DNA of 64,000 nt from Nakazawaea peltata (Eukaryota > Ascomycota > Pichiomycetes > Alaninales > Pachysolenaceae), in assembly GCA_001599355.1 (NCBI GenBank), contig BCGQ01000007.1, forward strand, positions 4,620 to 68,619, in the 5' to 3' direction. Shown piece by piece: positions 1-64,000 of this stretch (position 1 is its first letter; the number at the start of each line of letters is the position of its first letter). The notes beneath the pieces are model-generated. The model did no database searches, had not been told where the DNA came from, and saw only the letters and a list, made by a program, of their open reading frames with translations. The translations under genes were made by a program, and so were the position numbers.

Positions 1-1034
1 GTAGTGGTAATTGGGGTGTCAGTTGGAGTCTCAATGATGACAGTGACATCACCGTCAGAAGCAGTGGTCGTTGTGGCGGACGTTACTGTACCAGTCCATG
101 GCTCTGTGGTAGTGGTAGTAATAGGGACTTCTGTTGGTGTCTCAATAATGACAGACACTACTTCACCGACATCGGTTCCAGATGTATACGTTGTAGTGAG
201 AGTAGTGGTGGTGGTACCACTCCCGGTCCAAGGTTCAGTGACAGTAGTTGTATGAAGGGGCAAGACAACTTCACTACAAATGCTCTCGTCCTCAGTATAG
301 TTAAAGATAGATACAGACTTGGACCATTGTACCAATGCTCCACTTGGGGTGGTCATATTGAAGAGCAATGATGCTCCCTTTCCAATATTCAGGTAAACAA
401 TTCTCATTGGATAGTAATAATCTTCCTCCAAGTACACTGAAGCCAACCATGTTGAGGTGACAGAATTACCCTGATCATCCACGTAGTTATTGGCATTACT
501 GTTGTAGAAGACATATTCAAGATCATCTTCATTAGAGTCATCAATGTCCATGGTACAACAATCGAAAGCGAATTCACCAAAGAGGACCATGACGGCATCA
601 TCGATCTTTGTGAACTTGAACTGATAGTATCCTGTCTCAGAAGCATAGAAATAGGTGATTAACTCAGAAAGAAAATGATGTTCTGTAACAGTGACACCAA
701 GAACTTTTTCGGTCCATTCATAGTCACTCTTTCTCTCTTCTTCAGACTGGTTGTCAAAATTAGGATTTATGAGCCCTTCATATCCCCCTTCAATAGGCAA
801 GTCCTGGTAATATCCATATGCCATGTATACAGGGTCATTAACACCGGTGCTATTATTGCGGGGGTAGTTGTACGCAGTGACCCTGAATCCAGGGTACAGA
901 GGAGTAGCATCAATATTGCATGCATAGTGACTCAATTCGAATGTGTTGTTCAAATTCTCAGCTGCCATTGAAAGGCGAACCTGAAATAAGAGGAACACTA
1001 ATATACTTTTGAAGTATGCACCGAGTTGAAGCAT
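1..1034 (-). CDS. FLO/EPA-type PA14-domain cell-wall adhesin (C-terminal part outside window)
   Basis: This open frame runs off the left edge, so only the first ~344 residues are present. The start ATG is at 1034-1032 and is followed by a hydrophobic signal peptide (about residues 1-24, ending near RLSMA). Residues ~35-245 look like a PA14 lectin domain. It has a tandem acidic pair in KIDDAVMVLFGEF followed by a Cys-Cys pair (AFDCC), as in yeast flocculins and epithelial adhesins, where the Asp pair coordinates the calcium that binds sugar. From about residue 258 two Thr-rich repeats follow, each with EPWTG and ending in VIIETPTxxPITT, typical of FLO stalk repeats. The protein is expected to be secreted and wall-anchored, but the GPI signal would lie outside the window. 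A TATA box lies at 1120-1127. The PA14/FLO assignment is strong; the ligand cannot be inferred. Confidence 0.88.
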   Translation of the reverse strand, partial: MLQLGAYFKSILVFLLFQVRLSMAAENLNNTFELSHYACNIDATPLYPGFRVTAYNYPRNNSTGVNDPVYMAYGYYQDLPIEGGYEGLINPNFDNQSEEERKSDYEWTEKVLGVTVTEHHFLSELITYFYASETGYYQFKFTKIDDAVMVLFGEFAFDCCTMDIDDSNEDDLEYVFYNSNANNYVDDQGNSVTSTWLASVYLEEDYYYPMRIVYLNIGKGASLLFNMTTPSGALVQWSKSVSIFNYTEDESICSEVVLPLHTTTVTEPWTGSGTTTTTLTTTYTSGTDVGEVVSVIIETPTEVPITTTTTEPWTGTVTSATTTTASDGDVTVIIETPTDTPITT

Positions 1035-3147
1035 ATTGGTAGTACTCAAGATTCCCTAACTTGATTTGAGTCTTAATACTTTAATGATGGGATGATAAGT
1101 GGAGCCGGGAATCCATTTGTATTTATATCGATTTCCAAAAACATTAATTATAGAAGCGATGCGTCTTCCACCTCATTGAATCAGCAGTGGCAAACATTTA
1201 ACCCAATGATATCTCACTTGACCTGACTTGGAGAGACCAGTGAGTGTATTAAGGCAACCATCCTGTTTCGTTTTCAGACACTGGTTCAGTTCATGATTTG
1301 GATAATAGGCAATGATGTTTATCTCATATGCATTTCCAGTTTCAGTTCAGGTGAATGTTGAACTTTGGCAGACCAGATCTTGAAATTTGACTTACAGTTG
1401 GATGCCTTTATATATCATTTTTGGTTCTCCAGAAATTAACCCTTTCGGGTTCTGCGCGACAATTTTTACTTTTCTGGTGCCAGCCTTTTTTATCCTATTT
1501 GAGTCAATTTGTTGCACTGAGAGAGAGAGTGAAAAGAAATTAAGAAGATTTCATCCATTGAGACTCAAGGATCTGAGACAAGTTAATTGGAGAGGAATGA
1601 TCGAAAGAATATGGTTTGCTGGCATGTATAGTATGTCTCTTCTTAAAATTTAACCGTTTTCGGTTACGTAACGTATTTTTGCAAATTGCTTGCTATTACC
1701 CAATTAAGATTACTCAGCTAGCAAAACAGAGAATTAAACACGTAGCGCAGACCTCGTTCGCTTGGCAACCTTCCCAACTTTGGCACTTCCATATGTTCGA
1801 TTACATAATGAAACAGCGCCTCCACACCTTGTATATTACAATGTATAATACGCTCAAATCTTCTTTGAGTTTTTTTTACCCCCTTTGGGACATGTGTTTT
1901 TTAACTGTTTTGGGACTTTGATGCGCACAGACAAAAAAAGATTAAAATATTCCCTTGAAACGATTCGTAGTACGAGAGCAACAAGGGTTAGTTTAGTTGT
2001 TAGGCATCCAAGATGTGCTTATTGAACACCAAGGAATTAAGTTTTACCAATACAACTCTATTGAACCTTTGTCTACCATGATACTTTTCTAAAGTCTGCA
2101 AGGTTATCTTTCGCATTTAGTGCCATCGCACTATTCTCTTAATTGGTCTGAGCGTCGAAGTCATTATGTAATGTACGAATCAGAGGCATTATACTTCGAT
2201 TGGGCGCGTTTCAAAGTGACGCACTCTCGATGTCTCACTTTGTTTCTGGTTCATTCTGAAACCCACTCATTTCATGCAACGAGCTACAACGATCCGAGAT
2301 TAAATCACATGTGGCACTCGGATATATCTTGCAGACAGGATAAAGTTCGAAAAGATACGCTACCGAACAAATCACGAATCCCGAGGATTTTGGTATGAAA
2401 AGAAGGGGTATCATTGAAAGAAAGACGGTAAAACTTTAAATATGCTCAGTTGATAAATAGTACACGACTCTACATTTTCTAGGATATTAAAGAGTTTAGT
2501 GATATTATTGTTATTGGCAATCAATCTTATGCCATGCATTATGATTACTTGTTAATTTATGGTTGGTTGTAATGTTTCCAAAAAAAGGTTGAATGCGTTG
2601 TCCAAGTCTCGAGGCTCTTTTTTTATTTACACAGTAGCAGCAAATGTCTTGTGTGTCGCATCACAATTTTAAGAACAGTTTAAGACCTTTTTAAGTAATT
2701 CGATTTCGTATAAATTGCTACAGATCTTAATGAGAATAGTTGCTTCGCGAAGGAGATGTGATGAGTTTACCGCCTTAAAATTGCAGGGGTAAAAAAAAAG
2801 GCAGCTTGCAGGGACAGCAGAGGTTTATCGTAATACATGACTCTACAGTGTGGGAGTTACAGATAATGCATATGATATATAAGTTCGAGATCGAAAATGC
2901 AGACTCAGTTTTCGGAGTTAAATTGTAGTGCAGGTTGCAAACCTGCAAGCCATTTAAATTTTCGGAGTTATATCAAAGAGCAAGGATCTTTGAATTCAAT
3001 GAATCTTCAGCATCTGACAGTCATCATGACGGGTAGAAATGACAACGCTCAACAAAAAATCCATACAGGTCGTCAATCCAGTTGTCCTTTCAAAAAAATT
3101 ACAAGAAATTGCATATCGAAATTAGAAATTGTAAATTATCCTAAGTA
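1035..3147. other. 2.1-kb region without a recognisable gene
   Basis: This AT-rich stretch lies between the adhesin start and the 3' end of the first zinc-cluster gene, so it is mostly adhesin upstream DNA. Short open frames (for example 2120-2398) have no recognisable motifs and I do not call them. A near-repeat TACAyGACTCTACA occurs at about 2461 and 2836. Long upstream regions are common at adhesin genes. Nothing else stands out. Confidence 0.5.
1120..1127 (-). promoter_or_regulatory. TATA box of the adhesin
   Basis: The minus strand reads TATAAATA about 86 bp upstream of the adhesin start codon. Spacing and sequence fit a yeast TATA element for a regulated gene. Confidence 0.55.
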
Positions 3148-5355
3148 TTATACCATCAGTTCTTTGCCCTCCGTGTGAACAAACATGTCATCCATGTATC
3201 TCTGGAAAAAGTCTTCGTTAAGTTTCTCGAAATGATTATTCCAAGAAGGGTCCTCAAACAAATCATCAATATTGAAGCTCTCAACATCAATAGGAATTTT
3301 ACGATTAGTGTCGTACACAATTTCAACATTGTTCTCACCATCATTGATTATCCCTGAAAGTGAGGGATCTCCCTCGACATATTTTTTCAAATAATTCATC
3401 GATGTCAAGATGACAAACAGGGAATAATCATTGGTACTTTTGATCAGTTTTTCCAGTTTCAAGGAATTCTCAATACCTAAAATCAAAAAGAAAGACCTTG
3501 TTATCACGTTATTCAATAACATAAGTGCCAAGAACATCAGATTTGGTTTTCTAGCATACTCAACTTCGGAACCATCATAGTGAATTCTTTGTAAATTTGA
3601 AAGTTCTATAGTTATATGATCAACCGGAGAATGCTGGAACTTGATACCTGACTTCAGCAACTGTATACAATCGATCAATAATGACAGGTAATGGAAAAAG
3701 CAACGCAAGAAACGGGACTTCGTCACCCCTGAAGCAATACAGTTTAATTCGGGCAAAGCACTCACACAATGTGGGAATTCCGATGTACGTGTCCGCAATT
3801 CAGTTCCAGCTATCAAGATCAATAATGTGAACTTTGTCGTTTTACCAAAATGCTCCAAAGACCGGACTGGGTCTATATCCTTGAGCAAATGGTACAAGAA
3901 TTGGTGGGCATGTCTAATTATTCCAAGCAAATTGTATGATAAAGAGTACATTATTATTGCTCTTTTCAGAGAGCATTTATCCAGAGATTCTTCAAGGACG
4001 TTTATCAAATGGAAAATCGGTTCGAAATTGTTGGCAACAAATTCCTTCAACATATCGACTCTTCTGAGAAGCATCAGAACAGTTGGAGAAGGATGAAGAA
4101 TCAAATTCGACAGCTCTCTAAGACAAAGGGTAGTCTTAACGTATATGTCATCACAGTCCAAGTATTCGACTCGCAAATACTGGTCGGAGATATGTAATGG
4201 CATCCCCAACTCAAAAGAATCAACTGCATCGTAGTACAAGATTCGAACCCAAAGATTTTTGAGTGCTTGACGGTGACTAGGAGATCTTTGCCTGTATAAA
4301 GTGTCGATATCAAGATGTAACAGTAAATGAAGAGCAAATTTAAAACATGTCGAAAACATTATCGATGTCTTCGTACTGTTCATTGAATCACCATCAAGTG
4401 GATCAAATTTTCTTAAATGTAGCAACAAATATGCAGATTGTAAACCTTGTAATGATATCTTTTGAGTATAACGAGAAATCTCTAAAAGACGTTCGGCAAA
4501 TCTCGGTAACAATCCCAGGTCATCAGTGTATGCCTTTGGACACGAAACAGAAAGCAACTCATACTTTATCAAAATCAATATCAAGGCTAACTTGGTATAA
4601 TCGATGAACTGAGCTCTCAAACTGATAGACACCCTATCTCCCTTAGGCGAAAAGATCGATTTAAAAGCTTCTTTTACCTCGCTCTCCTCCACCACAGGGA
4701 ACATTACAAACCACAGCCCTTGGAAAAACGAGTCCAACAGTCTTTCAAGAGTCTCATAAGAAGGCAAGATCATCTCCAAATTCTGGATCATCCTGTCCTT
4801 GTCAACGTCGACAAATGGGTGAAATTCCACCTCATTGGAATTATTAATAAACCTCCATTCCTTCCTGTCTCTCTTCATCGACAGACAAAAGAAGGACGAG
4901 TACTCTTTGAATATTCCAGATCCGATGAATAAAGAAGATTTCAACGAAGTCACCCCAACATATTCCAGGTGCTCATGATTCAGTAAGAGATTCAGAAATC
5001 GACCCATATCAACAGTCATATTATCCACATGGCTCATACTCTCAGGAGGAGTAGAGGTGTCGCTGCTCAGACTTTGAGATGAAAATAACAGCGGTTCATT
5101 AGGTGAACGCTGTCTTTTAACCCCTTCAGGAGATGAACTAGAACTGGGCAACTCTTCCGGCTGCACTAATGTCACTTTAGTACTCCTCTCATAATAAGTA
5201 CAGTCACCCAATTTGAGATCGGAACATGTGGAACAGTGAGGTTTTTTCAAATCACACTTCACTTTGCGGGCTCTACAGTTTGTGCACAGCTTTATCAGTT
5301 TCCTACGTCTTTGAGGACGCTTGGTCTTGAAGTTGTCTAACGTAAGGATTTCCAT
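3148..5355 (-). CDS. Zn2Cys6 zinc-cluster transcription factor (1)
   Basis: A 735-residue protein with a Gal4-type binuclear cluster near its N-terminus: C24-x2-C27-x6-C34-x6-C41-x2-C44-x7-C52, preceded by a basic stretch (KTKRPQRRRK). A long middle region (about residues 130-640) has the helical, Leu-rich look of the fungal-specific transcription factor domain, and the C-terminus is acidic (FNIDDLFEDPSWNNHF), compatible with an activation domain. It lies 340 bp downstream of the ferric reductase on the same strand. I do not recognise a specific ortholog. Proximity makes an iron- or adhesin-related regulator conceivable, but that is inference only. The start ATG is the first in frame and precedes the cluster. 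Confidence 0.88.
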   Translation of the reverse strand: MEILTLDNFKTKRPQRRRKLIKLCTNCRARKVKCDLKKPHCSTCSDLKLGDCTYYERSTKVTLVQPEELPSSSSSPEGVKRQRSPNEPLLFSSQSLSSDTSTPPESMSHVDNMTVDMGRFLNLLLNHEHLEYVGVTSLKSSLFIGSGIFKEYSSFFCLSMKRDRKEWRFINNSNEVEFHPFVDVDKDRMIQNLEMILPSYETLERLLDSFFQGLWFVMFPVVEESEVKEAFKSIFSPKGDRVSISLRAQFIDYTKLALILILIKYELLSVSCPKAYTDDLGLLPRFAERLLEISRYTQKISLQGLQSAYLLLHLRKFDPLDGDSMNSTKTSIMFSTCFKFALHLLLHLDIDTLYRQRSPSHRQALKNLWVRILYYDAVDSFELGMPLHISDQYLRVEYLDCDDIYVKTTLCLRELSNLILHPSPTVLMLLRRVDMLKEFVANNFEPIFHLINVLEESLDKCSLKRAIIMYSLSYNLLGIIRHAHQFLYHLLKDIDPVRSLEHFGKTTKFTLLILIAGTELRTRTSEFPHCVSALPELNCIASGVTKSRFLRCFFHYLSLLIDCIQLLKSGIKFQHSPVDHITIELSNLQRIHYDGSEVEYARKPNLMFLALMLLNNVITRSFFLILGIENSLKLEKLIKSTNDYSLFVILTSMNYLKKYVEGDPSLSGIINDGENNVEIVYDTNRKIPIDVESFNIDDLFEDPSWNNHFEKLNEDFFQRYMDDMFVHTEGKELMV

Positions 5356-5695
5356 TATGACCCAGGCTTATGAACTATAGACGGTTAGATCAGGATTAAC
5401 TTCAGATGAGATGAATTAATAAGCCTCTGGAGAAAATATACCAAATAGGAAAATTATTTGCCACAAGAGAAGCAAATTACGACAATTTAAAGTCGTGCGA
5501 CGAATATCAAATTGTTGAAGGTTCAGAAATTTGATATTATTTACACTACAAAAGTAACCCCTAATTCACACAGGACAACCCCTGTTTTTAATTGGGGATA
5601 CACGTAATGAAAAATCAAGAACGAGATACATACTTATTAAATTAAGAATTAAATAAGGGAAACTAAGAGTTTAGACCTGGATGAAATAGATAGCT
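5356..5695. other. Intergenic region with AGCA-TACGA element and CCCC/AATT inverted repeat
   Basis: This is the promoter side of zinc-cluster gene 1 and the 3' flank of the ferric reductase. It holds an AGCAAATTACGAC element at 5471-5483, a GTCGTGC element at 5492, and an imperfect inverted repeat (CCCCTAATT near 5558, AATTGGGG near 5590). Confidence 0.45.
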
Positions 5696-7831
5696 CTACC
5701 ACATTTGTAATTCGTCGAAGTAATCCAGTCTAGTCTTAGCAGAAGGAAGAGCAGTAGCGAATTCGTGTCTAATGGCACCACATAACATATCAGGACCACA
5801 AGAGACAACCAGGGTTGATTTATTAGACTCGGAACCATAATCCAAGCTTTCTCTAATAATACCACCAATATCAGGTCTTCCGTAAAATACCTGAATGAAA
5901 TCGAAACTCTCACCTGAAGAGCTCGAACTTTGATCTCTAACACTTGTTTGTTCTTCCTTTTCTTCTTTTTTGGTTTCGGAGTCTTCACCAGAAGAAGTGT
6001 CATTAGGTGCCTCCCTAGTGAGGTACAAACTGACATCTACTTGAGAGTCTTTCAATAAACTCAAGTCATCGAGAATAAATCTAATAGATTTCCAAGTGTG
6101 GGCACTGATACACAATTTGACGGCAATTGACGATTGCTTCAGGAGCTTGATCAGATGATCTACAATACCTGGGACACCACTTCCACCGGCTATCAAGAGA
6201 ACATTTTCGTATTTATGACATGGAGAGCTTTCACCGTAAGGACCTTCAAAGGAAGCTCTGAGAGTGTGAGAGCCTCCTTTCTTAGCTAATAATTTAGCCA
6301 AGGTTCTTGTCATACCTCTTTTTACCTTCAGGTAAATAACGAGTTCATTCTCATTTTGGACAGAATCCATTACTGTGAATGGATGGGATTGCCAGAATAC
6401 CGACCAATGAGCAACATAGAGAAATCCATACTGTCCTGGGTCAGCTTGAATCTTGACAAGTCTCTTTGGAATTGAGATCTTGATTGTACTGTCATCGATC
6501 AATTGGAATCTGGTCTTTGGGAATCCAAAAGAACAGAGTCTTACTAATCTAGCAAATCTATCGAATGACCAAATGGCAGCAGCTGTGTAGATCCACTCCA
6601 TCCATCCTAACTCCAAACAATGTTGCCAGCATCCCCAGATGAACAAGACAGCAAACACAATATGAGCGAATAAGAACACTTCATAGAGTCTCTTTCTTAA
6701 GGCGTAGAATGAGAACAGCATAAGGAATCCACAGAATGTTAAGGCAACAACACCAAATTGGAAGTAAACTTCTGTTTTCATCAAATTGAAGTATTTGCCC
6801 TTCCATAACTCAAGCAGAGTATAACAAGCTCCATGCATAAGCAGATCCAGGAACATGATTCTTCCAGTCCATTTGTGGAATTGAATGAAAGATGCATAGT
6901 TGAAACCAGTGAAAAATTGTAAAATATTGTTTCTACCACCAAAGAGAACAATAAGAGGGATATGCAGGAAAGCCATGATACCAGTTCTATCTGCTAACCA
7001 ACGTTCGACCTGAGTATAAATAGGACCGAATACAACGAAATGTCTGTCAAATTTATAATCAATCAGGAGAAGTACTATATGAAGTATTAAATATCCCAGC
7101 AAGACTAGAGATTCAATTCTTGTAGCGAAAAGAGTCTCAAAAGCTTTGAAGGATCTGAAGTAACGTAAATGTGAAGGACTGTTAACTAACAGCGGCTCGG
7201 TGATTTTACTTCTAAATTTGTTAATAAGTGGGGATTTGAAATATTGGATCAATTTGGTCTTCGTTAAAAGCTTGAAGATACCAGAGATGAAGAAAACACC
7301 TCCCCAATACAGCAAAACTATCCCTCCAAACAAGTTACCGTTATCGTAATTTGTATAAAATCCGGAATACAGTTCATAATAATAATCGACTTCAGTCAAA
7401 TTGAAATAGACTGGGAACGACAATGCCTCAGAAGCATTAGCAAGAGTCGACATATTCACCATATAGTCAGTTGCATTGTTATAAGCATCTAACAAATCAC
7501 TTTCTGTTATATTCGGGGTTCCTCCCCTCAGTGAACAGTAGGTGACACCCCACTCAAGACTATCCTCGAGGTAGGTCATAGGATCACCACTCAAGTATTC
7601 ATCCAGATAATTGTAGACACATTGAAGAGCAGATCCTAACAGGGGCTGATATTGACAAGGTATGGAATAACTCAATAAAGGATTGGTGACATTGAAATCC
7701 CAATTCTCATCTTCCAGAATAAGATAACAGCCAAGAATCAATTTCTTACCAGGAACATTGAACTTTTCTTGGGCATTGGCTAAGCCCAATGCCAAGAAGG
7801 TTGTCAAAAGAAGTTGTAACATTTGAATCAT
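5696..7831 (-). CDS. Ferric/cupric reductase, FRE family
   Basis: A 711-residue plasma-membrane flavocytochrome that reduces extracellular Fe(III) or Cu(II) using cytosolic NADPH. A signal peptide (about residues 1-20, cleavage near ANA/QE) leads into a lumenal segment, then multiple membrane segments from about residue 170. Paired histidines lie in the ferric-reductase domain (for example FHKWTGR, MHGACYT, AHIVF, CWQHC), as needed for the two hemes. HPFTVMDS is the FAD-binding motif, LLIAGGSGVPG the NADPH-binding glycine loop, and VVSCGPDMLCG the C-terminal nucleotide-binding motif. The length matches yeast FRE proteins. It is divergent from the siderophore transporter across about 4 kb, an arrangement that fits joint iron control. 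A TATA box lies at 7896-7903. Confidence 0.95.
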   Translation of the reverse strand: MIQMLQLLLTTFLALGLANAQEKFNVPGKKLILGCYLILEDENWDFNVTNPLLSYSIPCQYQPLLGSALQCVYNYLDEYLSGDPMTYLEDSLEWGVTYCSLRGGTPNITESDLLDAYNNATDYMVNMSTLANASEALSFPVYFNLTEVDYYYELYSGFYTNYDNGNLFGGIVLLYWGGVFFISGIFKLLTKTKLIQYFKSPLINKFRSKITEPLLVNSPSHLRYFRSFKAFETLFATRIESLVLLGYLILHIVLLLIDYKFDRHFVVFGPIYTQVERWLADRTGIMAFLHIPLIVLFGGRNNILQFFTGFNYASFIQFHKWTGRIMFLDLLMHGACYTLLELWKGKYFNLMKTEVYFQFGVVALTFCGFLMLFSFYALRKRLYEVFLFAHIVFAVLFIWGCWQHCLELGWMEWIYTAAAIWSFDRFARLVRLCSFGFPKTRFQLIDDSTIKISIPKRLVKIQADPGQYGFLYVAHWSVFWQSHPFTVMDSVQNENELVIYLKVKRGMTRTLAKLLAKKGGSHTLRASFEGPYGESSPCHKYENVLLIAGGSGVPGIVDHLIKLLKQSSIAVKLCISAHTWKSIRFILDDLSLLKDSQVDVSLYLTREAPNDTSSGEDSETKKEEKEEQTSVRDQSSSSSGESFDFIQVFYGRPDIGGIIRESLDYGSESNKSTLVVSCGPDMLCGAIRHEFATALPSAKTRLDYFDELQMW

Positions 7832-7895
7832 TTTGGTGATATTTGAATCTCCAAGAGATTTCTGTTATTGTTCTCCAGAGCGACGGATGAACCCC

Positions 7896-7903
7896 TATTT
7901 ATA
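7896..7903 (-). promoter_or_regulatory. TATA box of the ferric reductase gene
   Basis: TATAAATA on the minus strand, 65 bp upstream of the reductase ATG. Confidence 0.55.
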
Positions 7904-10492
7904 TCTTGGATACGACGACAAATGAAAATTTTGGGATATGGAAATGTCGAATAAGAGGAAATAAGAGCTAGAATTTACTATAAATGATCGCATAACTGTT
8001 GTAAGGGATTCTATTGTCCCGAGGGGCTAGAATACTAGTTCAGCTAATCTTAATTTTTTAATTACCTTGACCATCTCCTTGCCCTATTGTTGATTCAGGA
8101 CTCAGGCAAATGACTAAAAATAAGGTGCAGTCAGATGCAGATCGACCAGATAAACCTTTACAAAAGTCAACCAATATTCCGTCATCTCAGTTCTCAGTGG
8201 GGGTCAAGCCATAAAAAAATAAAGAAAATGAAAATATCTGCCTTTATTTTACTGCTCGTACAGCTGGTATGCCCTATTGTATATGCACCACTCTGCATAA
8301 CTAAAACAAACTCGTTTACACCCACCCCTGATGCCTACAGTTTATATGCAGCGTTGGTTTTAATTTGGCCAATAAGAGCGCCGTATGCCGAGGAGTTGAA
8401 TCAAAAAAAGAAAATGCCACATCGACTAATTTGAAAGAAAAGGGGTAATTTCACTAGGAAAAAGAGGTATCACAAGGAAGAAATCGAGAAAGAAGTACAC
8501 CCCAAAACCAAAAGAAAAAGGTGCAAACGAATACAAAACAGCCGTCTCTTACAATCACCACAATTGTGAGTGCCTGTTGATCGAATTGATTAGATTTTCC
8601 TGATAGAGCATAGCCAAGAAAAGTTGCTCTGTAAGAGCTTGAAAAGCTGGGCATAATTATCCTGCATACATTCAAGCTCTTTCAACCGATTCGTAGGCTT
8701 AGCGTTTTCTTTTCCTTTTCTGATGAGCTTATTGTTTTTTTGATTTGTTTGAAATTCGAAGAAGGGCTATTGGTAGATTTTATTGATAAAAAATAGTTAA
8801 TTGAAAATTGGAAGTTGGGTTATATGCAGTTAACAATAATTGAGAGTAAGCAGTTGGGGCGAATCCTTTCTAATGATTACATCATGAACTCTAAGTGACC
8901 GGATCAAAGGATGTACTTGAACAATTCCGTTTTTTGTATAATACCTTCCTATTCTCACTGGATAACCAAGGACGCAGAATTAAGCTCATTTCGAATCTGA
9001 CACTATAAAGTGGTCAAAGCCGTGTACGCACAAAAGGCTTTTTTTATGAAAAGTTTTCAAGTGATATTTTTTCTGCCCTTTCGTACATGGCATGATTAAC
9101 GAGATGCAGCTACCTACTGGAAATGTGAGCAACTCTGGATAACAAGTGGGGCAGAAGCAGAGTTATTTTTGTTTCTCGGCTCATCATTTCGTTATCTTGT
9201 GAAACGAATTTGTTTCTTACAAAGATTCTGTTAGGGCATGAGATTAGACTATGCGCTTTTGCGTCAGTGGTTATTTGTTATAGCGACGGGGGGTTTTTAA
9301 GTTTAAAGATTGGATCTACACTCTAGCACCAGATTGAAGCCTTGTAGCTTACAGGCCTCGAAATTCTTCTACTATTTCCAAATATAGAGTGCTCACTTTA
9401 GGACCGCGACCAATAAGGGAAAAGAAATTTCCACTTTGACTGGGCGTACTGATCGAATTGATAAAAAAAAATTATGCTGCGTTTTTTTTAGTCACGCAAG
9501 ATTAAAAATGAGTAGGAAAGCGAATACCCTGCGTCCATTTGAAGCAAATCAGGTATTTTTGCAAAATCCGAAATTCAAATTGAGAAGGAGATAGAAACGG
9601 TAGAGGAAGAGGGAAATCCTGGGGGAGATCAAAGATGGCATTTGAATGGGTTTCAAGTCGCCAACTACATTTCTTTGAAGGTCGATTAGAGACGAAATCT
9701 TGTAATTATTCTAGAATCGTATTGAGACTATACCAAGCCTTCTTCTTTGTAAATAACGAGCAAATATTCGGAAAATACCAACAAGAGCTTAGCGAAGTGA
9801 ACAGCGAATTGGAAAAGAGAGAAAAAAAAAATTATTCATTCTTCTTTGTAACGGTCTTACCGGTAAATCTTTTGCTGCAAATTACGATTAAAAATTTTAA
9901 CGCTGTTTCTAGAAAAATTTTAAAGTTGCTCAGACATTATGAATTACATTTGAGGAGCATCATACAAAGTTTTGTAGTGGAATACCGTTGTCCAATAGAA
10001 AAAGTTTATTTTGACCCGCAAATCTTGTTTATGTTGAGCAGGTAAAAAGAAAGATGTCACTTAGAAGAAGGTGAACAGAAGAGGTGAACCGATGTAGGGA
10101 TGATGCACGTATTGTATAATTTAGTCTGTTCTCGGAGATCTGGTCTTCGGGGCCTTCATCTCTCCTCTCAAATTAGGGTTATTTATTTTCTAGGATTGAG
10201 GGATCTTCACCTTAATGGTAATAGAGGCGGTAAACGATCAGGTTCAGTCCCAGGAGACAGAGGCTTAGAAAAAAGAACAATAGAAGAAACAACGTTAAGC
10301 GCAGAAAGTGACAAAAAGAGAAGTCAAACAAGACCTAATCATGCAGAAAACGAACTCCTCTGCGGTAATCGGTTGAAAAAAAGTCCCAAAATATTTTTAT
10401 TACTCTAAGGTGGATGACGAGATGAGGGAAAATTATTGCAGTATTCAGGCAAAATTGAGAAGCCAAGATTAGTACAGAAGAATGTAGCATCA

Positions 10493-10501
10493 TTATCTGA
10501 T
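10493..10501 (-). promoter_or_regulatory. Fep1/Sfu1-type iron GATA site
   Basis: The minus strand reads ATCAGATAA, a perfect match to the ATCWGATAA consensus bound by fungal iron-responsive GATA repressors (Fep1, Sfu1, SreA). It lies 1.3 kb upstream of the siderophore transporter. The distance is long, so function is inferred. Confidence 0.4.
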
Positions 10502-10767
10502 CATTGACTAAAAATTTGAGGCACGATATTGTAATATTCTTTGTTTAAAGTGACTTTTATTCGGCCTCGCCCGTGAGAAAAAGTCCGAGCTCATCTCTTC
10601 TCCAACCCCAGAAAGTCTGGCCAAGACATATTTCTTGTTTTGTTAAGCGCGCACTTTAAAAAGCTGAGAGTCAAAGCCTTCGAATTTTCAGGGTGTAACG
10701 CAGATGGAGCAAAAGAAGCTTGGTATTGGACAAGATTTTTAGTTAGCTATGGCTCTAGAGCATAGAT

Positions 10768-10776
10768 TTATCTGAT
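10768..10776 (-). promoter_or_regulatory. Second Fep1/Sfu1-type iron GATA site
   Basis: A second perfect ATCAGATAA on the minus strand, 275 bp from the first. Pairs of such sites are typical at iron-repressed genes in fungi that use GATA repressors. Confidence 0.4.
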
Positions 10777-11728
10777 TAATAACTTCTTGATTAAGTATCT
10801 GGTCATGTTTAGAGAGATGGAAAATTTTTCACTTTCAATTACAATATACAAGGGATGATTGCGGAGCGTGAATTAATAAGAGGCTTGCCAGTATATTAAA
10901 GGTCTGGGCAAGAGGACGTTGAGACTGGCAATTACCGTCCAGTAGTAAATCATTTTCTCAGATTTCCTGTTGGGAACCGCAAAGTAGCAGAGTAAACTTC
11001 GTAAAAGACACCTATTGATCGAGTAGATTAGATTTGTTGTCTAGTCAGCCACGTAACTTCGCTAATTTCCGCTTCGTCAACAATTGGCAAGAGGCATTTC
11101 AATAAGGCGGCACCGAAATTGGAGACAGCAGATGATGTATCGATGAAATGTCCCTCCATCTTTTTTATCTGCATTAAGGCTTTGCTTAAAAGCGAGAAAG
11201 AAATAGAAAAAACACAGCAAATGCAGGTGAGAAAAAAAAAAATATCGAAAAAATCTCCAGGTGAGCGCATCTCCCCCGTTGCGAGGGAGCAAGGAAAAGG
11301 AACGAGGGGAAAGAAGGAGTTGAAATAAAGGCTATTAATTGATGCTCATTCAAAGAAACAGATATACAGCCCCGTCTATCTACGTGTTCGATAAGTGCCT
11401 GAACTCTAATAATTAAATACCTCGACTTAAAACTTAAAGTTTATATCGAAGATGCTATGGAAAAAATACGCAACCAGCAAGAATATGCTGCATAAAATAT
11501 GTATTATTGGAATCCTTTGGCAATCCTTTACTTCTGTCCTAAAACAGCTACTAACAAAGAAATGGACCCAGTAATAGCCTGATGAGCATGTATCTCCAAG
11601 ATTGTTACATCGCGTAGGGCTTCGTTCTCTAAATACTAGACCCGAGAAAAGCAACAAAAAAAGAAACGTTTCGAACTAAATTTTATTTTTTATCTTAAAC
11701 AATCTTTTCCATCTCTTGAAAAATAGCA

Positions 11729-11736
11729 TATATAAA
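11729..11736 (+). promoter_or_regulatory. TATA box of the siderophore transporter
   Basis: TATATAAA 71-78 bp upstream of the first ATG. Its position supports use of the ATG at 11807 rather than the internal one at 11867. Confidence 0.55.
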
Positions 11737-11806
11737 TGCCGGAGTAAATCCCGAAGCTTTAATTGCAGTTGTTGTTTTAGAATAAGAGCATTAACGAATA
11801 TTCAAG

Positions 11807-13636
11807 ATGCCTCGTCTTATGCTGAATATCCAGAAGCCATTCTCGAACAGAATCGCTCAACTGACCATGGATGAACCAGAAAGGTCTGATGTTGAGAAGA
11901 ACGATTCTTTCGAACAAGAAAACGACACTGCTTCTTCCAGTGACTTGGAAGTCAATGAGAAGTACCAAAGAGAGGTTGCTGCTCACCCTAATGAAGTCAC
12001 TAAGGACTTCCTGCCAGGTGTCCAAAAGACCGAGGCTGCCACTATTGTTTGGGGTAAGACTGCTCTTTACTGTACTTACCTGTGGATTTGGGTTTGTTTC
12101 TTCATGTTAGCTTTACAACAAAGTATTGGTTCCAACGTTGGTTACTATGCTTATGCTGATTTTGCCTCTGCTCCTCAAATCACCACTGCCTACGTTTTGG
12201 CTTCCATCATTGGTGGTGTCTTGAAGTTACCTATTGCCAAGGTTCTTAACCTTTGGGGACGTGCTGAAGGTTTCGTCTTCTTTGTTTGTGTCTACCTTCT
12301 TGGTATGATTGTCATTGCTTCTTGTAACGGACCAAACGGTTACGCTGCCGGTTACGTTCTTTACTGGATTGGTTATGACGCTATTTACTTGATCATGGAT
12401 GTTTTCATGGCCGATACCTCCGGTTTGCGTAACAGAGCCTTCTGCTTTGCTTTCGCCAGTACTCCATTCATCTGTACTGCCTTCACCGGTCCATTGGCTC
12501 TGCAATCTTTCCTTTCCATGACTTCTTGGAGATGGGGTTACGGTGCTTTCTGTATCATCATGCCATTTGTTTTCTTCCCATTGGCCATTGTCTTCAAGTT
12601 CTACCAAAAGAAGGCCGAGAAGATGGGTCTTGTCACTTACACCACCTCTGGACGTACCACTATGGAGTCTATTGTCTACTACATCCATGAGTTTGACATC
12701 GTGGGTGCTTTCCTCTTGATGGCTGCCTTTGTTTGTTTCTTGTTACCTTTCAGTTTACAAACTTACGCTATCATTGGTTCTTACAAGAGTGCTACTTTCA
12801 TCGTCTTGGTTGTCATCGGTGTCTTGTTATTCCCAGTCTTTGCCATTTGGGAAGCTTACTTCGCCAAAGTCCAATTCATCCGTTGGAGCCTTTTCAAACA
12901 AAGAACTGTTATTGGTGCTTGTATTCTTAGTGCTATCTTGTACTTCAGTTTCTACACTTGGGATGGTTACTACTACTACTTCGTCATGGTTGTTTACAAC
13001 TTGTCGGTCTCCCAAACTGGTTACATGTCCCAAATCTATAACGTTGGTTCTTGTTTCTGGGGTGTCGTCTTTGGTCTCTTTGTTCGTTACACCAAGCACT
13101 TCAAGTACGCTTGTTTGTTCTTCGGTGCTCCTTTGATGATCCTTGGTTCTGGTCTTATGATTCATTTCCGTGGTGAGGACTCCAACATTGGTTTCATTGT
13201 CATGTGCCAAATCTTCATTGCCTTTGCCGGTGGAACTTTGGTCATTGGTGAGGACATGGCTGTTATGGCTTCTGCTGATATTGACGGTGTCCCAATGATG
13301 CTTTCTCTTATTGGTCTTTTCTCCTCCTTCGGTGGTGCTATCGGTTCTGCCGTCTGTGCTGCCATTTACGCCGGTACTTTCCCAAGTGCTTTGGAGAGCC
13401 ATTTGCCAGCTGATTCCAAGAATTTGACCCTGACTCTTTACCTGGGTGGTTACCTTACCCAAATGCAATACCTGCCAGGTACCGATGTCAGAGATGCCGT
13501 CAACTACGCTTGGGGTTACAGTCAAAAGATGAACTGTATCGCCTCTACTGCTTGTTTGGCTCTTGCCTTCCCAGCCATTGCTATCTGGAAGAACTACAAC
13601 GTCGACAGAAAGCAAAACAAGGGTAACGTCATCTAA
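11807..13636 (+). CDS. Siderophore-iron/H+ symporter, ARN/SIT1 family (MFS)
   Basis: A 609-residue major-facilitator protein that imports ferric siderophore complexes. An acidic cytosolic tail (about residues 1-70) ends in [14 protein letters not shown], the family's lead-in to the first membrane segment, followed by about 14 hydrophobic segments. [24 protein letters not shown] is recognisable as the ARN-type MFS signature loop, and the C-terminal [12 protein letters not shown] block also matches. Codon choice is strongly biased (GGT, GTT, TTG, AAG, few CTG), indicating high expression. That bias also creates long antisense shadow frames. If CTG means Ala here, the membrane segments lose a few Leu without change of topology. 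It is divergent from the ferric reductase, consistent with reductive plus siderophore iron uptake. Confidence 0.92.
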
Positions 13637-13989
13637 TCGTGTTTTAACTGTAATTCGCTATGTATACTTGAATAATATATTTGATTTTTAAATAAGGCCA
13701 ATTTGTAATGAGACCCCTAATAATAATAGGGGTGAGGTAATATGATTTCCTAATTGGTATAAATTGGTGGAACACGACCTTTCCAAAAATCATATAATTT
13801 AGGGTCAATATTGCCTAATTGGGAATATTAGTCACACACGACCTTATATCAGAAGGATGGTTAGAACGAGATATCAAAGAGATATCAAGGAAACCCAACA
13901 CCAGTTGAGATTAGCCTCAGTCTTTATATCTTACCAGACCTAGATAGTCCTCTACCACATAAATCCACTTCAATGATATATTTTAAATA
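13637..13989. repeat. Convergent intergenic region with hairpin and duplicated CCAAT/CACGACC block
   Basis: It lies between convergent 3' ends. A perfect 7-bp stem (ACCCCTA 13713-13719, TAGGGGT 13727-13733) flanks a 7-nt loop. A block with CCTAATTGG followed by CACGACC occurs twice (13749-13779 and 13814-13843). The first boxes, at 13746-13761 and 13811-13826, resemble Mcm1 P-boxes. Confidence 0.5.
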
Positions 13990-15714
13990 TTATGTAAGAG
14001 CAAGTTTGTAGCCAGTGATACTCAAAATATCACGCCAATCAGCCTTAGAAGGTTTATCGATTTTGGTCATATCTTCGGCAAATGCAAGATCATTCACTTT
14101 CCAAATGGTTTCTACAGCTAATTTGATTGGATAAAGTGACAGTTGAGGCCAAAATCTCTCCAAACTCTCGAAAATGTCCAACAATGACGACCTAACTTGG
14201 TCGTTCATTAAGCTCCCTGCATATGTACATGCTATGAATAAAGACCACAGAGGGGCCAAGCTGACGGCCCCTTCAATGCTCGAACTGAATTCTTGTAATA
14301 TACTCACCAAACTTTGTAAAGATGAGAAAATCTTGATATCTCTTTCTTTATCGTTGAATGAAGTATGGAAGAAAATAGTGGCAGATTCATAGTACAGTTT
14401 GGAACACAATAATAATGGCTGAATGTTGTCATCAGATGTGTTTAATATTTGCTCCAAACTCTCCAACTTATTCTGTAAATTCGTTACCTTGTCATTATAA
14501 TCATCAGGGGACATCTGATCCCGTTGGTGTCTCAACATAGTAGCCTCATACAAGATATATAACAATCTTGGTGAGCATCCCAACATGTAGTCCACTTTGT
14601 CATTGTCGAAAAACTTCTCAATCATTGGCCATGAACAAGACGAGATAAACTTCTCGAGGTCCTTGTCATTCAATGTTGTGATTAATAAGATATATCTCAA
14701 TGTGAAATATCTATACAGGAATAATAACATTCCAGAGTTCAAAATCTTCGAGTAAGTACACGAGCCAAAGATCATCCCTCCTTCTTTCAAATGGTTGATC
14801 CAACTTTTGTTTCCCTTATCACTGATTTCCAACGAACATAACATTAATATGGTGATGATCATCTCATTCAATAACTCCGATGACTCACTATTGATGAACT
14901 GTGGTTGTGTATCTAATACGTTATGGAGAATATTAATGGCCTCATTCTTATACTTAGTAGTCAACGATGAGTAATAACCCGAAAGTTCCGGCTTGGTCCT
15001 GATCATATCATTAGCCAGAAGAGCAATAACACTCTGAAATAACAGAGGTGAATTGAAACAATTTGGGATAATAAGAGATCGATATTCATTCTGTGACGAG
15101 TCAGAAAACGCCCGCCTCTTACTCATATTCGAAATATAATACTCAAATAAGTCACTCTCCACATTAGAATTGGAACTGAAGTTCAAAAACATATCTCCTT
15201 GACTATTGTATAAATTATTATAATTGATCTCTTCTGTATCTTGGGCGGGGTCCGATGTAGAAGTATATTGCTCATTTCTGCCGGAGAAAATGGAGCTCAA
15301 ACTAATGTCATTCATATTCGAACTCAAAAAATGGTACTGTTTCCGTCTCTGGACCCGGATCTTCTTATAACCTCTCAACACCTGCTGATTGGCGCTATTC
15401 CATTGTAGTACTTTTGTGTAACTACACTTCAAATCGAGTCGGACACAACTGCTACAAGCTGGTTTCTCCTCTAACACCAACTGTTAGTATTAAGATCCAT
15501 TTCAAAACATTTTGAAATCAACTTACCTCCACACTTCTTCTTCCTCTCTACAGGTTTCTGTTAGTAACTTTTGATTGCCGCAGTGGCGCCTGATGAGCAC
15601 AGAAGCGCCCATTCAATATCAACACCCGCTCTCGCAAAAATCCCACTTACTCTTACATATGAGACAACCGCTCCTATTTCTTGTACATTTCTTCGACTTT
15701 GACGCCGTCATCAT
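13990..15714 (-). CDS. Zn2Cys6 zinc-cluster transcription factor (2), two introns and a 21-nt exon
   Basis: Exons are 15714-15651, 15547-15527 (21 nt) and 15470-13990, giving 521 residues. Both introns start GTAAGT and have TACTAAC branch points (intron 1 is 103 nt ending CTGTAG, intron 2 is 56 nt ending GTGTTAG). Splicing restores an exact cluster: C17-LI-C20-x6-C27-x6-C34-SS-C37-x6-C44, with basic residues KKRKKK built across the first junction. Without splicing the frame contains only the last three Cys and no ATG, so the introns are needed. The remainder resembles the fungal transcription factor domain of the Pro1/Upc2-like type (helical, about residues 100-500). Target unknown. It is convergent with the siderophore transporter. 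Confidence 0.88.
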
Positions 15715-16202
15715 TGACTCATCCCAACTCTTCTCGCCTCTTTGATCGCCTCTCACACACTTTTTGAGTCTTATCGAGTCAAATTTTCTTTTTTGCTACC
15801 AAAAATCGACGAGACGAGCAAAGTGGAGCCGCTATCTTAAATTACTTAAAGAAGTAATACTGTAATAGGAAGTTAAATACACTCAAAGAAAGGTCAATAT
15901 ATTAGGAGGAAGTTAAGAAGATGATGGGAGTACTCCCGAATTGAGGATGTGCCAAGTGAGATTACTTACAGAATTTGGAAGATTCAGCCGACAAATTCCA
16001 AGCCACCTCCGAATTCCAAGCCCCATGTCCCCCTCTGGATTCCGATCTTAACGGCGATAACACGAAAGGGGAAAAAGGGGGTGAACGCACAGACTAAGAA
16101 ATTTTATAGTGGCAGTTGATGCAGGACGCAGGTTCAGTGCCCTTAGCGATTTAGGTACTGTTTGAGGGAATGGTAGAGAAAAATTCACATGTATTGGCTA
16201 GA
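15715..16202. other. Intergenic region, no gene seen
   Basis: Upstream DNA of zinc-cluster gene 2 and the 3' flank of the first ten-cysteine gene. It contains short poly-A/T and GGGG runs (about 16070). I see no gene, RNA or clear repeat. Confidence 0.45.
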
Positions 16203-16622
16203 TTAAGCAGAAGAAGTGGCACTGGCGGATGACGAAGCTGCATACGATACAGTCGCAGTGCTGGCACAGGAAGTACCGGTTGGAGTGGTTGGTAAACCAC
16301 ATTCAGCCAAGGCAGAGGTCAAGTAAGATGAGTAGTCTGACCATAAACACCAACCACAGTCCAAACAGTCGTCGATGTTGGACATGAAAGTGGAGTCACT
16401 GTCACATAAGCAAGAATCGTCGTAAGGACCGGCATCATCACCGTTGTCGGAACAATCTCTGGCACCGTAGATAGAGAAACCACAGTGGTAGTGACATAAG
16501 TAGGAGGCTTCCTCTGGGTTGGCCATGGCTAAAGCAAAAGCCTCTGGCATAGCAGCTGGGGAAGGTGCGGCTGAAGCTAAACTAGCAGCAGCGGCAATAG
16601 CGAGAACGAGTTGTTTGTACAT
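16203..16622 (-). CDS. Small secreted ten-cysteine protein, CFEM-like (copy 1)
   Basis: A 139-residue protein with a clear signal peptide (about residues 1-18, cleavage near ASA/AP) and ten Cys in the mature part. The order is C-x3-C (LCHYHC), C after 11, CLC preceded by Asp (YDDSCLC), then DC-x2-C-x2-C (DCLDCGWC), AEC and SC. The C-x3-C, D-x2-C-x-C and following Cys pair recall the CFEM domain, in which that Asp binds heme iron, but spacing and number differ (ten rather than eight). A short Ser/Ala tail follows without an obvious GPI signal. It is a tandem paralog of the gene at 17021-17410. Its location beside iron-uptake genes suggests, but does not prove, a role in heme or iron capture. 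A TATA element lies at 16683-16690. Confidence 0.8.
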   Translation of the reverse strand: MYKQLVLAIAAAASLASAAPSPAAMPEAFALAMANPEEASYLCHYHCGFSIYGARDCSDNGDDAGPYDDSCLCDSDSTFMSNIDDCLDCGWCLWSDYSSYLTSALAECGLPTTPTGTSCASTATVSYAASSSASATSSA

Positions 16623-17020
16623 TTTTGATTGAGGGTTTAGGATGATTTTATTGAGGATCGTAAGAGGGGTTATTCGTCTCCCTTTTATATTGTTTCAGGG
16701 ATCTTGGCTAGCGGAATTTCATCACTTCATTTCCATCTAACATCCATCGTCTAATGTTATTATGCATATGCATACATTAAAACAGTAACTGTTGAAAACT
16801 TTAAGATCTGCAAAGTTGAAGAACAAATTTGAGTGTTCCTATAACGATTCTACTGAAGTCTAGTTTTACCGCATTACAGCATTAAATTAGCATTTGCAAA
16901 AAGAACTAAGAATGACTTCACTATTTCTATTTAATTCAAAATTCCATTAAGGTCGATATATCTACTAACTGATTAAGAAAGAAAAAAGATAGTTTATTTA
17001 ACTATTCTAAAACTCTCAAT
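16623..17020. other. Promoter of ten-cysteine gene 1
   Basis: 398 bp between the tandem paralogs. It contains ATATAAAA on the minus strand at 16683-16690, 61 bp from the ATG, and AT-rich sequence. Nothing else is recognised. Confidence 0.45.
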
Positions 17021-17410
17021 TTAGGCAGCAGTGGCAGTGCTAGCACAAGTAGTACCAGTTGGAGTGGTAGACAAGTTACACTCGGCCAAAGCAGAGGTCA
17101 AGTATGGGGAGTAGTCGTCCCACAAACACCATCCACAGTCCAAACAAGCATCAACGTTGGTCATGAAAGTGGAGTCACTAGCACACAAACAAGAGTCATC
17201 GTATGGACCAGAGTCGTCGCTGTTCTCCGAACAGTTTCTAGCACCGTAAATGGTGTAACCACAACTGTAGTGACATTCATAAGTGGCATCGTCTGGGTTG
17301 GCCAAAGCAAAGGCAACTGGCATTGGGGCGGCAGCAGCCTTTGGAGATGGAGCGGCAGTAGCCAAACCAACGGTAGCCATCAAGGCCAGGGCAATTTTCA
17401 TCAGGTACAT
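17021..17410 (-). CDS. Small secreted ten-cysteine protein, CFEM-like (copy 2)
   Basis: A 129-residue paralog of the 16203-16622 protein, in the same orientation. A signal peptide (about residues 1-19, near ATA/AP) is followed by the same ten-Cys order: ECHYSC, ARNC, YDDSCLC, DACLDCGWC, AEC, TTC. It lacks the Ser/Ala tail of copy 1. The two mature domains are highly similar at protein level, while their codons differ at many third positions, so the duplication is not very recent. Codon use is biased, suggesting abundant expression. Possible roles are a hemophore-like or a structural secreted protein. Proximity to iron genes is the only functional hint. Confidence 0.8.
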   Translation of the reverse strand: MYLMKIALALMATVGLATAAPSPKAAAAPMPVAFALANPDDATYECHYSCGYTIYGARNCSENSDDSGPYDDSCLCASDSTFMTNVDACLDCGWCLWDDYSPYLTSALAECNLSTTPTGTTCASTATAA

Positions 17411-18130
17411 TTTTAGGTAGTTGTTTGTAATAATCTCAATTGATCTTATTGAGACTCTCCATTATCCAGGAGGGGAACTCGGGTGTCTTTTTATATTAAC
17501 AACCATAACTACTGATCCTATTCCGATTGGATGAAAAATTAAAGAATCATATTTGTTAGACCCACTTCTGCCCCAAGGGTAATATTCCAATTGATTTGCG
17601 GTCTCCAACAGTTTCCGTATCACATAGTAATTACTATAGTTTCCAATTTAATTTAAAGAAACATCCCCCCTTTCATGTTATCATCCAATCGTGCTCCAAT
17701 TCCAAATGCACAGTAGCACTCCAACAAGAATATGCATTAATACTCTCGAATTCTAAATTATACACCATATTTAAATTTTCATTGCTCCCCTTCTCATGGA
17801 GTCATGCATACTAACCCTCCTTACATTTGTATCCGAAATCAAAATCCTACCCCTATTCTACCCCCGCCCTGCCATACATTGTCAGATCCATTTTAAACTT
17901 ACATTGTTAGGGACACTACTGATAGAGAGAAGGCAGAAACGGTCTAAATCCCCCGAAGCAAAAAACACCCCCTTTTTTGTACCGGCTTTGGGAAAATTCG
18001 CTATTTGCTGATTCACGTCAAGACGCAGAGTTATTACATATGCAAAAGTGACAAAGCATACATGATGATGGTATTAGAATAAATAATGGTATTTAAAGAA
18101 ATTGTCTCCTTGTCCCAAGCAAGGGATTGC
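17411..18130. other. Intergenic region, no gene seen
   Basis: Promoter of ten-cysteine gene 2 (ATATAAAAA on the minus strand at 17488-17496) and the 3' flank of the exchanger gene. A TCGTGCTCCAAT element at 17689-17700 resembles the GTCGTG/CCAAT composite seen elsewhere in the window. Short frames look random. Confidence 0.45.
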
Positions 18131-21100
18131 CTATATAGAGGTGCCCAGAATTCCACTGCTCTCGAGAATTCCGGCAAAATAGAACCCAGTGATGACCACC
18201 ACGTAGATAAGAATCAATATGGAGCCTTTGAAGTAGTTAGACTTTCCCTCGGCATAAATGTAGGTGAAAAGAAAGATCGAGATTATACAAGAAATGATGT
18301 CCCATTTTGGGAATATCAAGGTAAACATGGTACTGATTCCTTGTAATTGCAGTGCAATGTTGCTATTTGTGTACATTGAGTAAATCACTAAGGTTGGAAC
18401 TTGTAATAAACATACTTGTAACAGATAGGCACTACCGATCTCCATAGATAAGGCCACATTACCGTTAATTGCAAAGGAAATGGCATTAACAAATTCTGTG
18501 GTATTAGGAACCAAGGCAAATACTGTCAAACCTAAGAATTTAGGATTAATAGGGAAATGCTTTAAAACGGAGTCTACTGTATCGACCAAAATCTCTGCAA
18601 TGATCGCATATAAGAAAGTTGCACCCAATAAAATAACTGTAGATTTGGTCCTTGACCAATTAGGAGAGTCATGACCACCTTCGCCTACATGAGATTCCTC
18701 TTTTTGAGCAGGAGCGGCAGGAGCGGCAGGCTCAGAAGAAGATTTCTTGGTATTTCTAGGAACATATTCCGTGATGGAAATAGATCTCAAACTAGGAGAT
18801 TGTGGAGGAGGCAATTGCTGTTGAGATTCCACTTTTGGTCTCTCGGAAGTGGTAGGAGTAGTCCAAATCAACTGCGCGTGGGTTCTCAATGTAAACCATA
18901 ACCCAATTATATACAGAGAAAATAAGCAAAGAGCACAAATTAATGAGAGGGGTTTCAAAATCTCCACATAAAGTTTATCCATAGGTAATGGTGGTTGGAA
19001 GAAATAACAACGTTGACAGAAATCTGAGCCAGGACTATTGTCACAATCAGTGCATTTGAGCTCATATTGTCCATAAATTTGATAGAATAACGTTGGCAGG
19101 AACATCACCACTATAGCAAATAATAACATAGTAGAAGAGACACCTGCAGATTTAGGATTATATCTTTGAGTTTTACGTTTAAGAGCACCTCCACACATAG
19201 AAAGCCCCGGTAATAACAATACGGCAGCCAAAATTGATCCAATCATAGAACCTTCTACTAATCTGCCTTTTCCTTGATCTAATGCAACACAATATAAAAA
19301 TACTTCCACTATAGTCGAGAAAAAAGCGTTAATTACAGCACCAACTCCCATAGAAGTTTGGGCACTAATCGAAGCAACAGCTTGTCCAATGTAATACAGC
19401 AATGGGATGACCGACAGCAAACATAAGAAAAAAATCAAGTTAGAGTTGGTCAAAAATATTTCAAGATCAAGGAATTCTTTGAGCACATAGAAATCAAAAA
19501 TCACAAATATCACCAAAAAAATCATATTGATGAAAAAAATATTTGTACCATCGACTGTATATTTATAATAATGCAAACCAAAGGATCTATAAGTACATAA
19601 CAAGATAGATGAGTTAGTTCTACTGCCACGTCTTTGCTGTTTGGAATTATATTCTGACTCGATATCGAACAGAAGACTCAAAGGATGACGTCTTAAATGG
19701 GAAGTCAAAATCATGCAAATTTTGGACATCGGAATACTCAAGACAAGTAACCAACAAATAAGAGCCACGACATGAACACATGGTTGCACTACAAGGTAAT
19801 AATAGATATAAAACACGACTCTGCCGATATTCCAATCACCTCTTCCGAAGAATCTTCTCTTAAAATTGTCATCAACCAATTCGTCTTCATCTTCTTCTAC
19901 CATTTGACCAAGTAACAGTTGACTTACAGATTGATTTTGTTGTTGATGATTGTTACTAAGAAGTCTTGGTCTTGTTCTTGGAGCATAAAATAATCTTCCT
20001 TCTTCCTCAGATCTCCATCTTTGATACTCAGAAACAGATCTACCTTCACCGAAATCTTCATCGAGATAATTATCATCTTTGCAAAGCGAGACGATTTTGC
20101 CGAATGGATTCAACATATAAAAACCGAATCTCCAGAACAGTTTAGAGTATTTGGAAGAATTGGAGTATTTGTTTTGGATGAAAAATGCAAAAAGAGAGAA
20201 CAAGGTACACAAGGCAGCCCCAAACATACAAAGTCCCCATATGAATAAACCAAAAGTGAGGATCCAGCATACATTTCCTGCTCTGATTGAAAGGGAAACA
20301 TGACGAGGAACAGCAGCCGATGAAGATTCATGAATATCAGCTTCCAGATCTCTTTCTACAGATCTATGTTTCTTGTATAAAGCTGGTTTCCAGATCTTGA
20401 TACCGAACGGATGAGTCTCATTGATGGCATCCTGTCTTTCTCTCAAGGTGAAACTCTCTAAAGAGGAGGTGGAATGTACAGATTCCGAGTCATTATCATG
20501 GATTTGAACGCTCTCAGTAGTACTCTGGTTGGCAATATCACCATTAGGTCTTTCTTCTACGATATGATCGGTGGAATATTCTTCAGGAAGATCCTCATTG
20601 AGCTCATTCTCAACGGTAGAAGGTTGCCGGAGCAGATGCAGATGATGCAGACGATCCTCAGAGGCCTCTAATTCCATAATCTCTTGGGTCACCCTATCTA
20701 AAGTCGTGGCAATACGAGCTTCCTGTTGTTCCGCAGTCTCTTCAATTCGAGATTTATTAGTATGCATAGAGGTGATGTCATCAGAAAGGGCAGTACTGGA
20801 CCCATTATTGGAGAGCATATGCAGCGGTTGAGGAATATGTTTCTTGTTGAACCGAAGACGCAACAGATCGGTGTATCCCTCATAATATTCACGGTTGATA
20901 TCGGCCTCTATTTCTTCTTCGTCATCGTCCACACTAAATATATAGCGGGAGCTGGGTTTTTTATGCAACAATGGCTTGACTTTCTTGCTCAAGGCGGGAT
21001 TCTCCGATAAATGTTCGATCTGACGTTGAGTGTTGGTCTTGGACGATAACAAAACGTACTGTTTTTGATGGTTCTGACCCGTGGGCCCTCCGTTCAGCAC

Positions 21101-21205
21101 CAGTGAAAGTGAAGGAGACAGTGACAGAGACAGTTTCCTTACGGTTTTCAACGACGCATTTGATTGGAGAGTGTGAATTGGGGTCCGGGGATTGTCACCA
21201 GACAT
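18131..21205 (-). CDS. VNX1: Vacuolar cation/H+ exchanger, VNX1-like (CaCA superfamily)
   Basis: A 1024-residue membrane protein of the type-II-like CAX group (yeast Vnx1, vacuolar Na+(K+)/H+ antiporter). A long charged N-terminus (about residues 1-270) precedes the family-specific block HPFGIKIWKPALYKKHRS. About 11-13 membrane segments follow. The two alpha repeats are visible: GVGAVINAFFSTIVEVFLY in the first half, and VFALVPNTTEFVNAISFAING in the second, each with the conserved acidic residue and N/E motif. A Cys-rich lumenal loop (CTDCDNSPGSDFCQRC) lies between them. It is longer than S. cerevisiae Vnx1 (908 aa), mostly at the N-terminus. The promoter holds a CCAAT/GTCGTG composite at 21298-21317 and six GGGCAG repeats. 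Confidence 0.88.
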   Translation of the reverse strand: MSGDNPRTPIHTLQSNASLKTVRKLSLSLSPSLSLVLNGGPTGQNHQKQYVLLSSKTNTQRQIEHLSENPALSKKVKPLLHKKPSSRYIFSVDDDEEEIEADINREYYEGYTDLLRLRFNKKHIPQPLHMLSNNGSSTALSDDITSMHTNKSRIEETAEQQEARIATTLDRVTQEIMELEASEDRLHHLHLLRQPSTVENELNEDLPEEYSTDHIVEERPNGDIANQSTTESVQIHDNDSESVHSTSSLESFTLRERQDAINETHPFGIKIWKPALYKKHRSVERDLEADIHESSSAAVPRHVSLSIRAGNVCWILTFGLFIWGLCMFGAALCTLFSLFAFFIQNKYSNSSKYSKLFWRFGFYMLNPFGKIVSLCKDDNYLDEDFGEGRSVSEYQRWRSEEEGRLFYAPRTRPRLLSNNHQQQNQSVSQLLLGQMVEEDEDELVDDNFKRRFFGRGDWNIGRVVFYIYYYLVVQPCVHVVALICWLLVLSIPMSKICMILTSHLRRHPLSLLFDIESEYNSKQQRRGSRTNSSILLCTYRSFGLHYYKYTVDGTNIFFINMIFLVIFVIFDFYVLKEFLDLEIFLTNSNLIFFLCLLSVIPLLYYIGQAVASISAQTSMGVGAVINAFFSTIVEVFLYCVALDQGKGRLVEGSMIGSILAAVLLLPGLSMCGGALKRKTQRYNPKSAGVSSTMLLFAIVVMFLPTLFYQIYGQYELKCTDCDNSPGSDFCQRCYFFQPPLPMDKLYVEILKPLSLICALCLFSLYIIGLWFTLRTHAQLIWTTPTTSERPKVESQQQLPPPQSPSLRSISITEYVPRNTKKSSSEPAAPAAPAQKEESHVGEGGHDSPNWSRTKSTVILLGATFLYAIIAEILVDTVDSVLKHFPINPKFLGLTVFALVPNTTEFVNAISFAINGNVALSMEIGSAYLLQVCLLQVPTLVIYSMYTNSNIALQLQGISTMFTLIFPKWDIISCIISIFLFTYIYAEGKSNYFKGSILILIYVVVITGFYFAGILESSGILGTSI

Positions 21206-21535
21206 AGAACTTGATTCAATTGGTGTGGCAGTGAGGGCGTTGGTGTGGTTAACTTCGCTTTAGCGCCATTAGATTTGAAGTTGTTTATTTTGGATGGATT
21301 GGGAAAAAGTGCACGACTTTATATGGGCAGAAATGGGCAGAAATGAACATAGGTTTGAGGGCAGAAACGGGCAGATAAGAGAGGGATACAGGCGGATGGG
21401 CAGGTGTGCGGATGGGCAGATTGACAGGGCAAATACCGTCCTACACACATGACGTTGGTGTTACGATGCTACAACTCTCCAGATCCTATTTCATCATCCC
21501 ATACATCTTCATAGCAATAAATTAAATATACAATA
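21206..21535. repeat. VNX1 promoter with GGGCAG repeats and ATTGG-CACGAC element
   Basis: Six GGGCAG hexamers lie between about 21325 and 21425, most preceded by AAAT or GAT. ATTGG (21298-21302) and CACGAC (21312-21317) form the composite element described in the findings. Confidence 0.5.
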
Positions 21536-23023
21536 TTAGTCGTTACCAAACATAAGTTCAAAAGTGTCATTAGCAGGAGCAATGTTCAAATCGTTATCAT
21601 TCGAAGGGAGTGCAAAATTCGACGTAGGGCTCAACAGAAGAACGTCGAGCATACCTAAATCATCAGCATTTGTATTTGGGGACAGAGTCAGATTCATAAT
21701 TTGCAGCAGAGCCAATGAGGGACTCTGAGGGCTGGTATTTGATGCACTGGTGCTTCTACGTAAGGGGTTTCCAACTCCGTTCGACCCGTTTGCTCCATTG
21801 TGATGATGTGCGTGTGAGGGTTTGGAGATATGTCCCGAATAATTACTAGATACTTTTTTGGTGCCGTTTGGGGTCGTGCTCAACGAATATGGTCTGGAAT
21901 TACTTCTTCTGAGTTGCAGCTCAATTTTTGGTGAACCTGGTTGGAAATGTACATTTGAAGGAGGGTGTTCATTCGAACTAAGGAGCTGTTTATCGTTCAA
22001 TGATAAACTGTCGTTACTACCACCAAGTAAATCATGAGTTGACAGAGCTCTACCGGTATCCAAGAAGAGAGGTTGCAGGTTATTAGCCGAAGGGCTGAAG
22101 ACACCTGAACCATTCCATTCGGCCTCACTAAAAGGTGAGGTAGAAACTGGAGGAGAATACATTCTTGCAGTTCCTTGATTCAGATCGGATTCGAAATCAG
22201 ACATCGATAATCCTCCATCCATTGCCAGAGCCAGAATTGCAGCACCCGAGCTGAATGGTCCCAAATCCAAACGTTGAATATCGATTGGCAGTGATTGTTG
22301 AGACGGGTCTTGTTGAGAGTCAAATGAGTACCCAGTTGCATTCAAATCAAGTTCATCATCAAATTCTGTCTTAACGTGAGTAGGATATTTGGCTTCTGGA
22401 CTATCATCACTAGGAGTATTACTAGTAGGTGGAGCTCTACTTAACTGTCTGGATTTCTTGCGGTCTTGTTTATCCTTCAGTTTCTGAGCTGAAGCAGATT
22501 CCAATGCCATAGATAACTGCCGTGTATGTTCTTGATATTGTGAAGTAATCAGTATAATACCTTCGGTATTATCAGGAAGCTGAGCCAGCAATTTGGTCAG
22601 AGTATCCCATTCCACCGGTTGGTCATCCAACAACCCATAATCGGTGACCAACTGATTAATGATTTTATTAACGTTGAACTTCTTTCCAACGGGTTTTAAA
22701 TCCCTCAATTGAGTGAACCCATTCTCTATAGATAAATCAATCACCTTCTCAAGCGATTTGGTAATCAAATCCAACCTTGTCTCTAATAAATCAACGTAAC
22801 CAGACGGATAAACCTTATCCTTAGGCTTCTTACGTTCACCATAAACACATATCTTGTTGTCGGCAATACATCTCGAGCAAGGCTTACGGCCATCACATCG
22901 ACATTTCTTTATCCTGCAACTATCGCAGGCCTTGCCTATTCTCTTCTTCCTGGCTGCGTCCGAGTTCGAGTTCGAGTTCGGACTGAACAGCTCTTCTTCA
23001 TATGGGGGCGATTCTTTCTTCAT
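21536..23023 (-). CDS. Zn2Cys6 transcription factor, FCR1-like
   Basis: I place the start at the ATG 23023-23021, because the longer frame opens only with GTG; this gives 495 residues. The zinc cluster is C33-x2-C36-x6-C43-x5-C49-x2-C52-x6-C59. It is followed by GERKKPKDKVYPSGYVDLLETRLDLI, a linker/dimerisation block I associate with Candida FCR1 and related fungal drug-response regulators. There is no long fungal transcription factor middle domain. The rest is low-complexity (Ser, Asn, Pro, Gln rich) with acidic patches near the end (NADDLGMLDVLLL, NDTFELMFGND), a plausible activation region. The FCR1 relationship rests on the cluster and linker only. Confidence 0.82.
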   Translation of the reverse strand: MKKESPPYEEELFSPNSNSNSDAARKKRIGKACDSCRIKKCRCDGRKPCSRCIADNKICVYGERKKPKDKVYPSGYVDLLETRLDLITKSLEKVIDLSIENGFTQLRDLKPVGKKFNVNKIINQLVTDYGLLDDQPVEWDTLTKLLAQLPDNTEGIILITSQYQEHTRQLSMALESASAQKLKDKQDRKKSRQLSRAPPTSNTPSDDSPEAKYPTHVKTEFDDELDLNATGYSFDSQQDPSQQSLPIDIQRLDLGPFSSGAAILALAMDGGLSMSDFESDLNQGTARMYSPPVSTSPFSEAEWNGSGVFSPSANNLQPLFLDTGRALSTHDLLGGSNDSLSLNDKQLLSSNEHPPSNVHFQPGSPKIELQLRRSNSRPYSLSTTPNGTKKVSSNYSGHISKPSHAHHHNGANGSNGVGNPLRRSTSASNTSPQSPSLALLQIMNLTLSPNTNADDLGMLDVLLLSPTSNFALPSNDNDLNIAPANDTFELMFGND

Positions 23024-23834
23024 CACGAGGGTCGTATTCACTAATATGTCCTTAAATCAACATAAAATCTTTATAAATATAACAATTCTATTCCTAGGCT
23101 TTAAGGGAGATGAAGTGCAATATAAGGAAAATGTACCGAAACGAGCTTAATATCCGACCCAAAGTGGTAAATTTTAAAAGCGAAGTTTAATCCCGAGAGG
23201 AGTGCTGGAATTGAGTGGAGGGGGGCGGCGGGATATCAATTTCGATCGGTGCTGATTATCAGATGACTAGATCCGAAGTGCTGATGAGGCTTTATTTATA
23301 CGGCTACTCAAATGTATCTGCAAGTCTGTTTAACTCTAAACCAAGGTTACTAAGAGCTCGGTTTCAGATATGTCAACCGAGATTTTTTTTACCGTTTTTA
23401 GTGTGGTAAATCACTCATCTTACGTAAGAAGATCCGAGGCTATTGCAGGAGGGGACCTTGAAAGAAAAGAAGATTTAATTTTGAAGAATGTGGGAGTCAT
23501 TACATCTGAGATCTTTAATCGAACAATTCTCAATTTAAGGTTGTTCTTTTCTATTGCTATCTCGTTTACCCACGGCTTTGCTCCACTCATCGGAAGCTCG
23601 GCTTCAACAAGGAAAAAAAAGAACGTTACACGGAACCAGCGCTAATTCTGCCTCTTGATGCGGCCGAAAAGAAAAATTGAAAAAATGACGCAACTCATCG
23701 GCTTCTTACTAATTTTGCGCACTACAATTCAAACTTTATATCTTAGTAATGCTGGGGCTTAGTAACGAAGCATATTACGAATTGGTGAATACACTACAGT
23801 GTCGTTTATGAGCGTATTACGAATTATTATTGCT
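23024..23834. other. Upstream region of FCR1-like gene with two AGCR-TACGAATT elements
   Basis: 811 bp with no recognised gene. AGCATATTACGAATT lies at 23769-23783 and AGCGTATTACGAATT at 23811-23825, the latter 10 bp beyond the SDS22 stop codon. The region also contains short GA/GC-rich stretches (for example GGGGGGCGGCGGG near 23220). Confidence 0.5.
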
Positions 23835-24842
23835 CTATGTATAAGTGGCATCGATCTTGTTAAGTTGGGGTAAGATCAATTTTAACTTTCTTCTGTAACT
23901 GGTTTCATTTTGAGTCTGAAGAGGATTATGTTCAAAATATACCGTATCCAATTCTTTTAATCCCAGTAATTGCTCTTCCACGTTTTTAAAATCATCCACT
24001 TGATTATAAGAGCACCAAAGATCAGTCAATTCGGTTAAATGTTGCAAATTCTCCAATTTCGTGATCTTATTATAACTTATATCCAATATTTGTAATTTCT
24101 TACAGTTATCCAATCCTTCAATCTTGGAAATTCCATTTCCAGAAACGTATAATTCTTCAAGATTGACCAATTCGTCTAAACCTTCCAATTTGGTGATTCG
24201 ATTCAGTTGTAATGAAAGGACTCTCAATTTTTTCAACTGTGATAAACCTTCGATCTTTCTGATGAGATTTTTTCCTAACCAAAGTTGTTCCAAATTCTTA
24301 AGCAGGTTCAAATTATAAATCTGTTGAATTCTATTACCCCCAAACTCCAAATTTTTCAAATTTTCCAATGTTTCGATATTTTCAATCTCTTCGATCTTGT
24401 TTTCAATCAAGTATAAACTCTCCAATTTTGTCAATTGATCAATATTCTTCACATGCTTCAATCTATTGAAAGATAAATCCAAGCTTGTCAAATTGACAAA
24501 AGAATTTACATGCTTACTGATATGGTTGAATCTGTTATCGTAGAAGTCCAATTCTTGAACTGATTCTTTGTTCTGTATCATCTTCAAGGGCAGAATCGAA
24601 TCAATCAAGTTAGACCTCAAAGACAATGTGACAATATTGGTGAATTTTTCCAATTTCAAATCTTCAAGAGCTCTGATCTTCAAATGGATCAACTGTACAT
24701 CTTCCGTGTCTGGGTCCAAGTCCAGGGTCAAGTCCTCATCCAGATCAATCACCTCTGGTACAAATGAGTCATCCACTTCTCCGCTCCTTATGACCCTGCC
24801 ATCCTCACTGATCTCCAACTTTTCTATTTCCGGTACTGGCAT
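23835..24842 (-). CDS. SDS22: Protein phosphatase 1 regulatory subunit Sds22
   Basis: A 335-residue leucine-rich-repeat protein. From about residue 75 to 310 it consists of about eleven 22-residue SDS22-type repeats of the form L-x2-L-x-L-x-x-N-x-I (for example LNRITKLEGLDELVNLEELY), closed by an LRR cap with YFEHNPLQ and YRRKLKLILPQLNKIDA. This is the hallmark of Sds22, which binds and controls nuclear PP1 (Glc7). The length matches the yeast protein (338). The N-terminal 60 residues are acidic. No intron. It is divergent from the LrgB-type gene, with a 237-bp intergenic region. Confidence 0.95.
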   Translation of the reverse strand: MPVPEIEKLEISEDGRVIRSGEVDDSFVPEVIDLDEDLTLDLDPDTEDVQLIHLKIRALEDLKLEKFTNIVTLSLRSNLIDSILPLKMIQNKESVQELDFYDNRFNHISKHVNSFVNLTSLDLSFNRLKHVKNIDQLTKLESLYLIENKIEEIENIETLENLKNLEFGGNRIQQIYNLNLLKNLEQLWLGKNLIRKIEGLSQLKKLRVLSLQLNRITKLEGLDELVNLEELYVSGNGISKIEGLDNCKKLQILDISYNKITKLENLQHLTELTDLWCSYNQVDDFKNVEEQLLGLKELDTVYFEHNPLQTQNETSYRRKLKLILPQLNKIDATYT

Positions 24843-25079
24843 GTTCAGTCACTTAAATCTTACTTTACCGCCACTTGATCTTCCTTTCATCCTTATTTTT
24901 TTTTTTGCTTAATGCTTGTTTTTTTGCCGTACTATCGTTGAGCCCCACGCTAGAATCTTGCGACGGGGCATTTTGCGTGGGTGAGCGGACGATGACCTTC
25001 GGCAAGTTTGACTAGTTATATATATAAAGGTTGATTGGAGGTGGATCACTGAGAGTCAGAGGGATAGTGCTAAACGACC

Positions 25080-26711
25080 ATGGATATACTAAAAGATACT
25101 TTTAAGGGCACTATTCTGGTAAGTCAAACGATTTTTCATCGTATTTTCATCATACTAACTCTTGTGTAGGGCTTTAAGTTGGCTCTGCCGAACATAATTC
25201 ACTCATATGTGTATACTCCAGTGGGGTGTATATTGGTATTGATGTTATTATACGGGGTCAATGAGGTCATTAAGATCACTACGATTAATTTCCCCCTGTC
25301 AGTGTGTCTCATGTTAATCAATTTTGGGTTTTTATTGCTTAGTTCCAAAGTGATAGGTCGTCAGAAGACCTCTCAATATGTGATAAAATATATCGAGATT
25401 CCTCTGGGGTTTTCGTTAAGATGGATCAATATTTTCTTCACTCCGTCATTCGTGACATTACCTTTGAGTGATCCAATTACTGCAAAAGAACTGTTTATCA
25501 TCCTGGCTGTCTTTGTCGTGGGGTATATTGTGATGAGTGCATTCATTCTGTACTTCTGCATCATTCTCCAACGTCTGTTGGGGTTGAATAAGAAGGATTA
25601 TATGGACCAAGTAGCCACCCCATCTCCTTCTCCTTCAATGTCATCCCTAACATCCCTGGCACAGGATCAGGAATCTGAGTTGCAACGTGAAATTGAAATG
25701 GATCTTTTAGCGGAACCATCTAAGCTGTTGACCCATCCAAAGGATATCGATATCGAGGTTCTTGTCGAAAGAGAAGAGGAAGAGAACCGTGAAATGGCCA
25801 AACAATTAGCCAAAGAGTTACCTGATAGATCTAAAGCAGTGTCGATCTTTGTTTCGACACATTTCGACTGGATCCCATACTTTGTATTGTTCATCGTGGG
25901 GATTCCAATATACTTTGCATGCAACTATGCGTTGCCTTTACAATTGGCCATTGGTATCTTGTGGTTCAAGGTACTGATGTTAATTAGTGCTAAATGGAGA
26001 CGTTTTCTTCACCCGATCTTAGTCTCGGTTTGTGTCGTATTGTTGACGTACTACCTTTTCGTTCTCATGAAGAGAGCCGATTTCATGGAAATGTTACGAG
26101 ACTATAAAACAGGTCGTAACTATTTGTACTTATTCACAACATCCAAAACAACCAAATGGCCAGGGGCTGGTGATGTATTGAGTTCGATGATGGATATCAG
26201 TATCGTTTCGTTATCGTTACCAATGTATCAATATCGTGAAGATTTGAAACGCCACTTTTTCGTCTTGATTCCTCCCGTATTGGTCTGTTCATTTGCAAGT
26301 TTCTTCCTGTACCCTCCTCTTTGTTATCATATTGGTATTTCGAGTGCTCGGTCTCTTGGATTCGTCGGTAGATCTGTTACGTTACTGTTGGGAACCCCCT
26401 TGGTGAACTCATTGGACGGTTCCGTCCCCTTAATGGCCGTGTGTACGATCGTATCAGGAATTTTAGGAGTCTTGTGCGGTGAACAAATGATGGGTAAATA
26501 TTTCTTGCGCATTAAGAAAGATGATTATGTTACAAGAGGAATTACATTGGGGGTCAATTGTGGGGCTATTTCTACACTGCATTTATTGAATGTTGATCCT
26601 CGTGCTCTGGCGATGTCAAGTTTGAGTTTTGTTATATTTGGAACTATCATGGTGATAATGGCAGCGATCACTCCATTAGCAAGGATTATTCAATCATGGG
26701 TGAATTTATGA
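25080..26711 (+). CDS. LrgA/LrgB-type membrane protein (PLGG1-like), one intron
   Basis: Exons are 25080-25118 and 25170-26711, giving 526 residues. The 51-nt intron has GTAAGT, TACTAAC and GTGTAG signals. It joins ATG-led MDILKDTFKGTIL to GFKLALPNIIHSY; otherwise the frame would have to open at a TTG. The protein has an N-terminal membrane block (about residues 20-150), a charged cytosolic loop (about 150-240), and a C-terminal membrane block. That last block carries LGTPLVNSLDGSVPLMAVCTIVSGILGVLCGEQ and GITLGVNCGAISTLHLLNVDPRALAMSSLSFVIFG, matching the LrgB half. The arrangement is that of plant PLGG1, a plastid glycolate/glycerate transporter. The fungal substrate is unknown. S. cerevisiae lacks an obvious ortholog. 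A TATA stretch lies near 25017-25026. Confidence 0.82.
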
Positions 26712-27277
26712 TATATATATGATATAGTGATAAATAGGGATGAATTATGATTGATTTGAACTTTGAATATGAACTTTTGTAAAGGGGTAACGAAAGTAAC
26801 GAAAGGGGTAACTAAAGGGGTGTTGCGCAAAGGGGTTAACTAGGCGCTTAACTATGCAGCACAAAGGGGCTAATTGCGCAAAGAGCGATTTAAAGAAAGA
26901 TCGGGGATAAGAATTGATGGAAGGAATAAATAAATATTTAGGGAAGGTACTCTTCAAATCGATTTAGATGACTTGTGACTGTCCACCTAGAAGTCCCCAG
27001 GTAATCAGGATCGCCCTCTTTTCTGTTCCCTCCCTCCCCTCCACACTTACCCCTTTCCCCTTACCCTACCCCTGTCAGGCCGGGTAACTTCACGTTGCGT
27101 CCCGGGCAGCTCTTCTTCGGCCAATGAAATCCGCGCACTCGCCAAATCGGAAAAAAAATTTTTTAAACGACACGAAAGGACGAAACGAGCGGGAAATTCC
27201 AATCGTAGATATAAATTAGTTTTTAATCCCATAGAGTTGTAAATTTCCAAAGCGATTAAAACAGCGAAACAGTAATA
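26712..27277 (+). promoter_or_regulatory. MIR1 upstream region with five AGGGG (STRE-like) sites and a Reb1 site
   Basis: AGGGG occurs at 26783, 26804, 26816, 26831 and 26865, mostly within AAAGGGGTAAC-like repeats. A CCGGGTAAC Reb1-type site is at 27080-27088, after a long pyrimidine tract, and a CCAAT box lies near 27120. Together they look like a stress- and housekeeping-responsive promoter for the strongly codon-biased MIR1. Confidence 0.5.
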
Positions 27278-28210
27278 ATGTCTTCTACTCCAGCTATTCC
27301 ACAATTCACCATTGGTGACTACGGTGCTTTTGCCTTGGCCGGTGCTATCGGTTGTGGTGTCACCCACGGTTCCATGACTCCAATCGATGTCGTCAAGACC
27401 AGAATCCAATTGGAGCCAACTGTCTACAACAAGGGTATGATCGGTTCTTTCAAGCAAATCATTGCCGCTGAGGGTGCCGGTGCTTTGGCCACTGGTTTGG
27501 GTCCTACTATCCTTGGTTACTCCATGCAAGGTGCTTTCAAGTTCGGTGGTTACGAATTATTCAAGAAGACTTTCATTGACTTCTTAGGTTTCGAGACCGC
27601 TCAAAACTACAAGAACTCTGTTTACATTGGTTCTGCCGCTATTGCTGAATTCTTTGCTGATATTGCTTTGTGTCCATTGGAGGCCACCAGAATTAGATTG
27701 GTCTCTCAACCAACTTTTGCTAACGGTTTGATCGGTGGTTTCTCTAGAATCTTGAAGGAGGAGGGTGTCGGATCTTTCTACAACGGTTTCACCCCAATCT
27801 TGTTCAAGCAAATTCCATATAACATTGCTAAGTTCTTGACCTACGAAATTGCTGCCGATGCCATCTACGGTCTGATCCCAACTCCAAAGGACCAATTGTC
27901 TACCTCCATGAACACTGTTGTCAACTTAGGTGCCGGTGTTATCGCTGGTTGTGCTGCCGCTTTCGTTTCTCAACCAGCCGACACTTTGTTGTCCAAGGTT
28001 AACAAGACCAAGAAGGCTCCAGGTCAATCCACCCTTGGTTTGTTGGCCCAATTGGCTGGTGAATTAGGTGTTAAGGGTTCCTTCGCCGGTTTGCCAACCA
28101 GATTGGTCATGGTCGGTACCTTGACTTCCTTGCAATTCACCATCTACGGTTCCTTGAAGCAAGCCTTGAACTGTCCAAAGGCTATCGAATTAGGTTCCGG
28201 TGGTCACTAA
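27278..28210 (+). CDS. MIR1: Mitochondrial phosphate carrier
   Basis: A 310-residue mitochondrial carrier of the inner membrane that brings phosphate into the matrix for ATP synthesis. Three repeats are visible, each with a P-x-[DE]-x-x-[KR] signature: [11 protein letters not shown] (about residue 47), [14 protein letters not shown] (about 132), and [21 protein letters not shown] (about 235). That last block, and [24 protein letters not shown] near the end, are diagnostic of Mir1 rather than other carriers. The C-terminus GSGGH matches too. Strong codon bias and only one CTG codon indicate high expression. Complete, no intron. Confidence 0.96.
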
Positions 28211-28309
28211 GTTAGTTTAAACTTTCTGCCTATATGTTAATATAATATTATATTCTATACACTATTTATTTGCTTCATCGTAGTTAATTGTCTTGTATTT
28301 CTTTTATAT

Positions 28310-28966
28310 TTATACAGCTGGGAATGGAGGATTTGGGTCTCCCAGAGACTTATCCTCTTGGAAATAACTATCTAATTCGGCATCCAATTCTTCTGCAGTC
28401 TTCTTCTTAATAGGTTGCTTTTTCTTTGGTGCCTTGGTCTGCGCAGCTGATAATCTTTGCAGTAATGGGTTAGGTCCAGAAGAAACGGCTGGGGCTCTAC
28501 CATTTACTTCTCTTACCGATATCACTTCTCCAGCAGCACGACGTCCATCAAATTTATCAATCGCCAGCTTATCACATTCATCCAGATCAACATATCCAAT
28601 GTATGCAACACCTTTACTGTTACCGCTGGTGTCGATGATCAAACGACAGAAACGTACTTCTCCGATCTGTTGGAATAACAGATTAATATCCAGTTCGGAA
28701 ATCTCCGGACTCAAATGTGTGACTTTCAAGCATGGTTCTCCACCACTCAATTCTTCGATTTCTTTACTGAGGAATTCTCTTCTTGGGGCATCAAACTCGC
28801 GTCTCCGCCCATTAAATCCATTCCCGCCTCTTCTTCTTTCTCTTCTTCTTGGTCCGCTGTTCTTAGAAACACCTCCTTTTGGTCCACTTGGACGTGACAG
28901 TCTTCCGTCTCTTGGTCTTGATCCAATGATCTCATCCAATGACTTATCCAACAATGATTCTGACAT
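28310..28966 (-). CDS. YRA1: mRNA export adaptor of the Yra1/ALYREF (REF) family
   Basis: A 218-residue nuclear RNA-binding protein. The N-terminal LLDKSLDEIIGSR is the helical UAP56/Sub2-binding motif. An Arg/Gly-rich segment (about residues 20-60) precedes one RRM (about 77-152; CLKVTHLSPEISELDINLLF as RNP2 region, GVAYIGYV as RNP1). A basic linker leads to KKKTAEELDAELDSYF, the C-terminal Sub2-binding FoP motif. All three parts define REF proteins. It is intronless here, whereas S. cerevisiae YRA1 carries a large intron used for autoregulation, so control must differ. YRA2 is an alternative name. Tail-to-tail with MIR1. Confidence 0.88.
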   Translation of the reverse strand: MSESLLDKSLDEIIGSRPRDGRLSRPSGPKGGVSKNSGPRRRERRRGGNGFNGRRREFDAPRREFLSKEIEELSGGEPCLKVTHLSPEISELDINLLFQQIGEVRFCRLIIDTSGNSKGVAYIGYVDLDECDKLAIDKFDGRRAAGEVISVREVNGRAPAVSSGPNPLLQRLSAAQTKAPKKKQPIKKKTAEELDAELDSYFQEDKSLGDPNPPFPAV

Positions 28967-29210
28967 TTTTGACTCTACTCAACTAATCCACCTGTCTCTG
29001 ATTCCTCTCATTTCTTAAAGCTCCACCGGTTTTTTTCGTCCATTTTTGACTTGAGCAGATAATTTCCTAATATGGAGTTTGTGTAAGTATGCACTACTAT
29101 GTGATTTGGATCCTCTTGAATTTTTCACTCCATTTGACATCGAGTACTTGATTTCCGAAAACGGATATTGGAGTTATTTGCACTACTTTCAGAAGGGGGT
29201 AATTATTCAC

Positions 29211-30836
29211 CTATTTACGTTTATATAACATTATATCACCCAATTCTGTACCAACAGCAATAATACCATCATTAGAACTAATCTTATTGATGTAGTCGTC
29301 TATGGAAGTCTCGAAAAACGAAAAACTCGACGTGTTAGATGCAGATATATCAAATATCTCTAAAGAATGTCCTGTTGCGGCCACAAATGTAGTAGAATCA
29401 AGCCACAGAATATCCATTATGATGGAACTACTGCTGAAAGTTCTCAAACGGTCACCTGTCTCGCTATAAAGAATGATAGAATCGATAGAAGAGCATAAAA
29501 TTTGGTCTTCTAAGTTGACTAAGCCAGTCACAATTTTCTTATAGGATTCATCAAATGGTTTAAATTTAGTTTGTAAATTTTCTAATACGGTCAAAGAGCT
29601 TCCTCCCAACAATAAAGACCCATTAGAAAGTCTACAGATAGAATTTATGATGTCCTCGTCATATCTTTGGAAAGTTGACGTCAACTGTAAGGGTGTGGAA
29701 ATTGGCTTGTCTAATAAGAAAGGTGACCATTGACAGATTTTACCGTCAGTAGAACAAGTCACAAGACTTCCTGCACTTTGGTAGGAAGTGTTGATTTGAG
29801 AAATCAGATATACAGGATGAGAATGAGTATCTAGTCTCAAACTCAAAGGACTTTGCAGTACTGGGGCTCTAGAATCTGAATTGAAATCAAATTGCATGAT
29901 CTTCCCATTATAACCTCCAGCAAAGATTACGGTTCTTTTATGAAGAGCGAACTTTATCACTAAGAGCTCTGTTGACAGAGTGAAAATGAACTCGGGTTTG
30001 AAAGATTTCAAATTCCATACGATTATTAGTCCTTTGATGTCACTGTCAGAAGAGAATTGTTGAGGGGGAAGATTTGAATATGACACGGCTAAGAGTGGTG
30101 CAAATGGGGACCAATCAAGTGATGTCACCGATTTAGACAGACATAGCTCATGTTTTAATGTACCTTCTAAGACAATTGGACCTTCTGTCGGTTTACTGAC
30201 AGTATCAATCCCATTGACATTGGAAATTGCTGTCCCATTCTCGAAAATCTTATCAGCAGATAATGCTTTATCGACCGCACTTAAGGATTTCGCCACAAAA
30301 TCTGCTAATCTTGTCTCATCTACGTTCTCTTTATTCTCTGTCCCATTTGTAGTCAGTTTCTTCAGCTCAATGTCCAAGTTTCGTTTCTTCTTCTTCTCTT
30401 GTTCAATTTCGTCCCTGATTTCCAACTCGATCTGCTGTCGGAGTTTATGCTCATATTCCAGATCTATCTTCTTCTCGTCGTCTTCTTCGGAATCAGACCC
30501 GATTGTCTGTGTGGCTTTGTCATAGGTGGTCAAAACAGGACGAGAAATTTCCTCTGGTGAAATTTCGTCCGTTTCTATCCCGATAGAAACATATTTGTGG
30601 GGGGTCTCTAAAGATATTTCGCGTTCCGGAGCAACCTCTGATCCAACCTCAACATCATTACCTGACTCTCTCCTCGGCGATACCAACTCATCAACTAGTA
30701 AATTCACCTTTGCCTGATCAACTTTAGTCTTAGTTTGGGACTCGTCTAATCTCAGCTGTCTTTCCAGTCTCAGTTTACGAAGTTCCTCCAATTTCGCACG
30801 TTTCAGCTCAATGTTGGCTGCTAGTCTTGAACTCAT
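29211..30836 (-). CDS. PAC11: Cytoplasmic dynein intermediate chain
   Basis: The start is placed at the ATG 30836-30834, because the longer frame begins with TTG; this gives 541 residues. The N-terminal helix ELKRAKLEELRKLRLERQLR is the dynactin/NudE-binding coiled coil of intermediate chains. YDKATQTIGSD contains the TQT motif (residues 109-111) that docks the LC8 light chain Dyn2. IGIETD at about 85-90 is a second possible weak site. A charged coiled segment (about 115-150) precedes a WD-repeat domain (about 215-541), with blocks such as VTSLDWSPFAPLLAVSY and LVTCSTDGKICQWSP. The product carries cargo-side assembly of dynein, for example in nuclear migration. Confidence 0.85.
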   Translation of the reverse strand: MSSRLAANIELKRAKLEELRKLRLERQLRLDESQTKTKVDQAKVNLLVDELVSPRRESGNDVEVGSEVAPEREISLETPHKYVSIGIETDEISPEEISRPVLTTYDKATQTIGSDSEEDDEKKIDLEYEHKLRQQIELEIRDEIEQEKKKKRNLDIELKKLTTNGTENKENVDETRLADFVAKSLSAVDKALSADKIFENGTAISNVNGIDTVSKPTEGPIVLEGTLKHELCLSKSVTSLDWSPFAPLLAVSYSNLPPQQFSSDSDIKGLIIVWNLKSFKPEFIFTLSTELLVIKFALHKRTVIFAGGYNGKIMQFDFNSDSRAPVLQSPLSLRLDTHSHPVYLISQINTSYQSAGSLVTCSTDGKICQWSPFLLDKPISTPLQLTSTFQRYDEDIINSICRLSNGSLLLGGSSLTVLENLQTKFKPFDESYKKIVTGLVNLEDQILCSSIDSIILYSETGDRLRTFSSSSIIMDILWLDSTTFVAATGHSLEIFDISASNTSSFSFFETSIDDYINKISSNDGIIAVGTELGDIMLYKRK

Positions 30837-31211
30837 CCTCAAATCGCCTCACTCCTGTGGTCTCCCTCGATCTCATCCAACTTGTCAACAAACCTACCTT
30901 AACTATGGAGAGACGCGATCTAACTGAGCATATTACAACATATTTAAGACATATTCCAAACAGCCTCTCTCATTCCGTATAAGGAAATATAGTTTACCCC
31001 AGGTCGTGCACAACCCAATTCTCCATCCAATCAAATCCCATTTTTCGGTCCAATTAAATTCGAAAATTTCAAGGTCGTGCACCAATTCACCAAACATTAT
31101 TGGAAACGAGAGAGAAAAAAATTCATGAAAAGGAAGCCAACGAGGAGGATTAAAATAAGAGTGGAATTGATATATATTGATACATAATATTCAACCGATT
31201 TTAATTGCGAG
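30837..31211. promoter_or_regulatory. PAC11/ATP16 divergent promoter with two GTCGTGCAC-CCAAT elements
   Basis: GGTCGTGCAC at 31002-31011 is followed by CCAAT at 31015-31019, and GGTCGTGCAC at 31073-31082 overlaps CCAAT at 31082-31086. Further CCAAT boxes lie near 31026 and 31050. CCAAT boxes (Hap complex) fit a nuclear gene for the respiratory chain. Confidence 0.5.
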
Positions 31212-31818
31212 ATGTTCAGCCAATCCATCAGAATTGCTACTAGAAGTGCCAGATTGGCCAACAGAAGAACATATGCCGATGCTGCTGTCTCGGATGTCTT
31301 GAAGTTGTCTTTGACTTTACCACACGAGGTGAGTACCGTGGATCAATAGGAGTTATTTAGACAAGATCAATTACTAACTTTAGCGTGAATTAGTCTCCAA
31401 TTGTCAACCAAGAAGTGTAAGTAGAGCTTCGGCGCCGTTTTTTCCAAGTGTAAAAAGCTTTGTTACTAACCTTATAAACAGTACTCAAGTTAATGTCCCA
31501 GCCCAATCCGGTGACATGGGTGTCTTGGCCAACCACGTTCCAACTGTTGAGCAATTGAGACCAGGTATCGTCGAGGTCATTGCTCCATCCGGAACTTCCA
31601 AATACTTTGTTTCCGGTGGTTTCGCTACTGTTCAACCAAACAACACCTTGTCCATCAATGCCATTGAAGCTTACACCACTGACTCCTTCTCTCCAGAGGC
31701 TATCAAGTCTCAATTGACCGAGGCTCAAAAGAACATCTCCTCTGCGGATGAGGCTACTGCTGCTGAAGCTTCTATTCAAGTTGAGGTTTTGGAAGCTTTG
31801 TTGGAGGCCACCAAATAA
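31212..31818 (+). CDS. ATP16: Mitochondrial F1-ATP synthase delta subunit, two introns and a 23-nt exon
   Basis: Exons are 31212-31328, 31394-31416 (23 nt) and 31482-31818, giving 158 residues. Both introns are 65 nt, with GTGAGT/GTAAGT donors, TACTAAC branch points and TAG/CAG acceptors. In intron 1 the acceptor must be the second AG after the branch point. The first AG would give an unrelated peptide, while the second gives LPHE-SPIVNQE-VTQVNVPAQSG, which aligns with the family. A basic presequence (MFSQSIRIATRSARLANRR) ends at TYADA. GVLANHVPTVEQLRPGIVEV is diagnostic for the delta (bacterial epsilon) beta-sandwich, followed by the C-terminal helices. The subunit forms part of the rotor stalk. 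Confidence 0.93.
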
Positions 31819-32194
31819 ACATAACATCAAATAAAGAAAAGTCATGATTCAAGGGATGTTAAGTTTTAACGATATTAAAATAGTAAAAGAATGATTACAT
31901 TTTAGGATATATTGTAGAGATATGTAGATATGGTTTGTGAGTTGTAGGCTCGTGGACCTAGAGGTCAATTAAACTATCTTAAATCGAGTCTAAGTCAGGC
32001 ATAAATCAGGCCCAAACTGACTTGATATAAACAGGGGCTGTCTAAAGGGAATTGTTGATATTTCCTGATTTAGACATTTAGAGGTGGTATAATTCTTTTT
32101 CTCATTTAGGAAACTCAAGGGCTGCAGAATATCCATTTAAATCTTCAAATTCAATCTAATCCTCGATATTTAACGATTATTCAACCCAACCCAG
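31819..32194. other. Intergenic region, no gene seen
   Basis: The ATP16 3' flank and MED2 promoter, 376 bp, AT-rich. It has short GGTCAATTAAAC and CAGGC repeats around 31960-32010. No RNA or gene recognised. Confidence 0.4.
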
Positions 32195-33202
32195 ATGGAT
32201 GAAAACTTGAAAAACTCGTTCGATAACGTACTCATATCAACTGGTAATGTGATAGAGTACTTATCTGGATTGAAATCCCGGAATTTGGTCGTGCCTAATA
32301 ACAGACTAGACGCTAATAATAGTCCACGGTATAACGGATTAGTCTCGACGCTAGACGCCGATTTGAAACAGTACCACCTGGTCTTGGATGAGTTCATTTT
32401 GGACTTCAATTACACAGAGAAGCTGTTGCAGCAGTTGAAAGAGAAATGGGTGGTGGAAGACGAGAATCTGGCCAAATTGAAGTTGGAAAATGAGGAGAAA
32501 CTGAAACTGGACCTGATGGTACAGCAATCTCAACCGGTATCGGACCAACTGCTGTCGGTACAACAGGCGTCCTCGGAGCCTGTGCAATCACAACTGAATC
32601 AGACCCCACTGGAGCTCAAACAAGATTCGGATTCTCTTGGTTTGAACGGTCCTGGGTTACAAATGGATATCGATAACGATTCTTATTTGAGTCAGTTCTT
32701 AGAAGGAGGAATGGATGTGGATGATAATACTGGATTAATTGATCTTGGAGGTGATGGGGCTGACAGTATGTTTGGTAATGATGGTTCTTCTCAGCAGGGT
32801 GGTAGTAATACGGCTGGGTCTAATGTTGATGTGAATAAGAATCCTGCTGATATTTTGTATGGAGATATTTCTAATAGTACGAATGGTGGTGAAATGGGTG
32901 GTGCTGGGGCTGGAGGAAATAACACTGGTGGAGTTTCTGGAGCTTCTGGGGCTTCTGGATCCTCTGGAACTCAGGGACTCTCTGCACAAGATTCTGTTGC
33001 TGCTCCTTCGGCTCCAGTTAATAACCTTGATGCCTCAAAACAATCAGCCAACCCAGAAGATATCAATCTCGACGACCTCGAACAATTATTGGCAAGCACA
33101 AACGACATGAACGACAGTATGGTGTACGACTCCAACGGAATGCCTGTTGATGATAACAACATCTTTGACGAATTGAACTACTTCTTAGGAGGAAATGAAT
33201 GA
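32195..33202 (+). CDS. MED2: Mediator tail subunit Med2 (TLO family)
   Basis: A 335-residue protein whose first ~100 residues align by eye with the Med2 domain of Candida TLO proteins: ENLKNSFDNVLISTGNVIEYL, then NNRLDANNSPRYNGLVSTLDADLKQYHLVLDEF and a charged helix. The remainder is low-complexity (Gln, Asn, Gly, Ser, Asp rich) with acidic hydrophobic stretches (SYLSQFLEGGMDVDD, DINLDDLEQLLASTND, NIFDELNYFLGG), typical of an activation-type tail. Med2 sits in the Mediator tail with Med3 and Med15 and contacts activators. It is single in this window, unlike the subtelomeric TLO expansions of C. albicans. Its stop codon is 14 bp from that of AFG2 on the other strand. Confidence 0.78.
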   Translation: MDENLKNSFDNVLISTGNVIEYLSGLKSRNLVVPNNRLDANNSPRYNGLVSTLDADLKQYHLVLDEFILDFNYTEKLLQQLKEKWVVEDENLAKLKLENEEKLKLDLMVQQSQPVSDQLLSVQQASSEPVQSQLNQTPLELKQDSDSLGLNGPGLQMDIDNDSYLSQFLEGGMDVDDNTGLIDLGGDGADSMFGNDGSSQQGGSNTAGSNVDVNKNPADILYGDISNSTNGGEMGGAGAGGNNTGGVSGASGASGSSGTQGLSAQDSVAAPSAPVNNLDASKQSANPEDINLDDLEQLLASTNDMNDSMVYDSNGMPVDDNNIFDELNYFLGGNE

Positions 33203-33216
33203 GCTAGATTAAAAAT

Positions 33217-35547
33217 TTATATAGTGATGCCACTTTTCATGGCAAATTCTTTGTAATATAAAAGCATATCTTCGGTGATACCTTTACTTAAACCGGCCAA
33301 AGCGTGTTCGAAATGACGCTCATGGACTTGTGTAGCATCATTATCTTCCATAATCAGGGCCAAACCCAGTTCTTGGGCCAATAACGAGACTTCAGCACCT
33401 GAACAACCTTCGGTAAGTTCGGCATAAACTCGAAGATCCAATTCTAATTGGAATTTACTACAGGTTTTGGTGAGAATTTGTAATCTCAGGTCGAAATCTG
33501 GTGGCAGAACGTATAAATGACGATCCAATCTACCAGGCCTCAAGAGCAGCGGGTCGATAGTGTCCGGCCTATTAGTCAGGGCTACAACAACTACCCCATT
33601 CAACTCTTCTACACCGTCTATCTCATTAAGTAAGGTGGTCAATACCTGGTTGGAGGTATGAGAAGAGTCTCCATCTCTAGACTGGGAGATTGCGTCGATT
33701 TCATCGAAGAAAATGATCGAGGGCAGCAGCAGACGGGCCTTATGGAAGATCTCTCTTATAGATTTCTCCGACTCTCCCACATATTTATTGAAGATTTCCG
33801 GTCCTTTGACTGCTAAGAAATTGAGTCCGGACTCCGTAGCTAACAGTTTAGCTGTTAAGGTCTTAGAACAACCAGGAGGTCCATAGAGTAATAAACCTTT
33901 TGGAGCTTTAATTCCTAAACGTTTAAAAGTATCAGCCAGTTCTAATGGCAATTGTACCATTTCTCTCAATTTTTGTTTCAATTCTTCTTGACCTCCGATA
34001 TCATCCCAATGCACTTTTGGCATTTCCAAGAATATCTCTCTCATGGCAGAAGGTCTGATATCGAGTAAAGCCAGTTCTACGTCGGCTAACGTTACGAGCA
34101 TCTCCTGGTTTCTTTGGATCGTTTTTAATACACTTTCTCTACAAAGAGCAATAAGATCTGCTCCTACATATCCATGGGTCTTAGAAGCTACGTTGGCAAT
34201 CTCCAGGTCGGTGAGAACTGACTTACCTTTCATCTTCAGGAATTGGATTTCCAATATATGTTGTCTCAGAGCCAGGTCTGGGATTCCAATTTCGATTTCT
34301 TGGTCAAATCTTCCTGGTCTTCTCAACAGAGGATCGATCAGATTAGGTCTGTTGGTCAGAGCAACTACAACTAATCTACCCAGATCGCCCATTCCGTCCA
34401 TAAGAGTCAACAAGGTAGCTACTACTCTACTTTCTACTTCTCCTGCATCATCACTAGCTCTACTTGGGGCCAATGAGTCTATTTCATCGATGAAAATAAT
34501 CGAAGGCTGGTATTTTCTCAGCTCTAAGAAGATATCTCTAATACAACTCTCGGTTTCTCCGAGGTATTTACTTACGATTGAGGGCCCATTAATGGTCAAT
34601 ACATGGGCATTTGCTTCATTCAGAACCAGTCTTAAAAGCATAGTTTTACCAGTTCCGGGTGACCCATGTAAAAGAATACCTCTTGGGGGGGTTATACCAA
34701 ACTGAGTGAAGAGCTCGGAGTTATGTAAGGGTAAATTTACGGCTGATTTGAGGATGGTGATTTCCGAATCGAGACCTCCTAAGGATTTAAAGGAGATTGG
34801 ATGGGGGATACGAGGATATTTCAGCTTGTCGATATCGATTTTCGATACGATTTCTACCTTGGTTTTTCCCCTTTGGAATATGAACAGAGGGGAGATCAAT
34901 GGCTGCAGTTCAGTGACAGGGCTGGAATTTCCAATGGTTAATTTTGCTATTTGGTCTTCTACTGAGTAATTGATGTCTAAAACATGGAATTCGAACTCCT
35001 GTTTGTCCTCTGAGTCACCAATTTTCAATCCACATTGAGGAACACATAACCCTGGGTAAATGATACCAACTTCGTCCATATATTTCTCGATATTAGCCAA
35101 TGGAAATTGGTCACACGATACTGATGAATTGTTTCCCAAAAGAAGAGATTCCAGATATGGTAAATTCAGTGAATCTAACTTCCCAATGGCAATTCTATCA
35201 CCCAAGAGCCAGCCACTTGATTGGCGGAGCAGGTGAGAAATTTGAACCACATCGTAGTCACCATCAGCAGGGTCAAAAGCGGATAAAATTCCCACAATTC
35301 CATCCAATGAGTCTTCTTTACTCAAATAACATAAACTACCATCTTTCAAATCATCTAATTCCAGTAATATTTCGGGGTGAATGAACACCTTCACAAGATT
35401 TTTCAAGTTGAGCTTGGTCGATGGCCGAAGAATAAAGTGCTTTGGGATCTTTATTTTCTTCGCTTTTTTCTCTCTAATAGGTTCCTCTGGCGGAGCCGCC
35501 AGCTTTTTGCTCTTTGAACTCGAGGAAGAAGCAGATTTAGGTGCCAT
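33217..35547 (-). CDS. AFG2: AAA-ATPase Afg2/Drg1, 60S ribosome maturation
   Basis: A 776-residue type II AAA-ATPase that strips Rlp24 from cytoplasmic pre-60S particles. It has an N-domain (about residues 1-245) and two AAA modules. D1 has Walker A HGSPGTGKT, Walker B IIFIDEIDSLAP and RRPGRFDQEIEIGIPD. D2 has LLYGPPGCSKTLTAK (Cys-Ser in the P-loop is characteristic of Afg2), IIFFDEIDAISQSRD and LLRPGRLDRHLYVLPPD. CTG codons occupy at least ten positions that are Ala in essentially all orthologs (codons 397, 403, 407, 568, 606-608, 657, 667 and others), the main evidence for CUG-Ala decoding. A 39-bp tandem repeat carrying AGCA-TACGAAT elements lies 70-190 bp upstream. Confidence 0.95.
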   Translation of the reverse strand: MAPKSASSSSSKSKKLAAPPEEPIREKKAKKIKIPKHFILRPSTKLNLKNLVKVFIHPEILLELDDLKDGSLCYLSKEDSLDGIVGILSAFDPADGDYDVVQISHLLRQSSGWLLGDRIAIGKLDSLNLPYLESLLLGNNSSVSCDQFPLANIEKYMDEVGIIYPGLCVPQCGLKIGDSEDKQEFEFHVLDINYSVEDQIAKLTIGNSSPVTELQPLISPLFIFQRGKTKVEIVSKIDIDKLKYPRIPHPISFKSLGGLDSEITILKSAVNLPLHNSELFTQFGITPPRGILLHGSPGTGKTMLLRLVLNEANAHVLTINGPSIVSKYLGETESCIRDIFLELRKYQPSIIFIDEIDSLAPSRASDDAGEVESRVVATLLTLMDGMGDLGRLVVVALTNRPNLIDPLLRRPGRFDQEIEIGIPDLALRQHILEIQFLKMKGKSVLTDLEIANVASKTHGYVGADLIALCRESVLKTIQRNQEMLVTLADVELALLDIRPSAMREIFLEMPKVHWDDIGGQEELKQKLREMVQLPLELADTFKRLGIKAPKGLLLYGPPGCSKTLTAKLLATESGLNFLAVKGPEIFNKYVGESEKSIREIFHKARLLLPSIIFFDEIDAISQSRDGDSSHTSNQVLTTLLNEIDGVEELNGVVVVALTNRPDTIDPLLLRPGRLDRHLYVLPPDFDLRLQILTKTCSKFQLELDLRVYAELTEGCSGAEVSLLAQELGLALIMEDNDATQVHERHFEHALAGLSKGITEDMLLYYKEFAMKSGITI

Positions 35548-35615
35548 AATGATGATACTTCAGTAGTGCTATCTATCTCATCTCATCTGAGTTTAAATAG
35601 GAAAATTTTTCTTAT

Positions 35616-35743
35616 AGCAAATTACGAATTAATCTGGAGCATCTTACGAATAAATGAAGTATTATCAATTAAATGTAGCAATTTACGAATAAATGAAGTA
35701 TTATTAATTGATTGTAGCATTCTACGAATTAATATTAATACTT
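35616..35743. repeat. 39-bp tandem repeat with AGCA-NNN-TACGAAT elements, AFG2 promoter
   Basis: AGCA...TACGAAT copies begin at 35616, 35638, 35677 and 35716. The units starting at 35638 and 35677 are 39 bp each and differ at only a few positions; the last unit is partial. The array lies upstream of AFG2 and the same motif recurs in other intergenic regions. Confidence 0.7.
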
Positions 35744-35973
35744 GAACTCTAGAGTGAAATGCTTAGTGGATATCGTATATAGCAAATTAGAGTTGCATAT
35801 GCAAAGGTGCGGAAGATTGCAAGGATGGCACTCTACAACCTGCCATTTGCTTAGTTTTCCGCCATGTATTAAACTTCTACACCTGCTTAAGCCTTAGCCA
35901 GAACCTTACGATTTCCTAAAACGTCATTATAATTACACGCGTACGGTGCCTGGGTGCCTATGGATTGTTAAAA

Positions 35974-35989
35974 TATTTCCTAATTGGGA
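35974..35989. promoter_or_regulatory. Mcm1 P-box-like palindrome
   Basis: TTTCCTAATTGGGAAA differs by one base from the symmetric Mcm1 P-box TTTCCTAATTAGGAAA. It is in the divergent AFG2/globin intergenic region, about 430 bp from AFG2. Binding is inferred from sequence only. Confidence 0.4.
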
Positions 35990-36895
35990 AATATACGATC
36001 CAACAAAATAGCCGAGATTTTTCAGCTGGGCGAAAAAAAAAGTCTTTGCGGGTCTTGTCGACGCGTAATGTAAGCGCACTATTGTGTGCTTAAAGTATAA
36101 AGTGACTTTACATGAGCAGCCTATTGTGATAGATTGGAGAGACCATTGAATGGTCTAGGCCTTTTGGAAGGGATAGAAATTAGATAATTAACGTGGGGAG
36201 TGTAGATTTAGTAACTGATCCGGAGACTTCTTGTAACCCATCAATGCACCACTCCCCGTTCTCCTTCTTTACCCTCAATGCAGAAACCCAGATTTGGATC
36301 TGCTGTAACTCGGTCTAAATCAGAAACACCGAAACTTAACACCCTAATTCGATCCCAAAATCGTGCATGTAGGATTTTTTCGTCCGGCAAAACAACTCAT
36401 GCAGCGACCTATGTAAGTAGTGAGAGAAGAACAAAGGGCAATTTGACATTGGATGTCGTTTGAAAAGTGTGCTAGGGCTGCGGTAGGTTGAGCGCGATTT
36501 TGTTAAGCCACGCTTGGGCTCATCCTTGTCAATGGATCCTTCGTCTTTGAAATCGTCGATATAACACTTGGTGCAGGTGGAATGGTTCAGAAATGTCTCA
36601 TATCCCGTTTCACGTCGATGTGAGCCAACCAATCCTGTGTGTTAACGTTGTGCCAAGGGGCCCATATCGTCTTCCCCCAATAATGGCCACGAAAATTTTT
36701 TAAAAGATGCAGCTCAATCTGTCGATCCTTCACTTATACTTCACCCACATTACATAAAATAATAATAGGGGCTTGTTGATCGGTCGGAAGATGGAGATTT
36801 TGTAGGAGAAAGGGGGGGATTACTTGATAGTTTATATAAAGGTGGTGGGTGGCTATTTTTGTAGAAAAATTGTATGAGATCAAAATAATTTAACG

Positions 36896-37900
36896 ATGCT
36901 GCCTGTAGATAATCATTTTGGAGAACCATTGAGTCCTACTTCGAGTGTTGTGACACTGCCAGAAATGGAGGATGAGGTGTATGCTACCTTTTTCCAATCT
37001 GAGCAACACATTACTTATCCATTGAGGTATAAGGTGTCGCTCTCGCTTTCTGATAGGGAGGTGGGATTGATCCGAGAGAGTTGGAAACTCATTTTGACCG
37101 ATTCCAAAGCTGCTCAAAAGAACATTGCACAGAACACTTTCAGTTCACAGACTTTCAGTTCGTCGTTGTTCTGCCATCAATTCTATGAGAATATTTTGGA
37201 GCTGCGGCCTGATTTGATCGAGATGTTCCCAAGTATCAAACATCAACTGGTATCATTTGCTGGCATTATGAACATCACTATCAATAATTTGGAGAATTTG
37301 TCGGTACTAGACAGTGTGTTGGAGCATTTGGGTCGTACTCATTCTCGTATCTTGGGCATTGAAGCTCCATTTTTCGAGCTCATGGGGGACTCTTTGATTA
37401 AGACCTTACAAGATAGATATGTCAACTCGATGATCGATTTTACGTTGGAGTTGGAGAATTGTTGGATCAAATTATACTGTTTCTTACTGAATTCTATCCT
37501 CCAATGTGGCATTGACCCTATTCTCAGCTTTGAGAAGCCTCTGCCTCTGCCTATCACACCAAATATCTTTGCCAATCATAAACTGAGACAGCCCTCAGAT
37601 GCTTCCAGTATCAATACAAGCCCAGAGACCTTGTTTGACAATATCCAGGACAAGAGGGCTAGCAGGACTAGCGTCTCGACTCGTAACAGTTCTATTTCTT
37701 CTGCTGTCTTGAACAAGCCAATGCCGTCTCTTCCTCCTCAGCAAATTTCGACTGAATCTCTGGGTCTGTCGGCCCTTGAGTCGGCCAAGAGGGGTTTGAG
37801 GACCTTTGGTAACAAGAGTCAGAGGACTAGATTAGGTACTAAATTAAAGAAGGTCAGCAAGAAGGTCGACGATGATGACGACGGCTGTGTTATAATGTAA
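36896..37900 (+). CDS. Globin-domain protein with polybasic tail and C-terminal CaaX box (CVIM)
   Basis: A 334-residue relative of yeast YNL234W-type globins. The globin fold spans about residues 45-225. LRPDLIEMFPSIKHQLVSFAG gives the CD-corner Phe and a distal-position His. LEHLGRTHSRILGIEAPFFELMG gives the proximal His. A Ser-rich linker follows. The C-terminus has a basic stretch (KSQRTRLGTKLKKVSKKV), five Asp, then Gly and CVIM at the stop codon (37888-37900, TGT GTT ATA ATG TAA). CVIM is a canonical farnesylation box (as in K-Ras4B), and the neighbouring basic residues would strengthen membrane binding. YNL234W-type globins are heme proteins thought to act in redox or oxygen signalling. 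Lipid anchoring is inferred from the motif. Confidence 0.85.
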   Translation: MLPVDNHFGEPLSPTSSVVTLPEMEDEVYATFFQSEQHITYPLRYKVSLSLSDREVGLIRESWKLILTDSKAAQKNIAQNTFSSQTFSSSLFCHQFYENILELRPDLIEMFPSIKHQLVSFAGIMNITINNLENLSVLDSVLEHLGRTHSRILGIEAPFFELMGDSLIKTLQDRYVNSMIDFTLELENCWIKLYCFLLNSILQCGIDPILSFEKPLPLPITPNIFANHKLRQPSDASSINTSPETLFDNIQDKRASRTSVSTRNSSISSAVLNKPMPSLPPQQISTESLGLSALESAKRGLRTFGNKSQRTRLGTKLKKVSKKVDDDDDGCVIM

Positions 37901-37938
37901 TGCATATTTATGAGTAATTATTATTATATTAGTGTAGT

Positions 37939-40176
37939 TTATATATTATCGGGGATGAGATTGGAGTCCCAAGTTACAAACTGTTCTGCTAGGTGACTGA
38001 GAGTGTCTGGGGAGAGTTGTTCTGACGACTCATTCGAGCCATAGAGGAAAGGTAAGATTTTAGCCATGACTTCGTCGTTATTTACTTTGAGATCATCCAT
38101 GTCTGGGAAGTCTAGGGTATTTTGGGGGGTTATTTGGGGTGGATGAGAGTTATTAGGTGGTTGCAGTTGGTCTGAGCTTACCAGATCGCGAACAGAGTTG
38201 GTTTTCTTCGACTCAATCTTAGATTTCAACCTATCTAAATACTCTAAACGACGTTCATTGTGTTGCAGAGTGAAATTTCCGGCCTCACTCATGAATTGCA
38301 TCAAATTACGACCTACACGGAGTTCAGGAAGCTCTTCTCGTCCAAGACTTGCCATGGTCAAGATGAGAATAGCACTAAAACACCACTGAGAGTCCCAAAA
38401 TCCAAATTTAGAGAGCCAATTCAGGTCCTGTAAATGCTTTAAAATTACGATATTGGTTCTAGCCAGTTCAAGACACTTCAGAGTGGTCTCATGGGTCTTC
38501 TTGGTCTCTTTAGCTACCTTCTGGAAGAGTGAGAGGACTAGAGGACGCACGGTGAGGATGACCACCTGGTTGATACGGAGAAACAAGTTGGCGATACTAC
38601 GACCTTGGCTGGTTTGGAGCAGGTCTTTGAGGCTGAAGGGGAGCTTCTTTTGGAGCAGTTCCAAATCCAGAAGACATTCCAAAGTCAGATCCACAAAGTT
38701 TCTGAGCACCTGAGGGGGTCTATATAATTGGGACATTACTTTACTTAAGATTATGGAGAGTTGGACGTTACAAGTCAGAAGTTGGCAGTTATAACTGTCA
38801 CCTAGTGGGATAAAATGTTGGTTGGGCAACTCTATATCGATGTCGTCGATATTTACGTGGAGAGGCTGGCCCAATTTGGAAGCCCAGATACTTTCCATAC
38901 AGAAACAGGTCCACCAGACTCTTTTACGTTTCTCATTTTCTACATCTGTGGAAGATCCGAGAATTTTAGGGGTGGTTGGGGGTCTCCATTTGCGATGTAG
39001 ACCCATTACGAGGGAGGATCTCAACAGAAGACCGAAGAATGAGTAAACTGTGTGGGTTCTATTGAGTCCTTGGCAGTAAAATCCGATTAAAATCAAGGTT
39101 TGAATGAATCTCAAGTTGGGTTCCTCATAATAATTACGGAATAACTGCATTGCAGGAGTGAAGAACCTCATTCCTGGAACGTTGGGAGATAATTTTTGGA
39201 ATCTATTTAAGTACTGTTCTCCTATCAGTAAAGTTACTAAGAAATAACAGGTCCATTGGGAACTTTTGCCCAGTAGATCATTGTACAGTTCGTCTATTTC
39301 GGTGTAAAATTCAGCCGGGTCAAAGAGATAGTACTCGGCACCCAAGAACTCGATCACTTCTTTCACCAACATGAGCAGATACTTTTTATCTGGGAATAGT
39401 ACTAGACCATTGACGGAGCAATTGACGGAAGGATCATGTAAGAAATATCTATCGAAATGTTCATCGTATTCTTGGGGGTTGTCGGGTGGTATGGCCATAG
39501 GAGAGGTAGTTGAGCCGGCAGCAGAGGGTGCCGCAGATGATTCAGATGCTTTTTCAGCTCCTCCTCCTCTCGGGCTCAGTTCTGTCAAATCTTCACCCAT
39601 TGATGAACCTTTGACAGACCCAGATGCCTTAATTGTCATATTCATCAATACAGAGTTAAGTGCATTATCAAACACCTCACAAGACAGAGCTCCATAATAA
39701 TTATCTGGATCTTGGTGGACCGTCGATACCAAGGGGTTAGTGCCCGATGGTTCGGGCAATGGTGTGCCTGAAGTCGATCCTGACTTACTTGGGAGCGCAG
39801 TATCCGAATCTGCTTGACTTTGAGGTCTGTCTAATGTTTTTGAAGCTTCCTCTTGATCATTCCCAGACGACAATCTCAGACATTCTCTCTCCAAAAAAGC
39901 CAACCTGCTATGAACTCGGTTGAGTTGTGACTCTAATATCACAACTTTCCGATCCCTCATAGGATATTCACATTCTGAATCATTATTTGCACAACTATCA
40001 CATCGTGGTTGTCCTGATCTGTGTGTTAGTAATCAAGGGTCTAAGAGCCAACGTCTAAATAACTCACCTCCAGAGCATTTGATCTTATGATTTCGACATC
40101 TCAAACAGGCGAGATGAGATCGTCCTTGGGACTTGAATCGGATCGGTTCGATCCTGAAACTCGTATTCTTCTGCAT
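37939..40176 (-). CDS. Zn2Cys6 zinc-cluster transcription factor (3), one intron
   Basis: Exons are 40176-40068 and 40013-37939, giving 727 residues. The 54-nt intron (GTGAGT, TACTAAC, acceptor CAG at 40014) lies inside the zinc-cluster coding region. The second AG after the branch point is the one that keeps frame. Spliced, the cluster is C24-LR-C27-x6-C34-x6-C41-DS-C44-x6-C51, followed by a coiled coil (VVILESQLNRVHSRLAFLE) for dimerisation. A fungal transcription factor middle domain spans about residues 200-560, with the typical GLLLRSSLVMGLHRKW and RKRVWWTCFCMESIWASKLGQPL blocks. It resembles the Gal4/Cat8/Put3-type group. It is upstream neighbour of the hydroxyacid dehydrogenase, racemase and hydantoinase genes, so a pathway-specific regulator is plausible but unproven. 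Confidence 0.88.
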
Positions 40177-40367
40177 ATCGTTCTCAGGGAGTTAACATAT
40201 CACAAGTCTTACTGAAGGGTCCATTTTTCGCTCCTGCCTTGCCTTACTAAGAATAGCCTTAGTAAGGCAGAGTTTATTTTCCTACGGAATTTTTCACTCT
40301 TATCGGTGACTAAAAGAGGAAATTACAAGCGCCTGGGCTTAGAGATAAGGTTTGAATCTATATAGGA

Positions 40368-41423
40368 TTATTTTTCAGAGAGAAGCTCTGTGTTGACGAG
40401 GGTGGGTGGGACTCCTGAACCGTAGAAATACTCTACTAAGTTTTTGACACATTTTCTTTCGAATTCCATGAAAGTCTCTCTGGTGGAAGGGCCTGCATGA
40501 GGAGTCAATGTTATTCTGTAGTTGTCTAGTAATTTCTGATGGATCTTTGGCTCGAATTCATGGACGTCGAAACCGGCACCCACCAATTGGCCACGTTCCA
40601 AGGCGTCGATGACAGCAGCTTCTTCTACAATTGGACCTCTAGCAATATTAACCAATCTGACCCGATCTTTCATGTGTTTGAATCTCTCTTTATTGATTAA
40701 GTGGGTTGTTTGCTTGTTATGAGGACAAGCGACTAAAATACAGTCTGTAACTTTCAACATTTCGTTCAAGTCATCATAATAAGTCAGTCCACCTTCGATT
40801 TGGGCCTCAGCCTCAGGCTTCCGAGATCTGTTATGATAAACAATATCCATCCCCAATACTTTACAAGACTTGGCAATGCGGACACCAATGTTTCCCAATC
40901 CGATCACCCCCAAAGTTTTCCCATTTGGGTTATTACCCCAATGAGGGATTCTCTGTGACTCATAGTAATCTCCCGATCTTACACAGTGCTCAGCAAAAGT
41001 CAAATATCTGAAGGCAGACAAGACCAAGTACAACCCGACGTCTGCAGTAGCAATGGTACAACTGTCAGGGGTATTACAGAACATGATTCCTCTGGAGGTC
41101 AAATATTCAACATCGACGATGTCGTAGCCGTGCCCTGATTGGACGATGATCTTGACCGAGTCTGGGAGATGTCTGACAGGTTCACCTCTGAAAAGGTAAT
41201 GGTGAATATAAGGTTTGCTCTTCAACCAAATGGATTTACAAATGGCCTCGATCCCTGCGAAACGACCATCTTCCTTCTGGATCTCTTCGATGAATTCTTC
41301 CTCTGTAGCACAGTCGTAGAGGATGACCTCGAACTTTTCATTCAATTCTTTCCACAGCTCTTCGTCGTGGATTGGCTCATCCCACGGGATATACAAAATC
41401 TTAGGCTTGCTGGTCACGGTCAT
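40368..41423 (-). CDS. D-isomer-specific 2-hydroxyacid dehydrogenase (glyoxylate/hydroxypyruvate reductase type)
   Basis: A 351-residue NAD(P)-dependent oxidoreductase that interconverts 2-oxoacids and D-2-hydroxyacids. The Rossmann motif is GKTLGVIGLGNIGVRIA (about residues 168-184). The catalytic set is visible: Arg in LVNIARGPIVEE, Glu in HEFEP, and His in TPHAGPSTRE. The N-terminal catalytic half carries QSGHGYDIVDVEYLTSRGI. It resembles fungal GOR1/YPL113C-like enzymes; substrate cannot be fixed from sequence. It is on the same strand as, and 152 bp downstream of, the racemase gene, and next to a zinc-cluster regulator. A role in handling 2-oxoacids derived from amino acids is a guess from context. 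Confidence 0.9.
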   Translation of the reverse strand: MTVTSKPKILYIPWDEPIHDEELWKELNEKFEVILYDCATEEEFIEEIQKEDGRFAGIEAICKSIWLKSKPYIHHYLFRGEPVRHLPDSVKIIVQSGHGYDIVDVEYLTSRGIMFCNTPDSCTIATADVGLYLVLSAFRYLTFAEHCVRSGDYYESQRIPHWGNNPNGKTLGVIGLGNIGVRIAKSCKVLGMDIVYHNRSRKPEAEAQIEGGLTYYDDLNEMLKVTDCILVACPHNKQTTHLINKERFKHMKDRVRLVNIARGPIVEEAAVIDALERGQLVGAGFDVHEFEPKIHQKLLDNYRITLTPHAGPSTRETFMEFERKCVKNLVEYFYGSGVPPTLVNTELLSEK

Positions 41424-41575
41424 ACTGTTCTCTGGCTCTCTATAATCGTATTAGCCGTTCTATGTCTCGATATATATCTACAAGGAAATATGGAATAAAA
41501 AGTCCGAGGGTGAAAAAGTATTTTTTCTTTATCAGTAGCTGAGTCATATCAAATGTTACATAAAAAAATGAGTAT

Positions 41576-42382
41576 TTAGAGATAGGTTTGGGAGCGGAGC
41601 ATTCTTGAATCTTTGGAGCTGGAGAATGGACCTCGTTTGGATGTTTTGAGATTTGATCTGAGGATCCCACTGAGCAAATTGACACCTGCTACGACTCCAT
41701 CCACCACTTGTACACCTCCAGATTCGACTGCTTGTTCGACGGCTTCTTTCATATCGCTCATCCCGGCGCACCCAAGCACCAATACATCTGCGTCGTGTTT
41801 TTCTACCAATTCTAGGGCGATTTCAGCCATACGAGAAAGTACTATTGGTCTTGGCTTTGATTCTAACTCTCCCACTGTAAATCCTGTGGAGAGAAGCCCA
41901 GCACAATGTGTGGTCAATCCCATTGCATCGATGGCATTTTTGTGCCTTATCTGAGACCTATATAATGTAGCAATGATCCCGAAACGACCTCCTAATATAC
42001 GGGCTGTATAAATACCTGCTTCCATGATCCCACAGGTAGGTTTATCAAACTCTTCTCTGATACAATTGGTGAGTGGATGATCACTGAAACAGGCCACTAA
42101 CACTGCATCTACCTCTTCTATATATTTGTAAGCGTCTCTGATAGCCAGAGCAGCAGAAAGAACCCCATCCAAATGACCTTCGATAGTTTTAGGAGCAGGC
42201 TCTGGTGTCGTATAACCATATACTACGGTATCTACTGGCAAATGCTGCTCCACCATCTTGAGGCAGTTGACTGTGAATGAGTCCGAGTTGTTCGGATTCA
42301 ATACAAGCACTTTATATAATTTTTCTGGTGGTATATCTTTAGCATATGGACTTTTGACACAATTGAGTTCATCCAACCCCAT
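41576..42382 (-). CDS. DCG1: Asp/Glu/hydantoin racemase family protein, Dcg1-like
   Basis: A 268-residue cofactor-independent racemase-family protein. The two catalytic Cys are present: C98 in VLVACFSDHP and C205 in VLVLGCAGM. NPNNS near residue 30 is the N-terminal family motif. Relatives are bacterial hydantoin racemase (interconverts D- and L-5-substituted hydantoins) and yeast Dcg1, a nitrogen-repressed gene adjacent to the allantoin cluster in S. cerevisiae. Here it is divergent from a dihydropyrimidinase/hydantoinase over 201 bp with three GATAAG sites, which strengthens a link to cyclic-ureide nitrogen use. The enzymatic substrate of fungal Dcg1 is not established. TATATA at 42431-42436 may serve it. 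Confidence 0.9.
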   Translation of the reverse strand: MGLDELNCVKSPYAKDIPPEKLYKVLVLNPNNSDSFTVNCLKMVEQHLPVDTVVYGYTTPEPAPKTIEGHLDGVLSAALAIRDAYKYIEEVDAVLVACFSDHPLTNCIREEFDKPTCGIMEAGIYTARILGGRFGIIATLYRSQIRHKNAIDAMGLTTHCAGLLSTGFTVGELESKPRPIVLSRMAEIALELVEKHDADVLVLGCAGMSDMKEAVEQAVESGGVQVVDGVVAGVNLLSGILRSNLKTSKRGPFSSSKDSRMLRSQTYL

Positions 42383-42430
42383 TTTTGGCTCTACCCCTCG
42401 AAAATTAAGTTTGTGTCAGATCTCTTCCTC

Positions 42431-42545
42431 TATATACCTTCTGGCGCTTAGATATGCCGGTCCGAGGCTTATCGCGATGCTTATCGGAGCGCATGCCGGA
42501 TTTTTTTTCATAGATTCCCGATAAGGTTATAAATAGGAGGGGAGG
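42431..42545. promoter_or_regulatory. Divergent racemase/hydantoinase promoter with three GATAAG and paired CGG sites
   Basis: CTTATC (GATAAG on minus) occurs at 42468-42473 and 42480-42485, and GATAAG at 42530-42535. These are the sites of nitrogen GATA factors (Gln3/Gat1/Dal80). ATGCCGG occurs at 42454-42460 and 42493-42499, and CGG triplets at 42485-42487 and 42497-42499 are spaced by 9 nt, as zinc-cluster proteins often prefer. TATA boxes face both ways: TATATA at 42431-42436 and TATAAATA at 42538-42545. Confidence 0.65.
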
Positions 42546-42583
42546 AGGTCTTGAAGTCAGATTAGAGAAGGAGTAGGGTGAGA

Positions 42584-44077
42584 ATGACGGCAGATTTTGA
42601 GTTGGTGATTTACAATGGGAGAATTGTCTCGGCAAGTGACATATTGTCCCCCTCTCTTTACATTGGAATTAACAATGGGATTATCGAGTCGATATCGGTG
42701 AAGCCTTTGACAGGTGACAGGATGATTGATGCCGAGGGTGGGTATATTACCCCTGGAGGCATTGACTCACATGTCCATTTGTCACAGCCAAATGCTCCTA
42801 CGGGTGACAATTTCGAGAGTGGTTCGAGATCTCTGATCGGTGGAGGAACCACTACTATCATTCTGTTCGCTATCCAGAAGAAGAAGGAATACGACATCAT
42901 TAGTACTGTGGCAGATTACCACGGAGTATCTCGAGAGCAGAGTTATTGTGATTATGGATTCCATGTTATTATTGCTGACCCAACTGAGGAAGTATTAGAA
43001 AAGCAATTACCCGTTCTTTTGAAAGAAGAGGGTATTACCTCTGTAAAAGTATATACTACATATCCTAATTATAAGTTAAACGATCTGCAGATGTTGGATA
43101 TCTTGTTAGCCAACAGGAAACTCGGAGTGACGACGATGATACATGCTGAAAACTCGGATATTATAGATTTTATAAATGACAAGTTGAACAAGAAGAAGTT
43201 GACAGATCCATTTTACCATTCTGTGAGCAGGCCATTAGAGGCAGAAGATGAGGCATCATATAGGGTGATTTCTTTATCTAAATTGATAGATGTCCCTATC
43301 TTAATTGTGCATATGTCGGCCACATCTGCGTTGGAGCATGTAAGAACCGCTCAAACAGACTTAGTACCTGTTTATGCCGAAACATGTCCTCAATACTTGT
43401 TTTTGACAGCTGATCACTTAAAACATAACTGTTGTCATCATTTAAATCACGATGATCATTTTGAGGGAGCAAAGTTTATTTGCTCTCCACCTTTAAGACA
43501 AGATCCTCTGGAATTAGAAGGGGTATGGAAAGCGATTCAAAACGGAACAGTTACCGTATTCAGTTCAGATCATGCTCCTTCGAAATATGATCACCCAATG
43601 GGTAAAAAGAAAGGTTTAGTAAACGGTATTCCTCACTATTCTCAAGTTCCAAATGGACTTCCTGGGTTAGAAACTAGACTTCCATTATTGTTCTGTTATG
43701 GTGTTGAGAAAGGTCGAATCACCCCTCAACGATTTGTAGAATTGGCTTCGACTAATGCTGCTAAATTATACGGGCTTGCCGACCGTAAAGGTACTATAGG
43801 TGTGGGCTATGATGCTGATATCACAATTTGGTATCCTCTGGGAAAAATGGAACCTTTCAAACTTACAAACTCGATGCTCCATCACGATATAGATTACACA
43901 CCTTTCGAAGGCATGGAATTCACCAACTGGCCAAGATATACTATCTTAAGAGGAAAGGTGGTATATGACAGAGACAATGGCGAGATTGTTGGATCTAAAG
44001 GATACGGATCATATCTCAAGCGTGGTGCTTCTGAACTTGCTGGTTCTCTCAATAAAATCAATCCAATCTTTGATTAA
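42584..44077 (+). CDS. PYD2: Dihydropyrimidinase / hydantoinase (Pyd2 family)
   Basis: The start is the ATG at 42584, because the longer frame opens with GTG; this gives 497 residues. It is a zinc amidohydrolase that opens cyclic ureides (dihydrouracil, dihydrothymine, 5-substituted hydantoins). All metal ligands are present: H63 and H65 in DSHVHL, the carboxylated K155 in SVKVYTTYP, H187 in MIHAEN, H243 in VHMS and D329 in SSDHAP. YCDYGFH, YAETCPQY, FICSPPLR, GLPGLETRLPLLF and WPRYTILRGKVVY match Lachancea-type Pyd2 closely and distinguish it from allantoinase. Carbamoyl-amino acid hydrolase, the next enzyme, is not in the window. The promoter has GATAAG sites, suggesting nitrogen catabolite control. 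Confidence 0.92.
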   Translation: MTADFELVIYNGRIVSASDILSPSLYIGINNGIIESISVKPLTGDRMIDAEGGYITPGGIDSHVHLSQPNAPTGDNFESGSRSLIGGGTTTIILFAIQKKKEYDIISTVADYHGVSREQSYCDYGFHVIIADPTEEVLEKQLPVLLKEEGITSVKVYTTYPNYKLNDLQMLDILLANRKLGVTTMIHAENSDIIDFINDKLNKKKLTDPFYHSVSRPLEAEDEASYRVISLSKLIDVPILIVHMSATSALEHVRTAQTDLVPVYAETCPQYLFLTADHLKHNCCHHLNHDDHFEGAKFICSPPLRQDPLELEGVWKAIQNGTVTVFSSDHAPSKYDHPMGKKKGLVNGIPHYSQVPNGLPGLETRLPLLFCYGVEKGRITPQRFVELASTNAAKLYGLADRKGTIGVGYDADITIWYPLGKMEPFKLTNSMLHHDIDYTPFEGMEFTNWPRYTILRGKVVYDRDNGEIVGSKGYGSYLKRGASELAGSLNKINPIFD

Positions 44078-44269
44078 AATGAATCTTCAAATCTCTGTAG
44101 AATCTTCTCCATTTAGCGAAAAACACCCCCAATATCTTCTCCAAATGCCTATTTTTTTTCTCCCATCCGGAGAAATTTCGAGTGGCATCTGGAGAAGTTT
44201 TTTGGTGTAAATTTTTCAAGGAACTTCCCTCATCGAAGACAACAACCCCTGATCAAGGACAAGGATAGA

Positions 44270-47200
44270 ATGGCGAAATCCAAGGGAAAGACGCCTCCAG
44301 CGTCATCTTCGGCTGATTCTGCGAAGAAAGGCAAGAAAGGAAAGGCAGAAAGCCCGCTGCCTGAAGTGAAAAAGGGCAAGAAGGGCAAACAAACCGAGGA
44401 TCCGCCAGCTGGGGGGCTCGATAAACTGGCCAGAGCCAAAGGACGTGCAGCTGTGGCGGAAACAACAAGTTGGACAGGTAAATTACCCGGATCATTGCTT
44501 CATGAACATTGTCAGAAACAGAAATGGGACAAAGTCGTCTACGACATGATGAAGACCAAGGACGGGTTCGTGGGGATCCTGCATTTGTCGTGGAAAAACC
44601 CTAAAACTCAGGAAGTGCTCGAGGTAAAGATGGTGCCTGAAAAATCGGTCGTGCATGGACAAGAGACGCCCCTCGAGGCCAGACATTATGCAGCGACTTA
44701 TGCACTCCATCGCTTGGCTTCTGATAAAAATATTCACATGGTATTACCAGCTAACCACAAGGCTCTTTGGAGTGATTTAGAGATCTTTCGTAAGAAATTG
44801 AAAAACACTAACCCGGCCAAATGTCTGGAATTGTATAATCCTAATCCGTTCACCTATATTCTTGAGAAGAGAAAGGAGGATCTGCGGAAACTGAAGGAGA
44901 GAGAGGCCCAGCTGGTGCAGGACCTGAAGGTGAAGAAAGAAGCTACTAATTTGCTCACCAAGAGTCATCTGTCGGAAATAATTCTGACCAAGAAGAAGAC
45001 CCGGGAGCTGGTTTCCTCATCGCTGGGGTCCAAAACCAAGGCCTCATACCAAAAAACAACTACATTCCCTCGTAAAGTATGGGAATCTGCTGCATTCATC
45101 GATTTGAAACCCCAGTCGAGGGATTTAATCTCCAAATCGATAAAATCCCATATCGCTTGGACTACTCATAAGGTATCTGATGGTGCCAATGAGGGTCCAG
45201 ACTATAAAGACTTTGTAATTTCGTTAGGATTTAGACTTTCTCATATAGAAGAAGCTTTGAAGTACACAAATAATTTCACAGACACTTTGGAATGGTTGAT
45301 CTTCCATTTACCGGAAGACGACCTTCCTCCTATCTTCACCAAACGTCTGGACGAATCGAATCTCTCATTGAAGTTGACTGGAGATTTGAAGAGAGAGTAT
45401 ATATTCCGTAGATTAGTAAATGCTGGTTTCAACGACAGTGATATTACTGCCACCTTACTTAAATATGATTTCGATGAGATCTCAGCCTCGATTAGTCTTT
45501 GTTATGAGTTGATCAATTACGACACATCAGATGTCGCTGAGATCACTCTGGAGGAATCTCAAGAGATTTGGGACTCCGAATATGGCAGTTTGAATGTTAT
45601 ATACGAGGGAAGAGTGACCAAAACTGATAATTGTATATATGATATCAAATTAAATCCTCATAATTTGGAGCTGGGAATCTTAAGTTTGAGGGTCCTCAAA
45701 CCTCAGCATTATCCTAACTCTCTTCCTGGATTGCAATTGCTTGTGGTCGATAAATCTTATAAAGTAGCTAATTATATCCGATTGTCGATTATCAAACGGT
45801 TGATGCATTATATTTTGGACGGTGGGCTCTTGGGAGACTCTTTCATCTTCTCGTGTGTAGATTGGCTTGAGACAGAGATCCATAAGATCATCGAAGATCC
45901 TGGGCCATTGTTCACTGAGACCGAACAACTTGAGAAGCTGACTCAAACTGTCCAAGAGAAGAAAGAGAAGCGGTCAAAGGTATCAAGGACGAAGAAATTG
46001 ACTCAAAGTGACATCGATGCCCTTGCTTCGTACTATAAAAGTTTATACAGTAAGCCTGAGTTGAAACGATCCCTTCAGCAAAGATCGGCACTTCCTGCTT
46101 GGAAGAAGAAAGAGCAGATTGTAGATTTAATTGCGTCCAATAGAGTGACTTTAGTCACTGGTGAGACTGGTTCTGGTAAATCGACTCAAGTTGTCCAGTT
46201 CATTCTTGATAACTTGGTTGAGAGGGGTGAGTACGGTTCCGGAATCATCTGTACTCAACCTAGACGTATTTCTGCTATTGGTTTGGCCGAAAGAGTAGCT
46301 GAAGAACGTTGCACTCAATGTGGTCTGGAAGTAGGTTATATAATCAGAGGTGAGAACAAGACATCTGCCAAGACCCGAATCTCTTTCGTAACTACAGGTG
46401 TCTTGCTTCGTATGGTCCAAGGATTGCTCTCAAGCAGCAGTGCCGAGGACTCTTTCTTCAGTAATTTAGGCTACATTTTCATCGATGAAGTCCATGAAAG
46501 ATCTATTGATAGTGATTTCTTATTGATTATTTTGAAAAGAATTATCTCCAAATTCCCCAAATTGAAGATCGTCTTGATGTCGGCCACTACCGATGTCAAT
46601 GTGTTCCGTGACTACTTCCCTCAGGGATTGGCCCATATTCACATCGAAGGTCGTACCTTCCCTATTCAGGATTATTATTTGGATGAGATTTTGCAAGAGG
46701 TTGATTTCAAAATTGAGGACAGAAGATACAGAAGATATGCCGATGATGATGACGATGAGGAGATGCTGGGAGATGCTGAGGATGGTATCATCAGGCCAAA
46801 AGCCAACTCCAAGTTCTTCCAAGATGGAAATATTAATTATGATTTGATATCTTCTGTGGTAAATCACGTTCATCAAAGGTTGATCAATGAGAATAACAAG
46901 GGATCGCTTTTGATCTTCTTGCCTGGTGTTCAAGAGATCAATTCTTGTATCAAGAACATCTCCAAGTCGTTTAGTGGTCGTTCATTGTTACTCCCATTGC
47001 ACTCTGCTTTGTCTTCGAATGACCAGAAGAAAGTCTTCGTAACCCCTCCAGTAGGAGTCCGTAAAATAGTCGTCTCGACTAATGTAGCAGAAACTTCGAT
47101 CACCATTCCTGATGCTGTATGTGTCATTGATTGTGGTCGTTCAAAGAATTTGTACTATGATCCAAAGGTGAACACCACCAGACTTTTGGAGAAATGGTGT

Positions 47201-48529
47201 TCTCAGGCCGAAGTTGGACAAAGACGAGGCAGAGCCGGTCGTATCACCAACGGATTATGTTACAAGCTCTATACTCGTAGCACTCATAATCAAATGGCTA
47301 AGCAACCGGTCCCTGAGATCAAGAGAGTCCGTTTGGAGAATGTGTATCTTGTAGTAAAATCGATTGGAATCAAGGATGTGCGGCAGTTCTTGCAGAGTGG
47401 TTTGGATCCTCCAGACGACTCTACGTTGGACAAATCTAGTCAGTTCTTGAGGGAGATTGGAGCTCTCACCAAGGAAGGTGAATTGACCAACTTGGGTACC
47501 TATCTTTCGTTATTGCCTACCGATTTGCAATCTGGAAAGTTACTTATTTTGGGAACTATTCTTGGATGTGTCGAAACGGCCTTGACTCTTGCTTCTGTAT
47601 CGTCTGTCGGGTCTCCCTTCATTAACAGTTTCGAGAACAGAGACCAAATTAAAGCCATTCAGCAGAAGTTCTCAGCTGGTGGTCAAGGTGATTTGATTGC
47701 GATCGTAAATGCTTTCAATGAGTACGAGAAAAGAAGGGAGATGGGCGGAGCTAGTCGCTGGTTGGGCGACAATTTCATGTCGTTCACCAAATTGAAGGAC
47801 ATGCGGTCCACTCGTTCTCAATATATCTCGATTTTGAAAGATTTGGGTTTCATTCCTTTGGATTACGGACCCAACAGTAAACTGTTTTCTCATCTTAACA
47901 GAAATAGCACTAATTGGAATGTGGTGAGGTCAGTTCTCACTGGGGCTTTCTACCCACAAATCTCTAGGGTTCAATTGCCAGATCCAAAGTACTTGGCCAC
48001 GTTGTCTGGAGCTGTAGCTATTGATCCTGATGAGAAGGAGACAAAACTTTGGATCAAAAATGATAAATATTTCACCGAGAAGCGTGGACCGACCGATTTC
48101 CCGGCCACTAGGGCCTTTGTGCACCCATCGTCTTCTCTTTTCATTGGTAATAATGACGGGTCCACTAAAGCAGTTCCTTTGAAATCTTCTTTCGCCGTCT
48201 TCAACTCGTCGGTGCATACCACCAAATTCTATCTTCGTGATATCACACCTTCAGCCACGTTATCGGTCTTACTCTTTGGAGGTCAAATCGATTATGATTT
48301 ATCAGATTTACAGGACTTCACCAGACCTTCTCCGGGTATTGTCTTGGACAATTGGGTACCTATTAGGACCTGGAGTAAGAATGCTGTTCTTATTAAACAG
48401 TTGAGAATTTTATTGGATAATGTGATTCAAGAGAAGTTCTCGAAACCAAGTTATGACGGGGAGGTAAATGATGGGGACGGGGTCCTTGGAGTTGTTGAGA
48501 AGGTACTTGAAATAGATGGAGGTAAATAA
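44270..48529 (+). CDS. DEAH/RHA-type helicase, YLR419W/DHX29-DHX57-like
   Basis: A 1419-residue DExH helicase. A Lys-rich N-terminus and a double-stranded-RNA-binding-like segment (about residues 60-160) precede an RWD/UBA-like middle region (about 290-560). The helicase core has motif I GETGSGKST (about 630), Ia TQPRRISA, II DEVH, III SAT, V STNVAETSIT and VI QRRGRAGR. HA2 and OB-fold domains (about 1040-1390) close the protein. An acidic insert (YADDDDDEEMLGDAED) sits between the two RecA domains. The length and architecture match S. cerevisiae YLR419W and mammalian DHX29/DHX57, the former a translation-initiation helicase. Function in yeast is not settled. Confidence 0.92.
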   Translation: MAKSKGKTPPASSSADSAKKGKKGKAESPLPEVKKGKKGKQTEDPPAGGLDKLARAKGRAAVAETTSWTGKLPGSLLHEHCQKQKWDKVVYDMMKTKDGFVGILHLSWKNPKTQEVLEVKMVPEKSVVHGQETPLEARHYAATYALHRLASDKNIHMVLPANHKALWSDLEIFRKKLKNTNPAKCLELYNPNPFTYILEKRKEDLRKLKEREAQLVQDLKVKKEATNLLTKSHLSEIILTKKKTRELVSSSLGSKTKASYQKTTTFPRKVWESAAFIDLKPQSRDLISKSIKSHIAWTTHKVSDGANEGPDYKDFVISLGFRLSHIEEALKYTNNFTDTLEWLIFHLPEDDLPPIFTKRLDESNLSLKLTGDLKREYIFRRLVNAGFNDSDITATLLKYDFDEISASISLCYELINYDTSDVAEITLEESQEIWDSEYGSLNVIYEGRVTKTDNCIYDIKLNPHNLELGILSLRVLKPQHYPNSLPGLQLLVVDKSYKVANYIRLSIIKRLMHYILDGGLLGDSFIFSCVDWLETEIHKIIEDPGPLFTETEQLEKLTQTVQEKKEKRSKVSRTKKLTQSDIDALASYYKSLYSKPELKRSLQQRSALPAWKKKEQIVDLIASNRVTLVTGETGSGKSTQVVQFILDNLVERGEYGSGIICTQPRRISAIGLAERVAEERCTQCGLEVGYIIRGENKTSAKTRISFVTTGVLLRMVQGLLSSSSAEDSFFSNLGYIFIDEVHERSIDSDFLLIILKRIISKFPKLKIVLMSATTDVNVFRDYFPQGLAHIHIEGRTFPIQDYYLDEILQEVDFKIEDRRYRRYADDDDDEEMLGDAEDGIIRPKANSKFFQDGNINYDLISSVVNHVHQRLINENNKGSLLIFLPGVQEINSCIKNISKSFSGRSLLLPLHSALSSNDQKKVFVTPPVGVRKIVVSTNVAETSITIPDAVCVIDCGRSKNLYYDPKVNTTRLLEKWCSQAEVGQRRGRAGRITNGLCYKLYTRSTHNQMAKQPVPEIKRVRLENVYLVVKSIGIKDVRQFLQSGLDPPDDSTLDKSSQFLREIGALTKEGELTNLGTYLSLLPTDLQSGKLLILGTILGCVETALTLASVSSVGSPFINSFENRDQIKAIQQKFSAGGQGDLIAIVNAFNEYEKRREMGGASRWLGDNFMSFTKLKDMRSTRSQYISILKDLGFIPLDYGPNSKLFSHLNRNSTNWNVVRSVLTGAFYPQISRVQLPDPKYLATLSGAVAIDPDEKETKLWIKNDKYFTEKRGPTDFPATRAFVHPSSSLFIGNNDGSTKAVPLKSSFAVFNSSVHTTKFYLRDITPSATLSVLLFGGQIDYDLSDLQDFTRPSPGIVLDNWVPIRTWSKNAVLIKQLRILLDNVIQEKFSKPSYDGEVNDGDGVLGVVEKVLEIDGGK

Positions 48530-48618
48530 GAGTAATAGACTTTAGATTTAGTATTTAACTATGAAACTGTAAGATGGAAGAAGTAGAAGTTCTAAGCATG
48601 ATAGTAGATGAGCTACGA

Positions 48619-48644
48619 AAATTGGGGGTGATCACCCCCAATTT
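48619..48644. terminator. Perfect 26-bp palindrome between convergent genes
   Basis: The left half is AAATTGGGGGTGA and the right half is its exact reverse complement, centred on GATC. It lies midway between the convergent 3' ends of the helicase and APC2, so a role in 3'-end formation or termination on both strands is possible. A 16-bp half-copy is found at 55060-55075. Confidence 0.5.
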
Positions 48645-48705
48645 ATAGTTTCTCGGTTCGGATTCAGGAAGAAGTAAATTCATATTATTATATCGTATAC
48701 AATTT

Positions 48706-50613
48706 TCAATACCGGGTTTCTCCCCAACTCTCATTCACAGTGTATACTCCAGGCTCAGATTCTCTTATTACATCTTTGGTCATCCAGAAATCCAATATCT
48801 CTTCAACCGTATCTGGGTCAATATATAATTTCATCAGGAGTTGATCGGCGGTGAGATTGGAGTTTCCTTCTTCACTAAAAGTATACACGACACTAGCCTG
48901 CTGTGGGGTGACTTTGAAAGTTCCCTTTTTGCCGTTATCAAAAGTCAAGTCAATTTCTACTGTACCCATGGAAGGTATTAATCGTAATTTTCTTCCTTTC
49001 TTCAACTGCGAATATTTCCGTGAATAAAGATCGAAAGTCTCACGAAGGAATTCTGGGACAGCTTGCGAATCACTAGGATCCTCGCCTTCAAGTGGCCAGA
49101 AAAGATGAGAGATAATCGATGCGTGAAATGAACCAGACTCGATTTTACGATCAATAAGAGCACTTTGGATGATATCTTGAATCATTATATCAATTGCGCT
49201 GAACTCATCGTCACCGAATCTCAACTTGAGGAATTCTAAACTGTTGGCGACCTCTCTAACATCATAATTATGTAACTGTGATAAGTCTTGTGCAAATCTA
49301 CGGGCAAAACACTCTACAAAAACAGTTTTGGAGTCGAAAATCGAGAAAAGTGACTCGATTAAGTCCCCAACTTTACGTTTACCGAAATCTGGAAGCAGGT
49401 CAATGGGATCAGGATTCCAATTTATATCATTAATGTCATCTACTTCGACACTGATATTGACTTTAGTACTGAAAAGCTCGTCACAGAGCTCTTTCAATCT
49501 CGAGTTAGGGTCTTTATCTAAAAGCCCGTTAACAATCCGGTCAATAGTATCATCTCGAGTCCTCAAGTACGATCTAATTGGTCTCGAGGCCTTATCCAAT
49601 AACACCCCTCGAGGGTCAACTACGAGTAAAGATCTCACAGTCTTCATATAAAACTGGATGATGGAGACTGTGTCTGATCCAGCATGAAGTAAATGGTCAT
49701 GGCACGAGGCAATGAACGAATCTACAAGGCATTGTCTTTGGAAAGGCGTTCTAAGACAAATACGAAGCTCATTAAGCAGTACTGTAGAGGTGGGGAATTG
49801 AATGACCATATCAAAAATTTCACTAGTTCTTAAACGGACAATTTCATCCTCCAAAAGTTCGAAAAGAAGGCTTTTGTTGAAAAGAGAGCTTGTATTCGAA
49901 GCAGAACCCGGATCCGCAGCTACAAATTTATCGAGATATGGCCAAATAGTCAGAGTGGCCCATTGTTTTAGTGGTAATAATCCTCCTTCATGGTATTTTG
50001 AGGCCAACGAAGTCGAGACCTGCTCGGCAATATGATGTACAGTTACCTGACTCACTATATCTGCCAATGTATCGGCAAGAGAGAGATGTTTTAAGAGTTC
50101 TGCAGTCACTGTTAACAGCCCATGGTTGTTATCTTTGAAAAGATGCTGTTTGAACATAGCGCTGACGGTGGAACGTAGCCCTAACTCCAAGAAAAGATGC
50201 TGAAATGATGCCAGACAACTCCTGTGCAACAATGCCCTATGCTGATAACTCAATTGGGCCATATCACTCAACTGTGAACACCGTTCTTCACATGCAAAAT
50301 ATAGACGCCCAAGCTCATCTAAAGTGGTCACGCCCAAGTCGAAGATATGGCTTCGAAGGAGGTCAATATACACGTCTAACATTGTCACTGAGCCTAGATT
50401 TTGAATTGACTTGAAAGCGGCGCGTACTCGAGCCGTATTATTGCGGGTCTGGGGTTCTGAGTGCCTCATCGCGTCGCCATCATCGCGTCGAAAGATGTGA
50501 TTCCGAATATATTCGACAATTATATTGAAATCGTTCTGGAAATTCGCAGGAATCAGCTCATCCTGTATACTTCGGGCCGAGGAGAAGACCCGGTTCACCA
50601 CTTGACTGTCCAT
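48706..50613 (-). CDS. APC2: Anaphase-promoting complex cullin subunit Apc2
   Basis: A 635-residue cullin-like protein. The C-terminal half is diagnostic. The cullin homology region includes RFAQDLSQLHNYDVREVANSLEFLKLRFGDDEFSAIDIMIQDI. It is followed by RKLRLIPSMGTVEIDL and a winged-helix (WHB) block (FKVTPQQASVVYTF, LTADQLLMKLYIDPDTVEEILDFWMTKDVI). In place of the neddylation Lys region typical of other cullins it has the shorter Apc2 form. Apc2 with the RING protein Apc11 forms the catalytic core of the APC/C, which drives the metaphase-anaphase transition. It is shorter than S. cerevisiae Apc2 (853). It is head to head with DCN1, sharing 287 bp. Confidence 0.9.
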   Translation of the reverse strand: MDSQVVNRVFSSARSIQDELIPANFQNDFNIIVEYIRNHIFRRDDGDAMRHSEPQTRNNTARVRAAFKSIQNLGSVTMLDVYIDLLRSHIFDLGVTTLDELGRLYFACEERCSQLSDMAQLSYQHRALLHRSCLASFQHLFLELGLRSTVSAMFKQHLFKDNNHGLLTVTAELLKHLSLADTLADIVSQVTVHHIAEQVSTSLASKYHEGGLLPLKQWATLTIWPYLDKFVAADPGSASNTSSLFNKSLLFELLEDEIVRLRTSEIFDMVIQFPTSTVLLNELRICLRTPFQRQCLVDSFIASCHDHLLHAGSDTVSIIQFYMKTVRSLLVVDPRGVLLDKASRPIRSYLRTRDDTIDRIVNGLLDKDPNSRLKELCDELFSTKVNISVEVDDINDINWNPDPIDLLPDFGKRKVGDLIESLFSIFDSKTVFVECFARRFAQDLSQLHNYDVREVANSLEFLKLRFGDDEFSAIDIMIQDIIQSALIDRKIESGSFHASIISHLFWPLEGEDPSDSQAVPEFLRETFDLYSRKYSQLKKGRKLRLIPSMGTVEIDLTFDNGKKGTFKVTPQQASVVYTFSEEGNSNLTADQLLMKLYIDPDTVEEILDFWMTKDVIRESEPGVYTVNESWGETRY

Positions 50614-50900
50614 TGTGGGGGTGACTAAGCTGATGAGATGGTCAAGTTGGTAAATAAATGGATGTTGATGATTTGAAATTTCTTGAAGGGGGTTTTGTTG
50701 CCTAATATGGAAATTAAAATTGGAAAAAAGGAAGTTTTAATTTCTACCTTGAGAATTTGATAATTTGCTTGATCTGTTTACTTTGTTTAGCGATTTACGA
50801 ATTGATGAAGATCCTGGAAAATTGAAGCGCCAATCCGCTTAAATAGACGGAGGTCTCCAAGGAGCTGTTTGGGATCAGGAGGTTCGTTAACGAGATCAAA
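50614..50900. promoter_or_regulatory. Shared APC2/DCN1 promoter
   Basis: 287 bp between divergent genes for two cullin-pathway proteins. It contains one AGCGATTTACGAATT element at 50789-50803, centrally placed between the start codons. Confidence 0.5.
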
Positions 50901-51675
50901 ATGGTAAGCTAGATAAGAAAGTGTATTAAGGTATCTAGATGTACTAACAATGCAGAATCCGCAAGATGAAATGAAAATAAAAGAGTTAAGGACCCTGACT
51001 GGACTCGGTAGGAATGAGGCGATGGAGCTCTTAACAATAACAGGACAGGAGGTGTATCTGTCGATCAATATTCATTACCAAGAGACTCTCGGTGTAGAAT
51101 TGGAAGGACTTCAAGATTTATGGTACCAATATTGTGATGAAGATAACAAAGGTCAAATTGGAATTGACGGGACCTTGAAATACATCGAAGATTTGGGTTA
51201 TCAGCCTGAAGATTCGGTCGTGCTCGCTTTACTGGCGCACTTGAAGAGTCCTTCGACAGGGATTTTCAATCAAAAGGATTTCCTCACGGTATGGGGGAGT
51301 GAAAATATTCAGACATTGCCTCAAATGTCTCTGAAAATGCAGCAATTTGATCATGCCATGAAGACCGATCTGAATTTTATGCAACAAATATATAATTTTA
51401 CGTTTGAATATGTGTTAGAACCCGGACAGCGCAGTTTGAATCCGGAAACTGCAGTCGATTACTGGAGTTTATTACTCCCAATTCAATTTGAAGAATCAAA
51501 AGTAACGGCTTGGACCAGTTTCATCTCAGCGAACCACAATTATGCCATCTCCAAGGATCAATGGCAGATGACCTTCGAATTCATGAAATGGTGGTCTACC
51601 CATCAATTATCCGACTACGACGAAAACCTGGCCTGGCCATCCCTCATCGACTCCTTCGTAGAGTCCTCCTTCTAA
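50901..51675 (+). CDS. DCN1: Cullin neddylation E3 Dcn1, intron directly after the ATG
   Basis: The preferred model is exon 1 at 50901-50903 (the ATG alone) and exon 2 at 50956-51675, giving 240 residues. The 52-nt intron has GTAAGC, TACTAAC (50942-50948) and TGCAG. Unspliced, the first ATG would read only Met-Val-Ser-stop. A second ATG at 50950 inside the intron would give nearly the same protein (MQNPQ instead of MNPQ). The N-terminal UBA-like segment (about residues 5-45) is followed by the potentiating-neddylation (PONY/DAD) domain (about 50-235), with LWYQYCDEDNKGQIGIDG, DYWSLLLP and WQMTFEFMKWWS. Dcn1 brings Ubc12-Nedd8/Rub1 to cullins. Its partner gene here, APC2, is itself a cullin family member. 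Confidence 0.88.
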
Positions 51676-51861
51676 TAAATAGACCCCCCTTTTCGACCCG
51701 CTCTGTAATTATGAATATGATCGTGCTCTGTATTTACGAATTCTTCATCTTGGTCACGTGATCGCATCGCAAATTTTTCGCTAGGCTTTAAAAAAATTTT
51801 CCCTCTTTAAGTTTGAGAAGAGGTTTGGATGAGATTCAAGTGATTCGAAAGAGGCATAAGA

Positions 51862-54684
51862 ATGGTGAAATCGTATCAACGTTTCGAGCAGGAGAAAGCC
51901 TTTGGAGTGGTGAGTTCCGGGTCCAATGTGGTTTACTTGCCAGGACGGTCCGGCCAAGCAATCACCGCTGGGTTAGAGGAGATTTTAGTATGGGATGTGA
52001 AGAGTGGGGAGTTGGTGAAGAGATTGAGGGATGGAATTGCGCCAGGAGCCGCGGATTCGGCTGTTTCCAAGCTGCAGCTGGAGGTTTCTGTTTTGGATTT
52101 CCACCTGGAGTCGAACATTTTGGCCGCTGGGTACCTGGACGGGTCCATTAAAGTATGGGATATGGCCTCTGAGAGCGTGATAATCAACTTTACCGGGCAC
52201 AAATCGGGAGTAACATTATTGAAATTCGACCGCAATGGTACTCGGTTGTGTTCTGGATCCAAGGATAGTAGCATTATATTGTGGGATCTCGTTGGAGAGA
52301 CCGGGTTATTCAAGTTAAAGTCGCATAAAGACCAGATCACTGGGGTTCATTTCATGTCCGCAACAGCCAAGCTGGACGATGAGTTAGAAGACTGGTTAAT
52401 CACTACCTCGAAGGACGGGTTGATCAAGCTTTGGGATTTGAAGTCCCAGCAGTGTATTGAGACCCACATTGCCGATGCTCTGGAGTGCTGGAGTTTGGGA
52501 TGTCATGGTAATTTATGTATCACTTCAGGGCTGGAAAATCAATTGAAAATGTGGAAAATCGACTTGGACGACGAGAACCGTAAATTGCACGAGATGGGAG
52601 TCTTGGAGAAACAGAGTAAAGCTAAAGCCACAGAGATCAGTTTCCGTGAATATCAGCAATCCACGGTGTTTTTCTACGTTCAAAATTCCGATCGTACTGT
52701 GGAAATTTTCAGAGTCAGATCTGAGGAAGAAGTCGCTAAGGCCAGAACTAAAAGAGAGAAGAGATTGAGAGATAAAGGTTATGATGAAGAAGAAGTGGCT
52801 GACAGCATCTCTAAAAGCTATATTAATTTGTTGATTTCAACGTTCACCACTGTAAGATGTTCGGCCAAAGTCAAGTCATGTTGTTGGACAATTCTTGGGA
52901 AGTCATCTATGGAGTTGATGATGTCTTTGAATAACAACTCTCTCGAATATTACTCTCTTTCGATGCCAGAGAATATCAAAAAGTCACAGGAGATTGTAAG
53001 CACTCGTAAATATGCCGTAGATTTGCAAGGTCATCGTACAGATATCAGAGCATTGGATATCAGTGACGACGGTAAGTTGTTGGCTTCAGCTTCCAATGGG
53101 TTGTTGAAGATTTTCAACCTCAATACTGCCAACTGTATACGTACTTTCGAATGTGGGTATGCCTTGTGTTGTAAATTCCTTCCAGGAGGAGCATTAGTAG
53201 TAGTAGGAACAAGGGCCGGAGAGATCGAGCTTTATGATTTGCTGTCTTCTTCGTTGCTTGATTCTGTAGAAGGTGCTCATGATGGAGCTGTATGGTCGTT
53301 GGATTTGACCCCAGATGGTAAGACTCTTGTTACTGGATCTGCTGACAAGACTGTTAAATTCTGGGATTTCAAATTAGAGGAAGAAGAAGTCCTTGGTACT
53401 AGCAGGACTGTCTCTAAATTGAAGATGTTCCAAGGGAAGACCTTGGAATTGGGGGATGATGTGTTATCTGTGAGGATTTCTCCTGATTCACGTTTACTCC
53501 TGGTATCTTTATTGGATAATACTGTGAAAGTTTTCTTCTTCGATACTTTGAAATTCTTCTTGTCATTGTATGGACATAAATTGCCAGTATTATCGATGGA
53601 TATTTCTTCTGATTCCAAGATGATCATCACTTCTTCGGCCGATAAGAATATCAAGATTTGGGGTTTGGAGTTTGGTGACTGTCATAAATCGATTTTCGGC
53701 CATCAGGACTCCATTATGTGTGTAAGATTCCTTGCTAATTCCCATAACTTCTTCAGTTGTTCGAAGGACAGTTTAGTCAAGTATTGGGACGGAGATAAGT
53801 TCGAATGTGTACAAAAATTGCTGCTGCATCATAGCGAGGTTTGGGCCTTGGCAGTTAGTGCTGATGGTGAGACTGTAGTGTCGTCTTCTCATGACCATAG
53901 TTTAAGAGTTTGGAGGGTTACTGAAGATGAGGTTTTCTTGGAGGAAGAGCGTGAGAAGGAAATGGATGAGCAGTACGAATCGACTCTTTTGGCCTCCTTA
54001 GATGGTCAAGGTGATGATATGCCTGTAGCTAATAGAGGTGATGGAGAAGAAGATGAGGATGAAAATGTAGAGAGGGTTTCCAAACAGACTATTGAGACTT
54101 TGAAAGCCGGAGAGAAATTAATGGAGCTGTTGGATATTGCTCATGGGGAGATCGAAGCTTTTGCTAAATATGAGGTTGAAAGAAAGAAGACTTCTCTGGC
54201 TGTAGAGCCTACTAGAAATGCGATTTTGATGCTGTTGAGACAAACTCCAGAAGAACATGTGTTGAGTGTCGTGTTGAAAATTAGACCTTCACATTTGGAG
54301 GATGCTTTGATGGTATTGCCGTTCTCATACTCTTTGAAATTGTTGGGATTCCTTGAAATTTGGACCTCTCCTGAGAGAATTTCTGGTAATGTTGTCAATC
54401 TCTCTACTTTCTGTAAGGTTTTGTTCTTCATTGTGAAAACGAATTACCGTGAATTGGTTTCTCAGAAGGATGACCATTTGAAGCAGCAACTTACGAATGT
54501 TAAATCTCAGTTGAGGCTGGAATTACAACGTAACTGTGATACTTTGGGATTCAATTTGAGTGGATTGAAGTTCTTGAAACAACAGTATGACTTGACTCAT
54601 AATACTGAGTTTATTGATGCTGAAGAACAGAGACTGCATGAAGAGAAGACTGCTAGAAAGAGGGTGTATGAAACTGTTGTATAG
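51862..54684 (+). CDS. DIP2: Small-subunit processome WD-repeat protein Dip2/Utp12
   Basis: A 940-residue nucleolar U3 snoRNP component (UtpB complex) needed for 18S rRNA maturation. Two WD-repeat propellers span about residues 30-690. Examples are ILAAGYLDGSIKVWDM, LCSGSKDSSIILWDL, LVTGSADKTVKFWDF, IITSSADKNIKIWGL and VVSSSHDHSLRVWRV. A C-terminal Utp12 domain (about 760-900) follows, with HVLSVVLKIRPSHLEDALMVLPFSYSLKLL. At codon 92 the CTG falls on the Ala of the conserved GYADG turn, supporting CUG-Ala. Complete, no intron. A TATTTACGAATT element lies at 51731-51742, 120 bp upstream. Confidence 0.94.
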   Translation: MVKSYQRFEQEKAFGVVSSGSNVVYLPGRSGQAITAGLEEILVWDVKSGELVKRLRDGIAPGAADSAVSKLQLEVSVLDFHLESNILAAGYLDGSIKVWDMASESVIINFTGHKSGVTLLKFDRNGTRLCSGSKDSSIILWDLVGETGLFKLKSHKDQITGVHFMSATAKLDDELEDWLITTSKDGLIKLWDLKSQQCIETHIADALECWSLGCHGNLCITSGLENQLKMWKIDLDDENRKLHEMGVLEKQSKAKATEISFREYQQSTVFFYVQNSDRTVEIFRVRSEEEVAKARTKREKRLRDKGYDEEEVADSISKSYINLLISTFTTVRCSAKVKSCCWTILGKSSMELMMSLNNNSLEYYSLSMPENIKKSQEIVSTRKYAVDLQGHRTDIRALDISDDGKLLASASNGLLKIFNLNTANCIRTFECGYALCCKFLPGGALVVVGTRAGEIELYDLLSSSLLDSVEGAHDGAVWSLDLTPDGKTLVTGSADKTVKFWDFKLEEEEVLGTSRTVSKLKMFQGKTLELGDDVLSVRISPDSRLLLVSLLDNTVKVFFFDTLKFFLSLYGHKLPVLSMDISSDSKMIITSSADKNIKIWGLEFGDCHKSIFGHQDSIMCVRFLANSHNFFSCSKDSLVKYWDGDKFECVQKLLLHHSEVWALAVSADGETVVSSSHDHSLRVWRVTEDEVFLEEEREKEMDEQYESTLLASLDGQGDDMPVANRGDGEEDEDENVERVSKQTIETLKAGEKLMELLDIAHGEIEAFAKYEVERKKTSLAVEPTRNAILMLLRQTPEEHVLSVVLKIRPSHLEDALMVLPFSYSLKLLGFLEIWTSPERISGNVVNLSTFCKVLFFIVKTNYRELVSQKDDHLKQQLTNVKSQLRLELQRNCDTLGFNLSGLKFLKQQYDLTHNTEFIDAEEQRLHEEKTARKRVYETVV

Positions 54685-55277
54685 ATAGAAATGGATAGAC
54701 CAGTAATGTTAGGTGATGTAGATAAGTGATCTGGAGAGGTGATCTGGAGAGGTGATCTGGAGAGGTGATCTGGAGAGGTAATGTAGACAAGTAATGTAGA
54801 TAGGTACTTTAGATAGTTTTTTTGGAGTGAGAAGAACTGAATAAGTTCTTATTTGAATTTCAAAATTGATAGAAATGAGATATATATGATATATTTGGAG
54901 TGAGCAAAAAGAGAGTATGAAATAGATGATATTGATGGGATAACATCAGTTGATAGTGGCCAGAGACTCCATTCAAGACAGAGACAGAAATTGGAAGGTA
55001 TTAGATAACTCTCAATTGGGATCATTCCCCTTTGCTTGTACCTGTCTGCTTCCTATTCTTGATCACCCCCAATTTCCCCCTCCAAACCGTACACAGCAAA
55101 TTATGAAAAAACATAAAAACAAATAGCAAATTACAAATAATCCATAAATACCAAATATCAGCATAATACGAAAAAGGAATCGTCGGAAATCAAAATTTCG
55201 TATTTGGCTCACACAAATTATTCACTTTACTAATCACCATCAAAGAGATCAGTGGGGGATAAATCAAGTCTGGCACT
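54685..55277. other. Intergenic region between DIP2 and SSY1
   Basis: Contains the 13-bp minisatellite, the 16-bp TGATCACCCCCAATTT half-palindrome (55060-55075), and three AGCA-type elements (55095, 55125 and 55160, the last reading AGCATAATACGAA) within 185 bp of the SSY1 ATG. Confidence 0.5.
54727..54778. repeat. 13-bp tandem repeat, four copies
   Basis: GTGATCTGGAGAG is repeated four times without interruption, followed by degenerate GTAATGTAGA-type units to about 54810. It begins 43 bp after the DIP2 stop. A simple minisatellite. Confidence 0.85.
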
Positions 55278-57647
55278 ATGGATTTGACTGGAAATGTGCT
55301 AGGAGACATAGATTCCACCGAGACAGTGAATATTGATGCTGCGGGCCTTTTCCCCGGCCGCACAGCCCTTGTTTCGAGTACCAGCAGCGATTTAAAACTG
55401 TCGACTCCTTCGACGACGGAGTCGACGTTGGAAGAACGAGTCCGCGATGAGGTCATAAGACGTTTAGTGGCACTTCATGCCGAAGAGTTGGAACTGGAAT
55501 TGATCCTGCCTCATGATAGGTTGCTTTTCACCCGACTTTATAACGGACTTTGCCTGAAAGAAGGACGTATTTTGTTCGAAGGAGCGGAGAATCTGAATGA
55601 TTTTGAGAGATATGATATGGAAGTGGCGGTTGAGACGTTGATTCGAGAGCTGGTAGTTCGTCAGATGATGGAGGTGAATCTGGGAGATGATTTGATGTTG
55701 AGGGTAAGGCCAGGAATAGACGATGATTTTGTTCCTGGAGAGGAGATTAGAAGTCCTGAAAAAGGTCGGAAAAGACGTAGATTACAAGAACAATTAGCAT
55801 GGAGAAGGTCGGAGAAGGGGTCTACTGTTGGCTGGAAGGGTCGTGAGATTGGGGAGAAGCTGCCAGAGTATCGAGAATTGCACGATTTGGACTCCACTAC
55901 CGATATTGTAGACCTTGGACGTAACTTTGAAGAGACTCAAAGAGATGAGACAGTGAGAAGAGATACTCGTAGGAAGTTGAAATCGCGGCATTTGCAAATG
56001 ATTGGGTTTTCTTCCACGATCGGAGTAGGCTTGTTCTTGAATTCGGGAAAACTGTTCGCCATTGCTGGACCTTTGGGATGTCTTTTAGGATATACTATTG
56101 GAGGAATTATTGTAGTAGCGACTATGCTTTCTTTCTGTGAGATGGTAGTACTTATCCCGCTTCTGGATGGCATTAGTGGAGTCACAAGTCGTTTTGTAGA
56201 TGATCTGTTTGGATTCAGTCTTGGAATATGCTATTGGATAGCTTTTGGGTTGGGTTTACCACTGGAATTGATCGCTGGAACGATCATGCTTTCTTATTAT
56301 GGGAACCTCGATGTGCCGAAAGACCAAGGTGAGACTGTGGGATGGATCTTTTTATTTTATGTATTAGTAGTACTGGTAAACCTTCTGGATGTCCGTGTAT
56401 ACCTGGAACTTGAATTTTTCTTGAATGTGATCAAGATTTTGTTCACGATTCTGATTCTTTTGTTCTTAATTATTGGAAATCGTGGAGGAGTACATGGTAG
56501 TGAGTATATAGGGTTTAAATATTGGGATAAATCACTGAGCCCCACAAGTGATATAACATATGGTCCTTTCAGGCCGACTTTTGACTTGAATGATTATGGA
56601 ACCGGAGCTAAAAATGGTCTGGAAGATGGTTCTCTCGGTAATTTTATGCTGGTGATCTGTGCTACTTTGATCTCTTGCTATAGTTACAATGGTACTGAAA
56701 TCCCGTGTATAGTTGCCGGTGAGGTGATTGCTCCTCGTAAGCTGTTGAAATTGCTGTCGAAGCAAGTCTTTTGGAGAATCTCCTTGTTCTACCTTCTTTG
56801 TGTTTTTATCGTAGGAATTAGTATTTATTCTGGAGATCCAAGGTTACTCAGATACTACGGAGATCACAGTCAGCTGTCTAATATCAGTTATGATACATTA
56901 GAAGGTATGATGGAGTTGTTAGGAGGTTCTTCGAGATGTTATGATGCCGAGACATGGAATAGTTGGGCGTCCTCAGATGGGGGTTATTCCAATGGAAATC
57001 AGTCTCCGTTTGTATTGCTGGTTCAATACACTGGGTACTGTTCTTTGCTGGATGTGTTCAATGGGGTGATAATTTTGTTCCTGATCTCATGTCTGTCGTC
57101 TCATCTTTACGTTAGCTCCAGATCATTGTACCTGATGGCTACACAGGGGAAACTGCCAGCTTTTTTACGGAAATGTACGAAGAATGGGGTTCCTATATAT
57201 TGTGTACTCCTGTCACTGGCATTTGGAGGATTGCTGTTCTTGGCTGTAGATGATAAAGGTTTGAAAGTGTTCCAAGTGATGATCAATCTCATTTCAACTC
57301 TGCTGATTTTACTGTGGTTTGGTTTAAATTTCCTGTATCTTCGGTTTTATTACCTGTTAAAGATGAGACCTGATATTGTCAGTTCACGAAATGATCCTAA
57401 CTATCCTTACAAATCTCCCTTCCAACCTTATCTCCTGTATATGGGAGCTACAGGGACGTTTGTGCTATTGTTATTGATGGGATATGTCACATTCCTCAAA
57501 CATCATTGGGATACCGAATTCTTCTTCACTAGTTATGGTATGTGGATAATTTGGGGAGGCCTGTACTTTGGATATAAGTTTGTCAGGAATGTCAAGTATC
57601 CTAAATTGTATAATATTGACTTGGATACGGGTCGTACTGAGATCTAA
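55278..57647 (+). CDS. SSY1: Amino-acid sensor of the SPS pathway, Ssy1-like permease
   Basis: A 789-residue amino-acid-permease-fold protein with a long cytosolic N-terminus (about residues 1-225), which is the mark of Ssy1 (852 aa in S. cerevisiae) rather than ordinary permeases (about 550-600). The first transmembrane block is HLQMIGFSSTIGVGLFLNSGK, the amino-acid permease signature region. Twelve membrane segments follow, with enlarged external loops (for example SGDPRLLRYYGDHSQLSN). Ssy1 with Ptr3 and Ssy5 detects external amino acids and triggers Stp1/Stp2 processing. CTG codons in APRK-CTG-LKL-CTG-SKQVFW fit Ala. No intron. Confidence 0.87.
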   Translation: MDLTGNVLGDIDSTETVNIDAAGLFPGRTALVSSTSSDLKLSTPSTTESTLEERVRDEVIRRLVALHAEELELELILPHDRLLFTRLYNGLCLKEGRILFEGAENLNDFERYDMEVAVETLIRELVVRQMMEVNLGDDLMLRVRPGIDDDFVPGEEIRSPEKGRKRRRLQEQLAWRRSEKGSTVGWKGREIGEKLPEYRELHDLDSTTDIVDLGRNFEETQRDETVRRDTRRKLKSRHLQMIGFSSTIGVGLFLNSGKLFAIAGPLGCLLGYTIGGIIVVATMLSFCEMVVLIPLLDGISGVTSRFVDDLFGFSLGICYWIAFGLGLPLELIAGTIMLSYYGNLDVPKDQGETVGWIFLFYVLVVLVNLLDVRVYLELEFFLNVIKILFTILILLFLIIGNRGGVHGSEYIGFKYWDKSLSPTSDITYGPFRPTFDLNDYGTGAKNGLEDGSLGNFMLVICATLISCYSYNGTEIPCIVAGEVIAPRKLLKLLSKQVFWRISLFYLLCVFIVGISIYSGDPRLLRYYGDHSQLSNISYDTLEGMMELLGGSSRCYDAETWNSWASSDGGYSNGNQSPFVLLVQYTGYCSLLDVFNGVIILFLISCLSSHLYVSSRSLYLMATQGKLPAFLRKCTKNGVPIYCVLLSLAFGGLLFLAVDDKGLKVFQVMINLISTLLILLWFGLNFLYLRFYYLLKMRPDIVSSRNDPNYPYKSPFQPYLLYMGATGTFVLLLLMGYVTFLKHHWDTEFFFTSYGMWIIWGGLYFGYKFVRNVKYPKLYNIDLDTGRTEI

Positions 57648-58483
57648 ATAGGTTTGAATTGATAAAACATCCCTCTTTTTTTTAAAAGTCGTGTACTGCT
57701 CAAATTTTGTAAGGGGGGTTGCTTCAGGAGCAGAAAAAGAAACGAGGAAAACGAGCATCGATGCTAAGCTCATGCATGATATTATTTTTTTTGTGACTAT
57801 AAGGGTGATTGAGTGTGTCAGTTGTGTGAGGTTGGGAGCCGTTCAGTACTATAAAAGAGGCTAAGGATCGACCATATGAGGTTTAGTAAAGATACAGAGA
57901 GTGCCAAGTGGCTAATAATGGTTAAGATATTGTTAGTATTCAACCAAGAGAGCAATTTTAGAACCGTTAGAGTTGAAAACTCTCGGCTCAGAAATACAAC
58001 CCTGGTGGTCATGAGGTGATGAAGTAAATATCGATTAAATTGAGTATAAACTAGTTTTTGGACTAAATAATTGAGTTCAGACCCTTTAAAAACAGGTAAT
58101 GATATCTCAGTGTCCCAATTGACCCACCATCTCCATCTTCATGCCCCTGTCAGATCACCAAATCATTACCCAACTTCCCACTGACACCCCGTTCTCGCTG
58201 CACCGAGTGACTCGCGAGTGTCATGCATAACCCCCCCAGTACCAAAAATTTTCTTTTGTAAAAAACTTTTTCACGTCACTGACGCCGTCCCCCCCAATAC
58301 TGACTGAGAAGTTGAATGGAAGCTGGTTAATTCAAGATACATCAACTATTATTAGAGAGCACACACAGGTGAACCATTACAGTTACGTTCATCAGCAAGT
58401 CGAGATTTGGGGATTCATCACCATTTTTTGTATATATATATGAGCATTATACCGTCTAAACCGGCTCTTAACTTTTAGTCAGC
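57648..58483. other. Intergenic region, no gene seen
   Basis: 836 bp upstream of the zinc transporter. It has an AGTCGTGTAC element near 57687 and poly-C tracts (58230-58295). A TA-rich TATA stretch lies at 58431-58441. I looked for the Zap1 site ACCTTNAAGGT and saw no clear match. Confidence 0.45.
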
Positions 58484-59638
58484 ATGAGAGCAGTAGAAGA
58501 AGTGATGGAGTTTGTGAAGAGAGATACCTGTGAGTCAGGGAATGAGTTCAATGGGATGTTGGGGGCCCGTATATCTGCGGTGTTCGTGGTGCTTGTGGCC
58601 TCGCTGTTTGGAAGTGTTTTCCCCATCTTAAGCTCGAGGAATTCAAGCCTTAATCTCCCTCCAATTTGCTTCTTTATAGTGAAGTATTTTGGTAGTGGAG
58701 TCATTGTGGCCACACTGTTCATGCATCTTTTGGAGCCAGCCAGCGATAGTTTAGGTAATGAATGCTTAGGAGGTACTTTTGTCGACTATCCGTGGGCTTT
58801 TGGCATCTGTTTGATGTCTTTATTTGCATTATTCTTCATGGAGATTCTTCTGTACAAGGCTATGGAGGCCAAGTCGGGAACTCAACATGTACATAGTCAT
58901 TTTGGGGATCTGAATGTTTACTCGAGAGCTGCTGTTGATGAGGAGAGTCATGTTCATGGTCATGGACATGGCCACAGTCATGGCCACAGCCATGGAAATG
59001 GACATTCTCATGGCCCTACAGAACTTAAGACCATCGAGGATGAAGTAGATGCTGGATCTTCTACTGAGGACCTCGAGGCCCGTAAGTTGAAGCCGATGGA
59101 TACTTCCATCGACTCCCTTGACCTTGTAGATGCCATGGAGGGTTATTATGGTCAATTGTTGAACATCTTTGTACTTGAATTTGGTGTCATTTTCCATTCA
59201 GTCTTTGTCGGACTTTCTCTTCTGGTTTCTGGTGATGAGTTCAAGACGTTATACATTGTCATTGTGTTCCACCAGTTGTTCGAAGGGTTAGGTCTTGGTA
59301 CCAGAATTGCAACTGTCGATTGGGATGAGAAACGTAGATATACTCCATGGATTTTGGCCATTGGATACTCTATTTCTACTCCAATTCTGATCGGAATCGG
59401 TATAGGAGTCAGATACACTTATCCTCCTGGATCTAGAACGGCTTTGATCGTGAATGGAGTATGTGATGCCATCTCACTGGGTATTTTGATCTACACTGGA
59501 TTGATCGAGTTGATGCTGCATGAGTTTTTGTATGGAGGAGAGTTCAAAGGTAAAGGTGGATTGACCAAGATGATGCAACTGTATCTGTTTATGTGTTTGG
59601 GAGCAGGGTTGATGCTGTTATTGGCTAAATGGGCTTGA
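58484..59638 (+). CDS. Plasma-membrane zinc transporter, ZIP family (Zrt1/Zrt2-like)
   Basis: A 384-residue ZIP transporter taking up Zn2+. Eight membrane segments are visible. An N-terminal external segment is followed by TM1-3, with YFGSGVIVATLFMHLLEPA carrying the metal-path His. The cytosolic loop between TM3 and TM4 is His-rich (about residues 145-170, HGHGHGHSHGHSHG). TM4 carries HSVFVGLSLLVSG and TM5 HQLFEGLGLGTRIA, both with the conserved His residues of the family. Yeast Zrt1 is 376 residues. Whether it is the high- or low-affinity type cannot be told. Complete, no intron. Confidence 0.93.
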   Translation: MRAVEEVMEFVKRDTCESGNEFNGMLGARISAVFVVLVASLFGSVFPILSSRNSSLNLPPICFFIVKYFGSGVIVATLFMHLLEPASDSLGNECLGGTFVDYPWAFGICLMSLFALFFMEILLYKAMEAKSGTQHVHSHFGDLNVYSRAAVDEESHVHGHGHGHSHGHSHGNGHSHGPTELKTIEDEVDAGSSTEDLEARKLKPMDTSIDSLDLVDAMEGYYGQLLNIFVLEFGVIFHSVFVGLSLLVSGDEFKTLYIVIVFHQLFEGLGLGTRIATVDWDEKRRYTPWILAIGYSISTPILIGIGIGVRYTYPPGSRTALIVNGVCDAISLGILIYTGLIELMLHEFLYGGEFKGKGGLTKMMQLYLFMCLGAGLMLLLAKWA

Positions 59639-60356
59639 ATGTATTTATTTGTTTGAAATTTGTAGATAAGATTTGTAGATAAGACTTTTAGGTTAATATG
59701 TGGCTGATGCGGACTAAGACGTGGTGGTAGCAATTAATATGTGGAATATGCGGACTACACAAAAATTGATATGAATTATTCGGACTACACAGGACTAATC
59801 TAAATGATTTCTAACCTTTTCAAATACTCATCTGTCCTCAGATAAGAACCCAAAAAAATTAGGGCGTCAGAAGCCGGTAGTGCAATAGCAACGACACCAA
59901 GAAGGACTGGAAAATGAAAACAGCAGTATGACACACCTAAACAATCTCTTAACTCCCCTCAATCCATTAGGTCCCAAAAAGGAAATAAAGCAGGAACTTA
60001 ACAAACCCCAGTAATCTAATCCAACAGGCCAATTCACTATAGCGTCTGCTTAACAGTTATCGAAAAGAATATGCCCCGGAACCCATACTTCGAGTCATGA
60101 AGGCCTTGGGTACAAATCATGAGCAAGCTCAGAGGATCTGCCCTCAAGGACGAATGAACCAAAGATATGGAAGACATACCCCACTGACCGACAACAACAA
60201 ACACCACAGATTGAAAAGGCACCACCAAATCAAACTACCTTAAATTGGATAAGCCAGTTTTCCCGCTCCTACACAATTTGAGCGCCTATGAACCTCAACG
60301 AGGGGAAAGATCATCCAAGTAGTCACCAACCGTGTTCTCATCCCAGATAAAACTCC
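59639..60356. other. Intergenic region with GCGGACTA repeats
   Basis: Between the zinc transporter and the 3' end of U2. A TTAATATGTGG-NNN-ATGCGGACTA block occurs at about 59694-59719 and again at about 59736-59757, and CGGACTACACA appears a third time near 59780. No gene or second RNA recognised. Confidence 0.5.
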
Positions 60357-60519
60357 TTCCTGCCAGTGGTCAATTTCAAAGAAATCAACCCCGGCACCAA
60401 ATTATTCCAAAAATAAATGTAACAGTTATAAATTACCGTCGCTTGGACGGTATTTCAGTTGTTACACTGAAAAGAACAGATACTACACTTGATCTAAGCC
60501 AAAAGGCAAAGAGATTGGT
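60357..60519 (-). ncRNA. LSR1: U2 spliceosomal snRNA, compact form (~163 nt)
   Basis: The minus strand begins ACCAATCTCTTTGCC and continues through GCCTTTTGGCTTAGATCAAG and the branch-point recognition GTAGTA (revcomp of TACTAC at 60481-60486). Next comes TCTGTTCTTTTCAGTGTAAC, which is near-identical to U2 across eukaryotes. Stem IIa is ACCGTCC/GGACGGT-like (60434-60450). An Sm site ATTTATTTTTGG lies at 60408-60419. A long stem-loop (TGCCGGGGTTGATTTC paired with GAAATTGACCACTGGCA, 60361-60396) closes the 3' end. The 3' boundary is inferred from that stem. S. cerevisiae U2 is 1175 nt, so this is a short, vertebrate-length form. A TATA box (TATAAAAAG, minus) is at 60556-60564. Confidence 0.93.
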
Positions 60520-60555
60520 TTTTTAAAAAGGAGAAGCCAAGGGGCGCGAGCTCTT

Positions 60556-60586
60556 CTTTTTATACTGAAAATTTTTCTGTTACCCG
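60556..60586. promoter_or_regulatory. U2 TATA box and Reb1-type site in the U2/SNF4 divergent promoter
   Basis: TATAAAAAG on the minus strand at 60556-60564 lies about 40 bp before the U2 5' end. GTTACCCGG at 60579-60587 is a perfect Reb1-type site, placed between the two divergent genes. Confidence 0.55.
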
Positions 60587-60776
60587 GCTCAAAAAATTAA
60601 GTAGAGATTTTTGGGGCGTGCACAGAAATCCAATTATCCCAATTTGGACTTGTGTGACTCCACACTGACACGGTGACAGCGCAAGCGACAGCCAACTCAA
60701 AAAGAGGCGACGAAACAACGCCAACACCACCCAAAACCAAGGCTTCAACAACACCAACACCCCCCACAAATAGACC

Positions 60777-61799
60777 ATGGCATCCCTGCAAGCTGAACAG
60801 CATCACCAGTTGAACTCAACCCCGAGTTTATTGGCCACTCTCACCGCCGATCAAATCGAAAAAGAACAACAGCTGCTGTTGAAACTGATAAGAGTCTTCT
60901 TAAGGTCGAAGACGTCGTATGATGTGTTGCCTGTGAGTTACAGATTGATTGTGTTGGACACCTCATTGCTCGTGAAGAAATCGTTGAACATTTTATTACA
61001 GAATTCGATCGTCAGTGCCCCTCTTTGGAACAACAAGACCTCCAAATTCGCCGGCTTACTTACCCTGTCGGACTTCATCAATGTGATCCAGTATTACTTC
61101 CAATTCCCGGACAAATTCGAGTTTGTTGACAAGTTGACCTTGGACGGATTAAGGGACGTTGAGAAACTGATCAATGTCGAGCCAATCGAGACTATTTCTG
61201 TGCATCCTTTCAAGAGTCTTTATGAGTCTTGTGTGAAGATGATCGAATCAAAGCTGAGAAGAATCCCATTGATTGATAAGGATGAGACCACTAATAGAGA
61301 GATTGTCGTGAGTGTTTTGACTCAGTACAGAATCTTGAAGTTTGTCGCCTTGAATTGTAAAGAAACCAAGATGTTATTGAAACCTTTGTCGAGTCTTAAC
61401 TTGGTCACCAGTAAAGAGTTGAGTACTGCCACTATGGAGACACCGGTAATGGATGTGATCTACTTGCTATCGCACCATTCGGTCTCCTCGGTGCCAATTG
61501 TCGATGAGACCGGTAAATTGATCAACGTTTATGAACTGTACGATGTCTTGACCTTAATCAAGGGAGGAATGTACACCGATTTGTCGCTCAGTGTCGGGGA
61601 GCTGTTATTAAGAAGGCTGGAGGATTTCGAAGGTGTGTATACTTGTACGTTGAATGACCGTTTGAGCACGATTATGGAGACTATTAGGAAATCTCGTCTT
61701 CATAGATTGTTTGTTGTGAATGAGCAGGGTATTTTACAGGGAGTTGTTACTTTGAGTGATATATTGAGGTATATTCTTTTTAGTGAGATTGGGGAGTGA
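60777..61799 (+). CDS. SNF4: AMPK/Snf1 complex gamma subunit Snf4
   Basis: A 340-residue protein with four CBS motifs in two Bateman pairs. It is nearly collinear with S. cerevisiae Snf4 (322): SKTSYDVLPVSYRLIVLDTS, KKSLNILLQNSIVSAPLW, DFINVIQYYFQFPDKFEFVD, REIVVSVLTQYRILKFVALNC, VSSVPIVDE, DLSLSVGE and DFEGVYTCTLNDRLSTIM. It binds adenine nucleotides and activates Snf1 kinase under glucose limitation. CTG codons at 61536, 61602 and 61617 sit where Snf4 has Ala, Ala and Ser, supporting CUG-Ala. It is slightly longer at the N-terminus. It is divergent from U2. Confidence 0.96.
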   Translation: MASLQAEQHHQLNSTPSLLATLTADQIEKEQQLLLKLIRVFLRSKTSYDVLPVSYRLIVLDTSLLVKKSLNILLQNSIVSAPLWNNKTSKFAGLLTLSDFINVIQYYFQFPDKFEFVDKLTLDGLRDVEKLINVEPIETISVHPFKSLYESCVKMIESKLRRIPLIDKDETTNREIVVSVLTQYRILKFVALNCKETKMLLKPLSSLNLVTSKELSTATMETPVMDVIYLLSHHSVSSVPIVDETGKLINVYELYDVLTLIKGGMYTDLSLSVGELLLRRLEDFEGVYTCTLNDRLSTIMETIRKSRLHRLFVVNEQGILQGVVTLSDILRYILFSEIGE

Positions 61800-62718
61800 A
61801 TGTATATGTAAGTGATGAGTGGAGGATGTAGGGAGTAGGATGTAGGGAGGGAGGGAGCGGACGTAGGATGTAGGGAAGAAGGGACAGTGGGATCGATTGA
61901 AGAGGAGGATAAGAAGAGATTGATATTCTGATGATCGGAAGTTCGGAAGTTCGGTTCCCCTCAGGGGTAAGAACGGATAAAAATAGGAAAACCAGGCAAG
62001 AACAGGCAAGAACAGTTCAGAACACGACACAAGAGATCGGATTAAGAACAGAACCGAACAGAACCCGAATAGAACCCGAATAGACACCGAATAGAGCCCG
62101 AACGAGCTAGATAGGACTAGAATAAGGATAGAAGATGACCACATCCAGACCATACTGAGATCTCACTAATCCCATACTGAACCCTTTTTCTAGGTAGTCT
62201 TTTTAATTACGTTCTATTTATGTCAATGGCCCTTAAACCATCTCCTCGTGTTAACCCCTCAAACTAACTCCTTAGATTTGTCCCTTCAGATTTATCCTTA
62301 AATTAACCTTCAGGTAACCCCTTAAGTTAACCCCCAAGAATCCTAAGAATCCCAAGAATCCCAAGAATCCCAAGAATCTCAAGGTACCCCAAGGTATCCC
62401 TACACTCTACTCAGTCAATCTTCCGTCTCTATAAATTAATCAGAACATAATCTTAGATTCTAAAATATCCTCCCCTTTAATTAAAGATCATAGGAATATC
62501 CCCTCAGAACACTGTCACGACACTCACGCCCCCCATTCCATCCGTTGCCGGGCACCCGCATTTAACTTCCTATTCAGGAAATTTAATATCCCCCGATACC
62601 CTCCATTTCCCTAATCAGGTAATTCCTCCCCAGATAAGCTTTAGTAAGCAGATAAAGATCAAATTTATTTTTCAATTAGCCGAGAGTCACTTTGAACCAC
62701 CCAAAATATCAGGCAAAA
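61800..62718. repeat. Repeat-rich intergenic region
   Basis: Several degenerate short repeats: GGATGTAGGGA-type units (about 61825-61880), CAGGCAAGAACAGG (about 61992-62015), GAACCCGAATA-type units (about 62055-62110), GTTAACCCC-like units (about 62250-62330), and five CCCAAGAAT-type 9-mers (about 62335-62385). No coding frame is credible here. Confidence 0.6.
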
Positions 62719-64000
62719 ATGAACGAAGTAATGAGTCTGAAGACGCGGTATAGGCTGTGGAGTCAGAAACCTGCTATTCTGCAGGTGACCGCCCGTTCAA
62801 TTATCGCCGGTTTGGCCATCGGGTCCGTCATTTTGGTCTCCAATTTCCAGTTTGGATTGCAGTCGGGTTTCATCTCGATGTTCTCTCTTCCGAGTGCTTT
62901 GTTGGGGTTCCTGATCTTCAAGCTGATGCTGCAAAGGCTTGATTTTGCGTTCACGGATGTCGAAAACGTGTTTGTACAGAGTGTCGCCGTTGCCGTCGGG
63001 ACCGGTCCCTTGCTGTATGGATTTGTCGGGATAATTCCGGCAATTGAGAAGTTCTTGACACCTGCCGAGAGCGGATTTAACGCTAAAGTGAGTTTGTCAT
63101 TACCTCAGATGTTCGTCTGGGCAACTGGACTCCTGTTTTTCGGGGTCTTTTTCCTGGTCCCATTAAGAAAACAGGTGATCATCCGTGAAAAATTGCCATT
63201 TCCAAGTGGAAGTGCCACTGCAACGTTGATCAGTGTGTTACATAACACTGAACTTTACGATGATACCGTCGAGGAAGAGGAGGAGATCGAAGTAGAGGTC
63301 CCGGTGAGTGCTTCCAAGCCACTGGCTGCCACAGAATCCCAACCAGACACTTCCCCAACTAATGTCACCATTGTAGAATCACAAGATTTGCAACTGCTCA
63401 CTAGAATGGAGTCTTATCGTGACAATATTCGGTCCCTTGTGAGTACATTCACTGTCTCACTGCTGTACACCATCCTTTCATACTTTGTACCGCTTATTCG
63501 TAACCTTCCAGTCTTTGGATTCTACTTGGCCAAGCATTATCTGTGGACTTTCCAGCCTTCTCCGCTGTATATTGGCCAAGGGATCATCATGGGATTCACC
63601 ACGGTCTCATACATGCTCTTTGGACTGATTCTCGGATGGGGAATCCTCCTGCCACTTGCTCATTACATGCGTTGGCTGCCTGGAGAAATCGACGACTGGA
63701 AAACCGGAGGTCAAGGCTGGATTCTTTGGATCAGTTTGAGTGTCATGGTTGCCGACTCCATTGTGGCCTTCTTAGTAGTCACTCTGAAGTCTGCATGCTC
63801 TTTCTATAGATCTTATAAGAGTAGAAGAGAGCTGGAAATGCAAAGAGAACAAAGTGAAGCTCTTTTGTCTTCATCTCCAGCTTCAAGTGTCTCATTTGAT
63901 GAGAATTCTGCCACTCATGATGGTGTAAGAGGTGTAAGAGAACCTTCGGTCGCTTCTTCTACTACCATTACCCGTAAAAAAGTCAAAATCGATAAAGAAC
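62719..64000 (+). CDS. Oligopeptide transporter (OPT) family, YGL114W-like, 5' part
   Basis: The frame opens at 62719 and continues past the right edge, so 427 residues are visible. It has membrane segments typical of the YSL-like branch of OPT proteins: SVILVSNFQFGLQSGFISMFSLPSALLGF near the start, then REKLPFPSGSATATLISVLHN, the conserved P-x-G-x-A block, and WGILLPLAH. An acidic cytosolic loop (about residues 180-225) and a second charged loop (about 365-427) are present. S. cerevisiae YGL114W is the closest named relative I recognise. The substrate is unknown for yeast; plant YSL relatives move metal-nicotianamine. Confidence 0.88.
   Translation, partial: MNEVMSLKTRYRLWSQKPAILQVTARSIIAGLAIGSVILVSNFQFGLQSGFISMFSLPSALLGFLIFKLMLQRLDFAFTDVENVFVQSVAVAVGTGPLLYGFVGIIPAIEKFLTPAESGFNAKVSLSLPQMFVWATGLLFFGVFFLVPLRKQVIIREKLPFPSGSATATLISVLHNTELYDDTVEEEEEIEVEVPVSASKPLAATESQPDTSPTNVTIVESQDLQLLTRMESYRDNIRSLVSTFTVSLLYTILSYFVPLIRNLPVFGFYLAKHYLWTFQPSPLYIGQGIIMGFTTVSYMLFGLILGWGILLPLAHYMRWLPGEIDDWKTGGQGWILWISLSVMVADSIVAFLVVTLKSACSFYRSYKSRRELEMQREQSEALLSSSPASSVSFDENSATHDGVRGVREPSVASSTTITRKKVKIDKE

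Follow-up and report, generated by a model that had tools for sequence, protein, structure and literature searches.

CTG behaves as an alanine codon in the conserved genes of a 64-kb yeast DNA segment, as in the known CUG-Ala code

How the codon CTG is read is the question raised by the AFG2/Drg1 AAA-ATPase gene at 33217–35547 (− strand), an ORF of 776 aa that contains 31 CTGs, several of them within conserved ATPase motifs. A first-pass annotation had proposed, from thirteen sites in AFG2, SNF4 and DIP2, that CTG encodes alanine here. We followed up this proposal over the window, by which we mean the whole 64-kb stretch of DNA that was analysed (40.9% G+C), where 25 ORFs with a Pfam match carry 318 in-frame CTGs. 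These 25, Pfam-matched with CTG read as Ala, were left from 29 listed ORFs after 12227–12688, 12827–13402 and 34043–34705, each overlapping a longer ORF on the opposite strand, and 31390–31845, which has no CTG, had been dropped.

All thirteen named codons are indeed CTG and in frame in their ORFs, with strand and coordinates correctly reported. The residue opposite them in the yeast orthologue is Ala at ten and Ser at three (34339–34341; 33730–33732, the first of a triplet; and 61617–61619), and the latter three, being Ser in yeast, are on their own no evidence for Ala against Ser. For AFG2, the annotation had described its sites as Ala in nearly all AAA-ATPases. Among prokaryotic loci this holds for five of them, all on the − strand: VVVA-x-TNRP of ATPase domain 1 (34357–34359; Ala in 98% of 77 loci), IDP-x-LRRPGR (34327–34329; 77 of 77), TAK-x-LATES (33844–33846; 97% of 79), VVVA-x-TNRP of ATPase domain 2 (33577–33579; 90% of 75) and DP-x-LLRPGR (33547–33549; 84% of 75). 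The remaining AFG2 sites are NRPN-x-IDP (34339–34341, −), where the prokaryotic column is split between Ser (36%) and Ala (35% of 77 loci) which, with Ser in yeast, makes the site not diagnostic for Ala, and the three consecutive CTGs in KAR-xxx-PSIIFF (33724–33732, −). At this triplet the yeast orthologue does have SAA, as had been claimed, and the prokaryotic columns show Gln at 57%, Ala at 38% (the largest share) and Ala at 72% of 76 loci. Three of the four sites said to agree in SNF4 and DIP2 are Ala in the orthologue (61536, 61602 and 52135); the fourth, 61617, is Ser there and Pro in a second PDB relative of SNF4, Protein C1556.08c, presumably an S. pombe entry.

The three genes were the choice of the first-pass annotation, and every CTG within them was counted (57, of which 55 face a residue). 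AFG2, DIP2/UTP12 (a WD40 protein; 51862–54684, +; 940 aa, 16 CTGs) and SNF4 (60777–61799, +; 340 aa, 10 CTGs) were aligned to PDB sequences after translation with CTG masked as X, which keeps the alignment neutral as to the residue at these sites. Their best matches were ATPase family gene 2 protein (7nku; 899.6 bits), U3 small nucleolar RNA-associated protein 12 and Nuclear protein SNF4 respectively, all of which we take to be S. cerevisiae entries. The 31 CTG columns of AFG2 held 16 Ala, 6 Ser and no Leu in the yeast orthologue, and the 15 aligned CTGs of DIP2 (residue 171 faces a gap) 7 Ala, 1 Ser and again no Leu; in SNF4, where residue 4 lies outside the alignment, the remaining nine faced 4 Ala, 3 Ser, 1 Thr and 1 Leu. 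This tabulation against orthologue columns, a three-gene version of the genome-wide check that the first-pass annotation had suggested, came out in favour of its claim, with Ala at 27 of the 55 sites, Ser at 10, Thr, Val and Glu at 3 each, Pro and Gly at 2 each, and Asn, Arg, Lys, Tyr and Leu at one each.

Controls from the same three genes put these counts in proportion. Other Leu codons faced Leu at 151 of 232 sites (CTT, CTC and CTA pooled, at 34 of 53), compared with one of 55 for CTG (Fisher p = 6.5e-20). GCN codons faced Ala at 51 of 91 sites, a proportion from which CTG does not differ (p = 0.49), and real Ser codons faced Ser at 87 of 173, well above the 10 of 55 found for CTG (p = 2e-5), so that CTG does not behave as expected of a CUG-Ser code. 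Ser was somewhat commoner opposite CTG than opposite GCN (9 of 91), although not significantly (p = 0.20). The pattern over the 55 sites is far beyond chance.

Distant homologues told the same story for AFG2. Its CTG columns were set against 80 AAA-ATPase loci from archaea and bacteria, of which many, though not all, are Cdc48-like, and 23 of the 31 columns, those with at least 30 loci, were scored: 11 were mostly Ala, two mostly Arg, one each mostly Gly, Val, Gln and Pro, and six had no majority, while none was mostly Leu and none mostly Ser. The Ala fraction was 0.50 at CTG and 0.50 at GCN, and other Leu codons had a Leu fraction of 0.42; these values carry a slight bias, because CTG was taken as Ala when the prokaryotic loci were ranked. 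A similar comparison was made for an amino-acid permease (55278–57647, +; 789 aa, 38 CTGs) against 24 bacterial loci, among which the pairs L096/L105 and L093/L102 each represent one gene counted twice. Among the 28 permease CTG columns scored (those with at least eight loci) five were mostly Ala, four Gly, two Thr, two Ser and one each Asp, Asn, Val, Cys, Pro and Ile, the rest lacking a majority; none was mostly Leu. The Leu fraction was 0.06 at CTG versus 0.32 at other Leu codons, and the Ala fraction 0.25 versus 0.33 at GCN. The sole PDB relative of the permease is a lysine permease, in which, by eye, a residue stands opposite 28 of the 38 CTGs; nine of these residues are Ala and one is Leu. 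Because the permease homologues are distant, their signal speaks against Leu more than for Ala. Across both families none of the 51 scored columns was mostly Leu, and by eye from the column lists 13 were at least 80% Ala and one at least 80% Ser. For DCN1, SDS22 and APC2, again by eye and using the top PDB match only, 12 of 19 CTGs lay opposite a residue, which was Ala three times, Ser and Arg twice each, Gly, Ile, Glu, Thr and Lys once each, and never Leu; these proteins are weakly conserved at their CTG sites, and the count speaks against Leu and only weakly for Ala.

The comparison was extended to profile scores, with 34 chosen Pfam domains in 20 proteins (one domain per region, overlapping weaker families uncounted, and five further ORFs outside the scoring) evaluated under three readings of CTG. 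The summed scores were 3965.0 bits with CTG as Ala, 3861.5 as Ser and 3797.0 as Leu. Ala beat Leu in 25 domains, tied in one and lost in eight, by at most 1.2 bits (DEAD 1.2, CBS 1.1, FAD_binding_8 0.8 and five domains 0.1); against Ser it won in 24, tied in three and lost in seven, by at most 0.6 bits. Relative to Leu, the Ala reading gained most in AA_permease (+34.0 bits; 301.4, 286.0 and 267.4 bits as Ala, Ser and Leu), AAA (+23.6) and Zip (+19.9), and the permease and Zip genes lie outside those chosen by the first-pass annotation. The ZIP transporter ORF (58484–59638, +; 11 CTGs) scored 219.5, 210.8 and 199.6 bits as Ala, Ser and Leu, an LrgB-domain membrane protein (25242–26711, +; 13 CTGs) 126.5, 124.9 and 116.1, and Amidohydro_1 in a dihydropyrimidinase/D-hydantoinase (42584–44077, +; 5 CTGs) 95.2, 92.8 and 87.5. 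In a DHX29-like DEAH helicase (44270–48529, +; 1419 aa, 19 CTGs), DSRM_DHX29 gave 175.7, 174.3 and 170.1 bits in the same order, and the six other counted domains hardly discriminated. Of the 103.5-bit lead of Ala over Ser, 27.8 bits come from LRR_4 in SDS22 alone. Among the uncounted overlapping families, some WD40 families favour Ser, the strongest case being Beta-prop_WDR36-Utp21_1st in DIP2 (126.8 bits as Ala, 133.4 as Ser and 127.1 as Leu).

We also scored each codon in AFG2, DIP2 and SNF4 with the substitution spectrum of each amino acid. At CTG the Ala spectrum beat the Ser spectrum by 33 nats. The scan covered the 52 sense codons with at least eight aligned sites, nine others, including CTA and GCG, falling below this threshold. 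Forty-eight of the 52 agreed with the standard code, CTT, CTC, TTA and TTG coming out as Leu, and the four misses were CTG, ATG, TGG and TGT. The last three fail because too few sister codons, or none, remain to train on once they are left out, so that a lack of training data accounts for every deviation but CTG. A five-component mixture fitted at CTG gave Ala 0.86, Ser 0.13 (bootstrap 0–0.36) and Leu 0 (0–0.014), with no support for a Leu share. The fit measures the evolution of sites, not rates of translation, and is therefore blind to rare misreading; moreover, its GCN control (Ala 1.0) reused the data on which the Ala component had been trained and hence is not a fair, independent baseline. 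The claim of the first-pass annotation is thus borne out by yeast orthologue columns, prokaryotic AAA columns, Pfam scores and the codon scan alike: in the well-conserved genes of the window, CTG acts as an ordinary alanine codon.

If the standard code applied and CUG were Leu, the CTGs at Ala sites would have to be there by chance or through the picking of sites by eye. The first-pass sites and genes were indeed picked in this way, and Leu does score marginally above Ala in the eight domains noted above. However, once every one of the 57 CTGs in these genes is taken into account, Leu appears at a single aligned site; no scored prokaryotic column is mostly Leu, and the Leu reading costs AA_permease 34.0 bits, AAA 23.6 and Zip 19.9, so that we regard this reading as having practically no chance of being right. 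A serine code, as in the CUG-Ser1 or Ser2 yeasts (table 12), comes nearer to the data, in that Ser ranks second both among the residues at CTG columns and by Pfam sum, with a few of the uncounted overlapping WD40 families scoring best as Ser. It nonetheless falls short of Ala by 33 nats in the scan and by 103.5 Pfam bits over the 34 domains, CTG differs markedly from real Ser codons, and prokaryotic columns of at least 80% Ala outnumber those of at least 80% Ser by 13 to 1 as judged by eye; serine is thus a highly improbable reading.

CUG could instead be ambiguous, read mostly as Ala with a minor share of Ser, owing to two competing CAG tRNAs or to imperfect charging. The Ser component of the mixture fit is what such ambiguity would produce, yet its interval includes 0, the excess of Ser over GCN is not significant, the substitution history of the sites yields the same signal without mistranslation, and the GCN control provides no fair baseline for it. 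We consider ambiguity of this kind very unlikely. A relative of SNF4 was also sought among viral contigs, as stray fungal DNA, and none of the eight pattern matches was a relative. The reading that we favour is that the window comes from the nuclear genome of a budding yeast with the CUG-Ala code (NCBI table 26), most likely of the Alaninales, in which an Ala-derived tRNA-CAG would read CUG, and we hold this with high confidence. There is a small chance that the yeast lies outside the known Alaninales and acquired CUG as Ala independently, or that it still decodes CUG as Ala with a minor share of Ser.

Under the CUG-Ala code, CUG would be read by a tRNA with a CAG anticodon descended from an alanine tRNA, and this tRNA would be charged by alanyl-tRNA synthetase, an enzyme that does not depend on particular anticodon bases; the ancestral tRNA-Leu(CAG) would have been lost. 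G3:U70 is a general alanine identity rule for tRNA. A search of the 64-kb window with ARAGORN, and with Rfam at the gathering threshold, found no tRNA and only the U2 snRNA, and that such a tRNA reads CUG, how it is charged and to which clade the yeast belongs are inferences from the literature. In Krassowski et al. 2018 (PMC5951914), the Ala clade comprises Pachysolen, Nakazawaea and Peterozyma, the same three genera that the first-pass annotation had named, and its novel CAG tRNA arose when one gene of the tRNA-Ala family underwent a mutation of its anticodon. NCBI taxonomy places all three genera in the order Alaninales. The CUG-Ala code is not new but has been recognised in a single small group of yeasts, and since it has been described and has an NCBI table, the discovery value of its recognition here is low. 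The Codetta study (PMC8629427), which covered 462 yeast species, likewise uses CUG-Ala as a known category. In an earlier comparative study (PMC4986446), Pachysolen was put under a serine code, which indicates that a small number of CTGs can lead to confusion between Ala and Ser.

The window resembles the CUG-Ala yeasts (Pachysolen tannophilus, Nakazawaea and Peterozyma) in having CTG on conserved Ala, not Leu, columns, and also in its yeast-like nuclear genes and in the standard meaning of the other testable codons. The same codon has been reassigned in other budding yeasts, as PMC5951914 describes for the CUG-Ser1 and CUG-Ser2 codes (table 12; Ascoidea, Saccharomycopsis), but CTG in the window follows Ala, not Ser, columns. 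Leu codons have likewise passed to Ala in a yeast-group fungus in the mitochondria of Ashbya, although there, according to PMC3874161, the codons are CUU and CUA and the genome is mitochondrial, whereas CTT and CTC in the window come out as Leu. Heavy use of CUG offers only a hint, different genes being compared, that the species is not P. tannophilus.

The window holds several other features. A U2 spliceosomal RNA gene (60317–60515, −; Rfam RF00004, 101 bits) lies upstream of SNF4 and could serve as a marker for placing the species. At 40368–44077, adjacent genes encode a 2-hydroxyacid dehydrogenase, an Asp/Glu/hydantoin racemase and the D-hydantoinase/dihydropyrimidinase (TIGR02033, 424.2 bits; cut-off 393.25), adjoined by a fungal transcription factor gene at 37939–39960; the segment looks like a small cluster for hydantoin or dihydropyrimidine use. 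Its interpretation as a yeast nicotinate (hxn) cluster was dropped because HxnM, as described in PMC8478523, has a CE4 deacetylase-like domain and the ORF here is a D-hydantoinase. The LrgB/CidB domain at 25242–26711 (+; PF04172, 126.5 bits with CTG as Ala) is of bacterial type, and a globin domain (PF00042, 43.1 bits) occupies residues 95–199 of the 334 encoded at 36896–37900 (+), which also has a Ser-rich tail. Pfam further identified an RRM protein (28310–28966, −), a Med2-like Mediator subunit (32195–33202, +; 27.8 bits, cut-off 26.8), an APC2-like cullin (48706–50613, −) and a DCN1-like protein (50950–51675, +). The + strand shows a strong skew of G over C, of 0.244 in 52001–56000 and 0.149 in 56001–60000, where several + strand genes lie.

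CTG is in heavy use in the window, at 22.9 per 1000 codons. The Leu reading puts the proteins at 12.7% Leu and 4.9% Ala, the Ala reading at 10.4% Leu and 7.2% Ala. As an Ala codon it is the commonest of five (CTG 318, GCT 301, GCC 218, GCA 116, GCG 43), and its share of Ala codons varies from 0.03 to 0.75 among the 25 ORFs (chi2 109.3, p = 7.4e-13). The lowest share is that of a mitochondrial carrier (27278–28210, +), with one CTG versus 35 GCN codons, and low shares are also found in the racemase (0.05), a dehydrogenase (0.11) and an MFS transporter (0.12); the permease stands at 0.61 and SDS22, with only eight Ala codons, at 0.75. The low shares may reflect avoidance of CUG in well-expressed genes; across the 25 genes, CTG share did not correlate with two crude proxies of codon bias (Spearman −0.14 and 0.05). 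The 318 CTGs of the 25 ORFs are to be read as Ala, as otherwise about 2.3% of residues would be wrong, and the heavy, gene-dependent use of CUG could make this genome a good subject for work on the refilling of conserved sites by a captured codon.
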